Shown: one piece after another, positions 1-64,000 of the stretch
Position numbering within the stretch: the first letter of the stretch is position 1
Layout of the letters: every line of letters starts with the position of its first letter
Source of the DNA: Fidelibacterota bacterium
GTDB taxonomy: Bacteria; Pseudomonadota; Alphaproteobacteria; Rhodospirillales; Rhodospirillaceae
Assembly (NCBI GenBank): GCA_947472795.1
Contig: CANJBL010000003.1
Coordinates: forward strand, 124,001 to 188,000
Length of the DNA stretch: 64,000 nucleotides
Reading direction: 5' to 3'
Translations under genes and position numbers: made by a program
The notes under the pieces: generated by a model
Databases searched by the model: none
What the model was told of the DNA's origin: nothing
What the model saw: the letters and a program-made list of their open reading frames with translations, nothing else

Positions 1-1
1 C

Positions 2-505
2 CTTATCAAAGGCTCCAATACCGACGCGCTCAACATGACCAATGCCCGCTATTACGGTACGGATGACAAGGGCCAGCCCTATTCCGTCGTGGCGCAGGGT
101 GTGCGTCAGCGCAGCAATACCGAAAAAGCCGTCGATCTCGTGGCCCCTCAGGCCGAGATCAATCTCAACAACGGCAACGTTATGGCCGCGACCGCCGGTG
201 AAGGCAGCTATGACCGTGAAAATCAAAAGCTTGATCTCGCGGGCGGCGTGACCGTTACGCAGAACAAGGACAACCATCTGCGCACTTCGGCTGCACAGGT
301 GATGCTGAAGGAAGGCTCCGCCAGCGGCACCGCGCCTGTCTCTGGCGAAGGGCCTTACGGCAAAATGGAAGCTGCCGGCGGCTTCAATCTCTCCGACCGC
401 GGCCGCACGGTGCATTTTCATGGGAAGTCTCACTTGGTCTTGAATTCGCGTTCCGACACCGCTCCTGCGCCACCGCCAGCAAACGCTGGGAGTGCAAGAC
501 CATGA
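2..505 (+). CDS. lptC: LptC, LPS export periplasmic protein (5'-truncated)
   Basis: LptC is the bitopic inner-membrane/periplasmic part of the LptBFGC exporter and hands LPS to LptA. The frame is open from the window edge, so the N-terminal membrane anchor lies outside. What is visible is the beta-jellyroll part with the OstA-like pattern of short strands and Asn/Gly turns, for example LNNGNVMAATAGEGSYD followed by LDLAGGVTV, and a Pro/Ala-rich tail. The stop overlaps the start of lptA (ATGATG at 502), which indicates translational coupling in an lptC-lptA-lptB operon. The family is diverse, so the call rests partly on context, but the order is the standard alphaproteobacterial one. Confidence 0.88.
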   Translation, partial: LIKGSNTDALNMTNARYYGTDDKGQPYSVVAQGVRQRSNTEKAVDLVAPQAEINLNNGNVMAATAGEGSYDRENQKLDLAGGVTVTQNKDNHLRTSAAQVMLKEGSASGTAPVSGEGPYGKMEAAGGFNLSDRGRTVHFHGKSHLVLNSRSDTAPAPPPANAGSARP

Positions 506-1437
506 TGCCCAAGGCCACGATGATCGTTCGGCTTCTTGTCGCAGCAATGCTCACGACCGGCTTTGCGCTGACCGCAGAGGCGCAGTCCCTGAAGATGGAT
601 AGCGGCGGCAAGCCCATCGACGTCACAGCCGATAACGGCATCGAATTGCAGCAGGACAACAAGCGTGTCATCGCGCGCGGCAACGCTAAGGCCGTGCAGG
701 GTGACGTGAGCGTGACCGGCGACGAACTCATCGCCGACTACCGCACCAAAAATGACGGCGGTAATGAAGTCTATCGCGTGTTCGCGCGCGGTAACGTCAC
801 GATGAAATCCACCAGCGAGACCGCCACCGGCGAAGCGGCGGTTTATGATTTCGACAAGGGCGTGCTGGTGCTGGAAGGCAACAATGTCTCTCTCGTCAAT
901 GCCGACGGTTCGGTTGTGGCGCACCAGACATTGCAATACTGGTCCAACGAGAAAGTCGCTGTCGCCGAAGGGTCTGCCGTGGCCGTGGACAAAGAGAAGC
1001 GCAAGCTTTACGCCGACAAGCTCATCGCTTTCTTCAAGGATACCCCGACGCCAGCCCCAGGAGATAAAGGCGCCAAGAACCAGATCATGCCGCAGAATAA
1101 AGGCGATATTTCACTGCTGCAGGGCTTCGGCAACGTACGCATGGAGACCGCCAAGGAGACCGTGCGCGGCGACCGCGGCACCTACAATCTGGAAACCGGC
1201 ATCGCCACCCTCGACGGCGGCGTGAAAATCACGCAAAACCAGAACCAATTGGGCGGCGGTTTCGCCGTGGTGAACGTCAAGGGCGGCACGAGCCGCCTCT
1301 TCGCCAATGCCAAGGCCGCAGGGATGCCGGACGTGAGAGAGAATAAACGCGTCTCAGCGCTGATCGCGCCGAAGCCCAAAGATGATTCCGTCGCACCGGC
1401 GCCACCCGCCGCAGGCCCGGCCAGAGGACAAAAATGA
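502..1437 (+). CDS. lptA: LptA/OstA, periplasmic LPS bridge protein
   Basis: LptA polymerises into the periplasmic bridge that carries LPS from LptC to LptD. The 311-aa protein begins with a signal peptide (hydrophobic VRLLVAAMLTTGFALTAEA, cleavage near residue 27). An OstA domain follows with the typical opening, KPIDVTADNGIELQQDNKR, then GNAKAVQGDVSVTGDEL. It is longer than E. coli LptA (185 aa), as is usual in alphaproteobacteria, with an extra segment around residues 185-200 and a Pro/Ala-rich C-terminus. It overlaps lptC upstream and lptB downstream by 4 nt each. Two adjacent ATG codons (502, 505) are equally possible starts. Confidence 0.93.
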   Translation: MMPKATMIVRLLVAAMLTTGFALTAEAQSLKMDSGGKPIDVTADNGIELQQDNKRVIARGNAKAVQGDVSVTGDELIADYRTKNDGGNEVYRVFARGNVTMKSTSETATGEAAVYDFDKGVLVLEGNNVSLVNADGSVVAHQTLQYWSNEKVAVAEGSAVAVDKEKRKLYADKLIAFFKDTPTPAPGDKGAKNQIMPQNKGDISLLQGFGNVRMETAKETVRGDRGTYNLETGIATLDGGVKITQNQNQLGGGFAVVNVKGGTSRLFANAKAAGMPDVRENKRVSALIAPKPKDDSVAPAPPAAGPARGQK

Positions 1438-2207
1438 CTCCCGATACCTTGAACGACACACCGAAAAGCACCAGTGCTGCGCCCGACGCCGGCCTGGTGG
1501 TGCAGGGCCTCGGCAAGACCTTCAAGGGTCGCGCGGTGCTGAAGGATGTGAGCCTATCGGTGAAGCGCGGCGAGGCTGTGGGTTTGCTCGGTCCTAACGG
1601 CGCGGGCAAGACCACGTCTTTCTATTGTGTGACGGGCCTTATCAGTCCCGATCACGGCAAAATTTATCTCGACGACCAAGACATCACGCTGCTGCCTATG
1701 TATCGGCGCGCGCGGCTCGGCATCGGCTACCTGCCGCAGGAAGCGTCCATCTTTCGCGGCATGACCGTGGAAGGCAACATTCGCGCCGTGGCGGAAGTGG
1801 TTGAGACCGATAAGGCAGCTCAGAGTGCTTTGGTGGATGCGCTCCTGCGTGAGTTCTCCATTGAGCACTTGCGGCGTTCGCCGGCCTTGGCCCTCTCAGG
1901 CGGCGAGCGGCGCCGCTGCGAAATCGCTCGGGCTTTGGCCTCGCGCCCCAGCTTCATCCTGCTCGACGAACCCCTGGCGGGCATCGACCCCATTGCCGTG
2001 GGCGAGATCCGGGAGATGGTCTCGCACCTGAAGGACCGTGGTCTTGGCGTGCTGATCACCGACCACAACGTCCGCGAAACCCTGGACATCATCGACCGCG
2101 CCTACATCCTGCATGAAGGCACCGTGCTGTTTGAGGGTACTCCCTCAGAAATCGTGGCCCATGAAGGGGTTAGGCGGGTTTACCTGGGCGAGCGCTTCAG
2201 CCTCTGA
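1434..2207 (+). CDS. lptB: LptB, LPS export ABC transporter ATPase
   Basis: This is the cytoplasmic ATPase that powers LPS extraction by LptF/LptG. All ABC motifs are present in 257 aa: Walker A GPNGAGKTT at residues 53-61, the Q-loop Gln at 102, signature LSGGE at 154-158, Walker B LLDEP at 176-180 and the switch His at 211 (ITDHNVRET). The LPS/branched-chain-type features GIGYLPQEASIF and the C-terminal VRRVYLG agree with LptB. The N-terminus is about 18 residues longer than in E. coli. ATGA overlap with lptA couples the genes. It probably also serves the LptF/LptG-like pairs elsewhere in the window, since neither has its own ATPase gene. Confidence 0.96.
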   Translation: MTPDTLNDTPKSTSAAPDAGLVVQGLGKTFKGRAVLKDVSLSVKRGEAVGLLGPNGAGKTTSFYCVTGLISPDHGKIYLDDQDITLLPMYRRARLGIGYLPQEASIFRGMTVEGNIRAVAEVVETDKAAQSALVDALLREFSIEHLRRSPALALSGGERRRCEIARALASRPSFILLDEPLAGIDPIAVGEIREMVSHLKDRGLGVLITDHNVRETLDIIDRAYILHEGTVLFEGTPSEIVAHEGVRRVYLGERFSL

Positions 2208-2258
2208 CCCGCTTTATCTCCCCCGCCGCTACACAATCTTAATTTTTTTCCGGAAAAC

Positions 2259-2274
2259 TGGATCAATTCTTGCA
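2259..2274 (+). promoter_or_regulatory. Candidate sigma-54 (-24/-12) promoter upstream of rpoN
   Basis: TGGATCAATTCTTGCA fits the sigma-54 consensus TGGCAC-N5-TTGCW: GG at 2260-2261 and GC at 2272-2273 are exactly ten bases apart, and the TTGCA element is intact. It lies about 92 bases before the rpoN ATG, after the lptB stop, so it would place rpoN under its own product. Single-site motif matches arise by chance, and no enhancer site was identified. Confidence 0.5.
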
Positions 2275-2365
2275 TGCGGGGGTTCTCCCGGGTGCAACTT
2301 ATCGGATAGCCGTCCGTTTCAACGGCCCAGTTTACCACCCCGGTTTTCAAGCAGCACCCTGATCA

Positions 2366-3862
2366 ATGGCTCTCGCGCCCAGACTAGACCTTAGGCAAAG
2401 CCAAAGCCTCGTCATCACGCCGCAGCTGCAGCAGGCCATCAAGCTGCTTCAGCTGTCTTCGGTGGAACTGGCGGAATACGTGGAGCAGGAGCTGACCTCC
2501 AATCCGCTCCTGGACACCGACGAGCCCAATGATGAAGGCGCGCTCACCGAAAGTGGCGGCAATGCCGACGATCGCAGCGAAGAGGGCATGAGCGTTGTCG
2601 ATACGGTCGATGGTCAGACCGAGGCCCCCCTCGATGTGGAATCCGCTGTCGAGGACAATGAGCCCTCCTTGGCCGACGAGGGCGGCATGGACACTGCCAA
2701 CGCCGAAACCTGGGGGAGTGGCGGCATCGACGGCGAGGCACCCGACCTTGACCGCGCCGTGGCGGAAGCGCCGGACCTGCGCACGCATCTTCTGCAGCAG
2801 CTCAATCTCTCGGTGGCCGATGCCACCGACCGTTTCATCGCGGGCTTCCTCATCGATCAGCTCGACGACAGCGGGTACCTGCGCATCGATCTTGAAGAAG
2901 CCGCGCAACAGCTGGGTGCCGAGAAAGCGCGCGTCGAGCGCGTGCTGGTGCTGTTGCAAGCATTCGACCCTGCCGGCGTCTTTGCGCGCGACCTGAAGGA
3001 CTGCCTGCGCCTACAGCTTCTCGACCGCAACCGCTATGACCCCGCCATGGAACTGTTTGTGCAGAATATCGAGCTTCTGGCCTCTCGCGATGTCAAGAAG
3101 CTGCGCGAGATTTGCGGCGTCTCGGCGGAAGACTTTCAGGACATGATCGCCGAAGTGCGCGCGCTGAACCCCAAGCCCGCGCTGCAGTTCGAGCGCTCAC
3201 ACACGCAAGCGATCATTCCCGATGTGATCATGAGCACTCGCCCCAACGGTACCTGGCGGGTGGAACTGAACAGCGACACGCTGCCGCGCGTGCTCGTCAA
3301 TCGCACCTACGTGGCCGACATCGGGCGCAACACCGTGAGCAAGGCCGACAAGGAGTTTCTTGCCGAGCGTTTGCAGTCGGCCAACTGGCTGGTGAAAGCG
3401 CTGAATCAGCGCGCCGAGACAATTCTGAAAGTGGCAAGCGAGCTGGTGAAACAGCAGGACGGATTTTTTCGTCATGGCGTGACGCATCTGCGGCCGCTGA
3501 TCTTGCGCGACGTGGCCGATGCCATCGAGATGCACGAGAGCACCGTGAGCCGGGTGACCACGAACAAATACATGGCAACCCCACGCGGCATCTTCGAATT
3601 GAAATATTTCTTCACTCAAGGGTTGGCGTCGGCAACCGGCGCGGAAGCGCATTCAGCAGAAGCCGTGCGGCATCGCATCAAAACGCTCATAGATAACGAA
3701 TCTGTCACCGAGGTGCTGTCCGACGACAGCATTGTCGATATCCTTCGCAAAGGCGGCGTTGAAGTGGCGCGGCGCACTGTCGCCAAGTACCGGGATTCGC
3801 TGAATATTCCTTCCTCGGTGCAAAGACGCCGCGACAAGGCGGCAGGCTTTGGCTTGCGTTAA
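2366..3862 (+). CDS. rpoN: RNA polymerase sigma-54 factor
   Basis: Sigma-54 directs RNA polymerase to -24/-12 promoters and needs AAA+ activators. The 498-aa protein has the three expected regions: a Gln/Leu-rich region I at residues 10-50 (SQSLVITPQLQQAIKLLQL, then the conserved QELTSNPLL), an acidic region II at about 50-130, and the core-binding/DNA-binding part. The C-terminus holds the HTH and the RpoN box ARRTVAKYR at about 468-476, which reads the -24 element. Length is normal for the class. It follows lptB and precedes ptsN, but no hpf gene lies between. A sigma-54-like promoter sits in the leader, consistent with autoregulation. Confidence 0.97.
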   Translation: MALAPRLDLRQSQSLVITPQLQQAIKLLQLSSVELAEYVEQELTSNPLLDTDEPNDEGALTESGGNADDRSEEGMSVVDTVDGQTEAPLDVESAVEDNEPSLADEGGMDTANAETWGSGGIDGEAPDLDRAVAEAPDLRTHLLQQLNLSVADATDRFIAGFLIDQLDDSGYLRIDLEEAAQQLGAEKARVERVLVLLQAFDPAGVFARDLKDCLRLQLLDRNRYDPAMELFVQNIELLASRDVKKLREICGVSAEDFQDMIAEVRALNPKPALQFERSHTQAIIPDVIMSTRPNGTWRVELNSDTLPRVLVNRTYVADIGRNTVSKADKEFLAERLQSANWLVKALNQRAETILKVASELVKQQDGFFRHGVTHLRPLILRDVADAIEMHESTVSRVTTNKYMATPRGIFELKYFFTQGLASATGAEAHSAEAVRHRIKTLIDNESVTEVLSDDSIVDILRKGGVEVARRTVAKYRDSLNIPSSVQRRRDKAAGFGLR

Positions 3863-4258
3863 CCGAAGTTAGCGCGAAAATTTGTCAATTCTTGACTTCA
3901 AGAATCGCCCCAGCGTATGTTCCGCCACCTTTTAGATGGCTTTGGCCGGGCGCAGGACATGCGACGCCAAGCAAAACAAAATGTGGCGCGCAAAGCGCAG
4001 TGGGCAGATTAAAATTCGAAAATAAATCGCCAAACAAATTTCGAATGCGTTTGCCTTATGCAGTCGCTTCTTAGGCGCTGGCTTGTCGGTAAAAACGACG
4101 CAGCGGAGAGAGGCGGGTGTCAAGTAACCCGACATTGAAACAAAAACAGAGTCGCGTTTGTCCCGTCCCCGGTTGACCGCATATGCTCTCGCCCACCTCG
4201 GCAGTTTTGCCGGTGTTGGCCGTCGGTCACGCGCATGACTGCGTTGCAAAGGCACATC
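3863..4258. other. rpoN-ptsN intergenic region without hpf
   Basis: Nearly 400 bases lie between rpoN and ptsN, where most proteobacteria encode the ribosome hibernation factor HPF. No frame here codes for an HPF-like protein. The region holds a sigma-70-like promoter (3892-3921) and a perfect 8-bp inverted repeat, ATTCGAAA at 4014-4021 and TTTCGAAT at 4039-4046, with a 17-base gap and no T-run after it. It could be a long ptsN leader, a small RNA gene or a gene remnant; the sequence does not decide. Confidence 0.5.
3892..3921 (+). promoter_or_regulatory. Candidate sigma-70 promoter
   Basis: TTGACT (3892-3897) and TATGTT (3916-3921) are 18 bases apart. A start near 3929 would give either a leader of about 330 bases for ptsN or a separate small RNA. 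Confidence 0.4.
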
Positions 4259-4720
4259 ATGGAAATCAGCGATTTGCTAAAGCCCGAAGCCGTCATTTCA
4301 GGCTTGAAGGTCAGCAGCAAGAAGCAGGCGTTGCAGGAACTCAGCCGCCACGCTGCACAGATCACCGGCGTGAACGATCGCAGGATCTTCGAAACACTGC
4401 TTGAGCGTGAGCGACTGGGAACCACGGGTGTCGGCAACGGCATCGCCATTCCGCACGGCAAGCTCGCGGACTTCAAGCGCCTCTACGGTCTTTTTGCGCG
4501 CCTGGATAAACCTATCGATTTCGACGCCATCGACGGCCAGCCCGTCGATCTCATTTTCCTGCTGCTGGCCCCCGAAGGTGCCGGTGCGGACCACCTGAAA
4601 GCACTGGCCCGCGTGTCGCGTCTGCTGCGTGACGTATCGGTGTGCGAGAAGCTGCGCGGTGCAGAATCCGCCGATGGGCTTTACATGCTGCTGACGCAGT
4701 CCGAAGCCAAAGCCGCCTAG
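4259..4720 (+). CDS. ptsN: PtsN, nitrogen-regulatory EIIA component
   Basis: EIIA-Ntr is the terminal phosphoacceptor of the regulatory PTS-Ntr chain and signals nitrogen/carbon status to potassium transport, sensor kinases and stringent-response enzymes. The protein shows the PTS EIIA type 2 fold; the phosphorylated His is in GNGIAIPHGK at residue 66. I chose the ATG at 4259 (MEISDLLKPE, the usual PtsN start), which has AAAGG seven bases upstream; an in-frame ATG at 4235 lacks a ribosome binding site and would add eight residues. The gene follows rpoN as usual, but with a gene-free spacer instead of hpf. Confidence 0.94.
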   Translation: MEISDLLKPEAVISGLKVSSKKQALQELSRHAAQITGVNDRRIFETLLERERLGTTGVGNGIAIPHGKLADFKRLYGLFARLDKPIDFDAIDGQPVDLIFLLLAPEGAGADHLKALARVSRLLRDVSVCEKLRGAESADGLYMLLTQSEAKAA

Positions 4721-4783
4721 GCTCTTTCCTAAGCCCCCTCGAAATCGGCTATGCTTGGTCTCTGCTTCCCAAAAGGGGCCGTC

Positions 4784-5089
4784 ATGAAAGCGATTGTCGC
4801 TGCCTGCTGTCTTGTGCTGATCGCGCTGCCCGCGTCCGCGCAAAATCTTCCGAGCGGATCGGGTGATCCATTGCAGGATATCTGCACCGGCTTCCTGGAT
4901 CAGGGCGGAGCAGGCGTATCGGGCGATAGGAATAAGCTTTGCACCTGCCTGGTGCGCGAGACCAAGGCGCGCCTGACACCGCAAGAAATGTTGATCTACA
5001 GCAAGGCTGCGGAAAGCGGCCAACCGCCGCCGCCCGCTGTCATGGACAAGGTCATCGGCATCGCGACCGCATGCCTGAGCGCGCAATAA
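4784..5089 (+). CDS. Small secreted protein of unknown function
   Basis: A 101-aa product with a clear signal peptide (MKAIVAACCLVLIALPASAQ, cleavage after Ala-Gln near residue 20). The mature part is about 80 residues and has three Cys: CTGF, and CTCL containing two; a fourth lies near the C-terminus (ATACLSAQ). Two disulfides in the periplasm are therefore possible. I set the start at 4784 because AAAAGGGG precedes it at good distance and it gives a proper signal peptide; an in-frame ATG at 4751 would add eleven residues in front. It is convergent with the lipoprotein gene at 5155. I do not recognise the family. Confidence 0.72.
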   Translation: MKAIVAACCLVLIALPASAQNLPSGSGDPLQDICTGFLDQGGAGVSGDRNKLCTCLVRETKARLTPQEMLIYSKAAESGQPPPPAVMDKVIGIATACLSAQ

Positions 5090-5109
5090 AAAGCACTCAC
5101 TGGTTAGTC

Positions 5110-5153
5110 GCGTCGTTATACCGAAAACCGCTGACCACTTTTCGGCACGACGC
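5110..5153. repeat. Palindromic element between convergent genes
   Basis: Two nested perfect arm pairs form one long hairpin: GCGTCGT (5110-5116) with ACGACGC (5147-5153), and CCGAAAA (5121-5127) with TTTTCGG (5139-5145). The sequence resembles the short palindromic elements dispersed in intergenic regions of many alphaproteobacteria (CCGAAAACCG...CTTTTCGG...CTCTAG). Placed between two convergent stops, it may also end transcription or protect mRNA 3' ends. No second copy was seen in this window. Confidence 0.65.
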
Positions 5154-5154
5154 T

Positions 5155-5889
5155 CTAGCGCTGGCGTATCATCATCGTGAATTTGAAGCCCTGGGCCGAG
5201 ACCGGCCGGCCGCTCTGATCGAGCATGGGCGTGAAGCGCCACTTCTTGAAGGTATCCAGGGCAACCTGATCGAAAACCTGCGGCGGATTGGAGTGTGTGA
5301 CCTGAGCTGATGTCACTGAGCCGGCAGCATCCAGGTTATAAGAAATATCTACATCGCCCTCGCCTGTGGTGCGTGCCGTCATGGGGGCTTGATAAACGGG
5401 TTGCGGGTCCTTGCCGGGAGCCATTTCGATCCCGCGGGCGATAGCGGCGGCTTGAGCGGCGGCGGTCATCACATCGCCATTCTCCTCGGCGAGCTGGATC
5501 AAGAGGGTGCGGCGCTTCTGCAGCTTGGCTTCCGCCTGGCCGGCGCCAGCGCGCATATCGAGTTCCTGTTTCAGCGCGGCCATGGCCCCACGCATGTTGT
5601 GCTGCGCGAGATAGCCCTCGGAAATGCCCTGCACGAAATAGAGCGTGTCGGTGGCCTTGTCCCCCAGAGCTTTGCGGGAGACCTCAAGGCCTTTCTGCGA
5701 GAGGGTTAGGACCTTGGCGAAATCCTTGGTGCCATAGGCGCGTTGCACCTGCTCCTTGATCCCTTTGACTTCGGCTTTTCCGTCATCGTTGCAGCCGCTT
5801 AGAAGCAGCGTCGCGGCAAGAACAAGGCAGCGCGCGAAGGGCGCCGAGCATGCACGAGTGTGAAACTGTTGCGACAGAGACATCGCCAT
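5155..5889 (-). CDS. Lipoprotein with TPR-like region and TonB C-terminal domain
   Basis: The 244-aa protein has a type II signal sequence ending in the lipobox LLSGC, with the lipidated Cys at residue 33. Residues 40-150 are helical and TPR-like (QVQRAYGTKDFAKVLTLSQKGL, LYFVQGISEGYLAQHNMRGA). Residues 165-244 match a TonB C-terminal domain: GEGDVDISYNLDAAGSVTSAQV, then ALDTFKKWRFTP. A true TonB is anchored by an uncleaved N-terminal helix that couples to ExbB/ExbD; here a lipid anchor replaces it, so energy transduction is unlikely. The start at 5889 has GGAGAAA just upstream; an in-frame ATG lies two codons later. The function is unknown. Confidence 0.7.
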   Translation of the reverse strand: MAMSLSQQFHTRACSAPFARCLVLAATLLLSGCNDDGKAEVKGIKEQVQRAYGTKDFAKVLTLSQKGLEVSRKALGDKATDTLYFVQGISEGYLAQHNMRGAMAALKQELDMRAGAGQAEAKLQKRRTLLIQLAEENGDVMTAAAQAAAIARGIEMAPGKDPQPVYQAPMTARTTGEGDVDISYNLDAAGSVTSAQVTHSNPPQVFDQVALDTFKKWRFTPMLDQSGRPVSAQGFKFTMMIRQR

Positions 5890-6067
5890 TTTCTCCGATC
5901 TGGGCGTCCTTGTAACGGGGAGGCCGGACGACGCTGGAAAGCTACCCCCGGTTTCATACTTTTCGGTTAACGCCTGGCTTTGCCGAACGTTAAGGAATTT
6001 GTTACACCCTCTACCAAAGGGACCGTTTCCATGGGGGAGATCGGGACCGGATACGGGGCATCAGAAG

Positions 6068-7789
6068 ATGGCCGTCTTCGGACGCGCGTCGTTTGAAATT
6101 CAACTTTGGAAGGGCGGGCGCTGGGCCATCAACGAGGTGGTCCCGAGCGAGGAGACCGCGCGCGCCAAAGCCAAGGACCTTCTCGGCCTAAAAACCACCG
6201 AAGGCGTGCGCATCATTAAGGAATCGCATTTCGCCAGCGACACGCGGCGCGAGAGCGAGATCTTCTGTCAGATGAAGGAGATCGACAAAGACGAGGACTT
6301 CTCCATCACCGTGGTGGACGAGGCGCCGGTCTGTGAAAAGGTGGACGACTATTATCTGACCGCGGCGCGCACGACCATGGCCCGTGTGTTCACCAAGTAC
6401 CTCGACAAACACGAGATGACGCCCTTCGAGCTCTTGCACAGCCACAAGAATTTGAAGCGCATGCTGAACCTGGACACCATGGTGCCTTCGGCCGTGGATA
6501 AAATCGCGAGCCTGCATGCGCGCGTGACGGGCGTCGATGCGCGCAAGCGCAAGGACATCATCTATGCGGCGGTTGAGACCATCTCCAAACGCGCCCGCGA
6601 AGTCGACAGCAAGGAATTACCCGAGCTGAAAGGCAGCACGCTCGATGAGCTGTGGCGGCGGATGGATGCGCGCTTTGCCAACCAGGAAGAGCGCGACTAT
6701 CTCGCCCACGTCGCCTTCGTACGCACGACGATCAACTGGAGCGGCTATCTCGGCAAGATGACCGCGCTTCTGCCCATGGCCAAGTCGCAGCAGGACGAGC
6801 GCGCGCGCGCCATGGTCGATGAGATGTTGGCCGACATCTTCGTGGCCAAGACCGTCATCAAGGATGTCATCGGCGTTTCGAAGCATCTGGGTGACGCCGT
6901 GATGCGTATCCTCGATCTGCTCGAGGGCAAGTGCAAACCGACCAAGTTCGCCGTGGAAGAGCTTGTGGATCTGCTAAATCAGCTTTTCGCCGCCAACCTG
7001 CTGCCACGCTCGAAAAAGGTACTGCTCGATCGCTTGGAACGCGACATGGCGAGCTCTGTGCGCCTGACCAACAGCGAAGATTCTCTGGCGGACAAGGCGT
7101 TCTTCGACGCGATATTGGAGCGCGTCGTGACGGATCACGGTGTCATCGGTGGCCGCGCGCTGGCCATAGGCCTTACCGAGCGCTGGGCGCGTCTGACCAA
7201 CGTCGGCGGTTCCACGGGGCGCAAACGCGCCATGGAAGGCGTGCGCGACAAACTCACCGCCGGTAAGCGCAAGTTTATCTATCTGCTTGCCATGTATGAC
7301 CCCGCGAGCGATCCGGACATGAAGGCGCTCATTGAGAGCCAAGTGCGCGACTTGGCGGGCCAGCTCAACACCATCCAGAAGATTGCCCCCGAAGCCCGCA
7401 CGGAAAAGACGCGCCTGCAGGAAGTGGCCGGTATGCAGCGGCTGGTGTTGGACTCATCGTTGCCCGACCGACTGAAAGAACCTGTGGCCGGCAAGTTCGA
7501 CGAACTGGTGTCCGATTACATCATCTCGCAAGGGGTCATCGAGCGCCTGGACGACAAGCGCCTGGCTTTCCGCGAACGCGCGACCCGTCTTGTCACCTTT
7601 TGTGCCTCGGGCGTGCTGACCGTGGGACGCGCGACGACCATCGCGCGCGACAACATTGTTTCGTACTTGCGGCGCAAAGATTTCATCGCCGAGTTCACCG
7701 CCGATATTCCCGAGCCCGCCGACAAGGAAAGGGCGATCAAGGAATTCTACGCCTTGCTTTCCAAAACCGGCTTCGACGTCCGCGGTTAG
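6068..7789 (+). CDS. Conserved cytoplasmic protein of unknown function (573 aa)
   Basis: A large soluble protein with no signal peptide and no membrane segment. It starts with a short basic/aromatic domain (MAVFGRASFEIQLWKGGRW) and continues as charged, mostly helical sequence with many Arg/Lys/Asp. I see no nucleotide-binding or catalytic motif. The ATG at 6068 gives the most natural N-terminus; the frame is open from 5999 but that extension is low-complexity and unlike a protein start. It is convergent with the bufferin operon, only six bases from its last stop. Base composition and codon use match the neighbours, so it is probably a resident gene. Confidence 0.7.
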   Translation: MAVFGRASFEIQLWKGGRWAINEVVPSEETARAKAKDLLGLKTTEGVRIIKESHFASDTRRESEIFCQMKEIDKDEDFSITVVDEAPVCEKVDDYYLTAARTTMARVFTKYLDKHEMTPFELLHSHKNLKRMLNLDTMVPSAVDKIASLHARVTGVDARKRKDIIYAAVETISKRAREVDSKELPELKGSTLDELWRRMDARFANQEERDYLAHVAFVRTTINWSGYLGKMTALLPMAKSQQDERARAMVDEMLADIFVAKTVIKDVIGVSKHLGDAVMRILDLLEGKCKPTKFAVEELVDLLNQLFAANLLPRSKKVLLDRLERDMASSVRLTNSEDSLADKAFFDAILERVVTDHGVIGGRALAIGLTERWARLTNVGGSTGRKRAMEGVRDKLTAGKRKFIYLLAMYDPASDPDMKALIESQVRDLAGQLNTIQKIAPEARTEKTRLQEVAGMQRLVLDSSLPDRLKEPVAGKFDELVSDYIISQGVIERLDDKRLAFRERATRLVTFCASGVLTVGRATTIARDNIVSYLRRKDFIAEFTADIPEPADKERAIKEFYALLSKTGFDVRG

Positions 7790-7795
7790 TCGGCG

Positions 7796-8545
7796 TCATT
7801 CTCCAAATGTACCATCGAGGAAGTGCACTTGCAGGGCCGCTTGCAGGTCGAAAGCGCTGTCTTTTTCCAAACCTGCCTCGGCACTTGCGCCGAAGGTCTT
7901 GCCGGCAAAACAGGCCGCGATAAAGGCCGCATCACCGGGCAGCAATAAACGCAGCTTTACATATGAGTCCCGGCGCGTGATGAGCACGGTTTCGGCCATG
8001 CTCATGTCAACGCGCGGCACGTCGGTGATCTCGGGTTGATTGACCGTCCAGATGCGATGGATGGGATAGCGCGACGGCACGAGGCGTGTGGCCGGGTGCG
8101 GTACGAGGACAGCAGCTTCCATCTTGCTGGGCGGGAGCGTGGCCAATTTTGCGATATCCAGGAACGGCGCATCGGCGGCGAAATAGGATTCACCCCGCGC
8201 CCATTCCAGGCGCGCCACGTCGGGAAGGTAAGGCAGGACGTCGGCGAGACCGCCGGCCGCGATAAACGCGGGTAGTCCGCTGCCATAGGCCGAGAGCTGC
8301 GGAACGTTGGGCGGTGCGGCGGCAATGAAATCGCGTGCCAGAGCGTCGAATGCGGAGACACCGATGATGCGCTGTGTCACCGGGAAAGCCGCGGCGAGAA
8401 CCTCGGCGAGACTGGCTTGCACGGTATAGCGATAGATCTCGAATCGCTCGGTTGCCGAGACTTCGGGTGGAGGCGCGCCGCCACTCAGCAAAGCGCTGCC
8501 AAAGTCCCTCTGGAGACGCGCGAAGGTGACGTCATCAGGCAACAC
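7796..8545 (-). CDS. BufC/HvfC-type DUF2063 partner of the MNIO enzyme
   Basis: This gene encodes the DUF2063 (HvfC/BufC) protein that pairs with an MNIO enzyme and recognises the precursor peptide. The N-terminal helical domain shows the family pattern: LQRDFGSALL, RFEIYRYTVQASLAEVLAAAFPVTQRIIG, then LPYLPDVARLEWAR. A second domain of about 100 residues follows and ends LQVHFLDGTFGE. The frame opens at 8611, but a GTG at 8545 (VLPDDVTFARLQ) fits the family N-terminus better and overlaps the MNIO gene by 11 bases; a TTG at 8542 is also possible. It is the last gene of the three-gene minus-strand operon. Confidence 0.86.
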   Translation of the reverse strand: MLPDDVTFARLQRDFGSALLSGGAPPPEVSATERFEIYRYTVQASLAEVLAAAFPVTQRIIGVSAFDALARDFIAAAPPNVPQLSAYGSGLPAFIAAGGLADVLPYLPDVARLEWARGESYFAADAPFLDIAKLATLPPSKMEAAVLVPHPATRLVPSRYPIHRIWTVNQPEITDVPRVDMSMAETVLITRRDSYVKLRLLLPGDAAFIAACFAGKTFGASAEAGLEKDSAFDLQAALQVHFLDGTFGE

Positions 8546-9377
8546 GGGCGCGCTCCGCAATCGAAGTATCCAGGATGCGTTGAGCGGTTGCCGCCTCGCG
8601 CATGAGCACATCCAAGGCCGGAATATCGCGATCCCATTCGATCAATGTGGGGCGCGGTCCCGTACGGCGCAGAGCCTCCGCATAGAGCGTCCAGACCGGC
8701 GCGGACACCGCCGTATTGTGGGTGTCGATGAGCACGCCATCGGCGCCGGTGCTATGCCCAGCCAGATGGATTTCACCCACAGCCTCCGCCGGAATGGCGC
8801 GCAAGTACCCCGTCGCATCGCAGCCGGTATTTGCGGCGCTGACGTGCACGTTGTTGATGTCGAGCAGCAAGCCACAGCCCGTGCGTTCCACCAGCGCACC
8901 GAGAAAATCGGGTTCGCTCAAAGTGGATCCGGCGAAGGTGAGGTAGAGCGAGGGGTTCTCCACCAGCATCTGGCGGCCGAAGGCATCCTGCGCATCGCTG
9001 ACGTTGCGTGCAAAGACGTCGAGTGTGGTTTGGGTATAGGGGAAGGGCAGCAGATCGTTGAGGTAAACACCGCCCGTCACGCTCCAGGACAGGTGCTCGG
9101 AAATAAGCGCCGGTTTGACGCGGGCGAACAGAACCTTCAGGCGCGCGATATGCGCTTTGTCCAACCCTTCCGCCGACCCCAAGGACAAGCCGACGCCGTG
9201 ACAGCTTATGGGCGTGCGTTCAGCGATGGCGTGGAGCAGCGCAAGGCGCGGACCGCCATCGCAGAGAAAATTCTCGCTGTGGATCTCAAGCCAGGGAACG
9301 GACGGCGCATCGGGTGCCGCCAGCGGAACCATGTGCGGCGTGCGCAGGCCCAGGCCAACGCCGGTGAGGGCGCTCAA
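8535..9377 (-). CDS. BufB/HvfB-type multinuclear non-heme iron enzyme (DUF692/MNIO)
   Basis: MNIO enzymes modify cysteines of RiPP precursors with a two- or three-iron centre and O2; the bufferin members convert Cys to thiooxazole-type heterocycles. The 280-aa protein is a TIM barrel with the expected metal-ligand motifs: WLEIHSEN at about residues 29-36, ISCHGVGLSLG, LISEHLSW, LLLDINNVHVSA and GEIHLAGH, followed by IEWDRDIP. It lies 4 bases downstream of the precursor gene and overlaps the DUF2063 gene, the standard precursor-MNIO-partner order. The homologous type in Caulobacter is described as part of a copper-buffering system; copper specificity here is inferred. Confidence 0.93.
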   Translation of the reverse strand: MSALTGVGLGLRTPHMVPLAAPDAPSVPWLEIHSENFLCDGGPRLALLHAIAERTPISCHGVGLSLGSAEGLDKAHIARLKVLFARVKPALISEHLSWSVTGGVYLNDLLPFPYTQTTLDVFARNVSDAQDAFGRQMLVENPSLYLTFAGSTLSEPDFLGALVERTGCGLLLDINNVHVSAANTGCDATGYLRAIPAEAVGEIHLAGHSTGADGVLIDTHNTAVSAPVWTLYAEALRRTGPRPTLIEWDRDIPALDVLMREAATAQRILDTSIAERARVA

Positions 9378-9381
9378 TAGA

Positions 9382-9759
9382 TTAGCCCTGCGTACTCACG
9401 GGCTTCACATCCTGCGGATGCGGCGCGACCGGACCCGTCGCCGGATCTTCAAAGGCTTCGAGTTTGCCACCCATCTTCCCGCACGTGCCCGCATCGACCA
9501 GCATCCACTCCTGGCCGCTATAGTCCAGTTTCGCAAGACCGCCGCAGGTATGGCTGCCGTTGGCGGCGGCACAGCCGTTCTCGCCGGCCTTGGCCACGCC
9601 GAAGCATTCTTCCTTGCCGCCGGGCGGGGGCGCATCGGTGTGCACATGGGCAGGCTCGCCGGCGATGGTGGGCGTGTTGGGTTTGCCTTGGGTCAGGACC
9701 ACGGCGCCGGCGACAGCGGCGGCTCCAACAACGGCGGCGGTCAGTAGCTTCTTGTCCAT
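9382..9759 (-). CDS. bufA: Bufferin-type RiPP precursor (BufA1, DUF2282 family)
   Basis: The 125-aa precursor has an N-terminal Ala/Val-rich signal segment (MDKKLLTAAVVGAAAVAGAV) and a core with exactly four Cys at residues 52, 63, 72 and 93. The spacing matches BufA1/DUF2282 peptides: KEECFGVAKAGENGC, HTCGG and GTCGKMGG. In this family the long signal peptide acts as leader, the cysteines are modified by the MNIO enzyme and the mature product chelates copper in the periplasm. A His/Pro-rich linker and an unusual 25-residue Pro-rich C-terminal tail are present. I chose the ATG at 9759 (GAGAG six bases upstream) over 9771. It is the first gene of the operon. Confidence 0.9.
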   Translation of the reverse strand: MDKKLLTAAVVGAAAVAGAVVLTQGKPNTPTIAGEPAHVHTDAPPPGGKEECFGVAKAGENGCAAANGSHTCGGLAKLDYSGQEWMLVDAGTCGKMGGKLEAFEDPATGPVAPHPQDVKPVSTQG

Positions 9760-9777
9760 GGAAACTCTCATATTGGA

Positions 9778-9804
9778 AACGGAGCGCTTTGATCATAGCG
9801 TTCC
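9778..9804 (-). promoter_or_regulatory. Candidate ECF/EcfG-type promoter of the bufferin operon
   Basis: On the minus strand GGAAC (9804-9800) is followed after 18 bases by CGTT (9781-9778). This resembles the alphaproteobacterial general-stress promoter GGAAC-N16-17-CGTT, one base longer than usual. The start would be near 9772, about 12 bases before the precursor ATG. Bufferin operons in Caulobacter depend on an ECF sigma factor, so an ECF promoter is plausible, but which sigma factor reads it is not shown. Confidence 0.35.
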
Positions 9805-9820
9805 CGCATCATAGCGTTCC
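9792..9820. repeat. Tandem 13-bp direct repeat upstream of the bufferin operon
   Basis: ATCATAGCGTTCC occurs at 9792-9804 and again at 9808-9820, a 16-base period. Read on the minus strand each copy starts with GGAAC, so one copy supplies the candidate -35 element and the other could be a second promoter or a regulator site. Confidence 0.6.
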
Positions 9821-9970
9821 TGGGCAAGGCCCGGAATCACGGCTCCGCGAGAGTTTACACCAGCGGCGAGGGGGCGGAGACCGAGTTTTGCGTTCTCGGC
9901 GCGTTGTTGCAATATTTGTAATATTCGGTGAATTGACGCTCTCCCGCCTTTAAGGCGACAAGGCCCCGCA

Positions 9971-11752
9971 ATGCAGCAAGCCCTTTCTTCTTCGGCCCTT
10001 CCGGCCCTTCAGCCGACGCCCAATATCGCGAGCCAGCCGCGGCGTCTCGCTGATTTTCCCACGCTGACCGAAGCCCTGGACTATGCGGCGCGTGGTGAAG
10101 CCGGGTTCAATTTCTATTCGGCGCGCGGCGCACTAGAGGCTGTCCTGACGCATCGCGATCTGCGCGACCGCGCCATCAGCCTCGCGTTGCGCCTGAGTGC
10201 CGCCGGTGTGAAACCGGGTGAGCGCGTTGCGCTTCTGGCGGCGACGTCGCCCGCGTTCCTGGAACTGTTTTTCGCCTGTCAGTACGCGGGCATTATTCCC
10301 GTGCCCATGCCGCTGCCGACAGCCTTTGGCCGCCGCGAAGCTTATATCGACCAGATCAAGGGCCAGCTCACATCCTCGGGCGCGCGCATGGCGCTCGGGC
10401 CTGCAGATTTTCTGCCGCTGGTCCGTGAGGCCGCCATGGGAATTTCGATGTCGCTCATCGGCAGCAATGCCGACATCTCGGCTTTGCCCGAAGGCAAAGG
10501 GACCTTGCAGCCGGGCGGCACGAACGATCTCTCTTATATACAGTACAGTTCCGGCTCGACGCGTTTCCCCATGGGCGTGATGGTGAGCCATGCCTCGCTA
10601 TTGGCCAACAGCGCCGCCATGGCGCGCGACGGCATACGCACGACGGCGGAAGAACGCGCTATGTCCTGGCTGCCGTTCTTCCACGACATGGGACTTGTCG
10701 GCTTCATGCTGGCGCCGCTCGCGAGCCAGACGTCCATCGATTATCTGGCCGCCGAGGATTTCGCGCGCCGTCCGCTGACCTGGTTGAAGATCATCAGCGA
10801 CAACGGCGGCACGCTCTCCTATGCCCCGTCCTTCGGGTACGAGCTGTGCGCGCGGCGTGTCGCGAGCAAAGCAGACGCGGACTTGAACCTCGATCTCTCG
10901 AAGTGGCGTATCGCCGGCATCGGCGGCGAGATGATCAAGCCGCATGTCATGCGGGCCTTCGCCGAGGCCTTCAAACCCTACGGCTTCTCCGACAAGGCTT
11001 TCTGCGCGAGCTACGGTCTGGCCGAATGCGTGCTGGCTGTGAGCTTCTCTGAAGCCGGCGCTGGCATGCGGCTTGACCACGTCAACAAGAATGCCCTTGA
11101 AGACCACCGCGCCGAGCCTATGCCTGAGGGCTCCGATGGCGCGCGCACCTTTGTCGCCTGCGGCAGGGCGATCCCAGACCACAAAATCGAAATCCGCGAT
11201 GAGCACGGCACCATATTGGGCCCGCGGCGTGTGGGCCGCGTGTTTGTCTTCGGCCCCAGCGTTATGCAGGGTTATTTCAACAACCCGGAAGGCACGGCGG
11301 AATGCTTGAAAGACGGCTGGCTTGATACTGGCGATCTTGGTTACTGGATCGATGAAGAGATGGTCATCGTCGGGCGCGCCAAGGACATGATGATCGTCAA
11401 TGGCCGCAACGTCTGGCCGCAGGATATCGAATGGACGGTCGAGCGCATCGACGGCCTCAAGTCCGGCGACGGGGCCGCGATCCTGCTCACTGATCCCGAC
11501 GGCACAGAACGCCCCACCATCCTTGTGCAGTGCCGCCCGTCCGATGCGGCTGAGCGCACACGGCTGATGAATGAGGTGCGTATGCGCGTGCAGGAAGCTA
11601 TCGGCATCGTTTGCGATGTTATTCTTGTGCCGACGCGCAGCCTGCCCAAGACAACATCGGGCAAACTCGCGCGCAGCCGCGCCAAGACCATGTTCCTCGC
11701 GGGCGACATCGTCGCGATCGACGCGGACGTGCCACCAACCCCCAAAGCCTGA
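9971..11752 (+). CDS. Fatty acyl-AMP ligase for the sphingolipid pathway
   Basis: A 593-aa ANL-superfamily adenylating enzyme of the FAAL type. The ATP motif reads YSSGSTRFPMGVMVSH at about residues 192-207; SGSTR instead of SGSTG is typical of FAALs, which load acyl groups onto carrier proteins rather than CoA. Also seen are the PFFHDMGLVGF motif, SYGLAE, the hinge GRAKDMMIVNGRNVWPQDIE and the C-terminal lysine motif LPKTTSGKLARS. It starts the plus-strand run FAAL-cerR-ACP-spt and probably charges the dedicated ACP at 12800 with the acyl chain that Spt condenses with serine. The Caulobacter ceramide locus has the same gene. AAGG lies about 10 bases before the ATG. Confidence 0.87.
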   Translation: MQQALSSSALPALQPTPNIASQPRRLADFPTLTEALDYAARGEAGFNFYSARGALEAVLTHRDLRDRAISLALRLSAAGVKPGERVALLAATSPAFLELFFACQYAGIIPVPMPLPTAFGRREAYIDQIKGQLTSSGARMALGPADFLPLVREAAMGISMSLIGSNADISALPEGKGTLQPGGTNDLSYIQYSSGSTRFPMGVMVSHASLLANSAAMARDGIRTTAEERAMSWLPFFHDMGLVGFMLAPLASQTSIDYLAAEDFARRPLTWLKIISDNGGTLSYAPSFGYELCARRVASKADADLNLDLSKWRIAGIGGEMIKPHVMRAFAEAFKPYGFSDKAFCASYGLAECVLAVSFSEAGAGMRLDHVNKNALEDHRAEPMPEGSDGARTFVACGRAIPDHKIEIRDEHGTILGPRRVGRVFVFGPSVMQGYFNNPEGTAECLKDGWLDTGDLGYWIDEEMVIVGRAKDMMIVNGRNVWPQDIEWTVERIDGLKSGDGAAILLTDPDGTERPTILVQCRPSDAAERTRLMNEVRMRVQEAIGIVCDVILVPTRSLPKTTSGKLARSRAKTMFLAGDIVAIDADVPPTPKA

Positions 11753-11757
11753 TAGCC

Positions 11758-12690
11758 ATGACGCCGCTTGTCGCAGTCACCGGCGCGACGGGGTTCATCG
11801 GACAACATCTGCTTCGGCGCCTGACGGCGTCTGGTATTCGCGTGCGCGCGCTCACACGAAAACCTGCTGCGCAGACCACAGCCGTGGAATGGATCGCGGG
11901 CGATCTCGCGAACCGCGACGCACTTGCGGCGCTCGTGAAGGGGGCCACAGCCGTCGTGCATTGCGCCGGCGCCATCAAGGCGCTTGGGCGCGAGGGGTTC
12001 TTCGCCGTGAACGGTGAGGGCAGCCGCCTCCTTGCCGAACTGGCGGCAGCGCAAGCCACGTGCCCGCGTTTTGTTCATGTGTCCTCGCTGGCCGCGCGGG
12101 CGCCGCATCTCTCGGCCTATGCCGCCAGCAAGCGTGCTGGAGAGGAATACGTCCAGGCCTTCGCGCCGAAGCTGCCCATGGTGATCCTGCGTCCGCCCGC
12201 CGTGTACGGGCCCGGCGACCCTGAGACCTTGCGCATCTTCAAACTGGCGGCGCAGGGATTTCTGCCTGCACCGATGGTGACGGGTGCGCGCCTGTCGCTG
12301 GTACACGCGGACGATGTAGTCAGTGCAATCCTCGCGGCTTTGGAAGGGACGCCCCCGCAGCCCGTGCCCCTAGAGTTCGATGACGGCAAAGAGCGTGGGT
12401 ATAGCTGGGCTGAGGTAGCCGCCATTGCGGGCCAGGTCCTGAACACCCTTCCGCGCCTGGTCTCTGTTCCCGCTCCGCTCCTCTATGCCGCCGGCGCTGT
12501 GGCCTCTTTGGGGGCGGTGCTCACCCGCCGGCCCACGGTCCTGTCGTGGGGAAAGGTGCCTGAACTCTTGCATCCCGACTGGGTGGCCACACCCATGGCC
12601 TTCCCCGGCTATAAGCCTTTGTGGACTCTGGAAAAGGGCTTTGCCGACGCGGTATCATGGTACCGCTCACAGGGGCTGTTAACATCGTAA
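11758..12690 (+). CDS. cerR: CerR-type ceramide reductase (extended SDR)
   Basis: An NAD(P)-dependent extended short-chain dehydrogenase of 310 aa. The Rossmann motif is VTGATGFIG at residues 7-15, catalytic YAASK gives Tyr121 and Lys125, and VSSLAAR supplies the catalytic serine. In the Caulobacter pathway the equivalent enzyme reduces the 3-keto group of the long-chain base after N-acylation, giving dihydroceramide. Its position five bases after the acyl-AMP ligase and before the ACP and spt supports this role; the fold alone could equally be a sugar epimerase or another lipid reductase. The ATG at 11758 gives the normal N-terminus directly before the first beta strand. Confidence 0.82.
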   Translation: MTPLVAVTGATGFIGQHLLRRLTASGIRVRALTRKPAAQTTAVEWIAGDLANRDALAALVKGATAVVHCAGAIKALGREGFFAVNGEGSRLLAELAAAQATCPRFVHVSSLAARAPHLSAYAASKRAGEEYVQAFAPKLPMVILRPPAVYGPGDPETLRIFKLAAQGFLPAPMVTGARLSLVHADDVVSAILAALEGTPPQPVPLEFDDGKERGYSWAEVAAIAGQVLNTLPRLVSVPAPLLYAAGAVASLGAVLTRRPTVLSWGKVPELLHPDWVATPMAFPGYKPLWTLEKGFADAVSWYRSQGLLTS

Positions 12691-12799
12691 CGGGTGAGTT
12701 GATTTGTCACCGTTCCTTCGTTCCCCCACTCTGCCTTAGCACCTGCACAATACTGACTCAAAACAATCGGGTGCGCAGAGTAGGGACGGCTTTAGGAAC

Positions 12800-13060
12800 A
12801 TGAGCGGCGCTGAACCGTCGAGTGACACGTTGGCGGCTCTCTTTGAAATCCTGAAATCGTTCAATAAAACCGGCGCCGAGCTCAAACCGGAGACGCGGTT
12901 CAGTGAAGACCTGAACTTTGATTCCCTGGTGGTTATGGAGTTCATCGCTGTTGTTGAGGACGCGTTCGATATTTCGGTGCCCCTCAACATTCTGCCGGAC
13001 ATCGCCTCGATCAAGGATCTGGCGCGTGCGGTGGAGCGGATAAAAACCGAAGACGCTTAA
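12800..13060 (+). CDS. Acyl carrier protein of the sphingolipid locus
   Basis: An 86-aa acidic four-helix carrier protein. The phosphopantetheine attachment site is Ser42 in FDSLVVMEF, followed by VEDAFDISVP, the usual helix II/III pattern. It is distinct from housekeeping AcpP, which lies near fab genes, and stands between cerR and spt, so it very likely carries the acyl group from the FAAL to serine palmitoyltransferase. AGGA sits six bases before the ATG. A 109-base gap separates it from cerR, so a second promoter before this gene is possible, though I see no clear one. Confidence 0.92.
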   Translation: MSGAEPSSDTLAALFEILKSFNKTGAELKPETRFSEDLNFDSLVVMEFIAVVEDAFDISVPLNILPDIASIKDLARAVERIKTEDA

Positions 13061-13106
13061 ACGCGTATACGCGTGAGATTGTCATTTAAAAGTTCGAGGT
13101 GCTTCG

Positions 13107-14339
13107 ATGGCTGACCTGTTAGATCGCTTCGCTCCCTTGATGGCCCAGCGCGATGCGCTTCTGGGCGATAGCGACACCAATCCCTTCAAAGTGAAGATGG
13201 ATCAGGTGCTCTCGCAGACGGAAGCCATGATCGCGGGCCGTCGCACCATCCTCGTCGGCACCAACAATTACCTCGGCCTGACCTTCGCGCCCGAAGCGCT
13301 GAAGGCCGCGCACGAAGCCCTGGAAGCTTGCGGCACCGGAACCACCGGCAGCCGCGTCGCCAACGGCACCTATTACGGCCACAAGGATCTGGAAGACGCG
13401 CTCTCCGAATTTTTCGGCAAAGAGCACGCCATGGTGTTCTCCACCGGCTTCCTGGCCAACCTCGGCATTCTCTCCACACTGATGGGCCCTGAGGATTACA
13501 TCCTCATGGATGCCGATTGCCATGCCTCCATCTATGACGGCGTGCGCGGCTCCTCCGCCCAGATTATCCGTTTCCGCCATAATGACGCCGCCGATCTTGA
13601 TAAGCGTTTGGCGCGCCTTGCCGACAAACCCGGCAACAAGCTGATCGTCATTGAAGGCATCTATTCCATGCTCGGCGACAAGGCTCCATTGGCCGAGATC
13701 GTTGCCGTGAAGAAGAAGTACAGCGGCGTCTATCTGCTCTCCGACGAAGCGCATTCGCTCGGCGTGCTCGGCAAGTATGGCCGTGGCCTGCCGGAAGAAG
13801 TGGGCTGTGAAGACGATGTGGACTTCATCGTCGGCACGTTCTCCAAGTCGGTCGGCACCGTCGGCGGCTTCTGCGTCTCCAACCATCCGCAATTCGATAT
13901 CCTGCGCCTCGTCACGCGCGCGTATGTGTTCACCGCGTCGCTGCCGCCGTCCGTCGTGGCGTCGGCCACTGTGAACCTGGGCCTCGTGAAGAACGGCGGC
14001 GCCTTGCGCGTTCGCCTGATGCGCAATGCGCAGAAACTGCAAATGGGCCTCACCGCCCTCGGCCTCAAGGTCGCCAGCGAGAACAGCCCGGTTGTGGCTG
14101 TGGTAGCGCCGGATCCGGCGATTGCGATTGCCTTCTGGCGCGGCCTGATCGAAGCCGGTGTCTATGTAAACCTGGCTCTGCCGCCGGCGACCCCGTACGG
14201 CTACTCGCTGCTGCGCGCGAGCCTCTGTGCCGCCCACACCGAAGAGCAGATTGACGAAGTCATCGCCATCTTCTCTGAAGTGGCCACGAAGATCGGTCTC
14301 ATCACACCGGCCAAGACAAAGCGCACCGCTGTCGGCTGA
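13107..14339 (+). CDS. spt: Serine palmitoyltransferase
   Basis: A PLP-dependent alpha-oxoamine synthase (410 aa) that condenses L-serine with an acyl thioester to form 3-ketosphinganine, the committed sphingolipid step. The PLP lysine is K247 in GTFSKSVG; DADCHASIYDG carries the His that stacks on PLP (139) and LSDEAHSLG the Asp and His (213, 216). KBL and BioF are close relatives, but the ACP and acyl ligase just upstream and a ceramide synthase downstream favour Spt, as in Sphingomonas and Caulobacter. GAGGTG precedes the ATG. A strong hairpin terminator follows at 14362. Confidence 0.92.
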   Translation: MADLLDRFAPLMAQRDALLGDSDTNPFKVKMDQVLSQTEAMIAGRRTILVGTNNYLGLTFAPEALKAAHEALEACGTGTTGSRVANGTYYGHKDLEDALSEFFGKEHAMVFSTGFLANLGILSTLMGPEDYILMDADCHASIYDGVRGSSAQIIRFRHNDAADLDKRLARLADKPGNKLIVIEGIYSMLGDKAPLAEIVAVKKKYSGVYLLSDEAHSLGVLGKYGRGLPEEVGCEDDVDFIVGTFSKSVGTVGGFCVSNHPQFDILRLVTRAYVFTASLPPSVVASATVNLGLVKNGGALRVRLMRNAQKLQMGLTALGLKVASENSPVVAVVAPDPAIAIAFWRGLIEAGVYVNLALPPATPYGYSLLRASLCAAHTEEQIDEVIAIFSEVATKIGLITPAKTKRTAVG

Positions 14340-14361
14340 GCGATCTTAGATTTTTCGACCG

Positions 14362-14395
14362 AACGCGGGGGCGAAAGCCTCCGCGTTTTGCTTTT
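14362..14395 (+). terminator. Rho-independent terminator after spt
   Basis: AACGCGGGGG (14362-14371) pairs with CCTCCGCGTT (14378-14387) with one G-T pair and a CGAAAG loop, followed by TTGCTTTT. It ends the FAAL-cerR-ACP-spt transcript and separates it from the convergent genes on the minus strand. Confidence 0.85.
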
Positions 14396-14401
14396 CAAAT
14401 G

Positions 14402-15343
14402 CTAGCGGATGCCGCCGCGTTGGACGGTTTTGAAGAAGAGCCGCGCCCCGGTGATCAGTGGACGGCGGCGTTCAGCATCACTCAGGGTGATCTTCACGCC
14501 CGAGTGACGTTCGATCTTCCAGACAGCGTAATCCAGCCCGCCCTTGAAGGTGAAAGCGGCTTTGATGAGCCGTAAGGCGTTCAGTGTTTTGCCTGCGCCG
14601 CGCCGGAAGAACCATGCACGCTTAGCCCCTTTGTGCCGCGCCGTCGTTGCGTGCTGCACATAACGGCCATGGCCGTCGGGCGGCCCCAAGACGGCGGTGG
14701 TGATAGCCTCATAACGGGCGAGATCGCGATCCACCAATTCCAAACTCTTCGCAGCGCCCTCGGGCCGGAGTTCGGCGGCATATGTTGCGCCGAAAGCCGT
14801 GATCCAGAGGTCGCTGGCGGTGAAGTCGCCCCGCAGAAGCGGGCTCGTGCGCGTCATCGTCGTATGCACGGCGGCGGCAAGGCCGTCGATCAGACGTCGG
14901 CGGATTTCAGCATTGCGCGCATAAAGAATGAGCGCCGGCTGCGCGAAGCGGGCCCAGATGGTGGAGGTGAAAGTCTCCGGGCCGAGGCCATGCAAGAACT
15001 GGCCGACGGAAATGACCGCGACTTTGGCGCGTACCGTACGCTGTTCGAAAGCGATCTCGTGATAATAGACATTGGGCGGAAGCAATCGGGCGAAGACCGC
15101 CGACGTGACGTGACGCAGCGCGCGCGCATAGCTGTCCACCAGCACATAGAAATCGAGCAGAAGCCCCTCGTCGGTATTGGCGCGCAGGCAGGAGCCGTAG
15201 AACACAATGCCCGCGACGGTGGCGCCGTAATGCTGCTGCAAGTATGTGCCGAAGTCCTTGGCCGCTGGGAACGTATCGCTTTCTGCTTCCGCCGCGACAA
15301 TCTCGCGCAAGCCGCGCGCCGTCCCCAGGCCAGCCGGTGTCAT
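14402..15343 (-). CDS. Nucleotidyltransferase-like partner of the ceramide kinase
   Basis: A 313-aa soluble protein of uncertain function. Residues 45-75 (GIVFYGSCLRANTDEGLLLDFYVLVD) resemble the GS-x(n)-DxD core of the nucleotidyltransferase fold, but the motif is loose. A basic stretch RRGAGK and an RHSGVKIT segment follow near the C-terminus. Its start overlaps the end of the DGK-family kinase gene by 4 bases (ATGA), so both are made together. In Caulobacter, genes beside the ceramide kinase turn ceramide phosphate into an anionic ceramide phosphoglycerate; this protein could supply a later step, but no reaction can be read from the sequence. Confidence 0.6.
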   Translation of the reverse strand: MTPAGLGTARGLREIVAAEAESDTFPAAKDFGTYLQQHYGATVAGIVFYGSCLRANTDEGLLLDFYVLVDSYARALRHVTSAVFARLLPPNVYYHEIAFEQRTVRAKVAVISVGQFLHGLGPETFTSTIWARFAQPALILYARNAEIRRRLIDGLAAAVHTTMTRTSPLLRGDFTASDLWITAFGATYAAELRPEGAAKSLELVDRDLARYEAITTAVLGPPDGHGRYVQHATTARHKGAKRAWFFRRGAGKTLNALRLIKAAFTFKGGLDYAVWKIERHSGVKITLSDAERRRPLITGARLFFKTVQRGGIR

Positions 15344-16305
15344 GCCGGGATCCAGATGAAGTTGAGCTTGCGGTGACCGTCGAGTGTGAGGGGGCGTTCC
15401 TCCGTGGTCTCGTAGAGTTCACCGTCCAGGGTATAGGTCCCTGTAAAACGCAAGGTGATCCGTTCGAGGCGTTCTACCGTGCGTCCGCGTCCCGGCTTGA
15501 TGAGACGGCGCAGGATGCCCGGGATGGCGGCGAGGATGGTGGATGCTCCCATGCGCAGACTGACGTAGTTGAGCGTGGAATTCTCCGACGCATGGCCGGG
15601 CACGGGGCGTAATCCCAGAAGCATCTCGTCAAGAGCCGTCACCAGTACGATAAAGAAGTTGCCGCGCTCGACGATTTTCTCATCCTCGTGCACCGTCACG
15701 CCGCCGCGCGTGACATCGGCGGTGAGGCCACGCCAGAGCAGCAGCGCGATCGCGGCCACGTGGCTCATGGCATTGGGCATTTTCAGCGGGTAGATGTGGC
15801 GGCGGCAGAGCCTGATGCCTTCGACGATGTCTGCCGCGCCGAAGAAGGCGCCGTAAAGCGGCGCTTCGCCGTTGCCGCGCGCAAGCGTGAGGACTGGGCG
15901 CGTGACAATATGGTCCGCAAGCGTGCCAGCGCGGCGTTCACGCAGGAGCGCTTTCAGCGCCCCCTCGGGGGAACCCGTAAGGCTCCACTCGGAGGTTGTC
16001 ATATTGGTTTTGCCGGCGGGCAGCAGGGCCAGGGCCGGCAGCCGGCTGTAGGCTTTGCCGTTCAGAAGGGCTGCAAATACCAAGCCGGCCGTGCCGTCGC
16101 CGCCGTTGACCACAATGGTCTCAGCACCCACCTCGGCGCAACGTTCCAGCAGAGCGCCGACGCTCTCAGGCCCGTCGATCTCAAAATGGCTGACCTCGGT
16201 CTCATCCTTGAGGATGGGATCGACCCAATTATCCCCGCGCAGGTTGCGATTGCTACCGCGGTTGGTGATGACGGCGAGATGAGCCAGAGGAAGGCGCTTC
16301 AGCAT
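15340..16305 (-). CDS. cpgB: DGK-family lipid kinase, probable ceramide kinase (CpgB type)
   Basis: A 321-aa lipid kinase with the diacylglycerol kinase catalytic domain: VVNGGDGT at residues 65-72, ALLPAGKTNM at about 92-101 in place of the usual PxGTxND, and a C-terminal LDGELYET. Generic bacterial DgkB or YegS would fit the domain, but the setting among spt, cerR and bcerS points to the ceramide kinase of the Caulobacter ceramide phosphoglycerate pathway, which is evolutionarily distinct from eukaryotic ceramide kinase. I prefer the ATG at 16305 (MLKRLPLAHL); a TTG at 16326 would add seven residues. Transcribed divergently from the LptF-like gene. Confidence 0.78.
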   Translation of the reverse strand: MLKRLPLAHLAVITNRGSNRNLRGDNWVDPILKDETEVSHFEIDGPESVGALLERCAEVGAETIVVNGGDGTAGLVFAALLNGKAYSRLPALALLPAGKTNMTTSEWSLTGSPEGALKALLRERRAGTLADHIVTRPVLTLARGNGEAPLYGAFFGAADIVEGIRLCRRHIYPLKMPNAMSHVAAIALLLWRGLTADVTRGGVTVHEDEKIVERGNFFIVLVTALDEMLLGLRPVPGHASENSTLNYVSLRMGASTILAAIPGILRRLIKPGRGRTVERLERITLRFTGTYTLDGELYETTEERPLTLDGHRKLNFIWIPA

Positions 16306-16527
16306 GCCCGCGCCCTCGCGAACCAAGTCCCCACAAAAAGCCCGGAACTCCCGGCGCTCCGGTGTGTTCCTTTGGGCGCGCTACCATCCCTAGAGCCTTG
16401 GAATATTGCACAAAAGGCCCACTGGTTCACGGGTCCACGGTCGCCTACACTCCGCCCAACACGGGCGCGGTCCCACAGGGTGCGGGACACGCATACCTTA
16501 AGACGGGTTAGGTCCGGCTGGAGAGTC

Positions 16528-17784
16528 ATGATTAAAGCCATCGACCGCTATCTACTGCGCCAAATCGTTCCAACAATATCAGTCATCCTGTTCATCGCCA
16601 TCGTCATCCTGTGCATGGAGCGGCTGATGCGCTTGTTGGATATCGCGGTGGGGAACGGCGTGTCTACCTTGGTCGTCTTCCAGATGCTCTTCTATCTGTT
16701 CCCCTATTATATCAGCCTGGCGCTGCCGGTAGCCCTTTTCCTGGGGGTTCTCCTGGCCTTCCGCAAGCTCTCGGCCCAATCGGAACTGGACGCCATTCAT
16801 TCCTGCGGCATCGGCCTGGGCCGCCTGATCCGCTCGGCCCTGGTGCTGGGCGTCATCATGATGGGCTTCAACCTGGTTTTGACCGGCTATGTTCAGCCCT
16901 ACACCCGCTACCTCTTCCGGGTGGTGATGTTCAACATCACCTCGGGCGTCATCGAGCAGGGGATCGGCGAGGGCATCTTCATGAACCTGCCCAACGGCTA
17001 CACGTTGCGGGTGGAGCGCTCGCGGAACGCGGGCCGTGAACTCTACGGGGTCTTTGCCCACCGGCAGGAAGAAGACGGCCACATCGTCACGCTGACGGCT
17101 AAGCGCGGCGAGTTGCTGACCCGCGCGCTGGACGGCACCGTGTCCTTGCGCCTTTACGAAGGCAGCCGCTCCGAATGGGACCCGGTCACCAAAGCCGTTG
17201 CGACTTTGCAGTTCGATGTCTTCGACTGGCCCATGAACCTTGCCGACCTCGTGCGCTTCCGCGGGCGTGGCGGGGACAAAAGCGAACTGACACTGGCCGA
17301 GTTGATGCGCGGGTATCGCATCAACCTGCTGGCGGGGCGCAGCGGCAATATCGGCGAAGCCAACGCCACACCCGATCGCCCGCCCGAGGAAGTCATGGCG
17401 CCCTCGGCGGTGGCTTCGGAGTTTCACGGCCGCATCGTCTTCGCGCTCTCCATGCTGTTCCTGCCAATTCTTGCAGCGCCGCTTGGCATCATGACCACGC
17501 GCGCGAGCCGCTCTTTTGGGATGATCTTCGGTCTGCTGGTGGTCGTGAGTTATCACAAAGTGCTGGAGTTCACAGGCGCCTATGCTTCGGCCACGGGCGC
17601 TCCCGCGGGATTGATGCTGTGGACCGACTTCGCGATTTTCGTCGCCTGTACGCTGTATCTGTTTCACCGCACGGAAACGCAGGCCGGTACGCCGCCGGTG
17701 CTGCTGATGGAAGCGCGTTGGATCTCCTTCATCGACCGTATCATTTCCGTCTTCCGCCCAAAGCGGACAGCGGACGCGCGCTAA
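16528..17784 (+). CDS. LptF-like permease in the sphingolipid locus
   Basis: A YjgP/YjgQ-family permease of 418 aa. The six-helix arrangement is visible: TM1 at about 12-32, TM2-3 at 50-115, a periplasmic beta-jellyroll at about 125-270, and TM4-6 at about 290-380. Family motifs include IDRYLLRQ, the coupling region ALPVALFLGVLLAFRKLSAQSELDAIHSCG and RIVFALSMLFLPILAAPLGI. LptF and LptG pair in the membrane to extract LPS with LptB and LptC. This copy lies between ceramide kinase and ceramide synthase, with no lptD nearby, which suggests sphingolipid as the cargo. The start at 16528 follows GGAGAG; the frame runs further upstream but over the kinase gene. Confidence 0.88.
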   Translation: MIKAIDRYLLRQIVPTISVILFIAIVILCMERLMRLLDIAVGNGVSTLVVFQMLFYLFPYYISLALPVALFLGVLLAFRKLSAQSELDAIHSCGIGLGRLIRSALVLGVIMMGFNLVLTGYVQPYTRYLFRVVMFNITSGVIEQGIGEGIFMNLPNGYTLRVERSRNAGRELYGVFAHRQEEDGHIVTLTAKRGELLTRALDGTVSLRLYEGSRSEWDPVTKAVATLQFDVFDWPMNLADLVRFRGRGGDKSELTLAELMRGYRINLLAGRSGNIGEANATPDRPPEEVMAPSAVASEFHGRIVFALSMLFLPILAAPLGIMTTRASRSFGMIFGLLVVVSYHKVLEFTGAYASATGAPAGLMLWTDFAIFVACTLYLFHRTETQAGTPPVLLMEARWISFIDRIISVFRPKRTADAR

Positions 17785-17797
17785 AGGAACGAGGGGC

Positions 17798-18874
17798 ATG
17801 ATCCTTTCACGTTATCTGATCAAAGCGTTCATCGGCCGCTTCGCCATGCTGCTGATCGGGTTGGTGCTTTTCCTGCAGACGCTGGACCTCTTGGCGCAGG
17901 CTAATGAAGTGCTGTCCGGCGGAGGCGATCCCCTGCCGACGCTGACGCGTTATGTGATGCTACGTATGCCGTCGCTGGTGGAGACCGTGGCGCCATTGGC
18001 GGTGCTGCTGGGCGCGTTGACCGCCATGGTCAGCATGGCGACCACGAGTGAAATCATTGCCATGCGCGCGGCGGGGCGCTCGGTCCTCAGCCTCGTCGGC
18101 GGATTGGTCAGCGCCGGCCTCGTGTTGTCGGTGATGCTGTTTGTGTTCTCGGAATATGTTGTGGTGCCCGCGAACGGATCCCTGGAAGATTGGCGCGCTG
18201 CCGACTTCAAGACCGGCGAACAGCAAGTCAAGACCGGCGAGAACAGTTGGATGATGGAAGACAATACCATCATCCGCATCGGCCATGTCATGCGCGACGG
18301 TGGTGTGCTCAACGACGTGCGCCTGTTCAAGCAGGATGCCGACGGCAATATCGAGGACATCATCGGCATCCGTCTGGCCGTGTGGGAGAACGACCACTGG
18401 ACCACCTTCGAGATCAAGCGTCTCGGCGCTCACAATCTCGACCTGCCTGTGCCCACGACGTGGGACACGGCTTTGCGCCCGGAAAACTTCGTGCGGTTCG
18501 CCGTTCATCCCAATGAGCTTTCGCTCACGGCCTTGAAACAATATATCGGAAACGTGGCCATCGGTTCGCGGCCCGGTTATTTCTACGAAACATGGATACA
18601 GCAGAAGATCGCGGGGCCCATCGTGCTGGCGCTGATGCCGCTTCTGGCCGCCATTGCCGCCTTCGCCCATCACCGCCAGGGAAGCTCAATTGTTTCCGTG
18701 GTCTGGGGCGTTAGCATCGGGTTCACTTTTGTCATCGTCGATAACGTCGTGCTGGCCATGGGTCAGTTCGGCTCGTTGCCGCCCTTCCTCGCGGCATGGT
18801 TGCCCATCGCGCTTTTCGGCACGCTCGGGCTCTACCTGATCTTCAATTTTGAACACACTGGCGCCCGCACGTAA
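17798..18874 (+). CDS. LptG-like permease in the sphingolipid locus
   Basis: The 358-aa partner of the preceding LptF-like protein, same YjgP/YjgQ fold: TM1 at about 10-28 (FAMLLIGLVLFLQTLDLL), TM2-3 at 50-118 with LLGALTAMVSMATTSEIIAMRAAG, a periplasmic jellyroll, and TM4-6 at 255-350. EIIAMRAAGRS is the cytoplasmic coupling helix that contacts an LptB-type ATPase. It starts 13 bases after its partner, and the hydroxylase gene follows after about 60 bases, so the pair is likely transcribed with the ceramide genes. No ATPase gene is attached; LptB from 1434 or another copy would have to serve. Confidence 0.87.
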   Translation: MILSRYLIKAFIGRFAMLLIGLVLFLQTLDLLAQANEVLSGGGDPLPTLTRYVMLRMPSLVETVAPLAVLLGALTAMVSMATTSEIIAMRAAGRSVLSLVGGLVSAGLVLSVMLFVFSEYVVVPANGSLEDWRAADFKTGEQQVKTGENSWMMEDNTIIRIGHVMRDGGVLNDVRLFKQDADGNIEDIIGIRLAVWENDHWTTFEIKRLGAHNLDLPVPTTWDTALRPENFVRFAVHPNELSLTALKQYIGNVAIGSRPGYFYETWIQQKIAGPIVLALMPLLAAIAAFAHHRQGSSIVSVVWGVSIGFTFVIVDNVVLAMGQFGSLPPFLAAWLPIALFGTLGLYLIFNFEHTGART

Positions 18875-18933
18875 GCGGGCCTATAAACCGGCGACAAAGC
18901 ATTAAAGCGGGGGAATCCCCGGGGTCTGACATC

Positions 18934-19755
18934 GTGGGTCTCAAAATCGGTTTCTGGAGCGATAAGGAGTATTACCTGGACCGCATGGATTTAAGCGGTC
19001 TGGCGGAAGCCTATTTCCAGTACTACGCCATCGCGGCCTACATTGTGGTCGCTATCGCCTGCGCGGTCGGCGCGGTGTGGGGCTTTGCTCAAGGCGAGGC
19101 GCAGTTGCTGCCGGTGCTGGCGTCCATGGCCGCCACTTTTTTCATTTATCCCGTTGTGTGGTACCTGCTGCACCGCTTCATCCTGCACAGCAAATGGATG
19201 TGGAAGTCGCAGCTGACGGCCGGCACCTGGAAGCGCATCCACTACGATCACCACAGCGACCCCAATAATCTGAAGGTCCTGTTCGGCGCGCTCTATACGA
19301 CACTGCCGACGGTGGCGCTGGCGAGTATGCCGGTGGGATATCTGTTGGCGGGTTGGGTCGGCGCGCTGGCAGCGCTGGGCACGGGCGTGGTGCAGACCTG
19401 CATCTATGAATTCTTCCACTGCATTCAACACCTCGGGTATGCGCCGAAGTGGGCGTGGGTGCGCGAGATCAAAAGATTCCATATGTCGCATCACTTCCAC
19501 AATGAGACCGGGAATTTCGGCATCACGAATCTTTTCTGGGACAAGGTGCTGGGCACTTTTTATGACGGCGCGGCGGCACGTCCGCGCTCGGCCAGCGTGT
19601 TCAACCTCGGCTACGACGAGGAGGTGGCCAAGAGCTACCCTTATGTCGCGCGCCTGACTCCCAACTGGCCTTTCAACGCCAACCCAGTCCATCGCCGTCG
19701 CGAGCAAACCCAGCAGCGCACGACGAACGAGCCGGGTCCGGCCACCACCGGCTGA
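18934..19755 (+). CDS. Fatty acid hydroxylase-superfamily membrane enzyme
   Basis: A 273-aa integral membrane di-iron enzyme with the eight-histidine signature of the sterol desaturase/fatty acid hydroxylase family: HRFILH, HYDHH, HCIQH and HMSHHFHNE, the last two after TM pairs at about 20-45 and 60-80 and a central TM hairpin at 115-150. These enzymes add a hydroxyl or a double bond to lipid chains using O2. Placed directly before ceramide synthase, it probably hydroxylates the ceramide acyl chain or long-chain base. The start is a GTG; an ATG 17 codons later is an alternative. The C-terminus ends in a polar, Arg-rich tail. Confidence 0.83.
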   Translation: MGLKIGFWSDKEYYLDRMDLSGLAEAYFQYYAIAAYIVVAIACAVGAVWGFAQGEAQLLPVLASMAATFFIYPVVWYLLHRFILHSKWMWKSQLTAGTWKRIHYDHHSDPNNLKVLFGALYTTLPTVALASMPVGYLLAGWVGALAALGTGVVQTCIYEFFHCIQHLGYAPKWAWVREIKRFHMSHHFHNETGNFGITNLFWDKVLGTFYDGAAARPRSASVFNLGYDEEVAKSYPYVARLTPNWPFNANPVHRRREQTQQRTTNEPGPATTG

Positions 19756-19775
19756 ACCCCGCACCAGTATTTCCC

Positions 19776-20966
19776 ATGGACGCCGCCGCCACTCCCGCCG
19801 CAACAGCCACCCCGGTCGATGTCCGCCGTGTTGGTGCCCGTGGGAATTTGGGCGCGACCATTGCGCAGTTCATGCAGGTCGCGCACGCGACGCAAGGGCA
19901 CGATCCCTATTGGGTAGCGCCTTTGCCGCTGATCGAAGGCCAGCGCCTCAGTCCAAAATCAAACCCTTGGTTTCAGCACGGGGAGGCGGCCTTTTGGGTG
20001 GCGTCACGCGGCGGCAAACTGGTGGGGCGCATCTCGGCGCAGGTCGATCAAGCGCATCTTAAAATCTTCAACGATGCCACAGGCTTCTTCGGCTTCTTCG
20101 AAACCATCGACGACCAGAGTGTGACCGATGCGCTATTTGCAGTGGCCTTCGCATGGTTGCGCGAACGCGGCATGAAAAGATGCGTCGGGCCCTTCAGCCT
20201 GAATATCAACGACGAGTCCGGGCTGCTCATTGACGGCTTCAACTGCCCGCCGCGTCTGGCCATGGGGCACACTCAACCCTATTACCAACGCCTTGTGGAA
20301 GCCTCGGGCTTTACCAAGGTTGTGGACATGCGCGCTTATCTCACGCCCATGGACACCGGCCTGCCCTTCAAGCAGCTCAAGTGGCTGAAGCGCGCCTTGG
20401 ATCGGAACCCCACGCTGGCGGTGCGTTCGCTCGATGCGTCGCGCTACGACGAGGAATTTGCGTCCCTCATGCGCATCTTCCGTGCGGCCTGGGTGGACAA
20501 CTGGGGCTCGATCCCGGTGAGCGATGCCGAAGCCAAGCATATGGCCAAGGAGATGAAGCTCATCCTGGTGCCGGAACTGGTGTCCATCGCCACCATCAAC
20601 GGCGAGCCGGTCGCCATGTGCCTGGCGCTGCCGGACTTCAACGAGATGATTCGCGACCTGAAGGGCAAGCTGTTCCCGTTTGGTTGGGCCAAGCTGCTAT
20701 GGCGGGTGCTGACGCGCCGCACCTTCGTGTCGGGCACGCGTGTTGTGCTGATGGGCGTGATGCCCGAGTACAAGAACAAACCTTTGGGCTCGTTGCTGGC
20801 GCTCCTTACCGTCGGCCACGTGCGCGAGGCTTCGCTGAAACTGCGCATGCCTGTGTGCGAAATGAGCTGGGTGTTGGAGACCAATACGCAGACCTGTCAC
20901 TCCATCGAGGACATCGGCGGACGGGTGTATAAAACCTACCGCATGTACGAAAGAAGCCTCGCTTAA
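19776..20966 (+). CDS. bcerS: Bacterial ceramide synthase (bCerS type, GNAT-like fold)
   Basis: A 396-aa soluble acyltransferase with a GNAT-like layout, similar to the protein shown in Caulobacter to N-acylate 3-ketosphinganine. It is unrelated to the eukaryotic TRAM-LAG-CLN8 ceramide synthases. Recognisable stretches are ARGNLGATIAQFMQVAHA, HDPYWVAPL, GPFSLNINDESGLLIDGF and LLALLTVGHVREA, the last in the acyl-CoA-binding part. It lies 20 bases after the hydroxylase and 15 before the methyltransferase, thus in the middle of a plus-strand operon running from the LptF-like gene. No ribosome binding site is obvious before the ATG; coupling to the upstream gene is likely. Confidence 0.84.
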   Translation: MDAAATPAATATPVDVRRVGARGNLGATIAQFMQVAHATQGHDPYWVAPLPLIEGQRLSPKSNPWFQHGEAAFWVASRGGKLVGRISAQVDQAHLKIFNDATGFFGFFETIDDQSVTDALFAVAFAWLRERGMKRCVGPFSLNINDESGLLIDGFNCPPRLAMGHTQPYYQRLVEASGFTKVVDMRAYLTPMDTGLPFKQLKWLKRALDRNPTLAVRSLDASRYDEEFASLMRIFRAAWVDNWGSIPVSDAEAKHMAKEMKLILVPELVSIATINGEPVAMCLALPDFNEMIRDLKGKLFPFGWAKLLWRVLTRRTFVSGTRVVLMGVMPEYKNKPLGSLLALLTVGHVREASLKLRMPVCEMSWVLETNTQTCHSIEDIGGRVYKTYRMYERSLA

Positions 20967-20980
20967 AGCGAAGGACCTCG

Positions 20981-21694
20981 ATGCTGTCTCCCAACCTCAA
21001 TCTGGCGCTTTCCAGCGAAGACCTTGCCAATTTGGTGCTGCAGCGCACGGGCGCGTTCATCGACCTGGGCGGAACCGAGTTTGTGCGCCGATGGATAGAG
21101 ACCGGCGAAAAGGCGCAGTTGGCCCAGTATCTGGTGCAGACCGGCAACGTCGAGGAATACCTCCATCGCACCGTGGGTGAGCTATTTCATGAATTCACGG
21201 TGCTGAAGCCGTTTTTCGAAGAGACGACCCCGCGCAGAGTCGTGGGCATTGGGCCCGGCCTCGCTCTGACGGAGCTGATGATCTACGGCATCGGCCAGCC
21301 CCGGCTTGTCTTGATCGATGTGGAGGCCACCGATCAACATCAACACCTGTTTCATGCGCAAGGCTCCGGCTACTCGAGCCTTGAGTCCTGCCGCCGATTG
21401 CTGACGAACAATGGGGTCGATCCCGCCCATATCGAGATCTGCAATCCGCGCCGACACGCGTTGCCCGAGGGTTCGTTCGACGCGATCACCAGCCTGCTCT
21501 CCATGGGATTTCACTTCCCGTGCGATGAATATGCCGGTTTTATCTTGGCCGGCTTGCGGCCGGGCGGCCTGCTGATTTTAGACAAGCGCAAGAAAACCGA
21601 GGATGCCGGCTGGGAACAGTTGCGGCCTCACTTCGATGTGCGCAAGATCATTGATGGGCCGAAGGCCGAGCGCCTTATCCTCGCGCGGAAGTAG
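20981..21694 (+). CDS. SAM methyltransferase-like protein of the ceramide operon
   Basis: A 237-aa protein with a class I methyltransferase-like Rossmann core. Motif I reads VVGIGPGLALTELMIYG at about residues 88-104, an acidic residue closes strand 2 (LVLIDVE), and GGLLILDKRKK is the post-motif strand. The N-terminal 80 residues are helical and may be a substrate lid. GAAGGA precedes the ATG. It follows ceramide synthase by 14 bases and so belongs to the same operon. A role in modifying the sphingolipid head group is possible, but the substrate cannot be read from sequence and motif I lacks the canonical ExGxGxG. Confidence 0.62.
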   Translation: MLSPNLNLALSSEDLANLVLQRTGAFIDLGGTEFVRRWIETGEKAQLAQYLVQTGNVEEYLHRTVGELFHEFTVLKPFFEETTPRRVVGIGPGLALTELMIYGIGQPRLVLIDVEATDQHQHLFHAQGSGYSSLESCRRLLTNNGVDPAHIEICNPRRHALPEGSFDAITSLLSMGFHFPCDEYAGFILAGLRPGGLLILDKRKKTEDAGWEQLRPHFDVRKIIDGPKAERLILARK

Positions 21695-21708
21695 CCAAGG
21701 AGCGCCGG

Positions 21709-21969
21709 ATGCTTGCACGATTTTTTCGTCTCTTCGTTCTGGTAATGGTGTTCGCCGGTGTAGCGATCCTGTTCGCCTATGCCTTTGTGGCGGCGTTGAT
21801 CCTTACGCCGATTTTGCTGCTGCTCTTTTTCCTCTTTGGCCGACGTGCCCGCGTCAACTGGTTGGTGGTGCATCCCGGACAGCAGCCGCAGCGCCCCGGT
21901 GAGGGACCGGTGATCGATCACGATCCCAACGACCTGCCGCACGACGGGTCTAAGGACAAATTGCCATAA
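21709..21969 (+). CDS. Small single-pass membrane protein
   Basis: An 86-aa protein with one long hydrophobic segment at residues 5-42 (FVLVMVFAGVAILFAYAFVA and further, possibly two short helices), then RRARVNW and a soluble polar tail with Pro and Asp. AGGAG lies ten bases before the ATG, and the gene follows the methyltransferase by 14 bases at the end of the sphingolipid operon. It converges with the CDF exporter gene, stops being two bases apart. I do not recognise the family; an accessory subunit of a lipid enzyme or transporter is one possibility. Confidence 0.72.
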   Translation: MLARFFRLFVLVMVFAGVAILFAYAFVAALILTPILLLLFFLFGRRARVNWLVVHPGQQPQRPGEGPVIDHDPNDLPHDGSKDKLP

Positions 21970-21970
21970 G

Positions 21971-22975
21971 TTAGGCCGCGTGCGGATGTTCATCGCAGCA
22001 GCGCTCCACCTCAATTGTAACGTGCTCGAGGTAAGGAATGCGGGCGAGCAATTTCTTATAGTGGCCGGGCGTGCGCGCATGGTGCGTGACGACCGTGACA
22101 ACCGCGGCGAGATGGCCCGGGCTCAAGCGCCACACATGCAGATCGGCGATGCGGTTGTCGCTCTCGGCTTCGATGGCCGTGCGTACCGCAGCTTCAGTGC
22201 CGTCCGCGGGCGCCGCATCCAACAGAATGCGCGAGGTGGCGGAGATCAGACTCCAGGACCACTGGGCAATGATCACCGCGCCGACAATGCCCATCGCGGC
22301 GTCGAGCCATGTCAGGTTCCATAGAAGCCCAGCCACCAGTGCCCCAATGGCGAGCACCGACGTCAGCGCATCCGTCAGCACATGCACATAAGCCGCGCGC
22401 ATGTTGTGATCGTGGCCATGCCCGTGGTTGTGCCCGTGATCATGAGAATGCTTATGTTCATGGCCGTGCGAATCATCGTGCGGGGCCGCCTCGTGCGCGT
22501 GCCCGGGCATGTGCTGGTGATCGTCGCGCAGCATCCACGCGCTGACCAGATTGACGATAAGTCCGATCACCGCCACGAACAGGGCTTCGTTGAAAGCGAT
22601 AGGGACCGGCGACATGAGCCGCTGGACGGATTCGAACGCCATAAGACCGGCGATGACCAGCAGCAGGAGCGCGCTCGCGAAGCCGGCAAGATCGCTGACC
22701 TTGCCGGTGCCGAAGCTGTAAAGCTCATTCTCGGCATGGCGGCGCGCATAAGCATAGGCGAACGCGGCGATGCCCAAGGCGGCGGCGTGACTGGCCATGT
22801 GCCATCCATCGGCGAGCAGGGCCATAGAGCCGTAGATTGTACCGGCCGTGATCTCGGCAACCATCATCACGACCGTCAGCGCGAGCACGACGGTCGTGCG
22901 CTGCGCGTTGCGGATATCACGGTTCGATGGGCCGGCGTGCGGTTTTTGCCAAGGTGCAACGGTGTCGCTGTGCAT
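21971..22975 (-). CDS. dmeF: CDF-family metal exporter, DmeF-like
   Basis: A 334-aa cation diffusion facilitator that exchanges divalent metals for protons. TM1 starts at about residue 25 (TVVLALTVVMMVAEITAGTIYG), and ALLADGWHMASHAAALG in TM2 holds the D/H metal-binding residues of the Co/Ni-exporting DmeF branch. A His-rich cytoplasmic loop at about 150-190 contains runs of HGH and HDH and separates TM4 from TM5, with HVLTDALTSVLAIGA in TM5. The C-terminal domain carries HVWRLSPGHL. DmeF is usually next to a DmeR repressor; none is visible here. Cobalt/nickel is the expected cargo, inferred from the TM2 motif only. Confidence 0.85.
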   Translation of the reverse strand: MHSDTVAPWQKPHAGPSNRDIRNAQRTTVVLALTVVMMVAEITAGTIYGSMALLADGWHMASHAAALGIAAFAYAYARRHAENELYSFGTGKVSDLAGFASALLLLVIAGLMAFESVQRLMSPVPIAFNEALFVAVIGLIVNLVSAWMLRDDHQHMPGHAHEAAPHDDSHGHEHKHSHDHGHNHGHGHDHNMRAAYVHVLTDALTSVLAIGALVAGLLWNLTWLDAAMGIVGAVIIAQWSWSLISATSRILLDAAPADGTEAAVRTAIEAESDNRIADLHVWRLSPGHLAAVVTVVTHHARTPGHYKKLLARIPYLEHVTIEVERCCDEHPHAA

Positions 22976-23090
22976 AGTTTCCTCGTTACGTCACAGGGCC
23001 AAGCGCAAAAGCTTAGCAACACCCGTCGATCACTTCTATCCCAAGCGGACCCCGCGAAGTATGCTTAACACCCCGCCTGGAGAAAATTTC

Positions 23091-23801
23091 ATGCAGTCCA
23101 TCAAGGTCCTTTTGCTCGCGGCGTTGGCCGCACTTGGCTCCGCCGCGCTGGCGCAGGACACCGGCTATTCCAACCGGGGTCTCAATCTCGAGGGCATCGG
23201 CAAGGCTTATATGGGCCGTGAGATCGCTTATGTCATGGGCTATGAGGGGGCGGCCTGGCTCGAACGCGAGGCCCGCGCGAAAGAAGAAGGCACCGAGGCG
23301 CTGCTACCTTTGCTGAATCTGAAGCCGACGGACGCCGTTGCCGACATCGGTGCCGGTACGGGGTATTTCAGCTTTCGCCTCGCGCCCCTGGTGCCCCAGG
23401 GCAAAGTCTATGCCGAAGATATCCAAAAAGAGATGGTCGACGTCATCAACGGGCGCAAGGCCAAGGGCGAGGGCAAGAATGTCGTTGCCGTTCTTGGCGG
23501 CATCACGGATCCCAAACTTCCGCCGGGCAGCATCGATCTGGTGCTGATGGTGGACGTTTATCACGAGTTCTCATATCCGCGTGAAATGGGCCAGGCCATC
23601 GTGCGCGCTCTAAAGCCCGGCGGACGCGTGGCGCTGGTGGAATACCGCGGCGAAGACCCGAAAGTGCCGATCAAAGAATTACATAAAATGACCGAGGCCC
23701 AGGCGCGCAAGGAAATGGCCGCGGTCGGATTGCAGTGGGTGAGCACCGACAGCAAGTCGCTGCCTATCCAGCACCTGATGATTTTCGCCAAGCCGAATTA
23801 A
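23091..23801 (+). CDS. Class I SAM methyltransferase with signal peptide
   Basis: A 236-aa protein with a cleavable signal peptide (MQSIKVLLLAALAALGSAAL, cleavage after ALAQ) and a complete methyltransferase core: motif I VADIGAGTGYFSFRLAPL at about residues 82-99, YAEDIQKEM, DLVLMVDVYHEF and LKPGGRVALVEYRGED. SAM is cytoplasmic, so a predicted exported methyltransferase is odd; proteins of this layout are nevertheless widespread in proteobacteria. It may stay on the cytoplasmic side with the signal as an anchor. GGAGAAAA precedes the ATG, which is why I reject longer versions of the frame. Divergent from dmeF. Confidence 0.8.
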   Translation: MQSIKVLLLAALAALGSAALAQDTGYSNRGLNLEGIGKAYMGREIAYVMGYEGAAWLEREARAKEEGTEALLPLLNLKPTDAVADIGAGTGYFSFRLAPLVPQGKVYAEDIQKEMVDVINGRKAKGEGKNVVAVLGGITDPKLPPGSIDLVLMVDVYHEFSYPREMGQAIVRALKPGGRVALVEYRGEDPKVPIKELHKMTEAQARKEMAAVGLQWVSTDSKSLPIQHLMIFAKPN

Positions 23802-23818
23802 ACGCTTCACGCCTTTGA

Positions 23819-24070
23819 TCACGCCTCTGGCGCGGGAATTCCCGGGTCCATGGGTGGCGTGGGCTGCGCTGGGGTGATTTCAGGTTGCGGTGCTTGAGGT
23901 TCCGGAACCTCGTGTGGCCCGGGGGGAGGAACGTCGGGACCCTTCTCTGGGTCACCGCCGCCGGTTCCGCCCACATCTCCGCCCTCATCCATCATATGCA
24001 AGTGAACGATCGGCCCGCCCTGAATGGCGCTGATGCCGTTGCACAGACTCTCCAGCCATAGGTCGCTCAT
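23819..24070 (-). CDS. Small Pro-rich protein of unknown function
   Basis: An 83-aa product with a short N-terminal part (SDLWLESLCNGISAIQGG), a Gly/Asp-rich middle and a Pro/Glu/Gln-rich, disordered C-terminal half. There is no signal peptide. The ribosome binding site GAGGAGG lies six bases before the ATG and is among the strongest in the window, which makes the gene believable despite its composition. It converges with the preceding methyltransferase gene. I do not recognise it. Confidence 0.55.
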   Translation of the reverse strand: MSDLWLESLCNGISAIQGGPIVHLHMMDEGGDVGGTGGGDPEKGPDVPPPGPHEVPEPQAPQPEITPAQPTPPMDPGIPAPEA

Positions 24071-24292
24071 GTCGGGCCTCCTCGCCTGGAAATTGCGGGT
24101 TGTGCCAAATCTTCTGACACTCGGCCGCTGTGCCCAGTTGCAGGCATAACGTCTTGATGCATTGCAAAGTTTCTCGCGGGTTCCGCGTCTGATTTGACCC
24201 GGAAGGGGAACATCGCCTTTCGCAAAGGCATTACATCACCAACACCGCAAACACGCGCTTATGCCCGAGCGCGACCGGACGAGAGGTTCGCC

Positions 24293-24475
24293 ATGAAAAG
24301 CATTTTATACGCACTGATGTTGTCCGTCGCGGCGGGAGCCGTGCTGCCCGCGCACGCGGCTTCTTTTATCCAAGTCACTGGCGGCGAGCAGCCGGTATCT
24401 CCCACCCTGATCTCCGTACAGCAGGCCGCGGCCACTCAAGCCGAACTTGAGGCCAAGCCTAACCGGCCCGGGTGA
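24293..24475 (+). CDS. Small secreted peptide of unknown function
   Basis: A 60-aa product with a signal peptide (MKSILYALMLSVAAGAVLPA, cleavage after AHA at residue 22) and a mature part of about 38 residues, rich in Gln, Ala and Ser and lacking Cys. GAGAGG precedes the ATG at 24293; the frame is open further upstream, but this start gives the signal peptide. It converges with the dehydratase gene. Unknown family. Confidence 0.6.
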   Translation: MKSILYALMLSVAAGAVLPAHAASFIQVTGGEQPVSPTLISVQQAAATQAELEAKPNRPG

Positions 24476-24537
24476 GCCCTACAATGTAAGATTATGTTTT
24501 CAATGCACTTTTTGCAAATGCATCAACTTGTCTGGAC

Positions 24538-25524
24538 CTAGGGTTGCGTCAGACAAGTGTGAAAAGTCGCGGCATCGACATTGCCTCCGGAGAGGACAAT
24601 CCCCACGGCAGACCCGGGGCGGGGGCGGTGGTGGCCAGCCAATAGCGCGGCCAGAGCGACGGCGCCGCCTGGCTCGACCACCAGTTTCAAGTCTTCGAAA
24701 GCAAAGCGCATGGCCTTACAGACCTCGGCATCGGTTACGGCATAACCGCCGGCGAGGGCTTTGCTGTTGAGCGCCCAGGTAAGTTCGCCCGGCGTCGGCG
24801 TGAGCAAAGCGTCGCATAAGGCATTGGCGTTGGAGGCGTTGGTGACGCGGCTGCCGGCGGCCAGGGACCGGCGATGATCGTCATAGCCGGCCGGTTCCAC
24901 AGCGAAGATCCGTACGGCTGGATTGATGGCACGCACGGCAAGACCAACACCGGCGATCAGGCCGCCGCCGCCGGCAGGCGTCAGCACATCTTCAACCGTC
25001 AAACCCATGGCCTTTGCCTGGGCCATGAGTTCAAGGCCAAGGGTGCCTTGGCCCGCGATGATGTGCGGATCGTCATAGGACGGCACGATGACTGCGCCGC
25101 GTGCGGCGGCGATGCTGCGGGCCATGGCTTCGCGGTCTTCCGTTGCACGGTCGTAGGTCACAATCTCCGCGCCCAAGGCCCTGGTGCGGGCCATCTTGTT
25201 GGCGGGGGCGTCGGCGGGCATGACGATGACGGCGGGCATCTCCAGCAGTGCTGCCGCTGCGGCAACACCCTGCGCATGATTGCCCGAGGACCAGGCCACT
25301 ACACCGCCTTTACGTTCGGACGGTGAAAGTTGCACGAGACGGTTGAACGCGCCGCGGAACTTGAAGGATCCCGTGCGCTGCAAAGGTTCGGCCTTGAACA
25401 GAATGGATGCGCCCAGCCGACGATCCAGGTCGGCATTCCGCAACACAGGTGTCACAATTGCCGCGCCGTGCAGGCGCGCCGCGGCGGCTTCGACATCGGC
25501 AAAGGTGGGTGCTAGGTGTGTCAT
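24538..25524 (-). CDS. PLP-dependent threonine/serine dehydratase-like enzyme
   Basis: A 328-aa fold-type II PLP enzyme. The Schiff-base lysine is K55 in GSFKFRGA, SSGNHAQG at about 79-86 binds the substrate carboxylate, and PAGGGGLIAG forms the phosphate loop. It deaminates threonine or serine to the 2-oxo acid. It has no C-terminal ACT regulatory domain, unlike biosynthetic IlvA, so it is of the catabolic TdcB or serine racemase-like type; the choice between these is not visible. It stands alone between a small secreted-protein gene and the membrane glycosyltransferase operon. Confidence 0.88.
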   Translation of the reverse strand: MTHLAPTFADVEAAAARLHGAAIVTPVLRNADLDRRLGASILFKAEPLQRTGSFKFRGAFNRLVQLSPSERKGGVVAWSSGNHAQGVAAAAALLEMPAVIVMPADAPANKMARTRALGAEIVTYDRATEDREAMARSIAAARGAVIVPSYDDPHIIAGQGTLGLELMAQAKAMGLTVEDVLTPAGGGGLIAGVGLAVRAINPAVRIFAVEPAGYDDHRRSLAAGSRVTNASNANALCDALLTPTPGELTWALNSKALAGGYAVTDAEVCKAMRFAFEDLKLVVEPGGAVALAALLAGHHRPRPGSAVGIVLSGGNVDAATFHTCLTQP

Positions 25525-25607
25525 TCAGGTGTCACGTTATCACACTTTGCGGCACGCTCGGGGAGCGTCGTATAAGGGGCGCGCGTTTGATCAATGAGGA
25601 GAGACCT

Positions 25608-27209
25608 TTGCCCGCATCAGGCCACTTGCGCCGTTTCGTCTGGCTGCTCTTTGCCGTCGTACCGCTGCTGTGCGGCGCGCTGGCCGTGGCTCTGGGTCAG
25701 GACGGCAATTGGGATTTGCGCAATTATCATTGGTACAACGCTTACGCCATTCTGAACGGTCGCCTGGATCTGGACATGGCCCCAGCGCAGACGGCGACCT
25801 ACTACAACCCCGCCATCGATGTGCCGTTCTATCTGTTGGCCAATGCCCTGCCGGCCATGGCGGCCAGCTTTATCCTGGCGGCCGTGCAAGGCTGCAATTT
25901 CATCCTGCTCTATCTCATCGCCGCGCGTCTGCTGCTGCTAAAAAATGAAAAAGCGCAGGTGTTCGCGGCGGCGGTACTTGCGCTTGTGGGGATTGCGGGC
26001 GGCGGTCATCTCCCGCTATTGGGCACGGTATTCTACGACAATATCCTGTCGCTCTTCGTTTTCGCAGGCGTGTTGATCGTCCTGCAAAGTGCCGCGATTC
26101 TGCAGGAAGGCCCCCTTGCACCAGCACTTTTGCGGGCGGCGCTGGCGGGTGTTTGCGTTGGCTGCGCGGTGGGTTTGAAGCTCCCGTCGCAGGTTTTCGC
26201 CGTGGGGGTATGCTTTGGCCTTCTTTTCATTCCGGGGCCTTTCTGGCGGCGTTTTATGCTGTCCTTCGTCTGTGGGCTGGGAATCATCGCCGGTTTCCTG
26301 GCGCTCGGCGGGTGGTGGGTCGCGGAGTTGTGGCACCACTTCGCCAGCCCGCTCTTTCCGTATTTCAACGACGTCATCCGCTCGCCCTGGGCGTTACCGG
26401 CCAGCTACCGCGATGCGCGCTTCACGCCTAAGAGTCTCATGCTCGCCATTACACTGCCGTTCCGCATTTTCCTGGACGGCACGGTAGCGGGCGAAGTTGG
26501 ATTCCGCGACGGGCGAATTCTGATGGCGTATATCGCGCTGGCCGTCACGCCGGTCATGATGCTGATCGGGCGCGGCGCGTCCGCACCGAAACTCATGGCG
26601 GCGGATAGGTTCGCCGCGCGCTATCTGGTCGCGGTCTTCGCCCTGTCTTATCTGGCGTGGCTTCTTCTCTTCGACATCTACCGCTACGCCATCCCCCTGG
26701 AAATGCTGGCGCCGTGTGCTGTCGTCGCTTGCGTGTCCTTCTGGCCAGTGAGCGGGCAGCGCCACGTCGTGCTTGCCTCCGCCATGCTGGGCTTCATGGT
26801 GCTCACGACCGTGCCCGGCAACTGGGGACGACTCCCCTGGGCTGGAAAGATGGTGAACGTTCAGGTGCCCGACATTGCTCGGCCCAAGGACAGCATGATC
26901 ATCACCAGCGGTGTGGCGCCGACGTCTTTTGTGATCCCCTCTTTCCCACGCGAAATCCCCTTCCTGCGCCTGCAGAGCTACATGGTGGAACCGCAGCACG
27001 ACACACAGTTCAACGCCGTGGCGCGGGCGCGCATCGCCGGCCATACGGGCGACATCTACGCGCTGCAGGCGGTCTATGAGGAACAGAATGCAGCTCGTGT
27101 GCTGGCGGCCTATGCGCTTGAGCTGGGAGAATGCCACCCCCTGCCCACAAACCTGGACCAGGAACTGGAATTCTGCGCGGTGCGCCGGCGAACGGCAGAC
27201 CAGCCTTAA
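25608..27209 (+). CDS. Polytopic membrane protein, GT-C glycosyltransferase-like
   Basis: A protein of about 533 aa with roughly ten hydrophobic helices. The first periplasmic loop carries GNWDLRNYHWYN with Asp and Asn/His near the membrane, the layout of GT-C enzymes that use polyprenyl-linked sugars. The best start is a TTG at 25608, preceded by GAGGAGAG; the frame is open back to 25407, but that part overlaps the divergent dehydratase gene. The last 120 residues are soluble. The next two genes, a GT2 enzyme and a GtrA flippase, complete a GtrABC-like set, which supports a role in adding a sugar to a surface glycan or lipid. No catalytic proof in sequence. Confidence 0.7.
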   Translation: MPASGHLRRFVWLLFAVVPLLCGALAVALGQDGNWDLRNYHWYNAYAILNGRLDLDMAPAQTATYYNPAIDVPFYLLANALPAMAASFILAAVQGCNFILLYLIAARLLLLKNEKAQVFAAAVLALVGIAGGGHLPLLGTVFYDNILSLFVFAGVLIVLQSAAILQEGPLAPALLRAALAGVCVGCAVGLKLPSQVFAVGVCFGLLFIPGPFWRRFMLSFVCGLGIIAGFLALGGWWVAELWHHFASPLFPYFNDVIRSPWALPASYRDARFTPKSLMLAITLPFRIFLDGTVAGEVGFRDGRILMAYIALAVTPVMMLIGRGASAPKLMAADRFAARYLVAVFALSYLAWLLLFDIYRYAIPLEMLAPCAVVACVSFWPVSGQRHVVLASAMLGFMVLTTVPGNWGRLPWAGKMVNVQVPDIARPKDSMIITSGVAPTSFVIPSFPREIPFLRLQSYMVEPQHDTQFNAVARARIAGHTGDIYALQAVYEEQNAARVLAAYALELGECHPLPTNLDQELEFCAVRRRTADQP

Positions 27210-27240
27210 AGCGGCCTGATTCTCAAACAATATTCATGCT

Positions 27241-28233
27241 ATGACGGTCGCCATGCACACGCCTGCTTATCCCTCTGTTGCCGTTCTCGTTCCTTGCTAC
27301 AACGAAGAGGCCGCCATCGGCCGCGTTGTGAAGGACTTTCGCGCTGTCCTGCCTGACGCGCTGATCTATGTCTATGACAACAACTCCACCGACCGTACGG
27401 CCGCCGTCGCGTCTGAAGCCGGCGCCATCGTGCGTCACGAGTCCTTGCAGGGCAAAGGCAACGTCGTGCGGCGCATGTTCGCCGACGTGGAAGCCGACGT
27501 GTATGTCATGGTGGACGGCGACGACACCTATCACGCCGCCAGCGCACCGGCGATGGTTCATCGCATGCTCGCCGAACACCTGGACATGGTGAACGGCGCG
27601 CGCGTGACCGAGGTGCAGGAGGCTTACCGACCTGGCCACCGCTTCGGCAATCTTATGCTCACCTTCCTCGTGACGTCCTTCTTCGGAAAGCGCACGGCGG
27701 ACATGCTCTCCGGCTACCGCGTGTTCTCGCGGCGTTTTGTGAAATCATTTCCCACGCTCGTGCGCGGGTTCGAGATCGAGACAGAACTCACGGTGCATGC
27801 CCTGGAGTTGCGCATGCCCATGACGGAAGTGGCGACGCCCTATAAAGATCGCCCGCCCGGCTCGGTCAGCAAGCTCTCCACCTTCAAAGACGGTTTCCGC
27901 ATCCTGTTCATGATCGGCAAGCTGGTGAAGGAAGAACGGCCCTTGGAATCTTTTTCGCTCACGGCGGCGTTGCTTACCGTGATCGCGGTCATTCTGGCGT
28001 GGCCCATCTTCCGCACCTTCCTTGAAACCGGGCTTGTGCCGCGCTTGCCTACCGCGGTCTTATCCATGGGCCTTATGATCCTCGCGTTCCTGGCGGTGGC
28101 GTGCGGTTTGATTCTTGAGACGGTCACGCGTGGCCGCCGCGAGATGAAACGCCTCGCTTATCTCACACACCCCGCACCGCAGTTGCCGGCGCCCATGCTC
28201 AGTGCCGTGCAGACCGGCGACCTGCGCAAGTGA
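27241..28233 (+). CDS. GT2 glycosyltransferase (GtrB/DPM1-like)
   Basis: A 330-aa family 2 glycosyltransferase. The GT-A core shows VLVPCYNEEAAIGRVV at residues 15-30, YDNNSTDRT at about 45-53, and the metal-binding VMVDGDDTYH at about 90-99. Two C-terminal TM helices (about 240-260 and 275-298) anchor it, as in polyprenyl-phosphate sugar transferases of the GtrB/DPM1 type. It would make polyprenyl-phosphate-linked sugar on the cytoplasmic face for the GtrA flippase encoded 4 bases downstream and the GT-C-like protein upstream. The sugar is not predictable. Confidence 0.88.
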   Translation: MTVAMHTPAYPSVAVLVPCYNEEAAIGRVVKDFRAVLPDALIYVYDNNSTDRTAAVASEAGAIVRHESLQGKGNVVRRMFADVEADVYVMVDGDDTYHAASAPAMVHRMLAEHLDMVNGARVTEVQEAYRPGHRFGNLMLTFLVTSFFGKRTADMLSGYRVFSRRFVKSFPTLVRGFEIETELTVHALELRMPMTEVATPYKDRPPGSVSKLSTFKDGFRILFMIGKLVKEERPLESFSLTAALLTVIAVILAWPIFRTFLETGLVPRLPTAVLSMGLMILAFLAVACGLILETVTRGRREMKRLAYLTHPAPQLPAPMLSAVQTGDLRK

Positions 28234-28237
28234 TCCG

Positions 28238-28657
28238 ATGAACCTGCGGAGTGCCTTTGCACAGGACTCCCGCTACAGCGAGTTCCTGCGCTTTTCCGTC
28301 GTGGGAGTCATCGGTCTGTTGGTCGATATCGCGGCGCTCACGTTTGCGCTTCATGTTCTGAACCTTGGCCTCTATAGCGGGCGCGTTTTCTCCTATCTCG
28401 TGGCGGCGTCGGGCAACTGGGCGCTTAATCGCCGCTTTACATTCGCGGCGGCGGATACGAGCCCGCCGGTCCTGCAATGGCTGAAATTCCTAGGGGCCAA
28501 TGCCATCGGGGGATTGGTGAATTACGGCGTCTATGCCGGTCTTGTGACCTTTGTGCCCCTTGTCCACGATTGGCCTGTGATCGGTGTTTGTGCCGGGTCT
28601 ATTGCCGGCCTTTCCTTCAATTTCACCGCCAGCAAACTGTGGGTTTTCAAGCGTTAA
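28238..28657 (+). CDS. GtrA-family flippase
   Basis: A 139-aa membrane protein with four helices, the GtrA family thought to flip polyprenyl-phosphate-linked sugars. Family motifs are FLRFSVVGVIGLLVD in TM1, LVAASGNWALNRRFTF before TM3 and SFNFTASKLWVF at the C-terminus. It starts 4 bases after the GT2 gene stop and is the last gene of the three-gene operon. Confidence 0.9.
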   Translation: MNLRSAFAQDSRYSEFLRFSVVGVIGLLVDIAALTFALHVLNLGLYSGRVFSYLVAASGNWALNRRFTFAAADTSPPVLQWLKFLGANAIGGLVNYGVYAGLVTFVPLVHDWPVIGVCAGSIAGLSFNFTASKLWVFKR

Positions 28658-28819
28658 GCACGCTGACAAAAACCGGTTACGCACGCGGGAAAGCCGCCCA
28701 ATTCTCACCGAAGTTTTAGTTGCGAGGGGCCAGCCTCGCGGGCTACATCAAGGCGCTTTTCGGGCATCGGGGGAGGCTTGCAGCCATAGCTTTGACACTT
28801 TGACCGGCATAATTGTCGG

Positions 28820-28874
28820 TCACAGGTTTTCGTCAGAAGCGCGGGGCTCACCGATTTGAACATCACAGGTTTTC
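28820..28874. repeat. 12-bp direct repeat upstream of cytochrome c gene
   Basis: TCACAGGTTTTC occurs at 28820-28831 and 28863-28874, 43 bases apart (about four helical turns), 40-95 bases before the cytochrome c ATG. The 256-base spacer after gtrA holds nothing else recognised. It may be an operator; chance cannot be excluded. Confidence 0.3.
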
Positions 28875-28913
28875 AAACCACAGTTTCAAACCATAAGGGC
28901 GATAGGATTTTTC

Positions 28914-29300
28914 ATGCGTAAGGCGATTGTTTTGGCTTCGGTGCTGGTTTCATTCTCCTTCGCTGCTGCGGCCAATGCCGCCGGCGATCCTGCGGAAGGC
29001 AAGAAGCAGTTCGCGGCCTGCGGGGCCTGCCATTCGGTCGAAGCCGGCGGCCCCAATAAAGTGGGTCCTAACTTGCATGGCTTGTTCGGCCGCAAAGCCG
29101 GCACCGCGCCGAACTACACGTACTCCGCTGCCATGAAGGATTCGACCATCGTTTGGGACGAAGAGAAGATTGACGAATACATCACTAATCCGAAGGGTTT
29201 TATCCCGGGCAATAAGATGCCTTTCCCCGGTTATCCCGCGCCCGCCTTGGCTCCCATGCGCGCCAATATCGTCGCGTATCTGAAAGAAGCCACGAAGTAG
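28914..29300 (+). CDS. Class I cytochrome c (c2-like)
   Basis: A periplasmic mono-heme electron carrier of 128 aa. A signal peptide ends at ANA (residue 22); the heme motif is CGACH at 36-40 and the distal Met ligand is M102 in PGNKMPFPG. Conserved cytochrome c2 stretches [13 protein letters not shown] and NYTYSAAM are present, so it belongs with c550/c2 proteins that serve oxidases and reaction centres. It has its own promoter region (repeats at 28820) and a strong terminator directly after, so it is monocistronic. Confidence 0.94.
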
Positions 29301-29328
29301 CGCCCCGATTTATTACCTTCGACATTTG

Positions 29329-29358
29329 CGGCCGCGCCCCAAAAGCGCGGCCGTTTTT
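29329..29358 (+). terminator. Rho-independent terminator after cytochrome c
   Basis: CGGCCGCGC (29329-29337) pairs perfectly with GCGCGGCCG (29345-29353) around a 7-base loop and is followed by TTTTT. Confidence 0.93.
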
Positions 29359-29494
29359 GTTGAGGAGGCTCGCGTGTTACGCGCAGGGAACCCATAGCCG
29401 AGCGCGGACGTTTCATCTTGCGTGGGTGCCCTGTTAGACTTTCTTTGTTAGACTTTGTGCGCTGATTTCAGGCCGGCGGTCGCGCGGGTTTGCC

Positions 29495-30385
29495 ATGAAC
29501 ACAATCACTGCAAGTGCCAGGTACCTATCGCGGCGCGCCTTCATGGCAGCCTCGGCCGCCGTCGCCGTACTACCGGCGCACGCTGCGGATAAACTGGCCG
29601 CCGATAAATTGGATGCAAAGCCCGGCTTCGGCATTCAGCTTTATAGCGTCGCCAAAGATCTACAGCGGGACTTTGCCGGTACGCTGAGCCGGCTGCGTGC
29701 CATGGGCTACACCGAGGTGGAGTTCGCTGGCTTCGGCAATCGCACGGCCAAGGATGTGCGCGCCGCGCTCGATGCGGCGGGTATGACGTGCCGCAGCGCC
29801 CACTACAGCGTGCCGGAATTGCAGGACCTCGATCACACGATGACCTTCGCGAAAGAGGTGGGCATTCAGTACATGATCTGCGCATTTCCGCGCGCGGTTC
29901 AAGCCAACTGCCCGACGCCTGGCGAATGGAAATGGAACGCCGATTTCCTCAACACTGTCGGCACGCAGGCGAAGAAGGCCGGGCTTACGGTCGGCTATCA
30001 CAACCACAACATTGAATTCCTCAAGACCGGCGGCCGCACGGGGCTCGAGGATCTCATGCAGCGTACCGATCCGGCGGCGGTGACCTTTGAGCTGGATTGC
30101 GGCTGGGCGGCGGCGGCCGGCGTCGATCCCGTAGGCCTGCTGGCCGCTTATCCCGGCCGCTTCCGCTTGCTGCATGTGAAGGACATTCGCCGGGGCATGA
30201 AGCTCAACACGACATTGCAGATGGACCCGGCCGAAGTGGGCAAGGGCACGCTGGATTGGATGAAAGTTCTGTCCGCTGCCGCGGCGGCGGGCGTGCAGCA
30301 ATATTATGTAGAGTTGGAACCGGCGCTCACGCCGGCGGTTTTCGACGCCGTGCGTGATACGCGCGACTACCTTGTGAAGCTGTAA
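29495..30385 (+). CDS. Tat-exported sugar phosphate isomerase/epimerase-like protein
   Basis: A 296-aa AP-endonuclease-2-type TIM barrel. The N-terminus is a Tat signal: SRRAFMAAS at residues 12-20 followed by a hydrophobic stretch and AHA. The barrel has FGIQLYSV, YTEVEFAG, VGYHNHNIEF, FELDCGW, LLHVKDI and YYVELEP, which supply the His/Glu/Asp metal ligands of this family. Exported members are common in proteobacteria and act on sugars or cyclitols, but the substrate is unknown. It is monocistronic, between a terminator and the convergent SYLF gene. Confidence 0.84.
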   Translation: MNTITASARYLSRRAFMAASAAVAVLPAHAADKLAADKLDAKPGFGIQLYSVAKDLQRDFAGTLSRLRAMGYTEVEFAGFGNRTAKDVRAALDAAGMTCRSAHYSVPELQDLDHTMTFAKEVGIQYMICAFPRAVQANCPTPGEWKWNADFLNTVGTQAKKAGLTVGYHNHNIEFLKTGGRTGLEDLMQRTDPAAVTFELDCGWAAAAGVDPVGLLAAYPGRFRLLHVKDIRRGMKLNTTLQMDPAEVGKGTLDWMKVLSAAAAAGVQQYYVELEPALTPAVFDAVRDTRDYLVKL

Positions 30386-30421
30386 CCGCGCGTCACCACT
30401 AGATATCTTAGCGGTCGATCA

Positions 30422-30979
30422 CTAACGATCAATCTTGGAGATCTTGCTGCCTTCAATATTGATGCCCGCCATGAGGCCCTGCTGGCCAAAGACAAAAGCG
30501 TAGGCATCATCTTTCAACGTCGATGACGAAAGGTTCTTGGCGACGCCCTCATTGACGAGGACGACGGTTGGGCCCGTACCGATCTCCCAGCCCTTGGACT
30601 TGGAGAGATACTCGACCGCTTTGTCATTCATCAGGAAGACCACATAGCCGTAGGACTGCGCGCCGGCCTGTAAACCCCAAGAGGCCGAGACAGAGTTGTA
30701 GTAACGGACAGTCTTGCCGCCTTCTTTCAGCACGCCCTCGCCATAGCTGCCGCCGATGATGAAGCCGCCCTTCACAATGCTGGGGAAGATGAGAATACCG
30801 CGCGCCTTGGCGCCAATGGCCGCAGCGACCTCATTGCCTTTGTAGAGCTTCTGCAGCGCTTCATCGCCGTCGCGGTTGAGCTCTTTCGCCGATGCGGCCA
30901 GCGCTTGGTGCGCCGGGACTGCGATAAAAGAGGCTGCTGCCGTCATGAGGCCAATGGCCAGAACGTGAGCTTTGAGCAT
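30422..30979 (-). CDS. SYLF/YSC84-domain lipid-binding protein
   Basis: A 185-aa secreted protein with a signal peptide (cleavage near ALA at residue 29) and a SYLF domain: AKARGILIFPSIVKGGFIIGGSYGEGVL, SVSASWGLQAGAQSYG, VLVNEGVAKNL and YAFVFGQQGLMAGINIEGSKISKI. SYLF domains bind phosphoinositides in eukaryotes; bacterial secreted versions are often called YSC84-like and sit in the envelope. It diverges from the amidohydrolase gene at 31190, with a 210-base shared upstream region that holds a direct repeat. Confidence 0.9.
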   Translation of the reverse strand: MLKAHVLAIGLMTAAASFIAVPAHQALAASAKELNRDGDEALQKLYKGNEVAAAIGAKARGILIFPSIVKGGFIIGGSYGEGVLKEGGKTVRYYNSVSASWGLQAGAQSYGYVVFLMNDKAVEYLSKSKGWEIGTGPTVVLVNEGVAKNLSSSTLKDDAYAFVFGQQGLMAGINIEGSKISKIDR

Positions 30980-31125
30980 GTGCTATTTTTCTTGATATGG
31001 AACCCGAGCGAACGCCGGTGTGTCCCGAACGCACACCATAGCGGATCGGTTGCTCCGAGGCCATTTGTTTACCATGACCGTTGCGCTTCGCCTGCGCAAA
31101 CGCCGTTCCATATCGTCCAGCGCTG

Positions 31126-31155
31126 GCTTAAGTTTGTCGCCAGCTTAAGCTTGTC
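31126..31155. repeat. Near-perfect 13-bp direct repeat in the divergent spacer
   Basis: GCTTAAGTTTGTC (31126-31138) and GCTTAAGCTTGTC (31143-31155) differ at one base and have a 17-base period. They lie 35-64 bases before the amidohydrolase ATG. Confidence 0.4.
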
Positions 31156-31189
31156 ATTGTGAGTGCAAATCCGCGTGTAGGGGGCAAAT

Positions 31190-32872
31190 ATGCCGAAGTT
31201 TCCAAAGGCTATGCAAATCGTTCGTACCACGGCGCTTTCCGTGTTTATGGGGGCGGCCGCTCATGCCGCGCACGCGGAAACCACGCTCTATATCAACGGC
31301 AAGATTTACACCGGCGCGGCGGCGGGCTTCGCCCAGGCCATGGCGGTGACGGATGAAAAGATTGCCGCCGTGGGCACAACGGCCGACATCCAGAAGCTCG
31401 CGCAAAACGGCGCGCGCGTGATCGATCTGCACGGCAGCACGGTTATTCCGGGCCTCATCGACTCTCACACACACGCGTTGTTCGGATCCTTGGCGCTCAA
31501 TGGCCTGAACCTCGCCACGCCCGAGAAGACCATCTGGCCCGATGAGAAGCCCGACGAACTGATTGCCGCGTTGCGCACCTTTGCCGCCGCACACCCCACC
31601 GACAAGATTTTATTCGCGCGCACCACCTTCGACGTGGCTCATCCGCCCAGCCACGAGATTTTGGACCGCGCTATTCCGGACCGCCCGCTGGTTGTTCATA
31701 ACGTCAGCGAACATGCGCTGTGGGTGAACGCCAAGATGCTGGCCTTGGCCGGTATCACCAACAAGCCGCTGCCCGATGCGTCGATCGACGCGGGCATCTC
31801 GCGCAACCCCGACGGCAGCCCCACCGGCGTTATTCGCGAAGGCACAATGGAAGTCATCGAGGGGCCCGCGCTCGCCCTGTTGACCAAGGAGCAAAAGCTC
31901 GCGGTGCTGAAGAAAGGCTTTCAGTACCTGAACTCCTTCGGCATCACGATGATCAACAACGCCACGGGCAGCCTCGCCGAGATCGAGCTTTACGGCACCT
32001 TGCGCGACCAGAAGCAGCTGACCCTCAGAACTCGCACCGCCTTCGGCGCGGTGGCGGCACCCCACCATCTGACGCCGCAGTTCCTGAAGGATATTGAAGA
32101 GGCGCGGACACGCTTTCACGACGATTGGGTCTCCTCCAACCTCATCAAGTTTTTCATGGACGGCTCGTCGGCCGCGCCGTGGCCGCCCATCTACACGCCG
32201 GAAGAGTTCAAGACCATTGCCACGGAGCTGAATAAGCGCGGCTTCAAGATCATGACGCATGCGTTGCAGGCGCAATCGGTGACGATGGCACTCAACGTGT
32301 ATGAGCAGATCGAAGCCGAAACCGGCAAACACGATCAGCGCTTTCGCATCGAGCACGGCGACAGACTGACGCCGGCGGACTTCCAGCGTTTCTCCAAGCT
32401 GTCGTTGGTTGCGTCCATGCAGCCGTCCTTCTGCTGCGGCCCAGCGCCCACGGACGGCACAATGTCCTCGCCCTGGCGCTCGCTGCTCGAGAGCGGCGCG
32501 CACCTTGCGTTCAGCAGCGATTGGCCGTGCAGCTGGCCGCCCAGCCCGATGGCCGGCATTCAACAGGCCGTCACGCGCGACGTGTGGGTGGGTCGTGGGT
32601 ACGGCGGCGCGCAAACGGGACGCACGCGAAACGGAGAAGTGAATACGCCGTCCGAGCGTTTGACGGTGACGCAGGCGCTCGATGCCTACACCAAAGGCGG
32701 CGCCTACGCTGCCTTTGTGGACGACAAGCTTGGCACGCTGGAGCCCGGCAAGCTGGCCGACTTCGCCGTGCTCGCGAAAGACATCTTCACCATCCCGGGA
32801 ACGGATATCGGCAGCACGACGGTGAAGATGACCGTGGTCGGCGGAAAGATGGTGTACGGGAGTGCGCCTTAG
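31190..32872 (+). CDS. Secreted amidohydrolase (YtcJ-like)
   Basis: A 560-aa metal-dependent hydrolase with an N-terminal signal peptide (cleavage after AHA near residue 29). The composite beta domain begins TTLYINGKIYTG, then VIPGLIDSHTHALFG gives the HxH metal motif, and HALQAQSVT, RIEHGDRL and FSSDWPCSWPPSP supply the later His and Asp ligands. The C-terminal LGTLEPGKLADFAVL closes the beta sandwich. This is the amidohydrolase-3 (YtcJ) group; the substrate is unknown. GGGGG precedes the ATG; an in-frame ATG seven codons later is an alternative. Confidence 0.9.
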   Translation: MPKFPKAMQIVRTTALSVFMGAAAHAAHAETTLYINGKIYTGAAAGFAQAMAVTDEKIAAVGTTADIQKLAQNGARVIDLHGSTVIPGLIDSHTHALFGSLALNGLNLATPEKTIWPDEKPDELIAALRTFAAAHPTDKILFARTTFDVAHPPSHEILDRAIPDRPLVVHNVSEHALWVNAKMLALAGITNKPLPDASIDAGISRNPDGSPTGVIREGTMEVIEGPALALLTKEQKLAVLKKGFQYLNSFGITMINNATGSLAEIELYGTLRDQKQLTLRTRTAFGAVAAPHHLTPQFLKDIEEARTRFHDDWVSSNLIKFFMDGSSAAPWPPIYTPEEFKTIATELNKRGFKIMTHALQAQSVTMALNVYEQIEAETGKHDQRFRIEHGDRLTPADFQRFSKLSLVASMQPSFCCGPAPTDGTMSSPWRSLLESGAHLAFSSDWPCSWPPSPMAGIQQAVTRDVWVGRGYGGAQTGRTRNGEVNTPSERLTVTQALDAYTKGGAYAAFVDDKLGTLEPGKLADFAVLAKDIFTIPGTDIGSTTVKMTVVGGKMVYGSAP

Positions 32873-33048
32873 CAAAAGGCAAGGCGCTCAGACGGGGCAG
32901 GGTGCATAAAAAACAAAAATCTCTGCAAAAACGGCTCGGGTTTTAACGAAGATTTGGTGCAGAATCATAGAAAGCCCCAAGGCATTAATTTGACTCCTAC
33001 CCGCTATGCGCGTGATATTTAATAGCTACACGCGGGAGGAAAGATGGC

Positions 33049-33405
33049 ATGTCAAAACCGTTGTATGACGCTGGCGGTGCTGTAGTCGGCTTCTTGTTGA
33101 CCGGTGGGCGAATTATAAATCCTGCGGGAGCCAGCATCTATTGGGTCCAACAGAAAACCGGAAATGTTTACGACTACACCGGCAACCATAAAGGATGGTG
33201 GGAAGGAGATCACCTCATCGGAGCGGAGGGCGGTGTTCTTGTTTGGATGCGTGGTGCACGGCTACCGGTATTGGCCTCACTCCCGAGCTTGCCTCCCCTA
33301 GCGCCGCTTCCCAGCCTCGAACCTTTGCGTCCACTTCCCAGTCTTCCACCTCTTAAGCCGCTCAAAGCCATGTCATGGAGCGATGAGCCGTGGGGAGATG
33401 AATAA
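33049..33405 (+). CDS. 4-fold beta flower domain protein
   Basis: A 118-aa protein that resembles the 4-fold beta flower family: short repeats of the form YDAGGAVVGFLLTGGRIINP, GASIYWVQQKTGNVYDYTGNH and GWWEGDHLIGAEGG, followed by a Pro/Leu tail with repeats of LPSL and PLKPL and the typical ending AMSWSDEPW. The function of the family is not established. The start follows GGAGGAAAG, and its stop overlaps the next ATG by one base (TAATG), so the two genes are coupled. GC content and codon use begin to fall here, suggesting acquired DNA. Confidence 0.7.
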   Translation: MSKPLYDAGGAVVGFLLTGGRIINPAGASIYWVQQKTGNVYDYTGNHKGWWEGDHLIGAEGGVLVWMRGARLPVLASLPSLPPLAPLPSLEPLRPLPSLPPLKPLKAMSWSDEPWGDE

Positions 33406-34520
33406 TGAATGTCCAGCGTCTCAAAGAGATAGTCGATCAGCTGCTGCGCATGGAAACAGAGCTTAACATTCAAGGGCATCTATCGAGCCTTAATCAAGTG
33501 CTGTCTGCCTTTGCAAGCGCGCCTCAGGAAGCTTCTCACCAGATTGAGGTCGCAAATCGATTGCACACTCTGACTTCGCAGTTAAATAACTTCGTGAGCC
33601 GATATGACTCACCTCATCTTCAAATGTTGGATGAGATTGGTGCGCTGTATTTCTTTGGTCCGGACATATCATTCCGCATACGTACGAGCATAACAGATAA
33701 TCCAATGACACCGGCCGTGGTGCAGCAGATGGTGCAAAAGCTCTCGCAAGAAAGAGAGCAATACTTGGCGCAACTTAGATCTATTGCGGCAGGATTCGAA
33801 GCCATCGGTATTGAGTCTGACAGCCTTGCTCCCAGCACGGCCGAGATCGGTTTTCAAATACCCCGCGAACTCTTTCACAATGAATTGGAAGGACTCATAG
33901 GAGAATTAAGGGCAATAAAATTTATATTGCGCACTTTTTCAGAACTAGCAATTCACGCGGTAGAACCAATTGCCGTTAAGCAGATATCTACTACGGACCC
34001 GCTGTTTAGCTTCGCGATGAGCCCCGCGACCATCGCGATGATCGGCGGCGCGATCACATGGGCATTGAATACGTGGAAGCAATTAGAAGAAATTCGGAAC
34101 GTCCGAGCGCAAACTCGAAAAATCACAACGATCAAAGTCGAGGACACAGAGAAATTCTTTGACGAACGAATTACGGCGACCGTAAAGGCTGCGATTGACG
34201 AAAAAACCAAGGAGCTCGTAGCGGCGGGTAACGCCAAGGCGGGGCGTAAAGAAGAACTTAGAGTGGCTGTTGAAACTGCGCTCGAGTCGCTCTTTGCACG
34301 TATTGAGCGGGGAATGACGGTCGAGATCAGATTTTTGCCGCCGCCAGTGTTGCAAGCGGCTGATGGCGATCAGCCGGCACAAAAGGAGCCCGCCGAGTTT
34401 GAAGAGCTTCGAAAGATTGTCCCGCAGCTCAGTTTTCCAACGCCGGGTGAGTCGCCCATACTTCAACTTCCCCCACCGCCTGATGGAGAAGCCAAGTCGA
34501 CTAAAAAGGATCAGAAGTAA
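33405..34520 (+). CDS. Unknown 371-aa protein with central hydrophobic segment
   Basis: No family recognised. Residues 1-120 are helical and may be coiled coil; residues 205-225 (SPATIAMIGGAITWALNTW) form one possible membrane helix; residues 230-310 are charged and helical with Lys/Glu repeats; the tail is Pro/Glu/Lys-rich and disordered. GC content is clearly lower than in neighbouring genes and rare codons (ATA, AGA, TTA) are frequent, a sign of recent transfer. It is coupled to the 4-fold beta flower gene, forming a two-gene cassette that ends about 230 bases from the 3' end of tRNA-Ala. The layout would suit an accessory or defence function, but nothing in the sequence proves one. Confidence 0.65.
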   Translation: MNVQRLKEIVDQLLRMETELNIQGHLSSLNQVLSAFASAPQEASHQIEVANRLHTLTSQLNNFVSRYDSPHLQMLDEIGALYFFGPDISFRIRTSITDNPMTPAVVQQMVQKLSQEREQYLAQLRSIAAGFEAIGIESDSLAPSTAEIGFQIPRELFHNELEGLIGELRAIKFILRTFSELAIHAVEPIAVKQISTTDPLFSFAMSPATIAMIGGAITWALNTWKQLEEIRNVRAQTRKITTIKVEDTEKFFDERITATVKAAIDEKTKELVAAGNAKAGRKEELRVAVETALESLFARIERGMTVEIRFLPPPVLQAADGDQPAQKEPAEFEELRKIVPQLSFPTPGESPILQLPPPPDGEAKSTKKDQK

Positions 34521-34708
34521 CTGCCTCGCTCACAAGATGAAGCCAACGCTTCTGCAAGCAAGGCGTTGGTGCAGCGTCGTGCGAGCAAGGCAAACCTTAC
34601 AAGCGTTGCGTATGCAATCGAAGCTAAGTGGAATAATGGAGTTTACAGGAAATCAAGCCGCTGCCCTTTCCAATGCCCTCCAACCCATGACCTTGCCGCT
34701 TTCTCAAA

Positions 34709-34743
34709 CGAAAAAGGGTTTAGCGATTTCTCGCTAAACCCTT
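34709..34743 (-). terminator. Rho-independent terminator of tRNA-Ala
   Basis: A perfect 13-bp inverted repeat, AAGGGTTTAGCGA (34731-34743 on the minus strand) with TCGCTAAACCCTT (34714-34726), closes a 4-base loop and is followed by T residues on the minus strand. It begins 8 bases after the tRNA 3' end. Confidence 0.92.
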
Positions 34744-34750
34744 GTTTCGA

Positions 34751-34826
34751 TGGTGGAGCTGGACGGAATCGAACCGACGACCTCTACAATGCCATCGTAG
34801 CGCTCTCCCAACTGAGCTACAGCCCC
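34751..34826 (-). tRNA. tRNA-Ala (anticodon GGC)
   Basis: A 76-nt gene including an encoded CCA. The acceptor stem GGGGCTG/CAGCTCC contains the G3-U70 pair that marks alanine tRNAs. The D arm is GCTC-AGTTGGGA-GAGC, the anticodon stem CTACG/TGTAG encloses ATGGCAT with anticodon GGC (reads GCC and GCU), and the T arm has GGTTCGATTCC. The 3' end faces the low-GC cassette at 33-34.5 kb, a usual position for integrated DNA, but no duplicated tRNA 3' end (att site) was found on the far side. Confidence 0.97.
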
Positions 34827-34962
34827 GTTCTCGACATCCCGCCGATGTTGGGTCGGCGGTCTTATTTAAGGTGCGGGAAACTAAGGTTTTCCGGCGCATC
34901 CATCAAGCAGAAATCTCACCGTTCAAAAATCTTGGCCCGGAAAAATGTTCCGGCGATGCGAT

Positions 34963-35298
34963 TTACGCCTCATCCTTTTGCACGGGCACATCGACTTCGT
35001 CGTCTTCGCCCAGGTCCGAGGTGTCCTCGATGACGGCTTCATCTTCCTCGTCATCGGCACCTTCGACCTCGACCTCATCTTCGTCGGCCTTCACAGGCGC
35101 TGCCGCAGCCGCTTTGGCCGCCGCTGCCGCCTTCTCACGGTCTTCGGCCGGGCGGCGCGAAGCCTTGAAGATCACCGGCCGCGCATTGGCGGTTCCGCAC
35201 TTGGGGCAGATGCCAGGGGTCTTGTTCAGATCGTAAAACCGCGCCCCGCAGCTATCGCAGGTCAGTTTCATGCCCAGATCGGCTTTTGCCACGTTCAC
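34963..35298 (-). CDS. TIGR02300 family (FYDLN acid domain) protein
   Basis: A 111-aa protein found almost only in alphaproteobacteria. The N-terminus has a zinc ribbon, CDSC at about 14-17 and CPKC at 31-34, with the family signature ARFYDLNKTPGICPKCGT. The C-terminal two thirds are Ala-rich, then strongly acidic (Glu/Asp runs). The function is unknown. It is divergent from aroA, its normal neighbour in the class, which supports the phylogenetic placement. Confidence 0.93.
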   Translation of the reverse strand: MNVAKADLGMKLTCDSCGARFYDLNKTPGICPKCGTANARPVIFKASRRPAEDREKAAAAAKAAAAAPVKADEDEVEVEGADDEEDEAVIEDTSDLGEDDEVDVPVQKDEA

Positions 35299-35583
35299 GC
35301 CTCCGTTAGATCAATTGTCCAGGCCTTTGGTACGTCAAACATCCGACCCGCTCGCAAGTCACGTGCGTCGCCACATTTTGGGCCACGGCTTTAGGGAAGG
35401 AGCCCTTAGATGCGGCCAGAATGCCTGGCAAGGCCGCAGTGATTGTTAAGGGGCTAGGCATTTGCCACTTTATCCAGGCCCTGTCAAAAGTAAAAAGCCC
35501 CAGCGCGGGGTCGCGCCGGATGCTTTATTTGAGCCAGACTTGCATATCCGTTCATGCTATCAGCCCGGCCCAGGTCACATCAC

Positions 35584-36975
35584 ATGTCTCACAGCGCGAT
35601 TTCTCAACCCACTGTCTCCTCTAAAGCCAAGAGCCTCACGGGCCAAGCCTTTGTGCCCGGCGACAAATCCATTTCCCACCGCGCGCTGATCATGGGTGCG
35701 CTGGCCGTGGGTGAAACCACCATCACGGGCCTTTTGACGGGCGAGGATGTGCTGCGCACGGCCACGGTCATGCAGGCCCTGGGCGCCAAAGTCGAGCAAC
35801 GCACAGGCGCCGATGGCAAACCCACGTTTCATGTCTGGGGGCGCGGCATCGGCGGCTTCTCGGAACCGGCCGACGTGCTGGACATGGGCAATTCGGGCAC
35901 CAGCGCCCGCCTGATCGCGGGCCTTTTGTCGGCCTATCCCTTTACCTCGTTCATGACCGGGGATGCCTCTCTGCGGCGCCGGCCCATGGACCGGGTGACC
36001 AAGCCCTTGAGCCAGACGGGAGCCAAGTTTGTGACGCGGGCGGGCGGGCGCTTGCCCATGGCCGTCACGGGCACGCCCATGCCCATGGCGCTCCATTACG
36101 ACAGCCCCATTGCTTCGGCCCAGGTGAAGTCGGCGGTTCTGCTGGCCGGTCTGCATGGCCCTGGCCTCACCACCGTCACCGAACCGGCGGCCAGTCGTGA
36201 CCATACCGAGCGTATGTTCCGTCATTTTGGGGTAGATGTGAGGACTGAAACCGCCTCGGAGGGGGGTAAAAACGGTCCCGGACGGTACAAAGTGACGGTT
36301 TTGGGCCAGCCGGAGCTGTCTGGAAGGGCCATAAATGTGCCCGCAGACCCTTCTTCGGCCGCTTTTCTGGTGGTTTCGGCACTTTTAGTGCCCGGATCGA
36401 AGCTTTTTCTACCTAACGTCGGTATCAATCCGCTGCGCATCGGTCTGTTTGACACGCTGCAGGAGATGGGCGCGGACATTGTCTATAAGAACAAGCGGGA
36501 AGAGGCGGGCGAACCGGTGGCCGACCTTGAAGTGCGCGCCTCCCGGCTAAAGGGGATTTGCGTCCCGGCCGCCCGCGCTCCGTCCATGATCGACGAATAT
36601 CCCATCCTGGCGGTGGCGGCGGCCTGTGCCGACGGCGAAACCCGCATGGAAGGCTTGGCCGAACTCAAAGTGAAGGAAAGCGACCGCTTGGCAGCCATGT
36701 CGCAGGGTCTGCAGGCCTGCGGCGTCTCGGCGGTCGCGGAAGGGGACTCCCTGACCGTGTGCGGCGGCGGCCCTAAAGGAAATGCACCGGTGACCATTCC
36801 GGTGAACCTCGACCACCGCATCGCCATGGCGTTTCTGGTCCTGGGCATGGTGGCCGAACGGCCCATCGCCGTGGACGATGCCTCGGCCATCAACACCAGT
36901 TTTCCTGGTTTCGCAGATATTATGAACGGCCTGGGCGCGACCATCGAAGCCGTCAATCGCAAGGACCTTCCGTGA
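35584..36975 (+). CDS. aroA: EPSP synthase (3-phosphoshikimate 1-carboxyvinyltransferase)
   Basis: The sixth shikimate-pathway enzyme; it joins shikimate 3-phosphate and PEP. The 463-aa protein has PGDKSISHRA at residues 25-34 with the active Lys28, MGNSGTSARL, SAQVKSAVLLAGL, RDHTERM, APSMIDEYPILAVAAA with the catalytic Asp, and KESDRLAAM. Overall it resembles the class II (CP4-like) enzymes, yet GNSGT keeps the glycine that CP4 replaces with alanine. The start at 35584 fits homologues; an in-frame ATG at 35554 is upstream. It overlaps cmk by 4 bases (GTGA) and begins the aroA-cmk-rpsA run. Confidence 0.97.
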   Translation: MSHSAISQPTVSSKAKSLTGQAFVPGDKSISHRALIMGALAVGETTITGLLTGEDVLRTATVMQALGAKVEQRTGADGKPTFHVWGRGIGGFSEPADVLDMGNSGTSARLIAGLLSAYPFTSFMTGDASLRRRPMDRVTKPLSQTGAKFVTRAGGRLPMAVTGTPMPMALHYDSPIASAQVKSAVLLAGLHGPGLTTVTEPAASRDHTERMFRHFGVDVRTETASEGGKNGPGRYKVTVLGQPELSGRAINVPADPSSAAFLVVSALLVPGSKLFLPNVGINPLRIGLFDTLQEMGADIVYKNKREEAGEPVADLEVRASRLKGICVPAARAPSMIDEYPILAVAAACADGETRMEGLAELKVKESDRLAAMSQGLQACGVSAVAEGDSLTVCGGGPKGNAPVTIPVNLDHRIAMAFLVLGMVAERPIAVDDASAINTSFPGFADIMNGLGATIEAVNRKDLP

Positions 36976-37610
36976 TTGTGGCTCTGGATGGGCCTGCGGC
37001 TTCGGGCAAGGGCACGCTTGCCCGGCGCTTGGCGGAAGCCTTCGACCTAGCCTATTTGGACACCGGTTCCCTGTACCGGGCCACAGGGGTGGCAACTTTG
37101 CGGGCCGGGGGGGATCCGGCTCAGGAGTTTGATGCCGTCTCTGCGGCCAAAACCCTTGATCTAACACTGTTTTCCTCTGCTGACCTGCGTACGGAAGAGG
37201 CCGGGGTTGCGGCCTCGCAGGTGGCCTTCATTCCGGGGGTGCGGGCAGCTTTGCTGGATTTTCAGCGCAATTTCGCGAAAAACCCGCCGGACGGTAAAAC
37301 CGGCGCGGTCCTGGACGGGCGGGATATCGGCACGGTGGTCTGCCCCGACGCGGATGTGAAGATTTTCGTCGAGGCCAGCCTGGAAACCCGTGTGGCGCGC
37401 CGGGTTAAAGAGTTGCAGGAAAAGGGCGAAAACATTATAGAAGCGCGCGTCCGTGCCGACATGAAAGCGCGCGATGACCGCGACAAAGATCGCAGTGTCG
37501 CGCCTTTGGTTCCAGCCGGGGATGCCTGGATCTTGGATACCTCGGATCTCGATGCGGACCAGGCCTTTGCGCAAGCCAAGGCCTACATCTTGTCTAAAAC
37601 AAGACGCTGA
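36972..37610 (+). CDS. cmk: Cytidylate kinase
   Basis: Phosphorylates CMP and dCMP to the diphosphates. The 212-aa protein has Walker A DGPAASGKGT at residues 6-15, YLDTGSLYRA (the CMP-binding region), DGRDIGTVVCPDADVKIF and RARRxKE-type helix sequence VARRVKELQ, then the lid RDDRDKDR-like KARDDRDKDRSVAPL. The start is GTG in a 4-base overlap with aroA, so translation is coupled. It precedes rpsA by 117 bases, as is widespread in proteobacteria. Confidence 0.96.
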   Translation: MIVALDGPAASGKGTLARRLAEAFDLAYLDTGSLYRATGVATLRAGGDPAQEFDAVSAAKTLDLTLFSSADLRTEEAGVAASQVAFIPGVRAALLDFQRNFAKNPPDGKTGAVLDGRDIGTVVCPDADVKIFVEASLETRVARRVKELQEKGENIIEARVRADMKARDDRDKDRSVAPLVPAGDAWILDTSDLDADQAFAQAKAYILSKTRR

Positions 37611-37727
37611 TCAAAGCGTCGCCAAGCCTAAAGCGCGGCAAAGCCGGAATGGTCCGGTCCTGCGCTGTTTCCAAAGACCACCGGAACCAACCGGCGGCCT
37701 GGATCAAAAAAACCGAAAGGATGCTCT

Positions 37728-39437
37728 ATGGCTCAGTCCAATTTGGCGGTGAAGGAAAACTTCGCCGACCTCCTCGAAGAAAGCTTCAATTCCAGCCCCA
37801 ACATCGAAGGCAGCGTCATCAAAGGCACGATCGTGCGCGTGGATGACGATTTCGTCCTGATCGATGTCGGTCTCAAGTCCGAAGGGCGCATCGCTCTCAA
37901 AGAATTTTCCCGTACCGGCCGCGAAGCCGAAATGAAGGCCGGCGACAACGTCGATGTGTACGTCGAGCGTTATGAAGACCGTGATGGCCTCATCATCCTG
38001 TCGCGCGACAAGGCGCGCCGCGAAGAAGCCTGGAATGTGCTCGAAGAACTGCACACCAAGCAGAGCCGCGTAGAAGGCATTATTTTTGGTCGGGTCAAAG
38101 GCGGCTTCACGGTTGATCTCAACGGCGCCGTGGCGTTCCTGCCGGGCAGCCAAGTCGATATCCGCCCCGTGCGCGACATCACCCCGCTGATGGGCAGCCC
38201 GCAGCAGTTCCAGATTCTGAAAATGGATCGCGCGCGCGGCAACATCGTTGTCTCGCGTCGTGCTGTGATGGAAGAGACCCGCGCGCACGAGCGTTCCAAG
38301 CTGATGGAAGACCTGAAGGAAGGTCAAGTGCTCGACGGCGTGGTCAAGAACATCACCGATTACGGTGCGTTCGTGGACCTCGGCGGCGTCGATGGTTTGT
38401 TGCACGTCACCGATATCTCGTGGAAGCGTGTCAATCATCCGTCGGAAGCTTTGTCCGTCGGCCAGCAGCTGAAGGTGCAGGTCATCCGCTTCAATCCGGA
38501 AACCCAGCGCATCTCGCTCGGCATGAAGCAGCTTGAAGCCGATCCGTGGGAAGGTGTGGCCGCGAAGTACCCCGTGGGCACCCGGTTCACCGGCCGCGTT
38601 ACCAACATCACTGACTACGGCGCCTTCGTGGAGCTGGAAGCCGGTGTCGAAGGTCTGGTGCACGTTTCGGAAATGAGCTGGACCAAGAAGAACATCCACC
38701 CGGGCAAGATCGTCTCCACTTCGCAGGAAGTGGAAGTGATGGTGCTGGATGTGGATCAGGAAAAGCGCCGCATCTCGCTCGGCCTGAAGCAGTGCCTCGC
38801 CAATCCTTGGATCGCGTTCCAGGAGAAGCATCCGGCGGGCACCGTTGTCGAAGGCGAAGTCAAGAACATCACCGAGTTCGGTTTGTTCATCGGCCTCGAC
38901 GGCGACATCGACGGCATGGTCCACCTCTCGGACATCTCTTACGAAGGCGATGGCGAAGCGGCCCTCAAGGCCTACAACCGCGGCCAGATGGTGAAAGCCA
39001 AAGTGCTGGATGTGGATGTGGAGAAGGAGCGCGTTTCGCTCGGCATCAAGCAGCTGGGTGAAGACCCGTACGCTGCCGCCGCCGGCGACCTCAAGAAAGG
39101 TCAGATCGTCACCTGCGTCGTGAAGGTCGTGACCGAGAACGGCATCGAAGTATCGGTGAATGACTCGCTCTCGGGCTTCATCAAGCGCAACGAGCTGGCC
39201 AAGGATCGTTCCGAACAGCGCCCCGACCGCTTCGCCGTTGGCGAGAAGGTCGATGCCCGGATCATCTCCATCGATTCGAAGCACAAGCTGACGTTGTCCA
39301 TTAAGGCCCGCGAAGTGGAAGAAGAGAAGCAAGCCATGGCTGAGTTCGGGTCCGCCGACTCCGGCGCCTCCCTGGGCGATATTCTGGGTGCGGCGATCAA
39401 AGCCAAGGCCAAAAAGGGCGACGACGACGAGGCCTAA
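37728..39437 (+). CDS. rpsA: 30S ribosomal protein S1
   Basis: S1 binds mRNA leaders and helps initiation. The 569-aa protein carries six S1 domains at roughly residues 28-97, 115-180, 201-269, 286-356, 373-443 and 460-530. Domains 3-6 show the strong form: GVVKNITDYGAFVDLGGVDGLLHVTDISW, GRVTNITDYGAFVEL, GEVKNITEFGLFIGL. Codon use is biased towards the abundant set, as expected for a highly expressed gene. GAAAGGATG lies just before the ATG, and an 11-bp-stem terminator follows. Confidence 0.98.
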   Translation: MAQSNLAVKENFADLLEESFNSSPNIEGSVIKGTIVRVDDDFVLIDVGLKSEGRIALKEFSRTGREAEMKAGDNVDVYVERYEDRDGLIILSRDKARREEAWNVLEELHTKQSRVEGIIFGRVKGGFTVDLNGAVAFLPGSQVDIRPVRDITPLMGSPQQFQILKMDRARGNIVVSRRAVMEETRAHERSKLMEDLKEGQVLDGVVKNITDYGAFVDLGGVDGLLHVTDISWKRVNHPSEALSVGQQLKVQVIRFNPETQRISLGMKQLEADPWEGVAAKYPVGTRFTGRVTNITDYGAFVELEAGVEGLVHVSEMSWTKKNIHPGKIVSTSQEVEVMVLDVDQEKRRISLGLKQCLANPWIAFQEKHPAGTVVEGEVKNITEFGLFIGLDGDIDGMVHLSDISYEGDGEAALKAYNRGQMVKAKVLDVDVEKERVSLGIKQLGEDPYAAAAGDLKKGQIVTCVVKVVTENGIEVSVNDSLSGFIKRNELAKDRSEQRPDRFAVGEKVDARIISIDSKHKLTLSIKAREVEEEKQAMAEFGSADSGASLGDILGAAIKAKAKKGDDDEA

Positions 39438-39471
39438 GCCTCTCTGCGTTCATGATTTAAGGCGTCTTTCA

Positions 39472-39504
39472 TGCCCGCCGGGACCTCCCGGCGGGCATTT
39501 TCTT
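39472..39504 (+). terminator. Rho-independent terminator after rpsA
   Basis: TGCCCGCCGGG (39472-39482) pairs perfectly with CCCGGCGGGCA (39487-39497) around ACCT and is followed by TTTTCTT. Confidence 0.95.
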
Positions 39505-39687
39505 GTGGAAAACCGCGCCTTTCGCCGGGTCAGGCCTGAAAATGTATGTCTTTTGAGTGACTTACCTCAGAGGAGGTCCTTGACTTCGCGGCCCGCTATG
39601 CCCATCCTTTTGGCCGGGGATAGGAATCGCCGGAAAGCCCCACGGTTGAACGACCCGCAGGTTTTACTTCAGGGCTAGGAACGTCAC

Positions 39688-39966
39688 ATGACAAAGTCGG
39701 AGCTGATCGCCCATATCGCCGCGCGCAACCCGCATCTTTATCAGCGCGACGTCGAGCGCATTGTCACATCGATTTTTGAAGAGATCTCCAAGGCCTTAGG
39801 CCGAGGCGACCGCGTCGAGCTGCGCGGCTTCGGCGCCTTCTCGGTAAAACACCGGGACTCCCGCGTCGGTCGCAACCCGCGCACCGGCGCCTCCGTGTCG
39901 GTCTCCGAAAAGGCCGTGCCTTATTTCAAGACGGGCAAACAGCTCCGCGATATGCTGAACGTCTGA
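39688..39966 (+). CDS. ihfB: Integration host factor subunit beta
   Basis: A 92-aa HU/IHF-family DNA-bending protein. The beta arm carries RNPRTG with the Pro that intercalates into [19 protein letters not shown] is the family core, and the C-terminus [12 protein letters not shown] is typical of IHF beta. It partners with IHF alpha encoded elsewhere. It is downstream of rpsA, its usual place, with its own upstream region after the rpsA terminator. IHF assists sigma-54 promoters, relevant to rpoN in this window. Confidence 0.96.
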
Positions 39967-40023
39967 GCGCTGACCTACCGGGTCCGCGCTCCGGCGGTGG
40001 TCACGTAAAGCTCGGGTATTTCC

Positions 40024-40329
40024 TTGAGATTCATCAACAGCGTCATTGCCGTCGTCGTGGCGGTGCTGATCATCCTGTTCGCCGTCTCCAACCGCCAGGC
40101 TGTGGTGGTTGAGATCTGGCCGCTGCCCTATCAACTCTCGTTGTCGCTTTACGCCGTCATCCTGCTGGCGGGTGTTGTCGGGTTTTTCGTTGGCATTGTG
40201 GCGCAATGGCTCATGGGTCATGAGAAGCGCCGTGAACTAAAGCGATTGCGCCGCCAGGTGGGCGACCTTGAAGAAAGTCTGGCCCGGCACCAAATGCTGA
40301 CTGGCAATGCGCGCGGTGACGCGCGATAA
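40024..40329 (+). CDS. lapA: LapA-domain (DUF1049) membrane protein
   Basis: A 101-aa inner-membrane protein with two TM helices (residues 4-22, containing SNRQ just after, and about 42-63) and a cytoplasmic basic coiled-coil-like tail (KRRELKRLRRQVGDLEESL). In E. coli LapA works with LapB to regulate LpxC and thus LPS synthesis; no lapB is seen here. The start is a TTG at 40024 (MRFINSV fits the family N-terminus), with a weak ribosome binding site. It lies between ihfB and pyrF. Confidence 0.85.
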   Translation: MRFINSVIAVVVAVLIILFAVSNRQAVVVEIWPLPYQLSLSLYAVILLAGVVGFFVGIVAQWLMGHEKRRELKRLRRQVGDLEESLARHQMLTGNARGDAR

Positions 40330-40378
40330 CGCCGCGCTTGCCGCTCAGAACGTTACGTCCTTCGCTGAAAGTGTGGTC

Positions 40379-41137
40379 ATGGCCCAAAGCTCCACTTTGC
40401 TCAAAAACCCGGTGTTCTGCGCGGTCGATACGCCCGATGTCGGCAAGGCGACCGCGCTTGCCGCGAAGCTGGCCGACACTGTCGGTGGCTTGAAGCTCGG
40501 CCTCGAGTTCTTCAGTGCCAACGGCCCCAAGGGCGTGCAGCAGGTGCAAAAAGCTTCGGACCTGCCGCTGTTCCTCGATCTGAAATTCCACGATATCCCC
40601 AATACTGTTGCGGGCGCGGTGCGCTCTGCAGCAGCAGCGGTGAAACCCTTCTGCATGACGCTGATGGCGGCCGGCGGGCGCGCCATGATGGAAGCTGCCG
40701 CCAAGGCCGCCACCGATGTGGCGCACGAACTTATTGTGCCGCGCCCTTTGCTGCTGGCGGTGACGGTGCTCACCAGCTTCGACGGCGACGACCTGCTGGA
40801 AACCGGCGTCTCCGGCACAGTGCCGGATCAGGTTCGCCGCCTTGCCGAACTCGCCAAACTTTCCGGCATCGACGGTGTGGTGTGCAGTCCGCTGGAAGCG
40901 GAAATGCTGCGCCGTGATCTGGGTCCCGGATTTAAATTGGTCACGCCCGGCGTGCGTCCGGCATGGGCGGCAGCAAATGACCAGAAGCGCATCATGACGC
41001 CGCTGGAAGCCATGACGGCCGGCGCTGACTATCTCGTCATCGGCCGGCCCATCTCGGGTGCCGACGATCCGGGAGCAGCGTCAGCGCGCATTGCGCTGGA
41101 GCTGGTTCCGGTCACATCAAGCACGACGCCCGCATGA
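40379..41137 (+). CDS. pyrF: Orotidine 5'-phosphate decarboxylase
   Basis: The last UMP biosynthesis step. The TIM-barrel protein has the catalytic charge array in LFLDLKFHDIPNT (Asp, Lys, Asp), the N-terminal FCAVDTPDVGKA substrate-binding stretch, TVLTSFDGDDL and VTPGVRP with the phosphate-binding C-terminal GRPISGADDP. I chose the ATG at 40379 (GAAAG upstream); an earlier in-frame start at 40307 would overlap lapA by 23 bases. It overlaps trpF by 4 bases. Confidence 0.96.
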   Translation: MAQSSTLLKNPVFCAVDTPDVGKATALAAKLADTVGGLKLGLEFFSANGPKGVQQVQKASDLPLFLDLKFHDIPNTVAGAVRSAAAAVKPFCMTLMAAGGRAMMEAAAKAATDVAHELIVPRPLLLAVTVLTSFDGDDLLETGVSGTVPDQVRRLAELAKLSGIDGVVCSPLEAEMLRRDLGPGFKLVTPGVRPAWAAANDQKRIMTPLEAMTAGADYLVIGRPISGADDPGAASARIALELVPVTSSTTPA

Positions 41138-41787
41138 GCGTTGCCGTTAAAATCTGTGGCCTTATCGACACGCGCGGCCTGACCGCAGCGGAGGATGCTG
41201 GAGCCACGTTCATCGGTCTCAACTTCTTTCGGCGCAGTCCGCGTTATGTGACGCTGGAAAAAGCGGCGGAACTTGCAGCGCAAGCAAAGCGCGGCGTGAA
41301 AGTGGTGGGGCTTTTCGTCAATCCCACCGACGCCGAGTTGATGACCACGCTGGAGCATGTGCGTCTCGACATCATCCAGCTTCACGGCGGCGAGACGCCC
41401 GAGCGCGTGGACGCGGTGCGCGCGCTGACGGGCTTGCCGGTGATGAAAGCCATCGGCATCTCCACGGCCCGCGACGTCATCGGCGCGCAGGCTTACGAAG
41501 GTCATGCCGATTGGCTGTTGTTCGATGCCAAGCCGCCGAAGAGTGCTGATCGGCCTGGCGGCAATGCGGTGGCGTTCGATTGGACACTGCTGAAGGCCTA
41601 CACCGGTAAGACGCCATGGTTGCTCGCGGGCGGGCTTGTGCGCACGAACGTCGGCGCCGCCATCAAGGCGTCGGGCGCCAAGGGCGTGGATGTGTCCTCG
41701 GGTGTCGAGACCCGGCCAGGAGTCAAAAGCCCGGCGCGCATCCGTGCCTTCGTTAAAGCGGCGCACGCGGCGCGCGTTAAAGCATAA
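41134..41787 (+). CDS. trpF: Phosphoribosylanthranilate isomerase
   Basis: The tryptophan pathway Amadori rearrangement. The 217-aa TIM barrel begins VKICGLIDTRGL with the catalytic Cys, then FIGLNFFRRSPRYVT, VVGLFVNPTD, DIIQLHGGETPE, LLFDAKPPKS with the catalytic Asp, PWLLAGGL and GVDVSSGVETRPGVKS. Its start overlaps pyrF (ATGA). It precedes trpB by about 100 bases; that gap has a short A/T-rich stretch but no clear attenuator. Confidence 0.97.
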   Translation: MSVAVKICGLIDTRGLTAAEDAGATFIGLNFFRRSPRYVTLEKAAELAAQAKRGVKVVGLFVNPTDAELMTTLEHVRLDIIQLHGGETPERVDAVRALTGLPVMKAIGISTARDVIGAQAYEGHADWLLFDAKPPKSADRPGGNAVAFDWTLLKAYTGKTPWLLAGGLVRTNVGAAIKASGAKGVDVSSGVETRPGVKSPARIRAFVKAAHAARVKA

Positions 41788-41891
41788 ACTGCTGAAAATG
41801 TTGTATATTTCTAGGCAGCCCGCCTTCTAATTTCCGGTGCAGGCCGAAGACTGCTGGGTTATAAGACGCCACCTTTGCGAGGAGCGGAATC

Positions 41892-43106
41892 TTGGCGGAA
41901 GCGTTGAACACATATCGTGGCGGGGCGGACGAGAATGGGCACTTCGGCCTGTTCGGCGGACGCTATGTCGCCGAGACGCTGATGCCTCTGATCCTCGATC
42001 TCGAGAAGGCTTACGACGCGGCGAAGAATGACCCCGCATTTCATGCTCAGCTCACCGACTTGCATACACATTACGCTGGCCGTCCAAGCCCGCTCTATTT
42101 CGCCGAGCGCCTGACGGCGCATCTGGGCGGCGCCAAGATCTATCTGAAGCGCGAAGAGCTGAACCACACCGGCTCGCACAAGATCAACAACTGCCTGGGC
42201 CAGATCCTCGTGGCCATGCGCATGGGCAAGACGCGCATCATCGCAGAGACCGGCGCCGGATCTCACGGCGTTGCGACAGCGACGGTGTGCGCGCGCTTCG
42301 GTCTGAAATGCGTGGTCTATATGGGCGCGAAGGATATGGAGCGCCAAAAGCCCAACGTGTTTCGCATGCAGCTTCTCGGGGCGGAAGTGCGGCCCGTGGA
42401 GAAGGGTGCTGCCACGCTGAAGGATGCGCTGAATGAAGCCTTGCGCGATTGGGTGGCCAACGTCAACGACACCTACTACCTGATTGGCACCTGCGCCGGT
42501 CCGCATCCCTATCCCACCATGGTGCGCGATTTCCAATGCATCATCGGCGACGAAGTGCGCACGCAATTACAGGCAGCCGAGGGGCGTCTGCCGGATTCAG
42601 TAGTGGCGGCCGTCGGCGGCGGCTCCAACGCCATCGGCATTTTCCATCCTTTCCTCGACGATCCGACGGTGAAGATTTACGGCGTCGAAGCGGAAGGTCA
42701 TGGCGCCAACAGCGGTGCCCATGCCATGTCCATCGGCGGCGGCAGCCCCGGCGTGTTGCACGGCAACCGCACCTATCTGCTGCAAGACGAGAATGGCCAG
42801 ATCAAGGACGCACATTCGATCTCCGCCGGTCTCGATTATCCCGGCATCGGCCCCGAGCACGCCTGGCTGCACTTTCAGGGCCGCGTTCAATATGTATCTG
42901 CCACCGATAAGGAAGCCCTGGCGGCATTCCAGCTGTGCTCCAAGCTCGAAGGCATTCTTCCGGCGCTTGAGTCCGCGCATGCCATGGCCTACGTCGAGAA
43001 ACTCGCGCCCACTTTGCCCGCAGACCATATTATCGTCGCCAATCTTTCCGGGCGCGGCGACAAGGACGTGTTCACCGTGGCGGACGCGCTGGGTGCAAAA
43101 CTATGA
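41892..43106 (+). CDS. trpB: Tryptophan synthase beta subunit
   Basis: Condenses indole, channelled from TrpA, with serine. The 404-aa PLP enzyme has Lys97 in [22 protein letters not shown], the phosphate loop GGGSNAIG, and the C-terminal LSGRGDKDV. Its start is TTG at 41892, preceded by AGGAG. It overlaps trpA by 4 bases, ensuring equal production of the two subunits. Confidence 0.98.
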
Positions 43107-43978
43107 ACCCAGCCAAGACAGGCGCAAAAATGGGCGCTACGATCGACACCAGCGGCAACCGTATCGCCGCGCGTTTCGCGCACTTGAAGAAGCACAAGCG
43201 CGCGGGTCTCGTCACTTTCATCATGGCCAATGATCCGACGCCGGGTACTTTCATGGATATCCTGGAAGGTCTGCCGTCGGTCGGTGCGGATATTATCGAG
43301 ATCGGCGTGCCGTTCTCAGACCCCATGGCCGATGGCCCCTCCATCCAGGCCGCCGGCCAGCGCGCGCTGAAGCACAACACATCTTTGCGGGACGTGCTCG
43401 CAGCCGTCACAGCATTCCGCCGCAACGAAATCGACACGCCCATCATCCTCATGGGCTACTACAACCCCATCTACCGTTACGGCGCGCAGGAGTTCGCGCA
43501 GGACGCCGCCGCCGCCGGTGTCGATGGCGTGATCGTGGTGGACCTGCCGCCGGAAGAGTCGGAAGAGCTGCACGTTCATTTGCGCGCGAACGACATCCAC
43601 ATGATCTTCCTCACCGCGCCCACATCCAGTGATGCAAGGCTGCCCGACATCCTGCGCAGAGCGTCGGGCTTCATCTATCACGTGGCCATTACCGGTATCA
43701 CTGGAACCGCATCGGCCAGCGAAGAGGTGGTGAAGGCCGCGACCGCGCGTTTGCGCCGCCACACCGATCTTCCGCTCGCCGTGGGTTTTGGCATCAAGAC
43801 CCCAGAGCAAGCCAAGGCCATCGCCGCCCATTGCGATGCCGCGGTGGTCGGTTCGGCGATTGTCGACGTTATCGGCAAGGGCGTGAATGTTGAGGGTAAG
43901 ATCGATCCCGGCCTCACCACCAAAGTGCTCGAATTTGTCAAATCTCTTGCCGTCGGCGTGCACGGCACCTGGCCGTGA
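43103..43978 (+). CDS. trpA: Tryptophan synthase alpha subunit
   Basis: Cleaves indole-3-glycerol phosphate to indole. The 291-aa TIM barrel has [14 protein letters not shown] with the catalytic Glu and, later, the catalytic Asp region [14 protein letters not shown], then [12 protein letters not shown] and [10 protein letters not shown]. The start overlaps trpB (ATGA); an in-frame ATG nine codons later (MGATIDT) is closer to the usual family N-terminus. It is followed by accD after 31 bases. Confidence 0.97.
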
Positions 43979-44009
43979 CGTAGCATGGCCTTTCTGATAA
44001 GATAATCCC

Positions 44010-45005
44010 ATGAACTGGCTGACCAATTTCGTCCGTCCCAAAATCCAGAAGCTGCGCACCAAGCCGCCGAAGGAAGTGCCGGACAACCTGTGGCTCAAAT
44101 GCCCCAAGTGCAACGAGATGGTGTTCCATCGCGAGCTGGAGAAGAATTTAAGGGTCTGCACGCACTGCGGCTATCACATGCGCATGCCCGTGCGCGACCG
44201 CCTGAAGATGCTTTTCGACGAAGGCCAATGGACCGAGGTTGATCAGCATGCCGTGGTCGTGGATCCGCTGAAGTTCCGCGATCGCAAGCGGTATACTGAT
44301 CGTTTGAAAGAAGCGCAGACCAAGACCGAATTACAGGACGCAGTGCTGGTCGCGCACGGCACCATGGGCGGTCTCGGTGTCGTCATTGCCGCGTTTGAAT
44401 TCGACTTCATGGGTGGCTCCATGGGCGCTGCCGTGGGCGAAGCCATCATCTCGGCGGCCGACGTGGCGATTGCGAAAGGTGTGCCGCTGATCGTCATCCC
44501 ATCCTCGGGTGGCGCGCGCATGCAGGAAGGCATCCTCTCGCTGATGCAGTTACCGCGTACCACCGTTGCCGTGGAACGCGTGAAGGAAAAGGGTTTGCCC
44601 TATATCACCGTGCTCACGGACCCGACCACCGGCGGGATCACAGCTTCTTTCGCCATGCTGGGTGACATAGCCGTGGCCGAACCCGGCGCCATCATCGGCT
44701 TTGCTGGCGCGCGCGTCATCGAGCAAACCATCCGCGAGAAACTGCCCGAAGGCTTCCAGCGCTCGGAATACCTGATGCAGCACGGTATGGTCGATATGGT
44801 GATCCCGCGCCCTGAATTACGCGCAAAGTTGATCCAGCTTCTGGGTCTGGTGCTGAACGCCAATCCCACAGCTGATGGCACCAACGTCGAATCCGCCGCG
44901 CTCCGGCGCAAGGCCCGCGATCTTGAGACCGGCAGGCGCATGACCCCACCCGATCCCACGGTCCCCGATATGGATTACGATACGGACAATACGCCGGCGA
45001 CCTAG
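44010..45005 (+). CDS. accD: Acetyl-CoA carboxylase carboxyltransferase beta subunit
   Basis: Together with AccA it transfers carboxylate from biotin to acetyl-CoA, the committed fatty acid synthesis step. The 331-aa protein has the N-terminal zinc ribbon (CPKCNEM and CTHCGYH) at about residues 31-53 and the crotonase-like core with FEFDFMGGSMGAAVGE, PSSGGARMQEG and LTDPTTGGITASFA. The C-terminal 50 residues are extra, polar and Pro/Asp-rich. It follows trpA as in most alphaproteobacteria; an XRE/DUF2975 pair separates it from folC, which normally comes next. Confidence 0.97.
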   Translation: MNWLTNFVRPKIQKLRTKPPKEVPDNLWLKCPKCNEMVFHRELEKNLRVCTHCGYHMRMPVRDRLKMLFDEGQWTEVDQHAVVVDPLKFRDRKRYTDRLKEAQTKTELQDAVLVAHGTMGGLGVVIAAFEFDFMGGSMGAAVGEAIISAADVAIAKGVPLIVIPSSGGARMQEGILSLMQLPRTTVAVERVKEKGLPYITVLTDPTTGGITASFAMLGDIAVAEPGAIIGFAGARVIEQTIREKLPEGFQRSEYLMQHGMVDMVIPRPELRAKLIQLLGLVLNANPTADGTNVESAALRRKARDLETGRRMTPPDPTVPDMDYDTDNTPAT

Positions 45006-45022
45006 GCCAGTAAGGGCCAGCG

Positions 45023-45253
45023 TCACGTCGCCTCGTCTGTGGGCGGTTCCTGCGTCGGGCGATATTCGAGGATGTCTCCTGGTTGGCACTCAAGAATAGC
45101 GCAGATCTTCTCGAGGGTATCGAAGCGCACGCCCTTGACCTTGTTTGATTTGAGCAACGAGAGATTGGCTTCGGTGATGCCGATCAGCTCCGAAAGTTCT
45201 TTCGAGCGCATCTTGCGCTTGGCCAGCATCACATCGAGGTTGACGATAATCAT
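45023..45253 (-). CDS. XRE/Cro-family regulator (YozG-like)
   Basis: A 76-aa protein that is almost only a helix-turn-helix: MLAKRKMRSKELSELIGITEANLSLLKSN, then GVRFDTLEKICAILECQPGDILEY. This short type is regularly paired with a DUF2975 membrane protein, whose gene overlaps its start here by one base. It would bind DNA near its own promoter; three A/T-rich repeats lie upstream of the pair. The C-terminal 12 residues are polar. Confidence 0.9.
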   Translation of the reverse strand: MIIVNLDVMLAKRKMRSKELSELIGITEANLSLLKSNKVKGVRFDTLEKICAILECQPGDILEYRPTQEPPTDEAT

Positions 45254-45846
45254 CAGACGATCCCCGCGTTCTCGTCGGAGATGCGCCGTCCTTCACCCAT
45301 GACATAGGCCGCTACATAAGTGATGGCGCCGTAGAACAGGGGTTCGAACTGGATGTCGAAATCGAACTCAGGCACGGCAAACACCTGAAAGAGCGCAGCT
45401 TGGGCAAGCAGGGATGCGACCACCGAAGCCACCAACCATGTGCCGATCATGCGAATGTGGCCAATGTTGCTGTCGGTAAAGACCTGGCCGTGTGCGAACT
45501 GCGCAAACAGAGTTTGTAAATAATAGAGGACAAAGAATACCGGAGTGATCTTGAACAAGAGCGCAACCACCAGGATCAGCCTTTTTCCCAAGGAGAGGTC
45601 CAGGGCCGTCGTGAGGCCGGCTTGAACGTCCGCGAGATTTGCTTTGGGAATTTTGTCGCTTGCGAGAATTTGCTGCAAATGGTCCGCCAGGACGCCGCGG
45701 ATACTGTCGAAGAAGAAGAGGAGGGCGATAATGCCCGCCACCGCGGCGACAGCGGTGGCCCACATGGCGACGGAAGAAACTATGGAGACCGCACGGCTCA
45801 CGCGCTGCGCCCGATCAAAGGACGGGGCTGAAGTCAGGGTTGTCAT
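45253..45846 (-). CDS. DUF2975 membrane protein paired with XRE regulator
   Basis: A 197-aa integral membrane protein with four TM helices at about residues 25-48, 90-115, 130-150 and 165-185. The ending YVMGEGRRISDENAGIV is family-like and precedes the one-base overlap with the regulator gene. DUF2975/XRE pairs occur across bacteria; their signal and role are not established. The pair points against accD and folC, as an insertion between two core genes would. Confidence 0.85.
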   Translation of the reverse strand: MTTLTSAPSFDRAQRVSRAVSIVSSVAMWATAVAAVAGIIALLFFFDSIRGVLADHLQQILASDKIPKANLADVQAGLTTALDLSLGKRLILVVALLFKITPVFFVLYYLQTLFAQFAHGQVFTDSNIGHIRMIGTWLVASVVASLLAQAALFQVFAVPEFDFDIQFEPLFYGAITYVAAYVMGEGRRISDENAGIV

Positions 45847-45883
45847 GGCGAACTCCGTTGAAGATCATTATTGAATAACATCT

Positions 45884-45930
45884 AATAATTATCGTTATAC
45901 AATAATTATTTCTGTTTTCACAATAATTTA
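45884..45930. repeat. Three A/T-rich direct repeats upstream of DUF2975/XRE
   Basis: AATAATTAT occurs at 45884-45892 and 45901-45909, and the variant AATAATTTA at 45922-45930. Spacings of 17 and 21 bases place them on similar helix faces. They are 40-85 bases upstream of the DUF2975 start and within a markedly A/T-rich patch, so they are good candidates for operators of the XRE protein and may include its promoter. Confidence 0.5.
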
Positions 45931-46061
45931 TTTCGACAGTGAGAAACCCAGTAAATTCAATGGAATAGGCGCGTTCTCTCGGCAACGCCCCTATAATCGC
46001 CACTTACTCATGACTTCGCCCAACCTCCGGATCTCCGGAACACCGGAGACGACACTGGCTT

Positions 46062-47369
46062 ATGTTGGAACACGCTGACATCCACGCTCAGGTAGATGCG
46101 ACGCTTGAGCGCCTGACGGGTCTCTATCCCAAGCTCATCGATCTTTCGCTGGGTCGCATGTACCGGCTTCTGGCCGATTTGGGCAACCCGCACGAGCGCC
46201 TGCCGCCCGTGATCCACGTCGCAGGCACAAACGGCAAGGGCTCTACCGTCGCCATGATGCGCGCCGTGCTGGAGGCTGCCGGCTACAAGGTGCACGTCTA
46301 TACCTCGCCGCACCTCGTGCGCTTCGCCGAGCGCATCCGGCTTGTGGGTGCCCTGATCGATGAAACACTGTTGCTTCAGTTGCTGGAGCATGTGGAAGCG
46401 GCGAACGCCGGCAAGCCCATTACCTTCTTCGAGGTGACGACAGCGGTGGCGTTCCTGGCCTTTGCGCAGATACCGGCGGATGTCGTGCTGCTGGAGACGG
46501 GATTGGGCGGGCGATTTGATGCAACCAATGTCATCGCGCATCCGGCGGTGACGGCACTGTCGTCCATTTCCATGGATCACATGCAATATCTCGGCGACAC
46601 GCTGGGGAAAATCGCCGGTGAGAAAGCGGCCATCATGAAGCGGAGCACGCCTTGCGTTTGCGTGACGCAGGAGATCGAGGCCGCGGCCGTGATTGAAGCC
46701 GCGGCGGCGGAGATCGGCGCGCCCTTGAAGCTACAGAACGAGGCGTGGCGCATCGCCGAGGATGGGCAGGGCCTGCTTTTCACCGGCGAGCGCAATATCT
46801 GGAAAGCATCGCTGCCGTCGCTGCCGGGTCGTCACCAGATCGGCAATGCGGGCCTCGCACTTGCGGCCCTGGATCAATCACCTTTCGCCATCCCATCCTT
46901 CGCCGTGCGCAGCGGATTGCGTTCCGTCGAGTGGCCGGCGCGGGCGCAACGCTTGAAAGAAGGGCCGCTTGTAAAAGCGCTGCCGCAAGGCTGGGAGTTG
47001 TGGCTCGACGGTGGGCACAACGCTGGAGGCGGCGCGGCCATCGCAACACTTGCTGCCGATGAATGGGCGGACAGACCGCTGCATCTTATCTGCGGCATGC
47101 TCACAACCAAAGTCGCGGCGGACTATCTGCGGCCTCTGGCTGCGCAAGCCGCGAGCCTGACCGCGGTGCCTATTCCAGGCAATCCCATGGGCTTCAGGCC
47201 AGAGGAACTTACAGTGGCGGCGCGGGAAGCAGGGTTTGCGGATGTGTCCGTGGCGGAAGATGCCGATGCGGCAATCCAGAAAATCGCGCAGAACGCGCAC
47301 GGCCGCGCACGCGCACTGATCTGCGGCTCGCTCTATCTTGCGGGCGAAATCCTGAAATTCAACCGCTAA
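46062..47369 (+). CDS. folC: Bifunctional dihydrofolate/folylpolyglutamate synthase
   Basis: Adds glutamate to dihydropteroate and to folates. The 435-aa Mur-ligase-family enzyme has the P-loop HVAGTNGKGST at residues 52-62, TSPHLVRFAERI, TFFEVTTAVAFLAF, LLETGLGGRFDATNV, the carbamylated Lys region GEKAAIMK and LDGGHNAGG. It normally follows accD directly; here 1 kb of XRE/DUF2975 genes intervenes. Its 3' end overlaps the convergent TSUP gene by 11 bases. Confidence 0.97.
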   Translation: MLEHADIHAQVDATLERLTGLYPKLIDLSLGRMYRLLADLGNPHERLPPVIHVAGTNGKGSTVAMMRAVLEAAGYKVHVYTSPHLVRFAERIRLVGALIDETLLLQLLEHVEAANAGKPITFFEVTTAVAFLAFAQIPADVVLLETGLGGRFDATNVIAHPAVTALSSISMDHMQYLGDTLGKIAGEKAAIMKRSTPCVCVTQEIEAAAVIEAAAAEIGAPLKLQNEAWRIAEDGQGLLFTGERNIWKASLPSLPGRHQIGNAGLALAALDQSPFAIPSFAVRSGLRSVEWPARAQRLKEGPLVKALPQGWELWLDGGHNAGGGAAIATLAADEWADRPLHLICGMLTTKVAADYLRPLAAQAASLTAVPIPGNPMGFRPEELTVAAREAGFADVSVAEDADAAIQKIAQNAHGRARALICGSLYLAGEILKFNR

Positions 47370-48105
47370 GCCGCACAAAGAAAGCCGTCGTGACGCCGAA
47401 GCTGATGGCGATCACCATCCAGCGCAGGTATTTCCCCGGAATCCTACGCGCCACGCGCGCGCCGATGTAGCCGCCCGTAATGGCTCCTAGGATCATCACA
47501 ATGGTCTCCGGCCATGACACTTTGTCGGCGATGATGAAGCACACAACAGCCGCCGTGTTCATGGTCACAACGACCAGCGCTTTGGCAGCATTCATTTCGT
47601 GGATATCGTTGTGTCCGAGAAGGCTCCACAGCGCCATGCTGACGATGCCGACCGCACCGCCGAAATAGCCTCCGTAAATCGAGACAATGAATTGCAGCAG
47701 GAGGAAAATGCGCGGGCCAATGTGGACGCGTTGCGCGAGAACCGGCGCGATTTTCGGTCCGAAGGCGAAAACCAGCGAGGCCGCCAGCAGAAGCCAGGGG
47801 ATCACAATGTCGAAGGCACGCTGCGATGTGGTGAGCAGAAGAAGCGCGCCTGTGGTGCCGCCCGCAAGGCACACGCCCAAAAGTGCGATGAGCGGCACAC
47901 CTTCGAAATTGCGGAAGTTCTTACGGTAAGCCCATGTACTGGCAAAGCCGCCGGAGTGAAGGCCCACCGTACTCGAAGCATTGGCTATGATGGACGGCAT
48001 GCCCGTGAAGACAAGTGCTGGAAACATCAGGAACGAGCCGCCGCCCGCCATGGCATTCATGACGCCGGCAATAAAAGCGACAATGCCTAGAAACAGGAGC
48101 GTCAA
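47359..48105 (-). CDS. TSUP (TauE/SafE) family permease, copy 2
   Basis: A 248-aa membrane protein with about seven helices and the two-repeat TSUP plan: FIAGVMNAMAGGGSFLMFPALV near the N-terminus and QFIVSIYGGYFGGAVGIV in the second half. Family members export sulfite, sulfoacetate or other organosulfur anions; the cargo cannot be told. It is clearly a paralogue of the next gene and overlaps its stop by 4 bases (ATGA), so the two arose by tandem duplication and may form a heterodimer. Confidence 0.9.
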   Translation of the reverse strand: MTLLFLGIVAFIAGVMNAMAGGGSFLMFPALVFTGMPSIIANASSTVGLHSGGFASTWAYRKNFRNFEGVPLIALLGVCLAGGTTGALLLLTTSQRAFDIVIPWLLLAASLVFAFGPKIAPVLAQRVHIGPRIFLLLQFIVSIYGGYFGGAVGIVSMALWSLLGHNDIHEMNAAKALVVVTMNTAAVVCFIIADKVSWPETIVMILGAITGGYIGARVARRIPGKYLRWMVIAISFGVTTAFFVRLSG

Positions 48106-48848
48106 AAGCTTCTCGCGAAGAAAACAATGGTCACAATCGTGCTGATGGCAATGATGCCCATGCGCACATGCTTGGGGTCCATGCCGCGCGCGATACGGGC
48201 GCCGAAGTAACCTCCGAGTACGGCCGTGGCCATGATCGTCAGCGTTTGCGGCCAGACGACTTTGTTGGCGCCGATGAACAGGATGAGCGTGACGCCATTG
48301 ATGAGGCCGGACATCAGCGACTTCATGGCGTTCATGGCGTTGAGATCGGTCAGGCCGAAAAGGCTATAAACGGCCAGCATGACAATTCCCATCGCTCCGC
48401 CGAAATAGCCGCCATAGATGCCGACGAAGAATTGCACCAGCAGCAGCGTGATCGGTCCGATGCGGAACATGGCGCGCAGTTTGGGTACGATATGCGGACC
48501 GAAGGCGAAGGTCAGCGTGGCGGCCAGCAGCAGCCACGGCACCAGGGCATCGAAGGTACGCTCCGGCGTGTAGAGCAGAAGTGCTGCGCCGATGACACCA
48601 CCGATGAGGCTCATGGCCATCATGGCTTTCAGCGACAGCCCTTCCACGGGTTGAAAGTCTTTGCGGTAGGCCCATGTGCTGGCGAAGCTTGCCGGAAAAA
48701 GCGCCACAGCATTGGAGGCATTGGCCACGATGGAGGGCACGCCTGCGAACACCAAGGTGGGGAAGGTCACGAAAGTCCCGCCACCGGCGACGGCGTTCAT
48801 GGTCCCGGCAAGGAAGCCCGCGGCGGCCAGCAGAACAAAAGAGAACAT
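48102..48848 (-). CDS. TSUP (TauE/SafE) family permease, copy 1
   Basis: First gene of the TSUP pair, also 248 aa. It has the same motifs: FLAGTMNAVAGGGTFVTFPTLVF and QFFVGIYGGYFGGAMGIV. Matching blocks include ANAS, FASTWAYRK, PWLLLAA and GGY(F/I)GARIAR, which show common descent with the second copy although many positions differ. The shared 230-base region up to the divergent MFS gene should hold promoters for both directions. Confidence 0.9.
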   Translation of the reverse strand: MFSFVLLAAAGFLAGTMNAVAGGGTFVTFPTLVFAGVPSIVANASNAVALFPASFASTWAYRKDFQPVEGLSLKAMMAMSLIGGVIGAALLLYTPERTFDALVPWLLLAATLTFAFGPHIVPKLRAMFRIGPITLLLVQFFVGIYGGYFGGAMGIVMLAVYSLFGLTDLNAMNAMKSLMSGLINGVTLILFIGANKVVWPQTLTIMATAVLGGYFGARIARGMDPKHVRMGIIAISTIVTIVFFARSF

Positions 48849-49078
48849 GCGAAATTCCGGGGCGGGGTCTAGGGTTGGACGACGGGGTGACCACAGCAGG
48901 AGCGCGGTTAAGGGTTCCCTTGCAGACCAAGGAGGTATAGCAGTGGAGGGGAGGAAAAACCAAATCCGTCAGGGGATATCTCGGGAGGGAGACCTGATTT
49001 GGAGGAGGGGAACCTCGGCGGCGCCACCGTGCGCCGGAGCCGCATTTTTCGTGACCGATGCCTGGTGAGGGGGATTTC

Positions 49079-50401
49079 ATGACGACGGCGATAGCAGAAC
49101 TTTCGGAGACCGAACACAAACGGATGCTGAGGCGCGCGATCATTGCCAGCACCGTAGGCACATCCATCGAGTGGTACGATTTCTTCCTCTACGGAATCAT
49201 CACCGGTCTCGTGTTCGGCAAGCTTTATTTCCCCAGTTCTGAACCGCTGATCGGCACACTGCAGGCCTTCACGGTTTATGCCGTCGGCTTCATTGCGCGC
49301 CCCATTGGCGCTGCCATTTTTGGTCACTACGGCGACCGCATCGGTCGCCGCCGCACGCTGATCGTCACATTGCTGCTCATGGGCCTTTCGACCGCTGCCG
49401 TCGCCATCGTGCCGACTTATGAGCAGATCGGCATCTGGGGCGCGGTGCTGCTGACGGTCTTGCGCTTCCTGCAAGGTGTGGGCGTCGGCGGAGACTGGGG
49501 TGGTTCGGTCGTGTTGGCCATGGAATGGGCCAAGGGCGACAAGCATCGCGGCTTCATCGCCTCCTGGCCGCAGTTCGGCGTGCCCATGGGCCTGTTCCTC
49601 GCAAACTCCGTAGTGCTAGCCACATCCGCTTGGGCGGGCGATGAGTTCCTGACCTGGGGCTGGCGCATTCCGTTCTTTGTCAGCCTCGTGCTGCTGGCGA
49701 TCGGGCTTTATGTGCGCCTCGGTGTCGTTGAAACACCGGTTTTCCGCAAGCTGCAGGAAGAGAACAAGATCGAGAAGGCGCCCATTCTCGAAGTCATCAA
49801 GCGCCAGCCGAAGGAGATCATCGTCTCGGCCTTCGCGCGCCTGGCCGAGAATGCAGGCTTCTATATCTTCACGGCTTTCATTCTCGCCTACGGCACTCAA
49901 TATCTGCACATGAGCCGCGACTTCCTGCTGCAAGGCGTGCTCGCCGCCTCGGTGCTGGCCTTCTTCCTGATCCCCTTGTCGGGTTGGCTGTCGGACCGTA
50001 TCGGGCGCAAGAAAGTATACATTGCGGGAATCATCCTGACCGGCGTCTTTGGCTTCATCTATTTCGCCGTGCTGGAAACGGGCACGCCGGCAATGATATT
50101 CGGTGTCATTTTCCTCTCGCTGATTCCCCACAACATCATGTACGGCCCGCAAGCGGCGCTCATTGCCGAGAGCTTCACAGGGCGCCTGCGTTATTCGGGG
50201 GCTTCGCTGGGCTATCAGCTGGCGTCGATCATCGCCGGCGGACCCGCGCCCATCATCGCCACGGCGCTGGTGGACAAGTACAAGTCCGGTACGCCGGTGG
50301 CGATCTACCTTCTCTTCTGTGCCATCTTCAGTCTCATCGCCACGATGTTCCTGAAGGACCGCACCAACATGAGCATTTCCAAGGAATACGACGAGGCTTA
50401 G
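49079..50401 (+). CDS. MFS transporter, metabolite:H+ symporter (MHS) type
   Basis: A 12-helix permease of 440 aa with the MHS hallmarks: SIEWYDFFLYG in TM1, GHYGDRIGRRR in the loop 2-3 motif A, RFLQGVGVGGDWGGSVVLAMEW in TM4 and GWLSDRIGRKK in loop 8-9. Relatives take up organic acids or osmolytes such as citrate, alpha-ketoglutarate, shikimate and proline; the substrate is not predictable. The ATG at 49079 follows GAGGGGG; the upstream in-frame ATG at 49058 has no such site. A strong terminator follows. Confidence 0.93.
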   Translation: MTTAIAELSETEHKRMLRRAIIASTVGTSIEWYDFFLYGIITGLVFGKLYFPSSEPLIGTLQAFTVYAVGFIARPIGAAIFGHYGDRIGRRRTLIVTLLLMGLSTAAVAIVPTYEQIGIWGAVLLTVLRFLQGVGVGGDWGGSVVLAMEWAKGDKHRGFIASWPQFGVPMGLFLANSVVLATSAWAGDEFLTWGWRIPFFVSLVLLAIGLYVRLGVVETPVFRKLQEENKIEKAPILEVIKRQPKEIIVSAFARLAENAGFYIFTAFILAYGTQYLHMSRDFLLQGVLAASVLAFFLIPLSGWLSDRIGRKKVYIAGIILTGVFGFIYFAVLETGTPAMIFGVIFLSLIPHNIMYGPQAALIAESFTGRLRYSGASLGYQLASIIAGGPAPIIATALVDKYKSGTPVAIYLLFCAIFSLIATMFLKDRTNMSISKEYDEA

Positions 50402-50430
50402 AAAACCTCTTCATTTCTAGAGGCTTAGCG

Positions 50431-50463
50431 AGGGCGCCGGCAGCGATGCTGGCGCCCTTTTTT
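50431..50463 (+). terminator. Rho-independent terminator after MFS gene
   Basis: AGGGCGCCGGC (50431-50441) pairs with GCTGGCGCCCT (50448-50458), with one G-T pair and an AGCGAT loop, followed by six T residues. Confidence 0.93.
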
Positions 50464-50571
50464 ATATCGGGTCGCCTCGGCGAAGCATAAATCGGTCCTC
50501 CCCGGCGAGAGACCGCATGCTATGACCAAGGCCTGCCGGCGGGGCCGCCGGTGTGGGGCCGATCCGTAACC

Positions 50572-51765
50572 ATGCACGCGCTTGTCGATCGTTATATCGC
50601 ACGCCTGATGTTCGTGCCGCTGGCCGCAACATTGCTTGTTTCAGCCATGCTTCTGCTGCTCGTGCGCATGGCCGAGCTGTTCGATTTCGTCATCGACGAA
50701 GGCGGCACGGGCGGCACGGTCCTGCGCCTGCTCGCCAACCTCATGCCGCAATATCTGGCCTTGGGATTGCCTTTGGGCTTGCTGATGGGCGTGCTGCTCG
50801 CCTTCCGGCGCCTGGCCCTCAGCAGCGAACTCGATGCCATGCTGGCGACGGGGGTCTCCTACGCACGCCTTCTGAAAGTGCCCATGTTGTACGCGGCCGG
50901 GTTGGCGCTACTCACCGTTGGCGTGGTTGGGTTCATCCAGCCTCTGAGCGCCTACGGCCACGAGAAACTCATGTTCGATTTGAACAACGGGCGCATGGGC
51001 TTCAGCATCCGTGTGGGCGAGTTCACGCATCTCGGCGACAAGGTCGTGGTGCGTGCGGAGCGCTCGCGTCACGGCGGGCGCGATCTTTCGGGCGTGTTCG
51101 CCACCGTCACCGATGCCAAAGGGCGCATGGTGGTGTTCTCGGCGGCGCGAGGCGAATTGCGCCCGGCCGCGGACGGAGAAACCATGATCGCGCGACTGTT
51201 CGACGGCACGCTGGCGCGCCTCGACACTGAAAGCGGTACGAACCAGTCCACACACTTCGCGGCCTATGAGATCCCGCTCAATCTGCCCTCAGCCCCGGTG
51301 TTCCGCAAACGCGGCGAGCACGAGCGTGAGATGACGCTGCCGGAACTGTTCAGCCTCGCGGGCGATGCCGCAGCACCCCCAACGATGAAACGCCAAGCCG
51401 AGGCGGGTATCTTCCGGCGCGCGGCGCAAGTCCTGGTGCTCTTTTTTCTGCCGCTGCTGGGCATGGCTTTCGCCCGGCCGCCGCGCAGGTCTCATAGCGG
51501 TATCGGTGTGTTCCTAGGTCTCGCGAGCTTCATCATCTACAACGAGCTGTCGCTGTTTGGCGAACGATTGGGGTTCACTGGCCAAGTGGTGCCTTTGCCG
51601 GCGCAAGCTGCATCCTTTCTGCCTTTCGCGGGCCTTTGCGTGGCCGTGTTCCTTGTCTCGGCTTTCAAGGCCGGCGAGCCGCCTCTGTCGCGCATTTCTG
51701 CGCTGCTTTCGAATGTCATCGCCTGGATACGCCCGGCACCGCTGGCACCTGGAAAAGGCGCCTGA
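50572..51765 (+). CDS. LptF-like permease, second pair
   Basis: A 397-aa YjgP/YjgQ-family permease, paralogous to the protein at 16528. It shows LVDRYIARL at the N-terminus, the coupling segment LGLPLGLLMGVLLAFRRLALSSELDAML with TM2-3, VRAERSRHGGRDLSGVFATV in the periplasmic jellyroll, and LFFLPLLGMAFARPPRR in TM4-5. The start at 50572 gives the normal N-terminus; the frame is open a few codons further up. It is followed by an LptG-like gene, not by lptD as for many housekeeping pairs. It could be the LPS exporter pair or one for another glycolipid. Confidence 0.87.
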   Translation: MHALVDRYIARLMFVPLAATLLVSAMLLLLVRMAELFDFVIDEGGTGGTVLRLLANLMPQYLALGLPLGLLMGVLLAFRRLALSSELDAMLATGVSYARLLKVPMLYAAGLALLTVGVVGFIQPLSAYGHEKLMFDLNNGRMGFSIRVGEFTHLGDKVVVRAERSRHGGRDLSGVFATVTDAKGRMVVFSAARGELRPAADGETMIARLFDGTLARLDTESGTNQSTHFAAYEIPLNLPSAPVFRKRGEHEREMTLPELFSLAGDAAAPPTMKRQAEAGIFRRAAQVLVLFFLPLLGMAFARPPRRSHSGIGVFLGLASFIIYNELSLFGERLGFTGQVVPLPAQAASFLPFAGLCVAVFLVSAFKAGEPPLSRISALLSNVIAWIRPAPLAPGKGA

Positions 51766-51767
51766 TT

Positions 51768-52871
51768 ATGGCGACAGCCTATAAGCAAGCGCCGGCCCTC
51801 AGCCGGTACATCGGGCGGACCTTTCTCTTGCGCATCGCCGTGGTGCTTCTGGGGCTTCTGGTCGTTCTGCAGATCATGGACGTCATTGGAGAGTCGAACC
51901 GCATCCTGGCCGTGACAGGCGCGGGCGAGAGCGACCTGTGGCGCTACGCGGCCTTACGTCTGCCCATCCTGCTGGGTGAGTTCCTGCCCTTTGCGGTTCT
52001 GCTCGCGACGCTCATCACCTTCGCCACATTGGCCGCCAGCAGTCAGGTGGTGATCATGCGTTCCCTGGGCCTGTCGCCCCACCAGATTCTCATCCCTATG
52101 CTGAGCGTGGCTGCGGGTTGCGCCACCTTTCATCTGGCGTGGAATGAGACCATCGGTGTGCGCTCAGCCGTGGAGCTCGCCACCTGGCAGGCGACCGGCT
52201 ATGGCGCGCACCCAGTTGATGACGCGGCCGTACCAGGTGAATCCTGGACCATGGTCGGAGATACCGTCATTCGTGCGCGGCCCATCGCCGCAGACGAGAA
52301 GGGCACGACTTTTGCCGATGTCGCCATTTTCAAACATGTCCGCAATGGCGGCCTTGGCACGGTGACATTGGCTGATCGCGGTCTGCTCGATGGCAAGGGG
52401 CATGGCACATTGGAAAACGTGCGCGAAGTGGATCTCGCCTCGCGCGATGTGAACGTGTCGGCGGCAGTGCCGTGGCAGCCGGGTGTCACGCCTGAGCATT
52501 TCACCACGCACGCCCAAAACCCGGAACGCATGAACGTCTTTGAGCTGGCCGCGGCGGCGCAGGCGCTGAGAGGGTCCGCCCGTGAGGACTCAGAACTGCA
52601 AGCAGAGCTTTATCACCGGCTTGCCCGTCCGCTGGCGTCTCTGCTGATGCCTTTGCTGGGCGCGGTGGTGGCTTTTGGCCTTGCGCGCGCCGGCAATGTG
52701 CTGGCCAGGGCCGGCATCGGGCTAGGTTTGGGCTTCACCTATTTCATGGTGGATGGGGTGATTATGGCCATGGGGCGCTCGGGCGCTATCCCGCCCCCCA
52801 TCGCGGCGTGGATGCCCGTGTTAATCTTTCTTATTGTCAGTGAAGCAATTTTATTCCGTACCGAGCAGTGA
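51768..52871 (+). CDS. LptG-like permease, second pair
   Basis: A 367-aa partner of the preceding protein, starting two bases after its stop. TM1 is LRIAVVLLGLLVVLQIMDVIG; the coupling helix region is LATLITFATLAASSQVVIMRSLGLS; a periplasmic domain spans about 130-270; and LASLLMPLLGAVVAFGLARAG is TM4. An earlier in-frame open stretch overlaps the LptF gene and is not used. Downstream lies a glycosyltransferase-membrane protein-DUF2141 group, which may supply the lipid carried. Confidence 0.87.
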   Translation: MATAYKQAPALSRYIGRTFLLRIAVVLLGLLVVLQIMDVIGESNRILAVTGAGESDLWRYAALRLPILLGEFLPFAVLLATLITFATLAASSQVVIMRSLGLSPHQILIPMLSVAAGCATFHLAWNETIGVRSAVELATWQATGYGAHPVDDAAVPGESWTMVGDTVIRARPIAADEKGTTFADVAIFKHVRNGGLGTVTLADRGLLDGKGHGTLENVREVDLASRDVNVSAAVPWQPGVTPEHFTTHAQNPERMNVFELAAAAQALRGSAREDSELQAELYHRLARPLASLLMPLLGAVVAFGLARAGNVLARAGIGLGLGFTYFMVDGVIMAMGRSGAIPPPIAAWMPVLIFLIVSEAILFRTEQ

Positions 52872-53122
52872 ATTATGCCGGTTCGAGCGCGTTGAGCAGT
52901 ACGCCGCGCAATCTCGCTAGAATATTGTTTTCTTTTAAGAAATAAGCCTCAACTCAGATTGGAGTTACAGATATACAATCGCGCAAAGCATCATTTTTTT
53001 AATGTTCAGATCTGTACCTTTCATGGCAATTACCAGCAACTGTAATGGTGCAGACGCATTCCCGCGCTATCAGAGGGAAGAAGCCAGTGCAGGCCCTGTC
53101 TCGAAGATTTGACGACCGCGCA

Positions 53123-54334
53123 ATGAACATCATCACGCCGCTCTCGCTCGCGTACGCACCGCGCGTTGCCTTGTTCTCCGGCAACTACAACTATTTGCGT
53201 GACGGCGCCAACCGCGCCCTCAATCGTCTGGTCGATTATCTCGAACGCCAGGGCGTGGCCGTGCGTGTGTACTCGCCCACGGGCGATGAGCCGGCATTCG
53301 TGCATGCGGGTGATGTGGTGTCGGTGCCATCAATCTCGATCCCGCGCCGCAAGGAATACCGTTTCGCTATGGGTCTGCCGCAGCGCGTGCGCGAAGACCT
53401 GGCAGCTTTCCGGCCGAACCTCTTCCATCTCTCCGCGCCCGACTATCTCGGCTACAAGGCATTGCAGCTCGCCAAATCGTGGGACGTGCCTGTGGTGGCG
53501 TCGGTACATACACGCTTTGAAACGTACCTCCAGTACTATGGCTTCGCCTGGCTGGAAAAATACGCCACACGTTATTTGCGTAACTTCTATACCCAGTGCG
53601 AGCAGATCTACGCGCCGACGGAAAGCATGGCCCAAGTGCTGCGCGCCGAGCGCATGTGCGGTGACATCCGCCTGTGGAGCCGCGGCGTCGATAGCGCTCT
53701 TTTCCATCCTGCCAAGCGTGACGAAGATTGGCGCGCCGCTCATGGTCTGGCGCCGCATGATATCGCTATCGCTTTCGTCGGCCGGTTGGTGCTGGAGAAA
53801 GGCCTCGGGGTTTTTGCCGATGTGATGCAGGTGCTGCGCGAGCGCGGCGTCGCGCACAAGGTCATTGTCATCGGCGACGGACCCGAGCGGGCCGCGTTTG
53901 AAAGCCGCCTGCCGGGGGCCGTCTTCACGGGCTTCCTTGGCGATGAAGCGCTGGCGCGGGCCTATGCCTCCGCCGATCTCTTTTTCAATCCAAGCCAGAC
54001 CGAAACCTTCGGCAACGTGACTCTGGAAGCCATGGCTTCGGGCCTGCCAAGCGTCTGTGCCCAGGCCACGGGCAGCATGTCCCTGGTCTTACATGGCGTC
54101 TCCGGTTTCCTCGCCGAACACGGCGCGGTCGGGGAATATGCCGACTACCTCGCCTGCCTGGCAGGAAATAACGCTCTCCGGCAGAGTTTCAAATCCGCCG
54201 GCCGTGAACGCGCCCTCTTGCACAACTGGGACAACATCCTCCAAGCTGTGCTGGTGAATTATTGCGATGTGCTGCGCACCACGGCGGCCCGGGCCCCTCA
54301 CCCACAAACCGCGCTGGCTGCTGCCGCCATCTAA
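53123..54334 (+). CDS. GT4-family glycosyltransferase
   Basis: A 403-aa GT-B enzyme of the GT4 family. The N-terminal domain has SGNYNYLRDGANRALNRLVDYL, and the C-terminal nucleotide-sugar domain has FVGRLVLEKGLGVFADV, VIGDGPER and the ETFGNVTLEAMASGLPSV motif with the conserved EX7E glutamates. It resembles mannosyl/glucosyltransferases acting on lipids (the MgtA/SqdX side of the family). The ATG at 53123 is my preferred start, since homologues begin close to the first strand; 53045 is also open. The 250 bases before it are A/T-rich and hold a small AACTC/GAGTT inverted repeat. Confidence 0.88.
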   Translation: MNIITPLSLAYAPRVALFSGNYNYLRDGANRALNRLVDYLERQGVAVRVYSPTGDEPAFVHAGDVVSVPSISIPRRKEYRFAMGLPQRVREDLAAFRPNLFHLSAPDYLGYKALQLAKSWDVPVVASVHTRFETYLQYYGFAWLEKYATRYLRNFYTQCEQIYAPTESMAQVLRAERMCGDIRLWSRGVDSALFHPAKRDEDWRAAHGLAPHDIAIAFVGRLVLEKGLGVFADVMQVLRERGVAHKVIVIGDGPERAAFESRLPGAVFTGFLGDEALARAYASADLFFNPSQTETFGNVTLEAMASGLPSVCAQATGSMSLVLHGVSGFLAEHGAVGEYADYLACLAGNNALRQSFKSAGRERALLHNWDNILQAVLVNYCDVLRTTAARAPHPQTALAAAAI

Positions 54335-54356
54335 CAGAGGCGGGTAGAGCTTTATC

Positions 54357-55280
54357 ATGGCGAACGCCTTGGCGCGCTTTCTCGGAAGCGCGCGCATCCG
54401 CAGCGTGTTGAACGCTGCACAAAAACTTCTCGGCCTTGCGGCGATCGTTTTTCTCGGGATCAAGCTGTACCACATCGGCTGGCCCGAGATCCTGGCATCG
54501 CTGCCGCGCGAACCTGCGTTCTACATCGCCTTCGCGGTCATCTATCTGCTGGCCCCTCTGGCCGAAGTGCTGATCTATTCCAGTTTGTGGGGCATCGGGC
54601 TTTCGGCGCTGCCGACGTTCTTGCGCAAGCGCATCTACAACGAAATTGTCATCGACTATTCCGGCGAAGCCTACCTGTTCCTCTGGGCTCAGAGGAACAT
54701 CCCAGGTACGGACGTACGCACGCTGTCGGCTATCAAGGACGTAAACCTGCTCTCCGGCATCGCTTCCAACGCCGTGACACTGGCGCTCCTGGTGGTCTTT
54801 GCGCTGGGCGGTTATGCGAGCCTGCTGAAAGGCATCGATCCCGACGTTTTGCGCGGGGTCTCAATTGCCGCGGGTGTGGCCGTGACCATCATGCTGGCCG
54901 TCGTGCTTTTCGGCCACCGCATTCTCGGCGTCAGCCGGGCACAATGTTACCGCATTGGCGGGATACACTTCGTGCGCATGGTTCTGGTGCTGTTGCTGCA
55001 GACGGTGATGTGGGGCAGCGCGCTGCCAGACGTGCCATGGTCGCAATGGGTGTTGCTGTTGACGGCACAAATGCTTTTGACACGGCTGCCTTTCATCCCC
55101 AACCGGGACATTGTGATGATGTGGCTGGGTGTTACATTGGCGCCGTCTATTGCAGCCCCGCAGGCGCACGTGGCCTCGATGTTTGTCGCCGCCGGAGCGC
55201 TCTCTTTAGTGACTCACGCGTGCATATTTGCGCTAACCTCGTTCCTTCAGCATCGGCAGCCCAAGGTGCAGCCCGCATGA
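54357..55280 (+). CDS. Polytopic membrane protein of unknown function
   Basis: A 307-aa protein with seven to eight hydrophobic helices (residues about 24-40, 58-78, 130-150, 165-185, 200-220, 235-255, 265-290). The conserved-looking stretch EIVIDYSGEAYLFLWAQRN lies on one side between TM2 and TM3. The layout recalls the lysyl-PG synthase TM/LPTM family of flippase-like proteins, but no diagnostic motif was seen. It is 22 bases after the GT4 gene and overlaps the DUF2141 gene by 4 bases, so all three are one operon. Confidence 0.62.
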   Translation: MANALARFLGSARIRSVLNAAQKLLGLAAIVFLGIKLYHIGWPEILASLPREPAFYIAFAVIYLLAPLAEVLIYSSLWGIGLSALPTFLRKRIYNEIVIDYSGEAYLFLWAQRNIPGTDVRTLSAIKDVNLLSGIASNAVTLALLVVFALGGYASLLKGIDPDVLRGVSIAAGVAVTIMLAVVLFGHRILGVSRAQCYRIGGIHFVRMVLVLLLQTVMWGSALPDVPWSQWVLLLTAQMLLTRLPFIPNRDIVMMWLGVTLAPSIAAPQAHVASMFVAAGALSLVTHACIFALTSFLQHRQPKVQPA

Positions 55281-55810
55281 AAACTTGGACGATGATCGCG
55301 AGCCTTCTGCTTCTAGCGCCGCCCGCCATGGCCGGCGAGGCGATTGTCCTGGGCCCGCATCCGGAGGCTTGCGCTCTGGATGCAAAGGGGCCGTCGGTGC
55401 TCGTGCATGTGCACGGTTTCAAGGACCACAGCGGGATTCTGCGGGTGGAATTATATCCTGGAACGGAGGAGGACTTCCTCGCTCCGCGCGCCAAACTGCA
55501 GGAAGAAGGCAAAGTCTTCGAGCGCATCGATCTGCCCATGCCTAAGACGGGCGATGCGGTTGATGTCTGCGTGGCCTTGCCGGCAGCCGGCATGTACACC
55601 ATGTCGATCTTGCACGATCGCAATGCCAACAGCCGGTTGGACGCCTTCAGCGATGGGTACGGCTTTCCCAACAACCCGCGCCTGGGTTACAAAAAACCGC
55701 CGGCGTCCGAAGTGATTTTCGCCGCGGACGGTCAGACCACCATCGACGTGGTGCTGAACTATTGGACCGGCTTCGCTGCCAGACCCATTCGTCGCAGAAA
55801 CGACGACTAA
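55277..55810 (+). CDS. DUF2141 secreted protein
   Basis: A 177-aa exported protein (signal peptide MKTWTMIASLLLLAPPAMAG) with a DUF2141 beta-sandwich: VLVHVHGFKDHSGILRVELY, YTMSILHDRNANSRLDAF and DGYGFPNNPR are family motifs. These proteins occur beside envelope lipid glycosylation genes; their function is not known. It ends the plus-strand operon and converges with the second GT4 gene, with a 4-base overlap. Confidence 0.88.
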   Translation: MKTWTMIASLLLLAPPAMAGEAIVLGPHPEACALDAKGPSVLVHVHGFKDHSGILRVELYPGTEEDFLAPRAKLQEEGKVFERIDLPMPKTGDAVDVCVALPAAGMYTMSILHDRNANSRLDAFSDGYGFPNNPRLGYKKPPASEVIFAADGQTTIDVVLNYWTGFAARPIRRRNDD

Positions 55811-56994
55811 CTCCTCCGTTTTTTCTCTAAGAGCTCCGCATAGAGCGCAAAGAGCCGATCGAAGTGCGCCTCGGCCGGGCCAATCTTTGTAGACGCATAA
55901 GCGGCGGCAGCATTGCGGAGAGCTTGAGGGTCGCGCGCGAGCAAACGCAAGACAGCAAGGCCAGCCGCACCGGCATTGCCTGCCGGATAGAGTTCGCCGG
56001 CGTCAGGATCGGCGAAGTCACCGGCGCCACCCGCATCGGGCACGACAATGGGCGTGCCACAGCACAGCGCCTCGGCAACGGCGATGCCATAGGTCTCGCT
56101 GGTGGAGGCGTGCAGCAGCCCATCGGCGCTGGCCAGGCAGGCGGCAAGGTGCGCGCGGTCGCCGATTTGGCCCGCCACATGGACATGCGGAATGGTGGCC
56201 GCCTTGGCTTCCACGGCCTTACGCGTGAGGCCATCGCCCACAAGGTACAGGCCCACGCGCTTCTTCTCCGGCGCGAGGCGCTGATTGACGAAGGCCAGCG
56301 TATCCATCACCACCGATAAACGTTTCTCAGGATGGTGGCGGCCTACGCTGATGAGCACGAGGTCGCCGTCGTTGAGGCCACAGGCGGCCAGCATCTGACG
56401 TCGCACAGCGTCATCTCTGCGCCCGGGATTGAAAAGCACGCGGTCAACGCCCATGGGCACGACAAACAGGTTCTTCAGGCCAAAAGATTCAAAACGCCGC
56501 GCGAGCCATTCGCCCGCGACGATGGTGGCATCGAAGGGCGCATTGAGCCGTCGCAGGTAGGACCAGAACCAGCCGAACAGCCAGTCCACGCGCGCCCGGC
56601 CAATCACGCTGCCGAGAAGTGTTTGCGGATAAACCGCCACGGGATCGGCGTGCATGAAAAGTGCTTTGACCGAAGGTCCGGGCCAGCGTGCCGCCGCCCA
56701 GCCCCCGCGCCAGGGTGAAGAGCCTTCGACGATATCCGGCTTCTCGCGTTCCAAAACCGCGCGCACGCCCTCCAGACCGACAAAGATGTGATAGCGCGGG
56801 TCCACGGCCAGCACGGGTGCCTTCACCCAGATGATGCGCCCGCCCACGACTTTGTCTTCGCGGGTCTCCGGGCCTGGGGCGATGATCAGCGTTTCGTGGC
56901 CCAGGCGCGCGCTGGCGGCCAGCTTCTGCTGCACATAGGTACGTACTCCGCCGCCACGCTCGCTGTAGAACTCCGAGATGTCGGCGATCTTCAA
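55807..56994 (-). CDS. GT4-family glycosyltransferase
   Basis: A 395-aa GT-B glycosyltransferase. The N-terminal domain has DISEFYSERGGGVRTYVQQKL and the acceptor-binding SSPWRGG; the C-terminal domain has SVGRHHPEKRLSVVMDTL, LVGDGL and the nucleotide-sugar motif ETYGIAVAEALCCGTPIVV. It opposes the other GT4 gene and is upstream on the same strand of nothing but the OYE and methyltransferase genes, which precede it with short gaps (5 and 2 bases); the three may be one operon. Acceptor unknown, probably a lipid or phosphoalcohol. Confidence 0.86.
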   Translation of the reverse strand: MKIADISEFYSERGGGVRTYVQQKLAASARLGHETLIIAPGPETREDKVVGGRIIWVKAPVLAVDPRYHIFVGLEGVRAVLEREKPDIVEGSSPWRGGWAAARWPGPSVKALFMHADPVAVYPQTLLGSVIGRARVDWLFGWFWSYLRRLNAPFDATIVAGEWLARRFESFGLKNLFVVPMGVDRVLFNPGRRDDAVRRQMLAACGLNDGDLVLISVGRHHPEKRLSVVMDTLAFVNQRLAPEKKRVGLYLVGDGLTRKAVEAKAATIPHVHVAGQIGDRAHLAACLASADGLLHASTSETYGIAVAEALCCGTPIVVPDAGGAGDFADPDAGELYPAGNAGAAGLAVLRLLARDPQALRNAAAAYASTKIGPAEAHFDRLFALYAELLEKKRRS

Positions 56995-56999
56995 GGGTG

Positions 57000-58127
57000 T
57001 CAGCTTTGCGGGAAATCAAGCGGGCGTGCCACGCGCGCCACTTTCCAGACATCCGCTGCCGCCCGCGCAAACTGCGGTGGATAGGTGATCTTGGCCCCAA
57101 GGTGATCGGCGGCATGCCACGGCCACCGCGGATTATCGAGGAGCGCGCGTGCGAGCGCGACCATGTCGGCCTGGCCCGAGGCGATGAGGTCTTCGGCTTG
57201 CTGCGGCTGTACGATGTGGCCGGCGCTGCGGGTGACGATGCCGGTTTTGGCACGTACGTGCGCGCCGGGCGGTACCTGATATCCAAGCCCGGATGGAATT
57301 GGGATTCCCGGCGCGATGCCGCCCGAAGAAACGCAGGCATAAACCGCACCGAGCGCTTTCAATTCCGCCGCGAAAGCCGCAGCGTCATCGGGCGACCAGC
57401 CGGTTTCGGTCCAGTCCGTGCCGGTGATGCGTGCACCCAGTGCGACGGTGACGGGCAGGGCGGCGCGCACCGCCTTGGCGACGGAGAGCGGAAAGCGCAT
57501 GCGGTTCTCACGGCTGCCGCCGTAGGCATCCTTGCGCACATTGGCGATAGGCGACAGGAAGCTATCCAGCAGATAGCCGTGGGCACAGTGGAGTTCCACG
57601 ACATCGAAGCCCAGACGCGCCGCGCGTTGAGCTGCGCGGACAAAAGCGAGACGCACGCGCGTCATGCCTTCCTCGTCCAATTCTTGCGGTACCGCATAGC
57701 CGGGCGCAAAGGGCAGCGGAGAAGGTGCCACAATCGGCCAGGGGTCTTCGTGTACTTGCAGCGGTCCGCCGCCTTCCCAAGGCCGCTGTGTGGAGGCCTT
57801 GCGCCCCGCGTGCGCGACCTGAATGCCGAAGCGTGTGCCGGGAATGGCAACACGGCGCGCTGCGGCCAGAACGCTTGCGATGCTGGCTTCGTTGGCATCA
57901 CTGTAAAGACCGAGGCAGCCGTGGGTGATGCGCCCGCGCCGCTCAACGCCCGTGGCTTCGATAACCACAAGTCCCGCCCCAGACATGGCGTACTGCATCC
58001 ATTGCTGGATATGCCATGTGGTGGCGCTGCCGTCGTCGGCGCTGTACTGGCACATGGGCGCCACGGCAATGCGGTTAGGAACGGTGATGGGACCAAGTGC
58101 TAGCGGGCTGAACAACACAGAGCCCAT
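57000..58127 (-). CDS. Old yellow enzyme family NADPH:flavin oxidoreductase (YqjM-like)
   Basis: A 375-aa FMN enzyme that reduces activated C=C bonds. It is of the YqjM type: Cys26 in APMCQYSA matches the redox-tuning Cys of YqjM, HAGRKAS binds FMN/substrate, VELHCAHGYLLDSFLSP provides the two active-site His, and VALARALLDNPRWPWHAA the C-terminal Arg region. The physiological substrate is unknown. It lies between the methyltransferase and GT4 genes on the same strand. Confidence 0.92.
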   Translation of the reverse strand: MGSVLFSPLALGPITVPNRIAVAPMCQYSADDGSATTWHIQQWMQYAMSGAGLVVIEATGVERRGRITHGCLGLYSDANEASIASVLAAARRVAIPGTRFGIQVAHAGRKASTQRPWEGGGPLQVHEDPWPIVAPSPLPFAPGYAVPQELDEEGMTRVRLAFVRAAQRAARLGFDVVELHCAHGYLLDSFLSPIANVRKDAYGGSRENRMRFPLSVAKAVRAALPVTVALGARITGTDWTETGWSPDDAAAFAAELKALGAVYACVSSGGIAPGIPIPSGLGYQVPPGAHVRAKTGIVTRSAGHIVQPQQAEDLIASGQADMVALARALLDNPRWPWHAADHLGAKITYPPQFARAAADVWKVARVARPLDFPQS

Positions 58128-58129
58128 GG

Positions 58130-59677
58130 CTAACCTTCCACCGTGATCACGCCCAACTCCGCGAGCTTTTCCAACTGTGTGCTTTCGATGATCGCCAGGC
58201 GTTCGGCGAGCAGTTTTTCAACGTCCTTCGGTTTCAGCGTCTTGCCACCGATAACAATATCGCCCGACTCACTGCCGAAAAGTTTGGCAGCGGCCTTCAC
58301 CGCTTCACCCGGTCCACGCTCGCAGCGTGCATGCAGCAGGATCGCATCGATATTGCTGATCTCCATGCCTGTTCCCGCAACAGGCGATGCCAAGGCGAGG
58401 CGCGGCAACACCAAGCCCAGTTCCTTGATGAGGCCGCGATTGGCCGGCGTCATGGAAAGCTTGGCACTTTTGGGAACTTTGACTGGTTTGGACTCGTGCG
58501 CGAACGCGTGCACCTGACCGCCGGCGGCGAGCAAGCGCGCGGCTTCCGCGCGGGTCCATGGCGAAAGGCCGGCGAGCGTCGGCAGTTTCTCCATGGCGCG
58601 CACGCTATGGGCGCCAGAGGCCAGCGCCTTCAGCAGGCTCGCGAAGGGCTCGCTTTCATAGCTCAGCTGTATATCGCCAAACGCCACGGTTTTATCGATG
58701 GCGCTGAGCGGCTCCAGTGTCCCGACGATCATATCCTGGCTCACCGCGAGCCATTCGTCTTCGGTCTTCAAGGAGTCGCCTTTGACCCAGATGTCGCGAC
58801 GGAAGGTCTCATTGCGGATGAAATCGCGCTTGGCTTCCAGTTCGGCACGGGATTTGACGGCGCGGAATTCGTCCTGCAATTCGCGCGGCACGGCGAGGTC
58901 AACTGTGTTCAAGAAAATGCGTGCGCAACCGGCGAAGCGTAAACCCCGTGCTTCCATCATGGCCTTCAGTTCGGCGAAGTAGAAGGCGCGCAGATTCTCA
59001 TTGAAGTATTCGTGGGCCATATAACGCGGATCGACGCGCTCCAGCTCATCCACGGCTTCGGCGAGGGATGGGTGGTCGCGGAAATATTTGACCTGCGCTT
59101 TCTTCAGCTTCTTCAGCCATTCAAGGCCGACGCGGGCGCGCTCCAGCGAGTTCTCGCCATCCTTGGTCAGCGAATAAACCATGTTGCGCAGGGGCAGCTT
59201 CGCCGCCCACCCGGGCATGGCGTTCACACCAGTCATGAGCAGGCCGCCGGGCTTTAAGCGTTTGGCGACGTCATCAAGGACGGCCTCGCGGGTGGAATCA
59301 TTGATCCAGCTCAAGACGCCGTGCATGACGGCGAAATCCAACGGCGGCACGTCGCCCTCGCGCATTTCGGCGAAGCTCTTGCGCAGGAAAGTGGCGTTAT
59401 CGAGCCCCATGCGGACGGACAGGGTTTCGGCGGAGCGGATATGCGCGGGTAGGAAATCGACTCCGTAGAATTTGGCGGAAGGATAAGCAGCCGCCAGCAC
59501 GGCGGCGGTCAGGCCATTACCACACCCGTAGTCGCACCAGGTGAAGGCGCCGTCGAGCGCGCGCGGGCGGAAGCCGTTGGCAGCGGCGACAAGATTGATG
59601 TGGGTGGGCGCATGATCGCCGTAGAACTCGGCCACATAGGCCGTATCGGTGACATAGCCTCCGGTGTCGAGAGTCAT
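58130..59677 (-). CDS. SAM methyltransferase with methyltransferase regulatory domain
   Basis: A 515-aa protein. Residues 40-160 form a class I methyltransferase (motif I TWCDYGCGNGLTAAVLAA, VDFLPAHI, FAVMHGVLSWI, LKPGGLLMTGVNAMPG). Residues 200-310 match the PKMT-type regulatory domain (LKKLKKAQVKYFRDHPSLAEA, YMAHEYFN). The last 150 residues form a winged-helix-like dimerisation part. In related proteins of pathogens this layout methylates lysines of outer-membrane proteins, but most members are uncharacterised. First gene of the minus-strand group. Confidence 0.82.
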   Translation of the reverse strand: MTLDTGGYVTDTAYVAEFYGDHAPTHINLVAAANGFRPRALDGAFTWCDYGCGNGLTAAVLAAAYPSAKFYGVDFLPAHIRSAETLSVRMGLDNATFLRKSFAEMREGDVPPLDFAVMHGVLSWINDSTREAVLDDVAKRLKPGGLLMTGVNAMPGWAAKLPLRNMVYSLTKDGENSLERARVGLEWLKKLKKAQVKYFRDHPSLAEAVDELERVDPRYMAHEYFNENLRAFYFAELKAMMEARGLRFAGCARIFLNTVDLAVPRELQDEFRAVKSRAELEAKRDFIRNETFRRDIWVKGDSLKTEDEWLAVSQDMIVGTLEPLSAIDKTVAFGDIQLSYESEPFASLLKALASGAHSVRAMEKLPTLAGLSPWTRAEAARLLAAGGQVHAFAHESKPVKVPKSAKLSMTPANRGLIKELGLVLPRLALASPVAGTGMEISNIDAILLHARCERGPGEAVKAAAKLFGSESGDIVIGGKTLKPKDVEKLLAERLAIIESTQLEKLAELGVITVEG

Positions 59678-59842
59678 CGTGCCGCACCCGCTTGGTCTAT
59701 CGTAAGCTTCCTTTTACCGGCAGCGTGCCCGGAAAGCAAAAGCCTAAGACGCCGCTGGCTGACGGGCCTTGGTATTAACCAATTTGCAGTATCTTCCTGT
59801 GAATTTGGTCTGATCGGGAATCTGCCAAATGGCTCAGCATCT

Positions 59843-61297
59843 ATGAACTTCAGAGATATCAACGCTCTTATGGCGCAGCGCCAAAGAGCATTCCTCGACG
59901 TCTCGGCGTTGGCTGGCGAAACGGTGTACGGGAACGTGTCCACATTATGGAAGGACATGTTTGCAAGCCGGTCAAATTTTCTCTCTGCTGAAAACTTCAA
60001 CTTTTTCCGGCACCCATCGTCTGCGGCGGTCATTGGCGTCGGTTCTCAAAAAGATCGCAATGAAACAACCGTGTTAGAGGAGCAGGTGGTTCCCACTGTT
60101 GTTGACGCACACGACATTCCCGACGACGTTATCGCAAAAATCGCAGAACCCTTAGTAGGCTCGCCGCCGGTAGAGCCCTATCGGGGCAATTTGTTCAGCT
60201 CCGTATTTCTTCACAATGTCCCGCCGGTGTGGCGCGTTGTTCAGGCCGTGAAACAGTTTGGTCCGACCGGAAGGCCGTTGCGTGTTTGTGAAATCGGCGC
60301 GGGCTTCGGCGCTGGTGCGCTTCTTCTGCACCAATTGCTCGATATCGAAAGCTATACGATTATCGATCTGCCCGAAAATCTGTACATGTCGTCCATCTTC
60401 CTGCCGACGGCGCTCGGCAGATCGCACAATCTCGTCGACCCGCGAGACAGAGAGACCCTGAAGTGTGGCGCGCAACTTAATTTTACACTGCCCAGTTTCA
60501 CAGACGCCCTGGATGTGCGGCCCTTCGACCTAGTGTGGAACCGCGCCAGCATGGGCGAAATGCCGGGCGGCACTGCTGCGGCCTACATTGCGTGGATTAA
60601 AACCCACTTGGCTCCGGATGGCATATTTCACTTCGCAAACCGCTTTAATGTTCCCAGAACGAATGGCGCGATGCGTTTGAGTGATTTTGGTCTGCAGCAT
60701 TTCGATATCCGGGCCATCACGCCGATGGTCCGCTTCGCGCGCCCCACCAATCAAATTCACTCCGAAATCGTTGCTATGCCTGCGCGGGGAAGTGGAAACA
60801 TTCGCCCCGATTATCTCGACGTCATTGGTGATTTGACGGCGTGCGGATTTGACCCGCAAACAGTTGCATTCCGTGAGGCGGCTGTGAGTGGAAATCTGCC
60901 AGCAGATGTCACTTCGGCGTTCGACGTATTGGCGGCGATATTCAACACGTCCTCGCTCCAACACAAATACGATCTCCTTCAAAATCCGCAAAGCCAGTCG
61001 CTGGGCGACATCAAGCCTGTGCTCCTCACAATTTTGGAACTGCTCGGGGGCGCCGAAGGTCCGGCACTGGTGCGCAAAGATGAAGTTCTCAGCCTCAATC
61101 TTGGCTACAAACTTGAAATACGGCTTCGTGGCCTGTACGCCGAAATCGAAGCCAAAAAATTACTGCCGTGGCGGCAAACACTTCAGCCCTTCGCCTCTCA
61201 GTCAGCGCAGCACACGCGCATGGCAGAAATACTGGTCGAGCAAAGCAATCCCGCGTTTTCCACCCGTTTCATGCGCGATTTACGCGTCGCGAGTTGA
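59843..61297 (+). CDS. Putative sugar O-methyltransferase
   Basis: A 484-aa protein with a class I SAM core in the middle: VCEIGAGFGAGALLLHQLLD at about residues 150-169 (motif I), YTIIDLPENLYM, DLVWNRASMGEMP and LAPDGIFHFANRFN. The arrangement fits the putative sugar O-methyltransferase family (TIGR04371) found in surface-polysaccharide loci. The N-terminal and C-terminal domains are specific to it. GC content is lower than in flanking genes, suggesting acquisition. The ATG at 59843 follows a noncoding region; the frame is open upstream, but it overlaps the divergent methyltransferase gene. Confidence 0.75.
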   Translation: MNFRDINALMAQRQRAFLDVSALAGETVYGNVSTLWKDMFASRSNFLSAENFNFFRHPSSAAVIGVGSQKDRNETTVLEEQVVPTVVDAHDIPDDVIAKIAEPLVGSPPVEPYRGNLFSSVFLHNVPPVWRVVQAVKQFGPTGRPLRVCEIGAGFGAGALLLHQLLDIESYTIIDLPENLYMSSIFLPTALGRSHNLVDPRDRETLKCGAQLNFTLPSFTDALDVRPFDLVWNRASMGEMPGGTAAAYIAWIKTHLAPDGIFHFANRFNVPRTNGAMRLSDFGLQHFDIRAITPMVRFARPTNQIHSEIVAMPARGSGNIRPDYLDVIGDLTACGFDPQTVAFREAAVSGNLPADVTSAFDVLAAIFNTSSLQHKYDLLQNPQSQSLGDIKPVLLTILELLGGAEGPALVRKDEVLSLNLGYKLEIRLRGLYAEIEAKKLLPWRQTLQPFASQSAQHTRMAEILVEQSNPAFSTRFMRDLRVAS

Positions 61298-61319
61298 CCG
61301 AATATAAGCGCGCTAACGA

Positions 61320-61349
61320 AATGGCCCCCATCTTGCGATGAGGGCCATT
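61320..61349. terminator. Hairpin between convergent sugar methyltransferase and trxA
   Basis: AATGGCCC (61320-61327) pairs with GGGCCATT (61342-61349), extended by CAT/ATG after one mismatch. Short T-runs on both sides suggest it could end transcription in either direction. Confidence 0.55.
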
Positions 61350-61375
61350 GATCGTTTCAGCGAAGACCTCGGCGC

Positions 61376-61690
61376 TTAAATCGACTGCTGCACCCATTCC
61401 TTCAGTTTGCTTTCCGGCAGGGCGCCGACCTTGGTGGCGGCCACTTGGCCGTCCTTGAAGATCATGAGCGTCGGGATACCGCGCACGCCGTACTGGGTCG
61501 GGGTCTGCGGATTGTCGTCGATGTTGATCTTGGTGAAGGTGACTTTGGCGCCTAGCTCCAGGGAGATCTTCTCCAGCGAGGGCGCGATCTGCTTACACGG
61601 GCCGCACCACTCCGCCCAGAAGTCCACCAACACGGGACCTTCAGCCTTGAGCACATCCTGTTCAAAGGATTGGTCGGAAACCTGTTTCAT
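61376..61690 (-). CDS. trxA: Thioredoxin 1
   Basis: A 104-aa disulfide reductase with the WCGPC active site at residues 28-32 and the cis-Pro at 73 (RGIPTLMIF). The surrounding FWAEWCGPCKQIAP and INIDDNPQTPTQYGVRGIPT are typical of TrxA. It is reduced by TrxB and serves ribonucleotide reductase and others. In this class trxA usually follows addA directly and faces folC; here a Rieske gene lies between it and addA, and 14 kb separate it from folC. Confidence 0.97.
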   Translation of the reverse strand: MKQVSDQSFEQDVLKAEGPVLVDFWAEWCGPCKQIAPSLEKISLELGAKVTFTKINIDDNPQTPTQYGVRGIPTLMIFKDGQVAATKVGALPESKLKEWVQQSI

Positions 61691-61859
61691 GATGTGGGGT
61701 CCTTATAAGGGTTTTGCCGCCGTTTGCGGCTGCATGAGCCTGAATCTAGGGAGGGGGTGGGGGTGCGTCAAGCGCGCGGAAACGGCCATCTCCAAAAAGA
61801 CATTTGGCGGAAAATTCGTCTCCCAAAGGGCGAAACCGGCCCAGTCGCGGGGATTTGAA

Positions 61860-62951
61860 CTAGCTTCTCCACCGTAACGTCACGGGCGTGATGGGATTGC
61901 GGGCTGCGCGGTTTTCGGCCTGCGCAGCCAGAGCTTCGCGCTTCAGGCGGTAATACCAGCGGGTCTGGGTGTCGGCATCCTGGACGAGCATCGTGGGCGG
62001 GTCGAAGGCGAGGCCTTCCTGCATATCCAGCACGGCGCGCCGGTCCTGATCCAAAAAGCGACGGGTCAGGGGTTCCATAATGGCTTTCAGGAGCATCCCG
62101 CCCGGTACGTCCCAATACATCACATGATGCACCATGGTGCGCTCGGGTGTGATGGGCGTGCAGGCGGTGAGGCCGCAGTAGTTATATTTCGGGGTGCGCG
62201 CATGCTCGATGCGCACCGACGGCAGGTGATAGGAAATCTCCGTCTCCGGCGCCCCGCCCAGGAACAGACGATAGGCGCGCGAATTGCGCGAGGCTGTGTG
62301 GCGGTCCATGCGCCAGCCCAGGCCTTCTTTTTCCGGCAGCGGTGAGAAGGCTTTGGCTTTCTCGTGGATGCTGTCTTCCTTGCGCCACAGCGCGGAGCGG
62401 TGAACGAAGGCGCCGTGCGCCGGATCCATGAGACCGATGACGGCAAGATCGATATTGCAATCGAAGGCCACCGCCACATGAAACTGGAAGCGATCACCGA
62501 TGGCGGGTACTTCCGGAACAGGCGGCAATGCCCCGACCTGCGTGCCCATGAAGACCCAGATGTTGCCCTGGCGCTCCGCAACGGGGAATGTCACGGCGCG
62601 GATGTCGCTCGGTTGCGGGCGTTGATCGGCGGTCTGCGACGGAATGGCGGTGCAGCGGCCATCGGTGGCGAAGCGCCAGCCGTGATAGGGGCATTCTACT
62701 TCGCGCCCGTCGAACTTTCCCTTAGAGAGCAGCGTGCCGCGATGCGGGCAGGTGTCGCGCAGGGCGAACACTTTGCCGTCGGCGCCACGGCCCACCAGGA
62801 CCGGCTCGCCCAGTAGCGTGCAATGGCGCATGGCGCCCTGCGCCAGATCGTGCGCCGGCAACGCGTAGTACCAGGCATTGCTCAGCATGATCCCGCCCGC
62901 GCCCAGGCGGTAATCAGGTGCGCTGCCTTTGTCGTGCCGTGCGTCATCCAT
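61860..62951 (-). CDS. Rieske non-heme iron oxygenase
   Basis: A 363-aa aromatic-ring-hydroxylating-type oxygenase alpha subunit. The Rieske domain has CPHRG at about residues 64-68 and CPYHGWRF at 82-89, which bind the 2Fe-2S cluster. The catalytic domain has DPAHGAFVHRSALW, giving the two His of the 2-His-1-carboxylate iron site. It belongs with the VanA/PobA-like single-component alpha subunits; no reductase gene is adjacent. The ATG at 62951 lacks a clear ribosome binding site; it lies 8 bases after addA. An alternative ATG at 62888 (MLSNAWYYAL) has a better site. Confidence 0.87.
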   Translation of the reverse strand: MDDARHDKGSAPDYRLGAGGIMLSNAWYYALPAHDLAQGAMRHCTLLGEPVLVGRGADGKVFALRDTCPHRGTLLSKGKFDGREVECPYHGWRFATDGRCTAIPSQTADQRPQPSDIRAVTFPVAERQGNIWVFMGTQVGALPPVPEVPAIGDRFQFHVAVAFDCNIDLAVIGLMDPAHGAFVHRSALWRKEDSIHEKAKAFSPLPEKEGLGWRMDRHTASRNSRAYRLFLGGAPETEISYHLPSVRIEHARTPKYNYCGLTACTPITPERTMVHHVMYWDVPGGMLLKAIMEPLTRRFLDQDRRAVLDMQEGLAFDPPTMLVQDADTQTRWYYRLKREALAAQAENRAARNPITPVTLRWRS

Positions 62952-62959
62952 GAGGAGGG

Positions 62960-64000
62960 TTATATCATGTCCCGCAAAATCGCATCCATCTGGGCATCGC
63001 CCAGTTCCATCATAAAGGGCCCATTGGTCCATAGGAGCACGCAGCGCACGGTGCGATCCGGATAGATCATGCGCAGGATGGCGCGGTAGGTGGCCATCTG
63101 GAAGATGTAGGCCGGGTCCACCAGCGCGGGGTCGCGTGGCGGCGGGCGGTTGGTCTTGTAGTCGATGATCCAAACTTCCGTATCGGTAACGGAGAGCCTG
63201 TCCACTTGGCCGGAAATGGTGTGTTTGCCGACAAGACCCGTGACGGAGACTTCGGCGCGGCTGCCGGGGGCGAACACAGCCGCGAAATCCGGCGTGTTGA
63301 GGACGGCCAAAGTCTCGGCGATGACGGTGTCCTGCTCTTCCGACGATAATCCCCAGCTCGGTTTGCGGACAAAGCTTTCGGCGGCAGCACGACGGCTGGC
63401 GGGGGAAAGATCAGGCAGGCTTTGCAAAAGCCGATGGATGATGAGCCCGCGCTGATAGCGCTGCTTGCCGTTGTCCTTCAGCGGCGACTGGGCCGCGGAC
63501 TCTTTCAATGCGGCGCGTGACGGCGCCAGGGGGCGAGATGGCGCGGGCTCGGGCGGCGCGTTGCGCTTGGCCCACTCCGGCAGAGATGCGGCAGCGGTCT
63601 CGGCGATCTCGCGCGTTTCCGGTTCTGGTGCCGCTGTTTGCGATGAGACCAGACGTAAGATACCCAAGTCCGCGACGTTTTGCGTTTGCGGCAGAGTCTC
63701 CAGGCCTTCGCGGATGAGATTGTACCAGGTCTCTTCCATCTGACGGGGACGCCGGGTCTGCCAGCCGCAGACATAGAGACGATCACGCGCGCGCGTCATG
63801 GCGACATAAAGCAGGCGGTGATATTCGCGGTTCTGCGCGGTCTTGGCGTCTTCGCGCAAGCCAGCTGTGACGGGATCGAGCGCGTCGGCTTTCGCGGCCC
63901 AGAAAAGAAGCGGCGGGCTGCCCTCGGACCACAACAATGTATCCCGCATCGTGGGTACTTGCGCCGTATCGGGCAGGAACACAATGGGTGCTTCAAGCCC
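62960..64000 (-). CDS. addA: AddA, helicase-nuclease subunit (N-terminal part outside window)
   Basis: AddAB processes double-strand ends for recombination up to Chi-like sites. The frame continues off the window, so only the C-terminal about 347 residues are seen. At the edge GLEAPIVFLPDT is helicase motif V, LYVAMTRARDRLYV is motif VI, and the C-terminal RecB-like nuclease has SGQVDRLSVTDTEVWIIDYKTNRPP with the metal-binding Asp and the catalytic DYK. This is the alphaproteobacterial form, normally in an addB-addA-trxA order, which agrees with trxA following after one gene. Confidence 0.95.
   Translation of the reverse strand, partial: GLEAPIVFLPDTAQVPTMRDTLLWSEGSPPLLFWAAKADALDPVTAGLREDAKTAQNREYHRLLYVAMTRARDRLYVCGWQTRRPRQMEETWYNLIREGLETLPQTQNVADLGILRLVSSQTAAPEPETREIAETAAASLPEWAKRNAPPEPAPSRPLAPSRAALKESAAQSPLKDNGKQRYQRGLIIHRLLQSLPDLSPASRRAAAESFVRKPSWGLSSEEQDTVIAETLAVLNTPDFAAVFAPGSRAEVSVTGLVGKHTISGQVDRLSVTDTEVWIIDYKTNRPPPRDPALVDPAYIFQMATYRAILRMIYPDRTVRCVLLWTNGPFMMELGDAQMDAILRDMI

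Follow-up and report, generated by a model that had tools for sequence, protein, structure and literature searches.

An LptF/LptG pair among ceramide genes: a candidate sphingolipid extractor

In the stretch of DNA analysed here (64,000 nt, hereafter the window), an LptF/LptG pair embedded among sphingolipid genes (pair A, Table 1) quite likely encodes a dedicated sphingolipid-extracting heterodimer, which would share LptB and the Lpt bridge. According to the mechanism proposed, the heterodimer would be specialised for sphingolipids, which pair A and the shared LptB would extract from the inner membrane and pass along the common Lpt bridge, and LPS would be handled separately by a housekeeping pair of the same genome (pair C). 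A sphingolipid permease had been suggested for this locus in an earlier note, and the clade of the pair, its co-occurrence with bacterial ceramide synthase (bCerS) and its residues all support this reading, while we infer export itself, the substrate and direction of transport, the sharing of LptB, LptC, LptA and LptD, and any flippase step before extraction.

Both genes of pair A are complete, are separated by 13 nt and open a run of five plus-strand genes (LptF, LptG, hydroxylase, bCerS and the end-of-run protein), with a DAGK-family kinase gene on the minus strand ∼200 nt upstream of LptF. The earlier note had described a YjgP/YjgQ (LptF/LptG) pair lying between a ceramide kinase and the hydroxylase/ceramide synthase genes and followed by further genes at small gaps; the coordinates and profile scores bear this out, the gaps being 59 nt before the hydroxylase, 20 nt before bCerS and 14 nt before the end-of-run gene. 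LptF and LptG score 242.8 and 212.6 bits, respectively, with the PF03739 profile (curated cut-off 27.9), and both pass the cut-offs of the more specific profiles TIGR04407 (LptF, 234.5 bits against 230) and TIGR04408 (LptG, 271.2 bits against 240). The AlphaFold model of pair A LptF (pLDDT 85.2) has its best PDB matches among LptF chains (Z up to 27.9, 340 aligned, rmsd 6.4); as modelled, the protein has the architecture of solved LptF, in which a helical membrane domain is combined with a periplasmic beta domain. A promoter scan of positions 16100-22000 yielded no match, and the same interval contains eight terminator-like sites against a shuffled mean of 5.6. In the nearest relative found (L148), which has ∼78% amino acid identity to pair A, the order LptF-LptG-hydroxylase-bCerS is the same. 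The dN/dS of pair A against this relative is 0.13-0.15 and that of the neighbouring bCerS 0.15, and by this sequence measure pair A is under purifying selection like that on bCerS.

Table 1. Lpt, sphingolipid and glycosyltransferase genes of the window (coordinates in nt from its first letter).
Feature	Position	Strand	Evidence
LptC	1..505 (start precedes window)	+	PF06835
LptA	538..1437 (start approximate)	+	PF03968, E 5.7e-15
LptB	1434..2207	+	TIGR04406 365.1 bits, cut-off 240
Fatty acyl-AMP ligase, candidate sphingolipid acyl-activating enzyme	9971..11752	+	NF006624, 784.3 bits, cut-off 600
Ceramide reductase candidate (CerR, NAD-dependent epimerase family)	11755..12690	+	PF01370; name by position
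Acyl carrier protein candidate	12800..13060 (approximate)	+	∼86 aa, DSL motif, read from translation
Serine palmitoyltransferase (Spt)	13107..14339	+	NF047599, 609.9 bits, cut-off 500
Unannotated protein	14402..15343	-	nucleotidyltransferase-like motif by reading; 4 nt overlap with kinase
Ceramide kinase candidate (DAGK_cat)	15340..16326	-	PF00781, E 6.2e-14
LptF of pair A, S clade	16528..17784	+	418 aa, start ATG
LptG of pair A, S clade	17798..18874	+	358 aa
Fatty acid hydroxylase family protein	18934..19755	+	PF04116, E 1.9e-19
Bacterial ceramide synthase candidate (bCerS)	19776..20966	+	
End-of-run protein	20981..21694	+	methyltransferase-like by reading of sequence
LptF of pair B, S clade	50572..51765	+	PF03739, E 7.6e-55; tree
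LptG of pair B, S clade	51768..52871	+	TIGR04408 248 bits, cut-off 240; tree
Glycosyltransferase, GT4 type, beside pair B	53123..54334	+	PF13439, PF00534
Unannotated protein next to pair B, putative membrane protein	54357..55280	+	no Pfam match
DUF2141 protein near pair B	55268..55810	+	PF09912
Second glycosyltransferase near pair B	55807..56994	-	PF00534

The gene that we take to be bCerS is so named for its location, close to Spt and the rest of the ceramide genes; its product has no Pfam or NCBIfam match, and the same holds for the end-of-run protein and for the unannotated protein overlapping the kinase. Homologues of the hydroxylase, of that unannotated protein and of the ceramide kinase candidate were found in 28, 26 and 24 of the 36 fetched bCerS-linked loci, respectively, and the end-of-run protein has no homologue in any of the 116 bCerS loci compared. 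With candidates present for the acyl-AMP ligase, CerR, the acyl carrier protein, Spt and bCerS, each of the five ceramide genes that PMC11324152 names in Caulobacter has a candidate here.

The linkage of pair A to sphingolipid genes is more than chance. Out of at least 580 bCerS loci 80 named ones were kept, and LptF/G genes lie within 10 kb in 50 of them; among the 48 loci flanked by 5 kb or more at each end the count is 41, with none in range in the other seven. Loci with LptF/G come from Alpha-, Beta- and Gammaproteobacteria, Desulfobacterota and an Acidobacteriota MAG, and gene order and orientation vary, so that the linkage is not just the inherited order of one lineage. This recurrence also bears on the explanation that the cargo of pair A is not the sphingolipid itself but a different lipid, the synthesis of which is tied to this cluster. 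The direct neighbour of the pair is indeed a hydroxylase with no assigned substrate, and the last gene of the run has no family match; yet this explanation is improbable, given that the linkage to bCerS persists across these gene orders and taxa, that the last gene has no counterpart in the loci compared, and that the hydroxylase is absent from 8 of the 36 fetched loci.

Six PF03739 genes in the genome form three LptF/G pairs, A, B and C, of which the housekeeping pair C is split, its LptF adjoining LptD on contig 9 and its LptG standing alone on contig 12. One LptD was found, the LptC of the window is the sole PF06835 match in the genome, and the LptB of the window is the only ATPase above the TIGR04406 cut-off (next best 151.4 bits). 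The lptC-lptA-lptB genes occupy window positions 1-2207, 14 kb upstream of pair A, and are followed by an ORF that reads as rpoN. Neither these genes nor pairs B and C had been mentioned in the earlier note. A single LptB over the cut-off, together with the LptB-docking glutamates kept in pair A, fits the shared LptB that had been predicted for this pair. The same numbers (three pairs, for which there is a single LptB over the cut-off and a single copy each of LptC and LptD) could speak in favour of pair A being a regulator, or forming hybrid F/G dimers with housekeeping subunits that adjust LPS export during sphingolipid synthesis. This is very improbable, as no housekeeping-clade pair to mix with was found in bCerS genomes lacking LpxC (see below).

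The relationships of the pairs were addressed by a maximum-likelihood tree of 96 concatenated LptF+LptG pairs with the E. coli outgroup (support given as bootstrap/SH-aLRT), which includes 16 of the 80 named loci, chosen by hand, and does not include pairs in which either protein is absent or shorter than 250 aa (L107, L111, L146, L031 and those named loci that are incomplete); F sequences of L107, L146 and L031 entered the single-gene F tree. Three clades were obtained: D (32 rows, 100/100), S (55 rows, 100/99) and T (8 rows, 100/100). Clade D comprises all 19 rows labelled LptD-linked (in two of which, G043 and G170, the pair is split and one gene only adjoins LptD), five bCerS-free control rows and pair C. 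Clade S contains pairs A and B. Of the bCerS-linked pairs (linked meaning on the same contig at <30 kb), it takes in every one of the 25 that come from LpxC-less genomes and 12 of the 13 that come from LpxC-bearing ones, the thirteenth being in the third clade; L201 and L216, two loci from Caulobacteraceae MAGs, belong to the clade of pair A as well. Pair A is nearer to pair B than to pair C. The phylogeny that the earlier note had asked for thus places pair A in a clade apart from the LptD-associated pair of its own genome, and the 96-pair tree rules out that it groups with the housekeeping LptFG. The dedicated permease pair envisaged in that note stands as regards membership in the sphingolipid clade, but the genome has two such pairs, not one.

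The single-gene trees include 49 LptF and 47 LptG sequences from bCerS-free genomes, obtained from 60 stretches that represent a partial set of such genomes and yielded sequences from 49 of them. Not one of these LptF (0/49) or LptG (0/47) sequences falls in clade S, the support of which is low in these trees (37 for F, 62 for G); 35 LptF and 31 LptG sequences fall in clade D and the remainder outside both. In 15 genomes, bCerS distances correlate with those of the S pairs at r 0.61 and with those of the D pairs at r 0.51, values too similar to make the correlation an argument for the S pairs.

The phyletic pattern was surveyed in 385 genomes of the class (Alphaproteobacteria, as judged from named relatives), 51 of which have bCerS homologues, and the loss of LPS was judged by LpxC alone. 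Of the three matches of G344 in this survey, one is among the matches listed. LpxC is present in 24 of the 51 bCerS genomes and absent from 27, counts that do not represent independent events because the genomes are related. All 24 LpxC-bearing bCerS genomes have a D pair, accompanied by an S pair in 19 and by a T pair in two and occurring by itself in three (G035, G079 and G184, the last with a weak, partial bCerS match). None of the 27 LpxC-less bCerS genomes has a D pair, and 24 of them have an S pair, which lies within 5.2 kb of bCerS in 23 genomes and 23.8 kb away in one. LptD is kept in all these 24, with no LptF/G pair within 2 kb of it in any; LptC was seen in 19, and the stretches fetched around it contain LptB in 16 of the 19 and LptA in 14. 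Every pair that the LpxC-less bCerS genomes with LptFG contribute to the tree is an S pair, with one in 23 genomes and two in G341; a lone extra LptF-like gene of G244 lies outside clade D. Absence of LpxC thus goes with absence of the LptD-linked pair and with retention of the bCerS-linked pair and the bridge. That sphingolipid-making relatives without LpxC usually have the S pair as their sole LptFG suggests that it loads sphingolipids onto the LPS export bridge.

The genome under study carries LpxC, and both proteins of pair A pass the curated cut-offs of LPS permease LptF and LptG, which would agree with pair A being a second LPS exporter, duplicated to serve dosage or an LPS variant, with its position in the sphingolipid cluster incidental. 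This is nevertheless improbable in view of the 24 LpxC-less bCerS genomes whose only pairs in the tree are S pairs, the absence of all 49 bCerS-free LptF sequences from clade S, and the loss in most S rows of the LptG basic pair touching the lipid A phosphate and core. Some observations speak against the proposed role of pair A as a sphingolipid extractor. An LptF/G pair lies within 15 kb of bCerS in only 14 of the 24 LpxC-bearing bCerS genomes, and the S pair is at least 0.45 Mb from bCerS in three of the LpxC-bearing genomes and on another contig in others. Three of the bCerS genomes without LpxC, all from a single family (G066, G280 and G358; loci L248-L250), gave no match for LptFG, LptD or LptC, and these bacteria are, going by gene content, apparently sphingolipid makers without the Lpt system. 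Among the seven proteins around bCerS of G066, a replacement exporter is not obvious, except for an MFS protein; for the stretches of G280, G358, G035 and G079, the comparison covered the genes of the window. Together with the D-only genomes, these three imply that sphingolipids can do without S pairs.

A rule that LpxC-less genomes free of bCerS have no LptFG was also considered and rejected: in a sample of 76 genomes, five of nine such genomes (G019, G023, G059, G062 and G074, in which LpxC was possibly missed) keep LptF/G-like genes, so that LptFG without LpxC is not in itself proof of sphingolipid export. None of these genes falls in clade S; those of G059 are in clade D, and the F of G019, G062 and G074 as well as the G of G019, G023 and G062 are outside it.

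The residues of the 55 S, 32 D and 8 T rows were compared in E. coli/Shigella numbering, in the light of the available text of the structural reports. The coupling-helix glutamates that dock on LptB, LptF E84 and LptG E88 (PMC5082905), are found in 55/55 and 53/55 S rows, respectively, and pair A has both. LptG K40/K41, which contact the lipid A 4'-phosphate and the inner core (PMC6744409), behave differently: position 40 is basic in 1/55 S versus 28/32 D rows and position 41 in 6/55 versus 30/32, and pair A has N and E at these positions, with the LPS-contacting basic pair thereby lost. At LptF position 30, which is three residues away from R33, all 55 S rows and none of the 32 D rows have a basic residue, and we infer that this position may meet the sphingolipid headgroup. 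Of the two arginines that reach the nucleotide, LptF R292 and LptG R301 (PMC5082905, PMC6744409), the former is kept in 53/55 S rows and 1/32 D rows and the latter in 50/55 and 27/32. LptF R292 is essential in Shigella (PMC6744409); in the housekeeping clade D it is replaced by F in 24 of the 32 pairs. Other contacts do not tell S from D: the LPS-contact position LptG K34 is acidic in most rows of both, which indicates that LPS contacts vary, and LptF R33 has a basic residue in most rows of either clade.

The second S pair of the window, pair B, groups with the pairs of family f14 and a Sphingosinicella MAG pair (SH-aLRT 100); its LptF scores 201.0 bits with TIGR04407, under the cut-off of 230, and its LptG has Q at the LptB-docking position E88. 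The genes next to it recur at bCerS loci of other genomes. In G123, homologues of four pair B neighbours (57, 49, 39 and 29% identity) are found within ∼16 kb together with LptFG, the acyl-AMP ligase, CerR, Spt and bCerS, the 57% match being to the GT4-type glycosyltransferase. The unannotated putative membrane protein has a 39% identical homologue adjoining LptFG in L095, the second glycosyltransferase is 49% identical to its homologues in L247/L095 and L193 and 45% to that in L206, and the DUF2141 protein has homologues in 10 of the 36 fetched bCerS-linked loci. The named bCerS loci L193 and L206 contain both glycosyltransferases, with no LptFG in range. In all, the glycosyltransferases are matched at bCerS loci of three genomes at >40% identity, a fourth locus giving a 28% match. 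These matches are no more than suggestive of pair B being a glycosphingolipid module, with pair A serving the phospho form. A split by which a ceramide kinase would be near A-like and absent near B-like pairs was rejected, the f41 loci grouping with B and three of them carrying a kinase homologue. That three parallel extractors (C for LPS; A, with the ceramide kinase candidate beside it, for phosphosphingolipid; B, with its two glycosyltransferases, for glycosphingolipid) would feed one LptB/LptC/LptA/LptD bridge, which in LPS-less bacteria would serve sphingolipid in its entirety, LptD included, is a tentative scheme, the chances of which are a little under even.

Clade T (L163, L220, L199, L226, L175, L207, L104 and L131) is, like clade S, mostly bCerS-linked (seven of eight rows; the eighth, from G246, has bCerS on another contig), and, unlike clade S, has no basic residue at LptF position 30 in any of its eight rows. 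Five of these rows come from outside the Alphaproteobacteria (two Desulfobacterota, two Gammaproteobacteria and one Acidobacteriota). Owing to its separate branch and the lack of the basic residue, clade T probably represents a second, independent recruitment of LptFG to bCerS.

If the proposed role of pair A is true, the LPS export machine would be a general surface-lipid bridge, with interchangeable LptFG pairs deciding the cargo. Bacteria lacking LPS would then retain the Lpt bridge for sphingolipids, and inhibitors of LptFG might also work against them. Residues for the choice of cargo would be named, and the question could be tested in Caulobacter and Sphingomonas.

The sphingolipid route to the outer membrane is stated as unknown in the available text of PMC11324152 and PMC11087976, the latter adding that no sphingolipid transporter has been identified. 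In the case of Caulobacter, LptC2, LptF2 and LptG2, together with a flippase (CC_1166), were proposed in 2024 for phosphosphingolipid transport (PMC11324152), which makes the 'largely undescribed' of the earlier note too strong. The basis given there is annotation, position and cofitness (0.60 between CC_1156 mutants and CC_1159), transport being stated as not investigated, and the available text gives no phylogeny, LPS-loss or residue evidence. The core idea is thus already in print as a suggestion, whereas the LPS-loss pattern, the residue switch and a second pair were not met in the available text of that paper; nor were these, the clade split or a second, glycosyltransferase-linked sphingolipid LptFG pair met in the accessible part of the open literature, taken as distinct from subscription papers and supplements. 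As described in the text available, LptF2/LptG2 of C. crescentus (CC_1156/CC_1155; LptC2 is CC_1168) resemble pair A in adjoining the ceramide synthase gene inside the ceramide/phosphosphingolipid cluster and in being second to another pair, a likeness that is based on gene position and the MAG loci L201/L216 and not on direct protein comparison. Differently from Caulobacter with its LptC2, one LptC was detected here by PF06835, a profile which a diverged copy could escape, and there are two S pairs against one in the Caulobacter proposal. With LptB2FG of E. coli/Shigella and with clade D, the S pairs have in common the fold, the coupling-helix glutamates and LptG R301, and with E. coli also LptF R292; they differ from the LPS extractor in mostly lacking LptG K40/K41 and in the always basic LptF position 30, and from clade D in being linked to bCerS instead of LptD.
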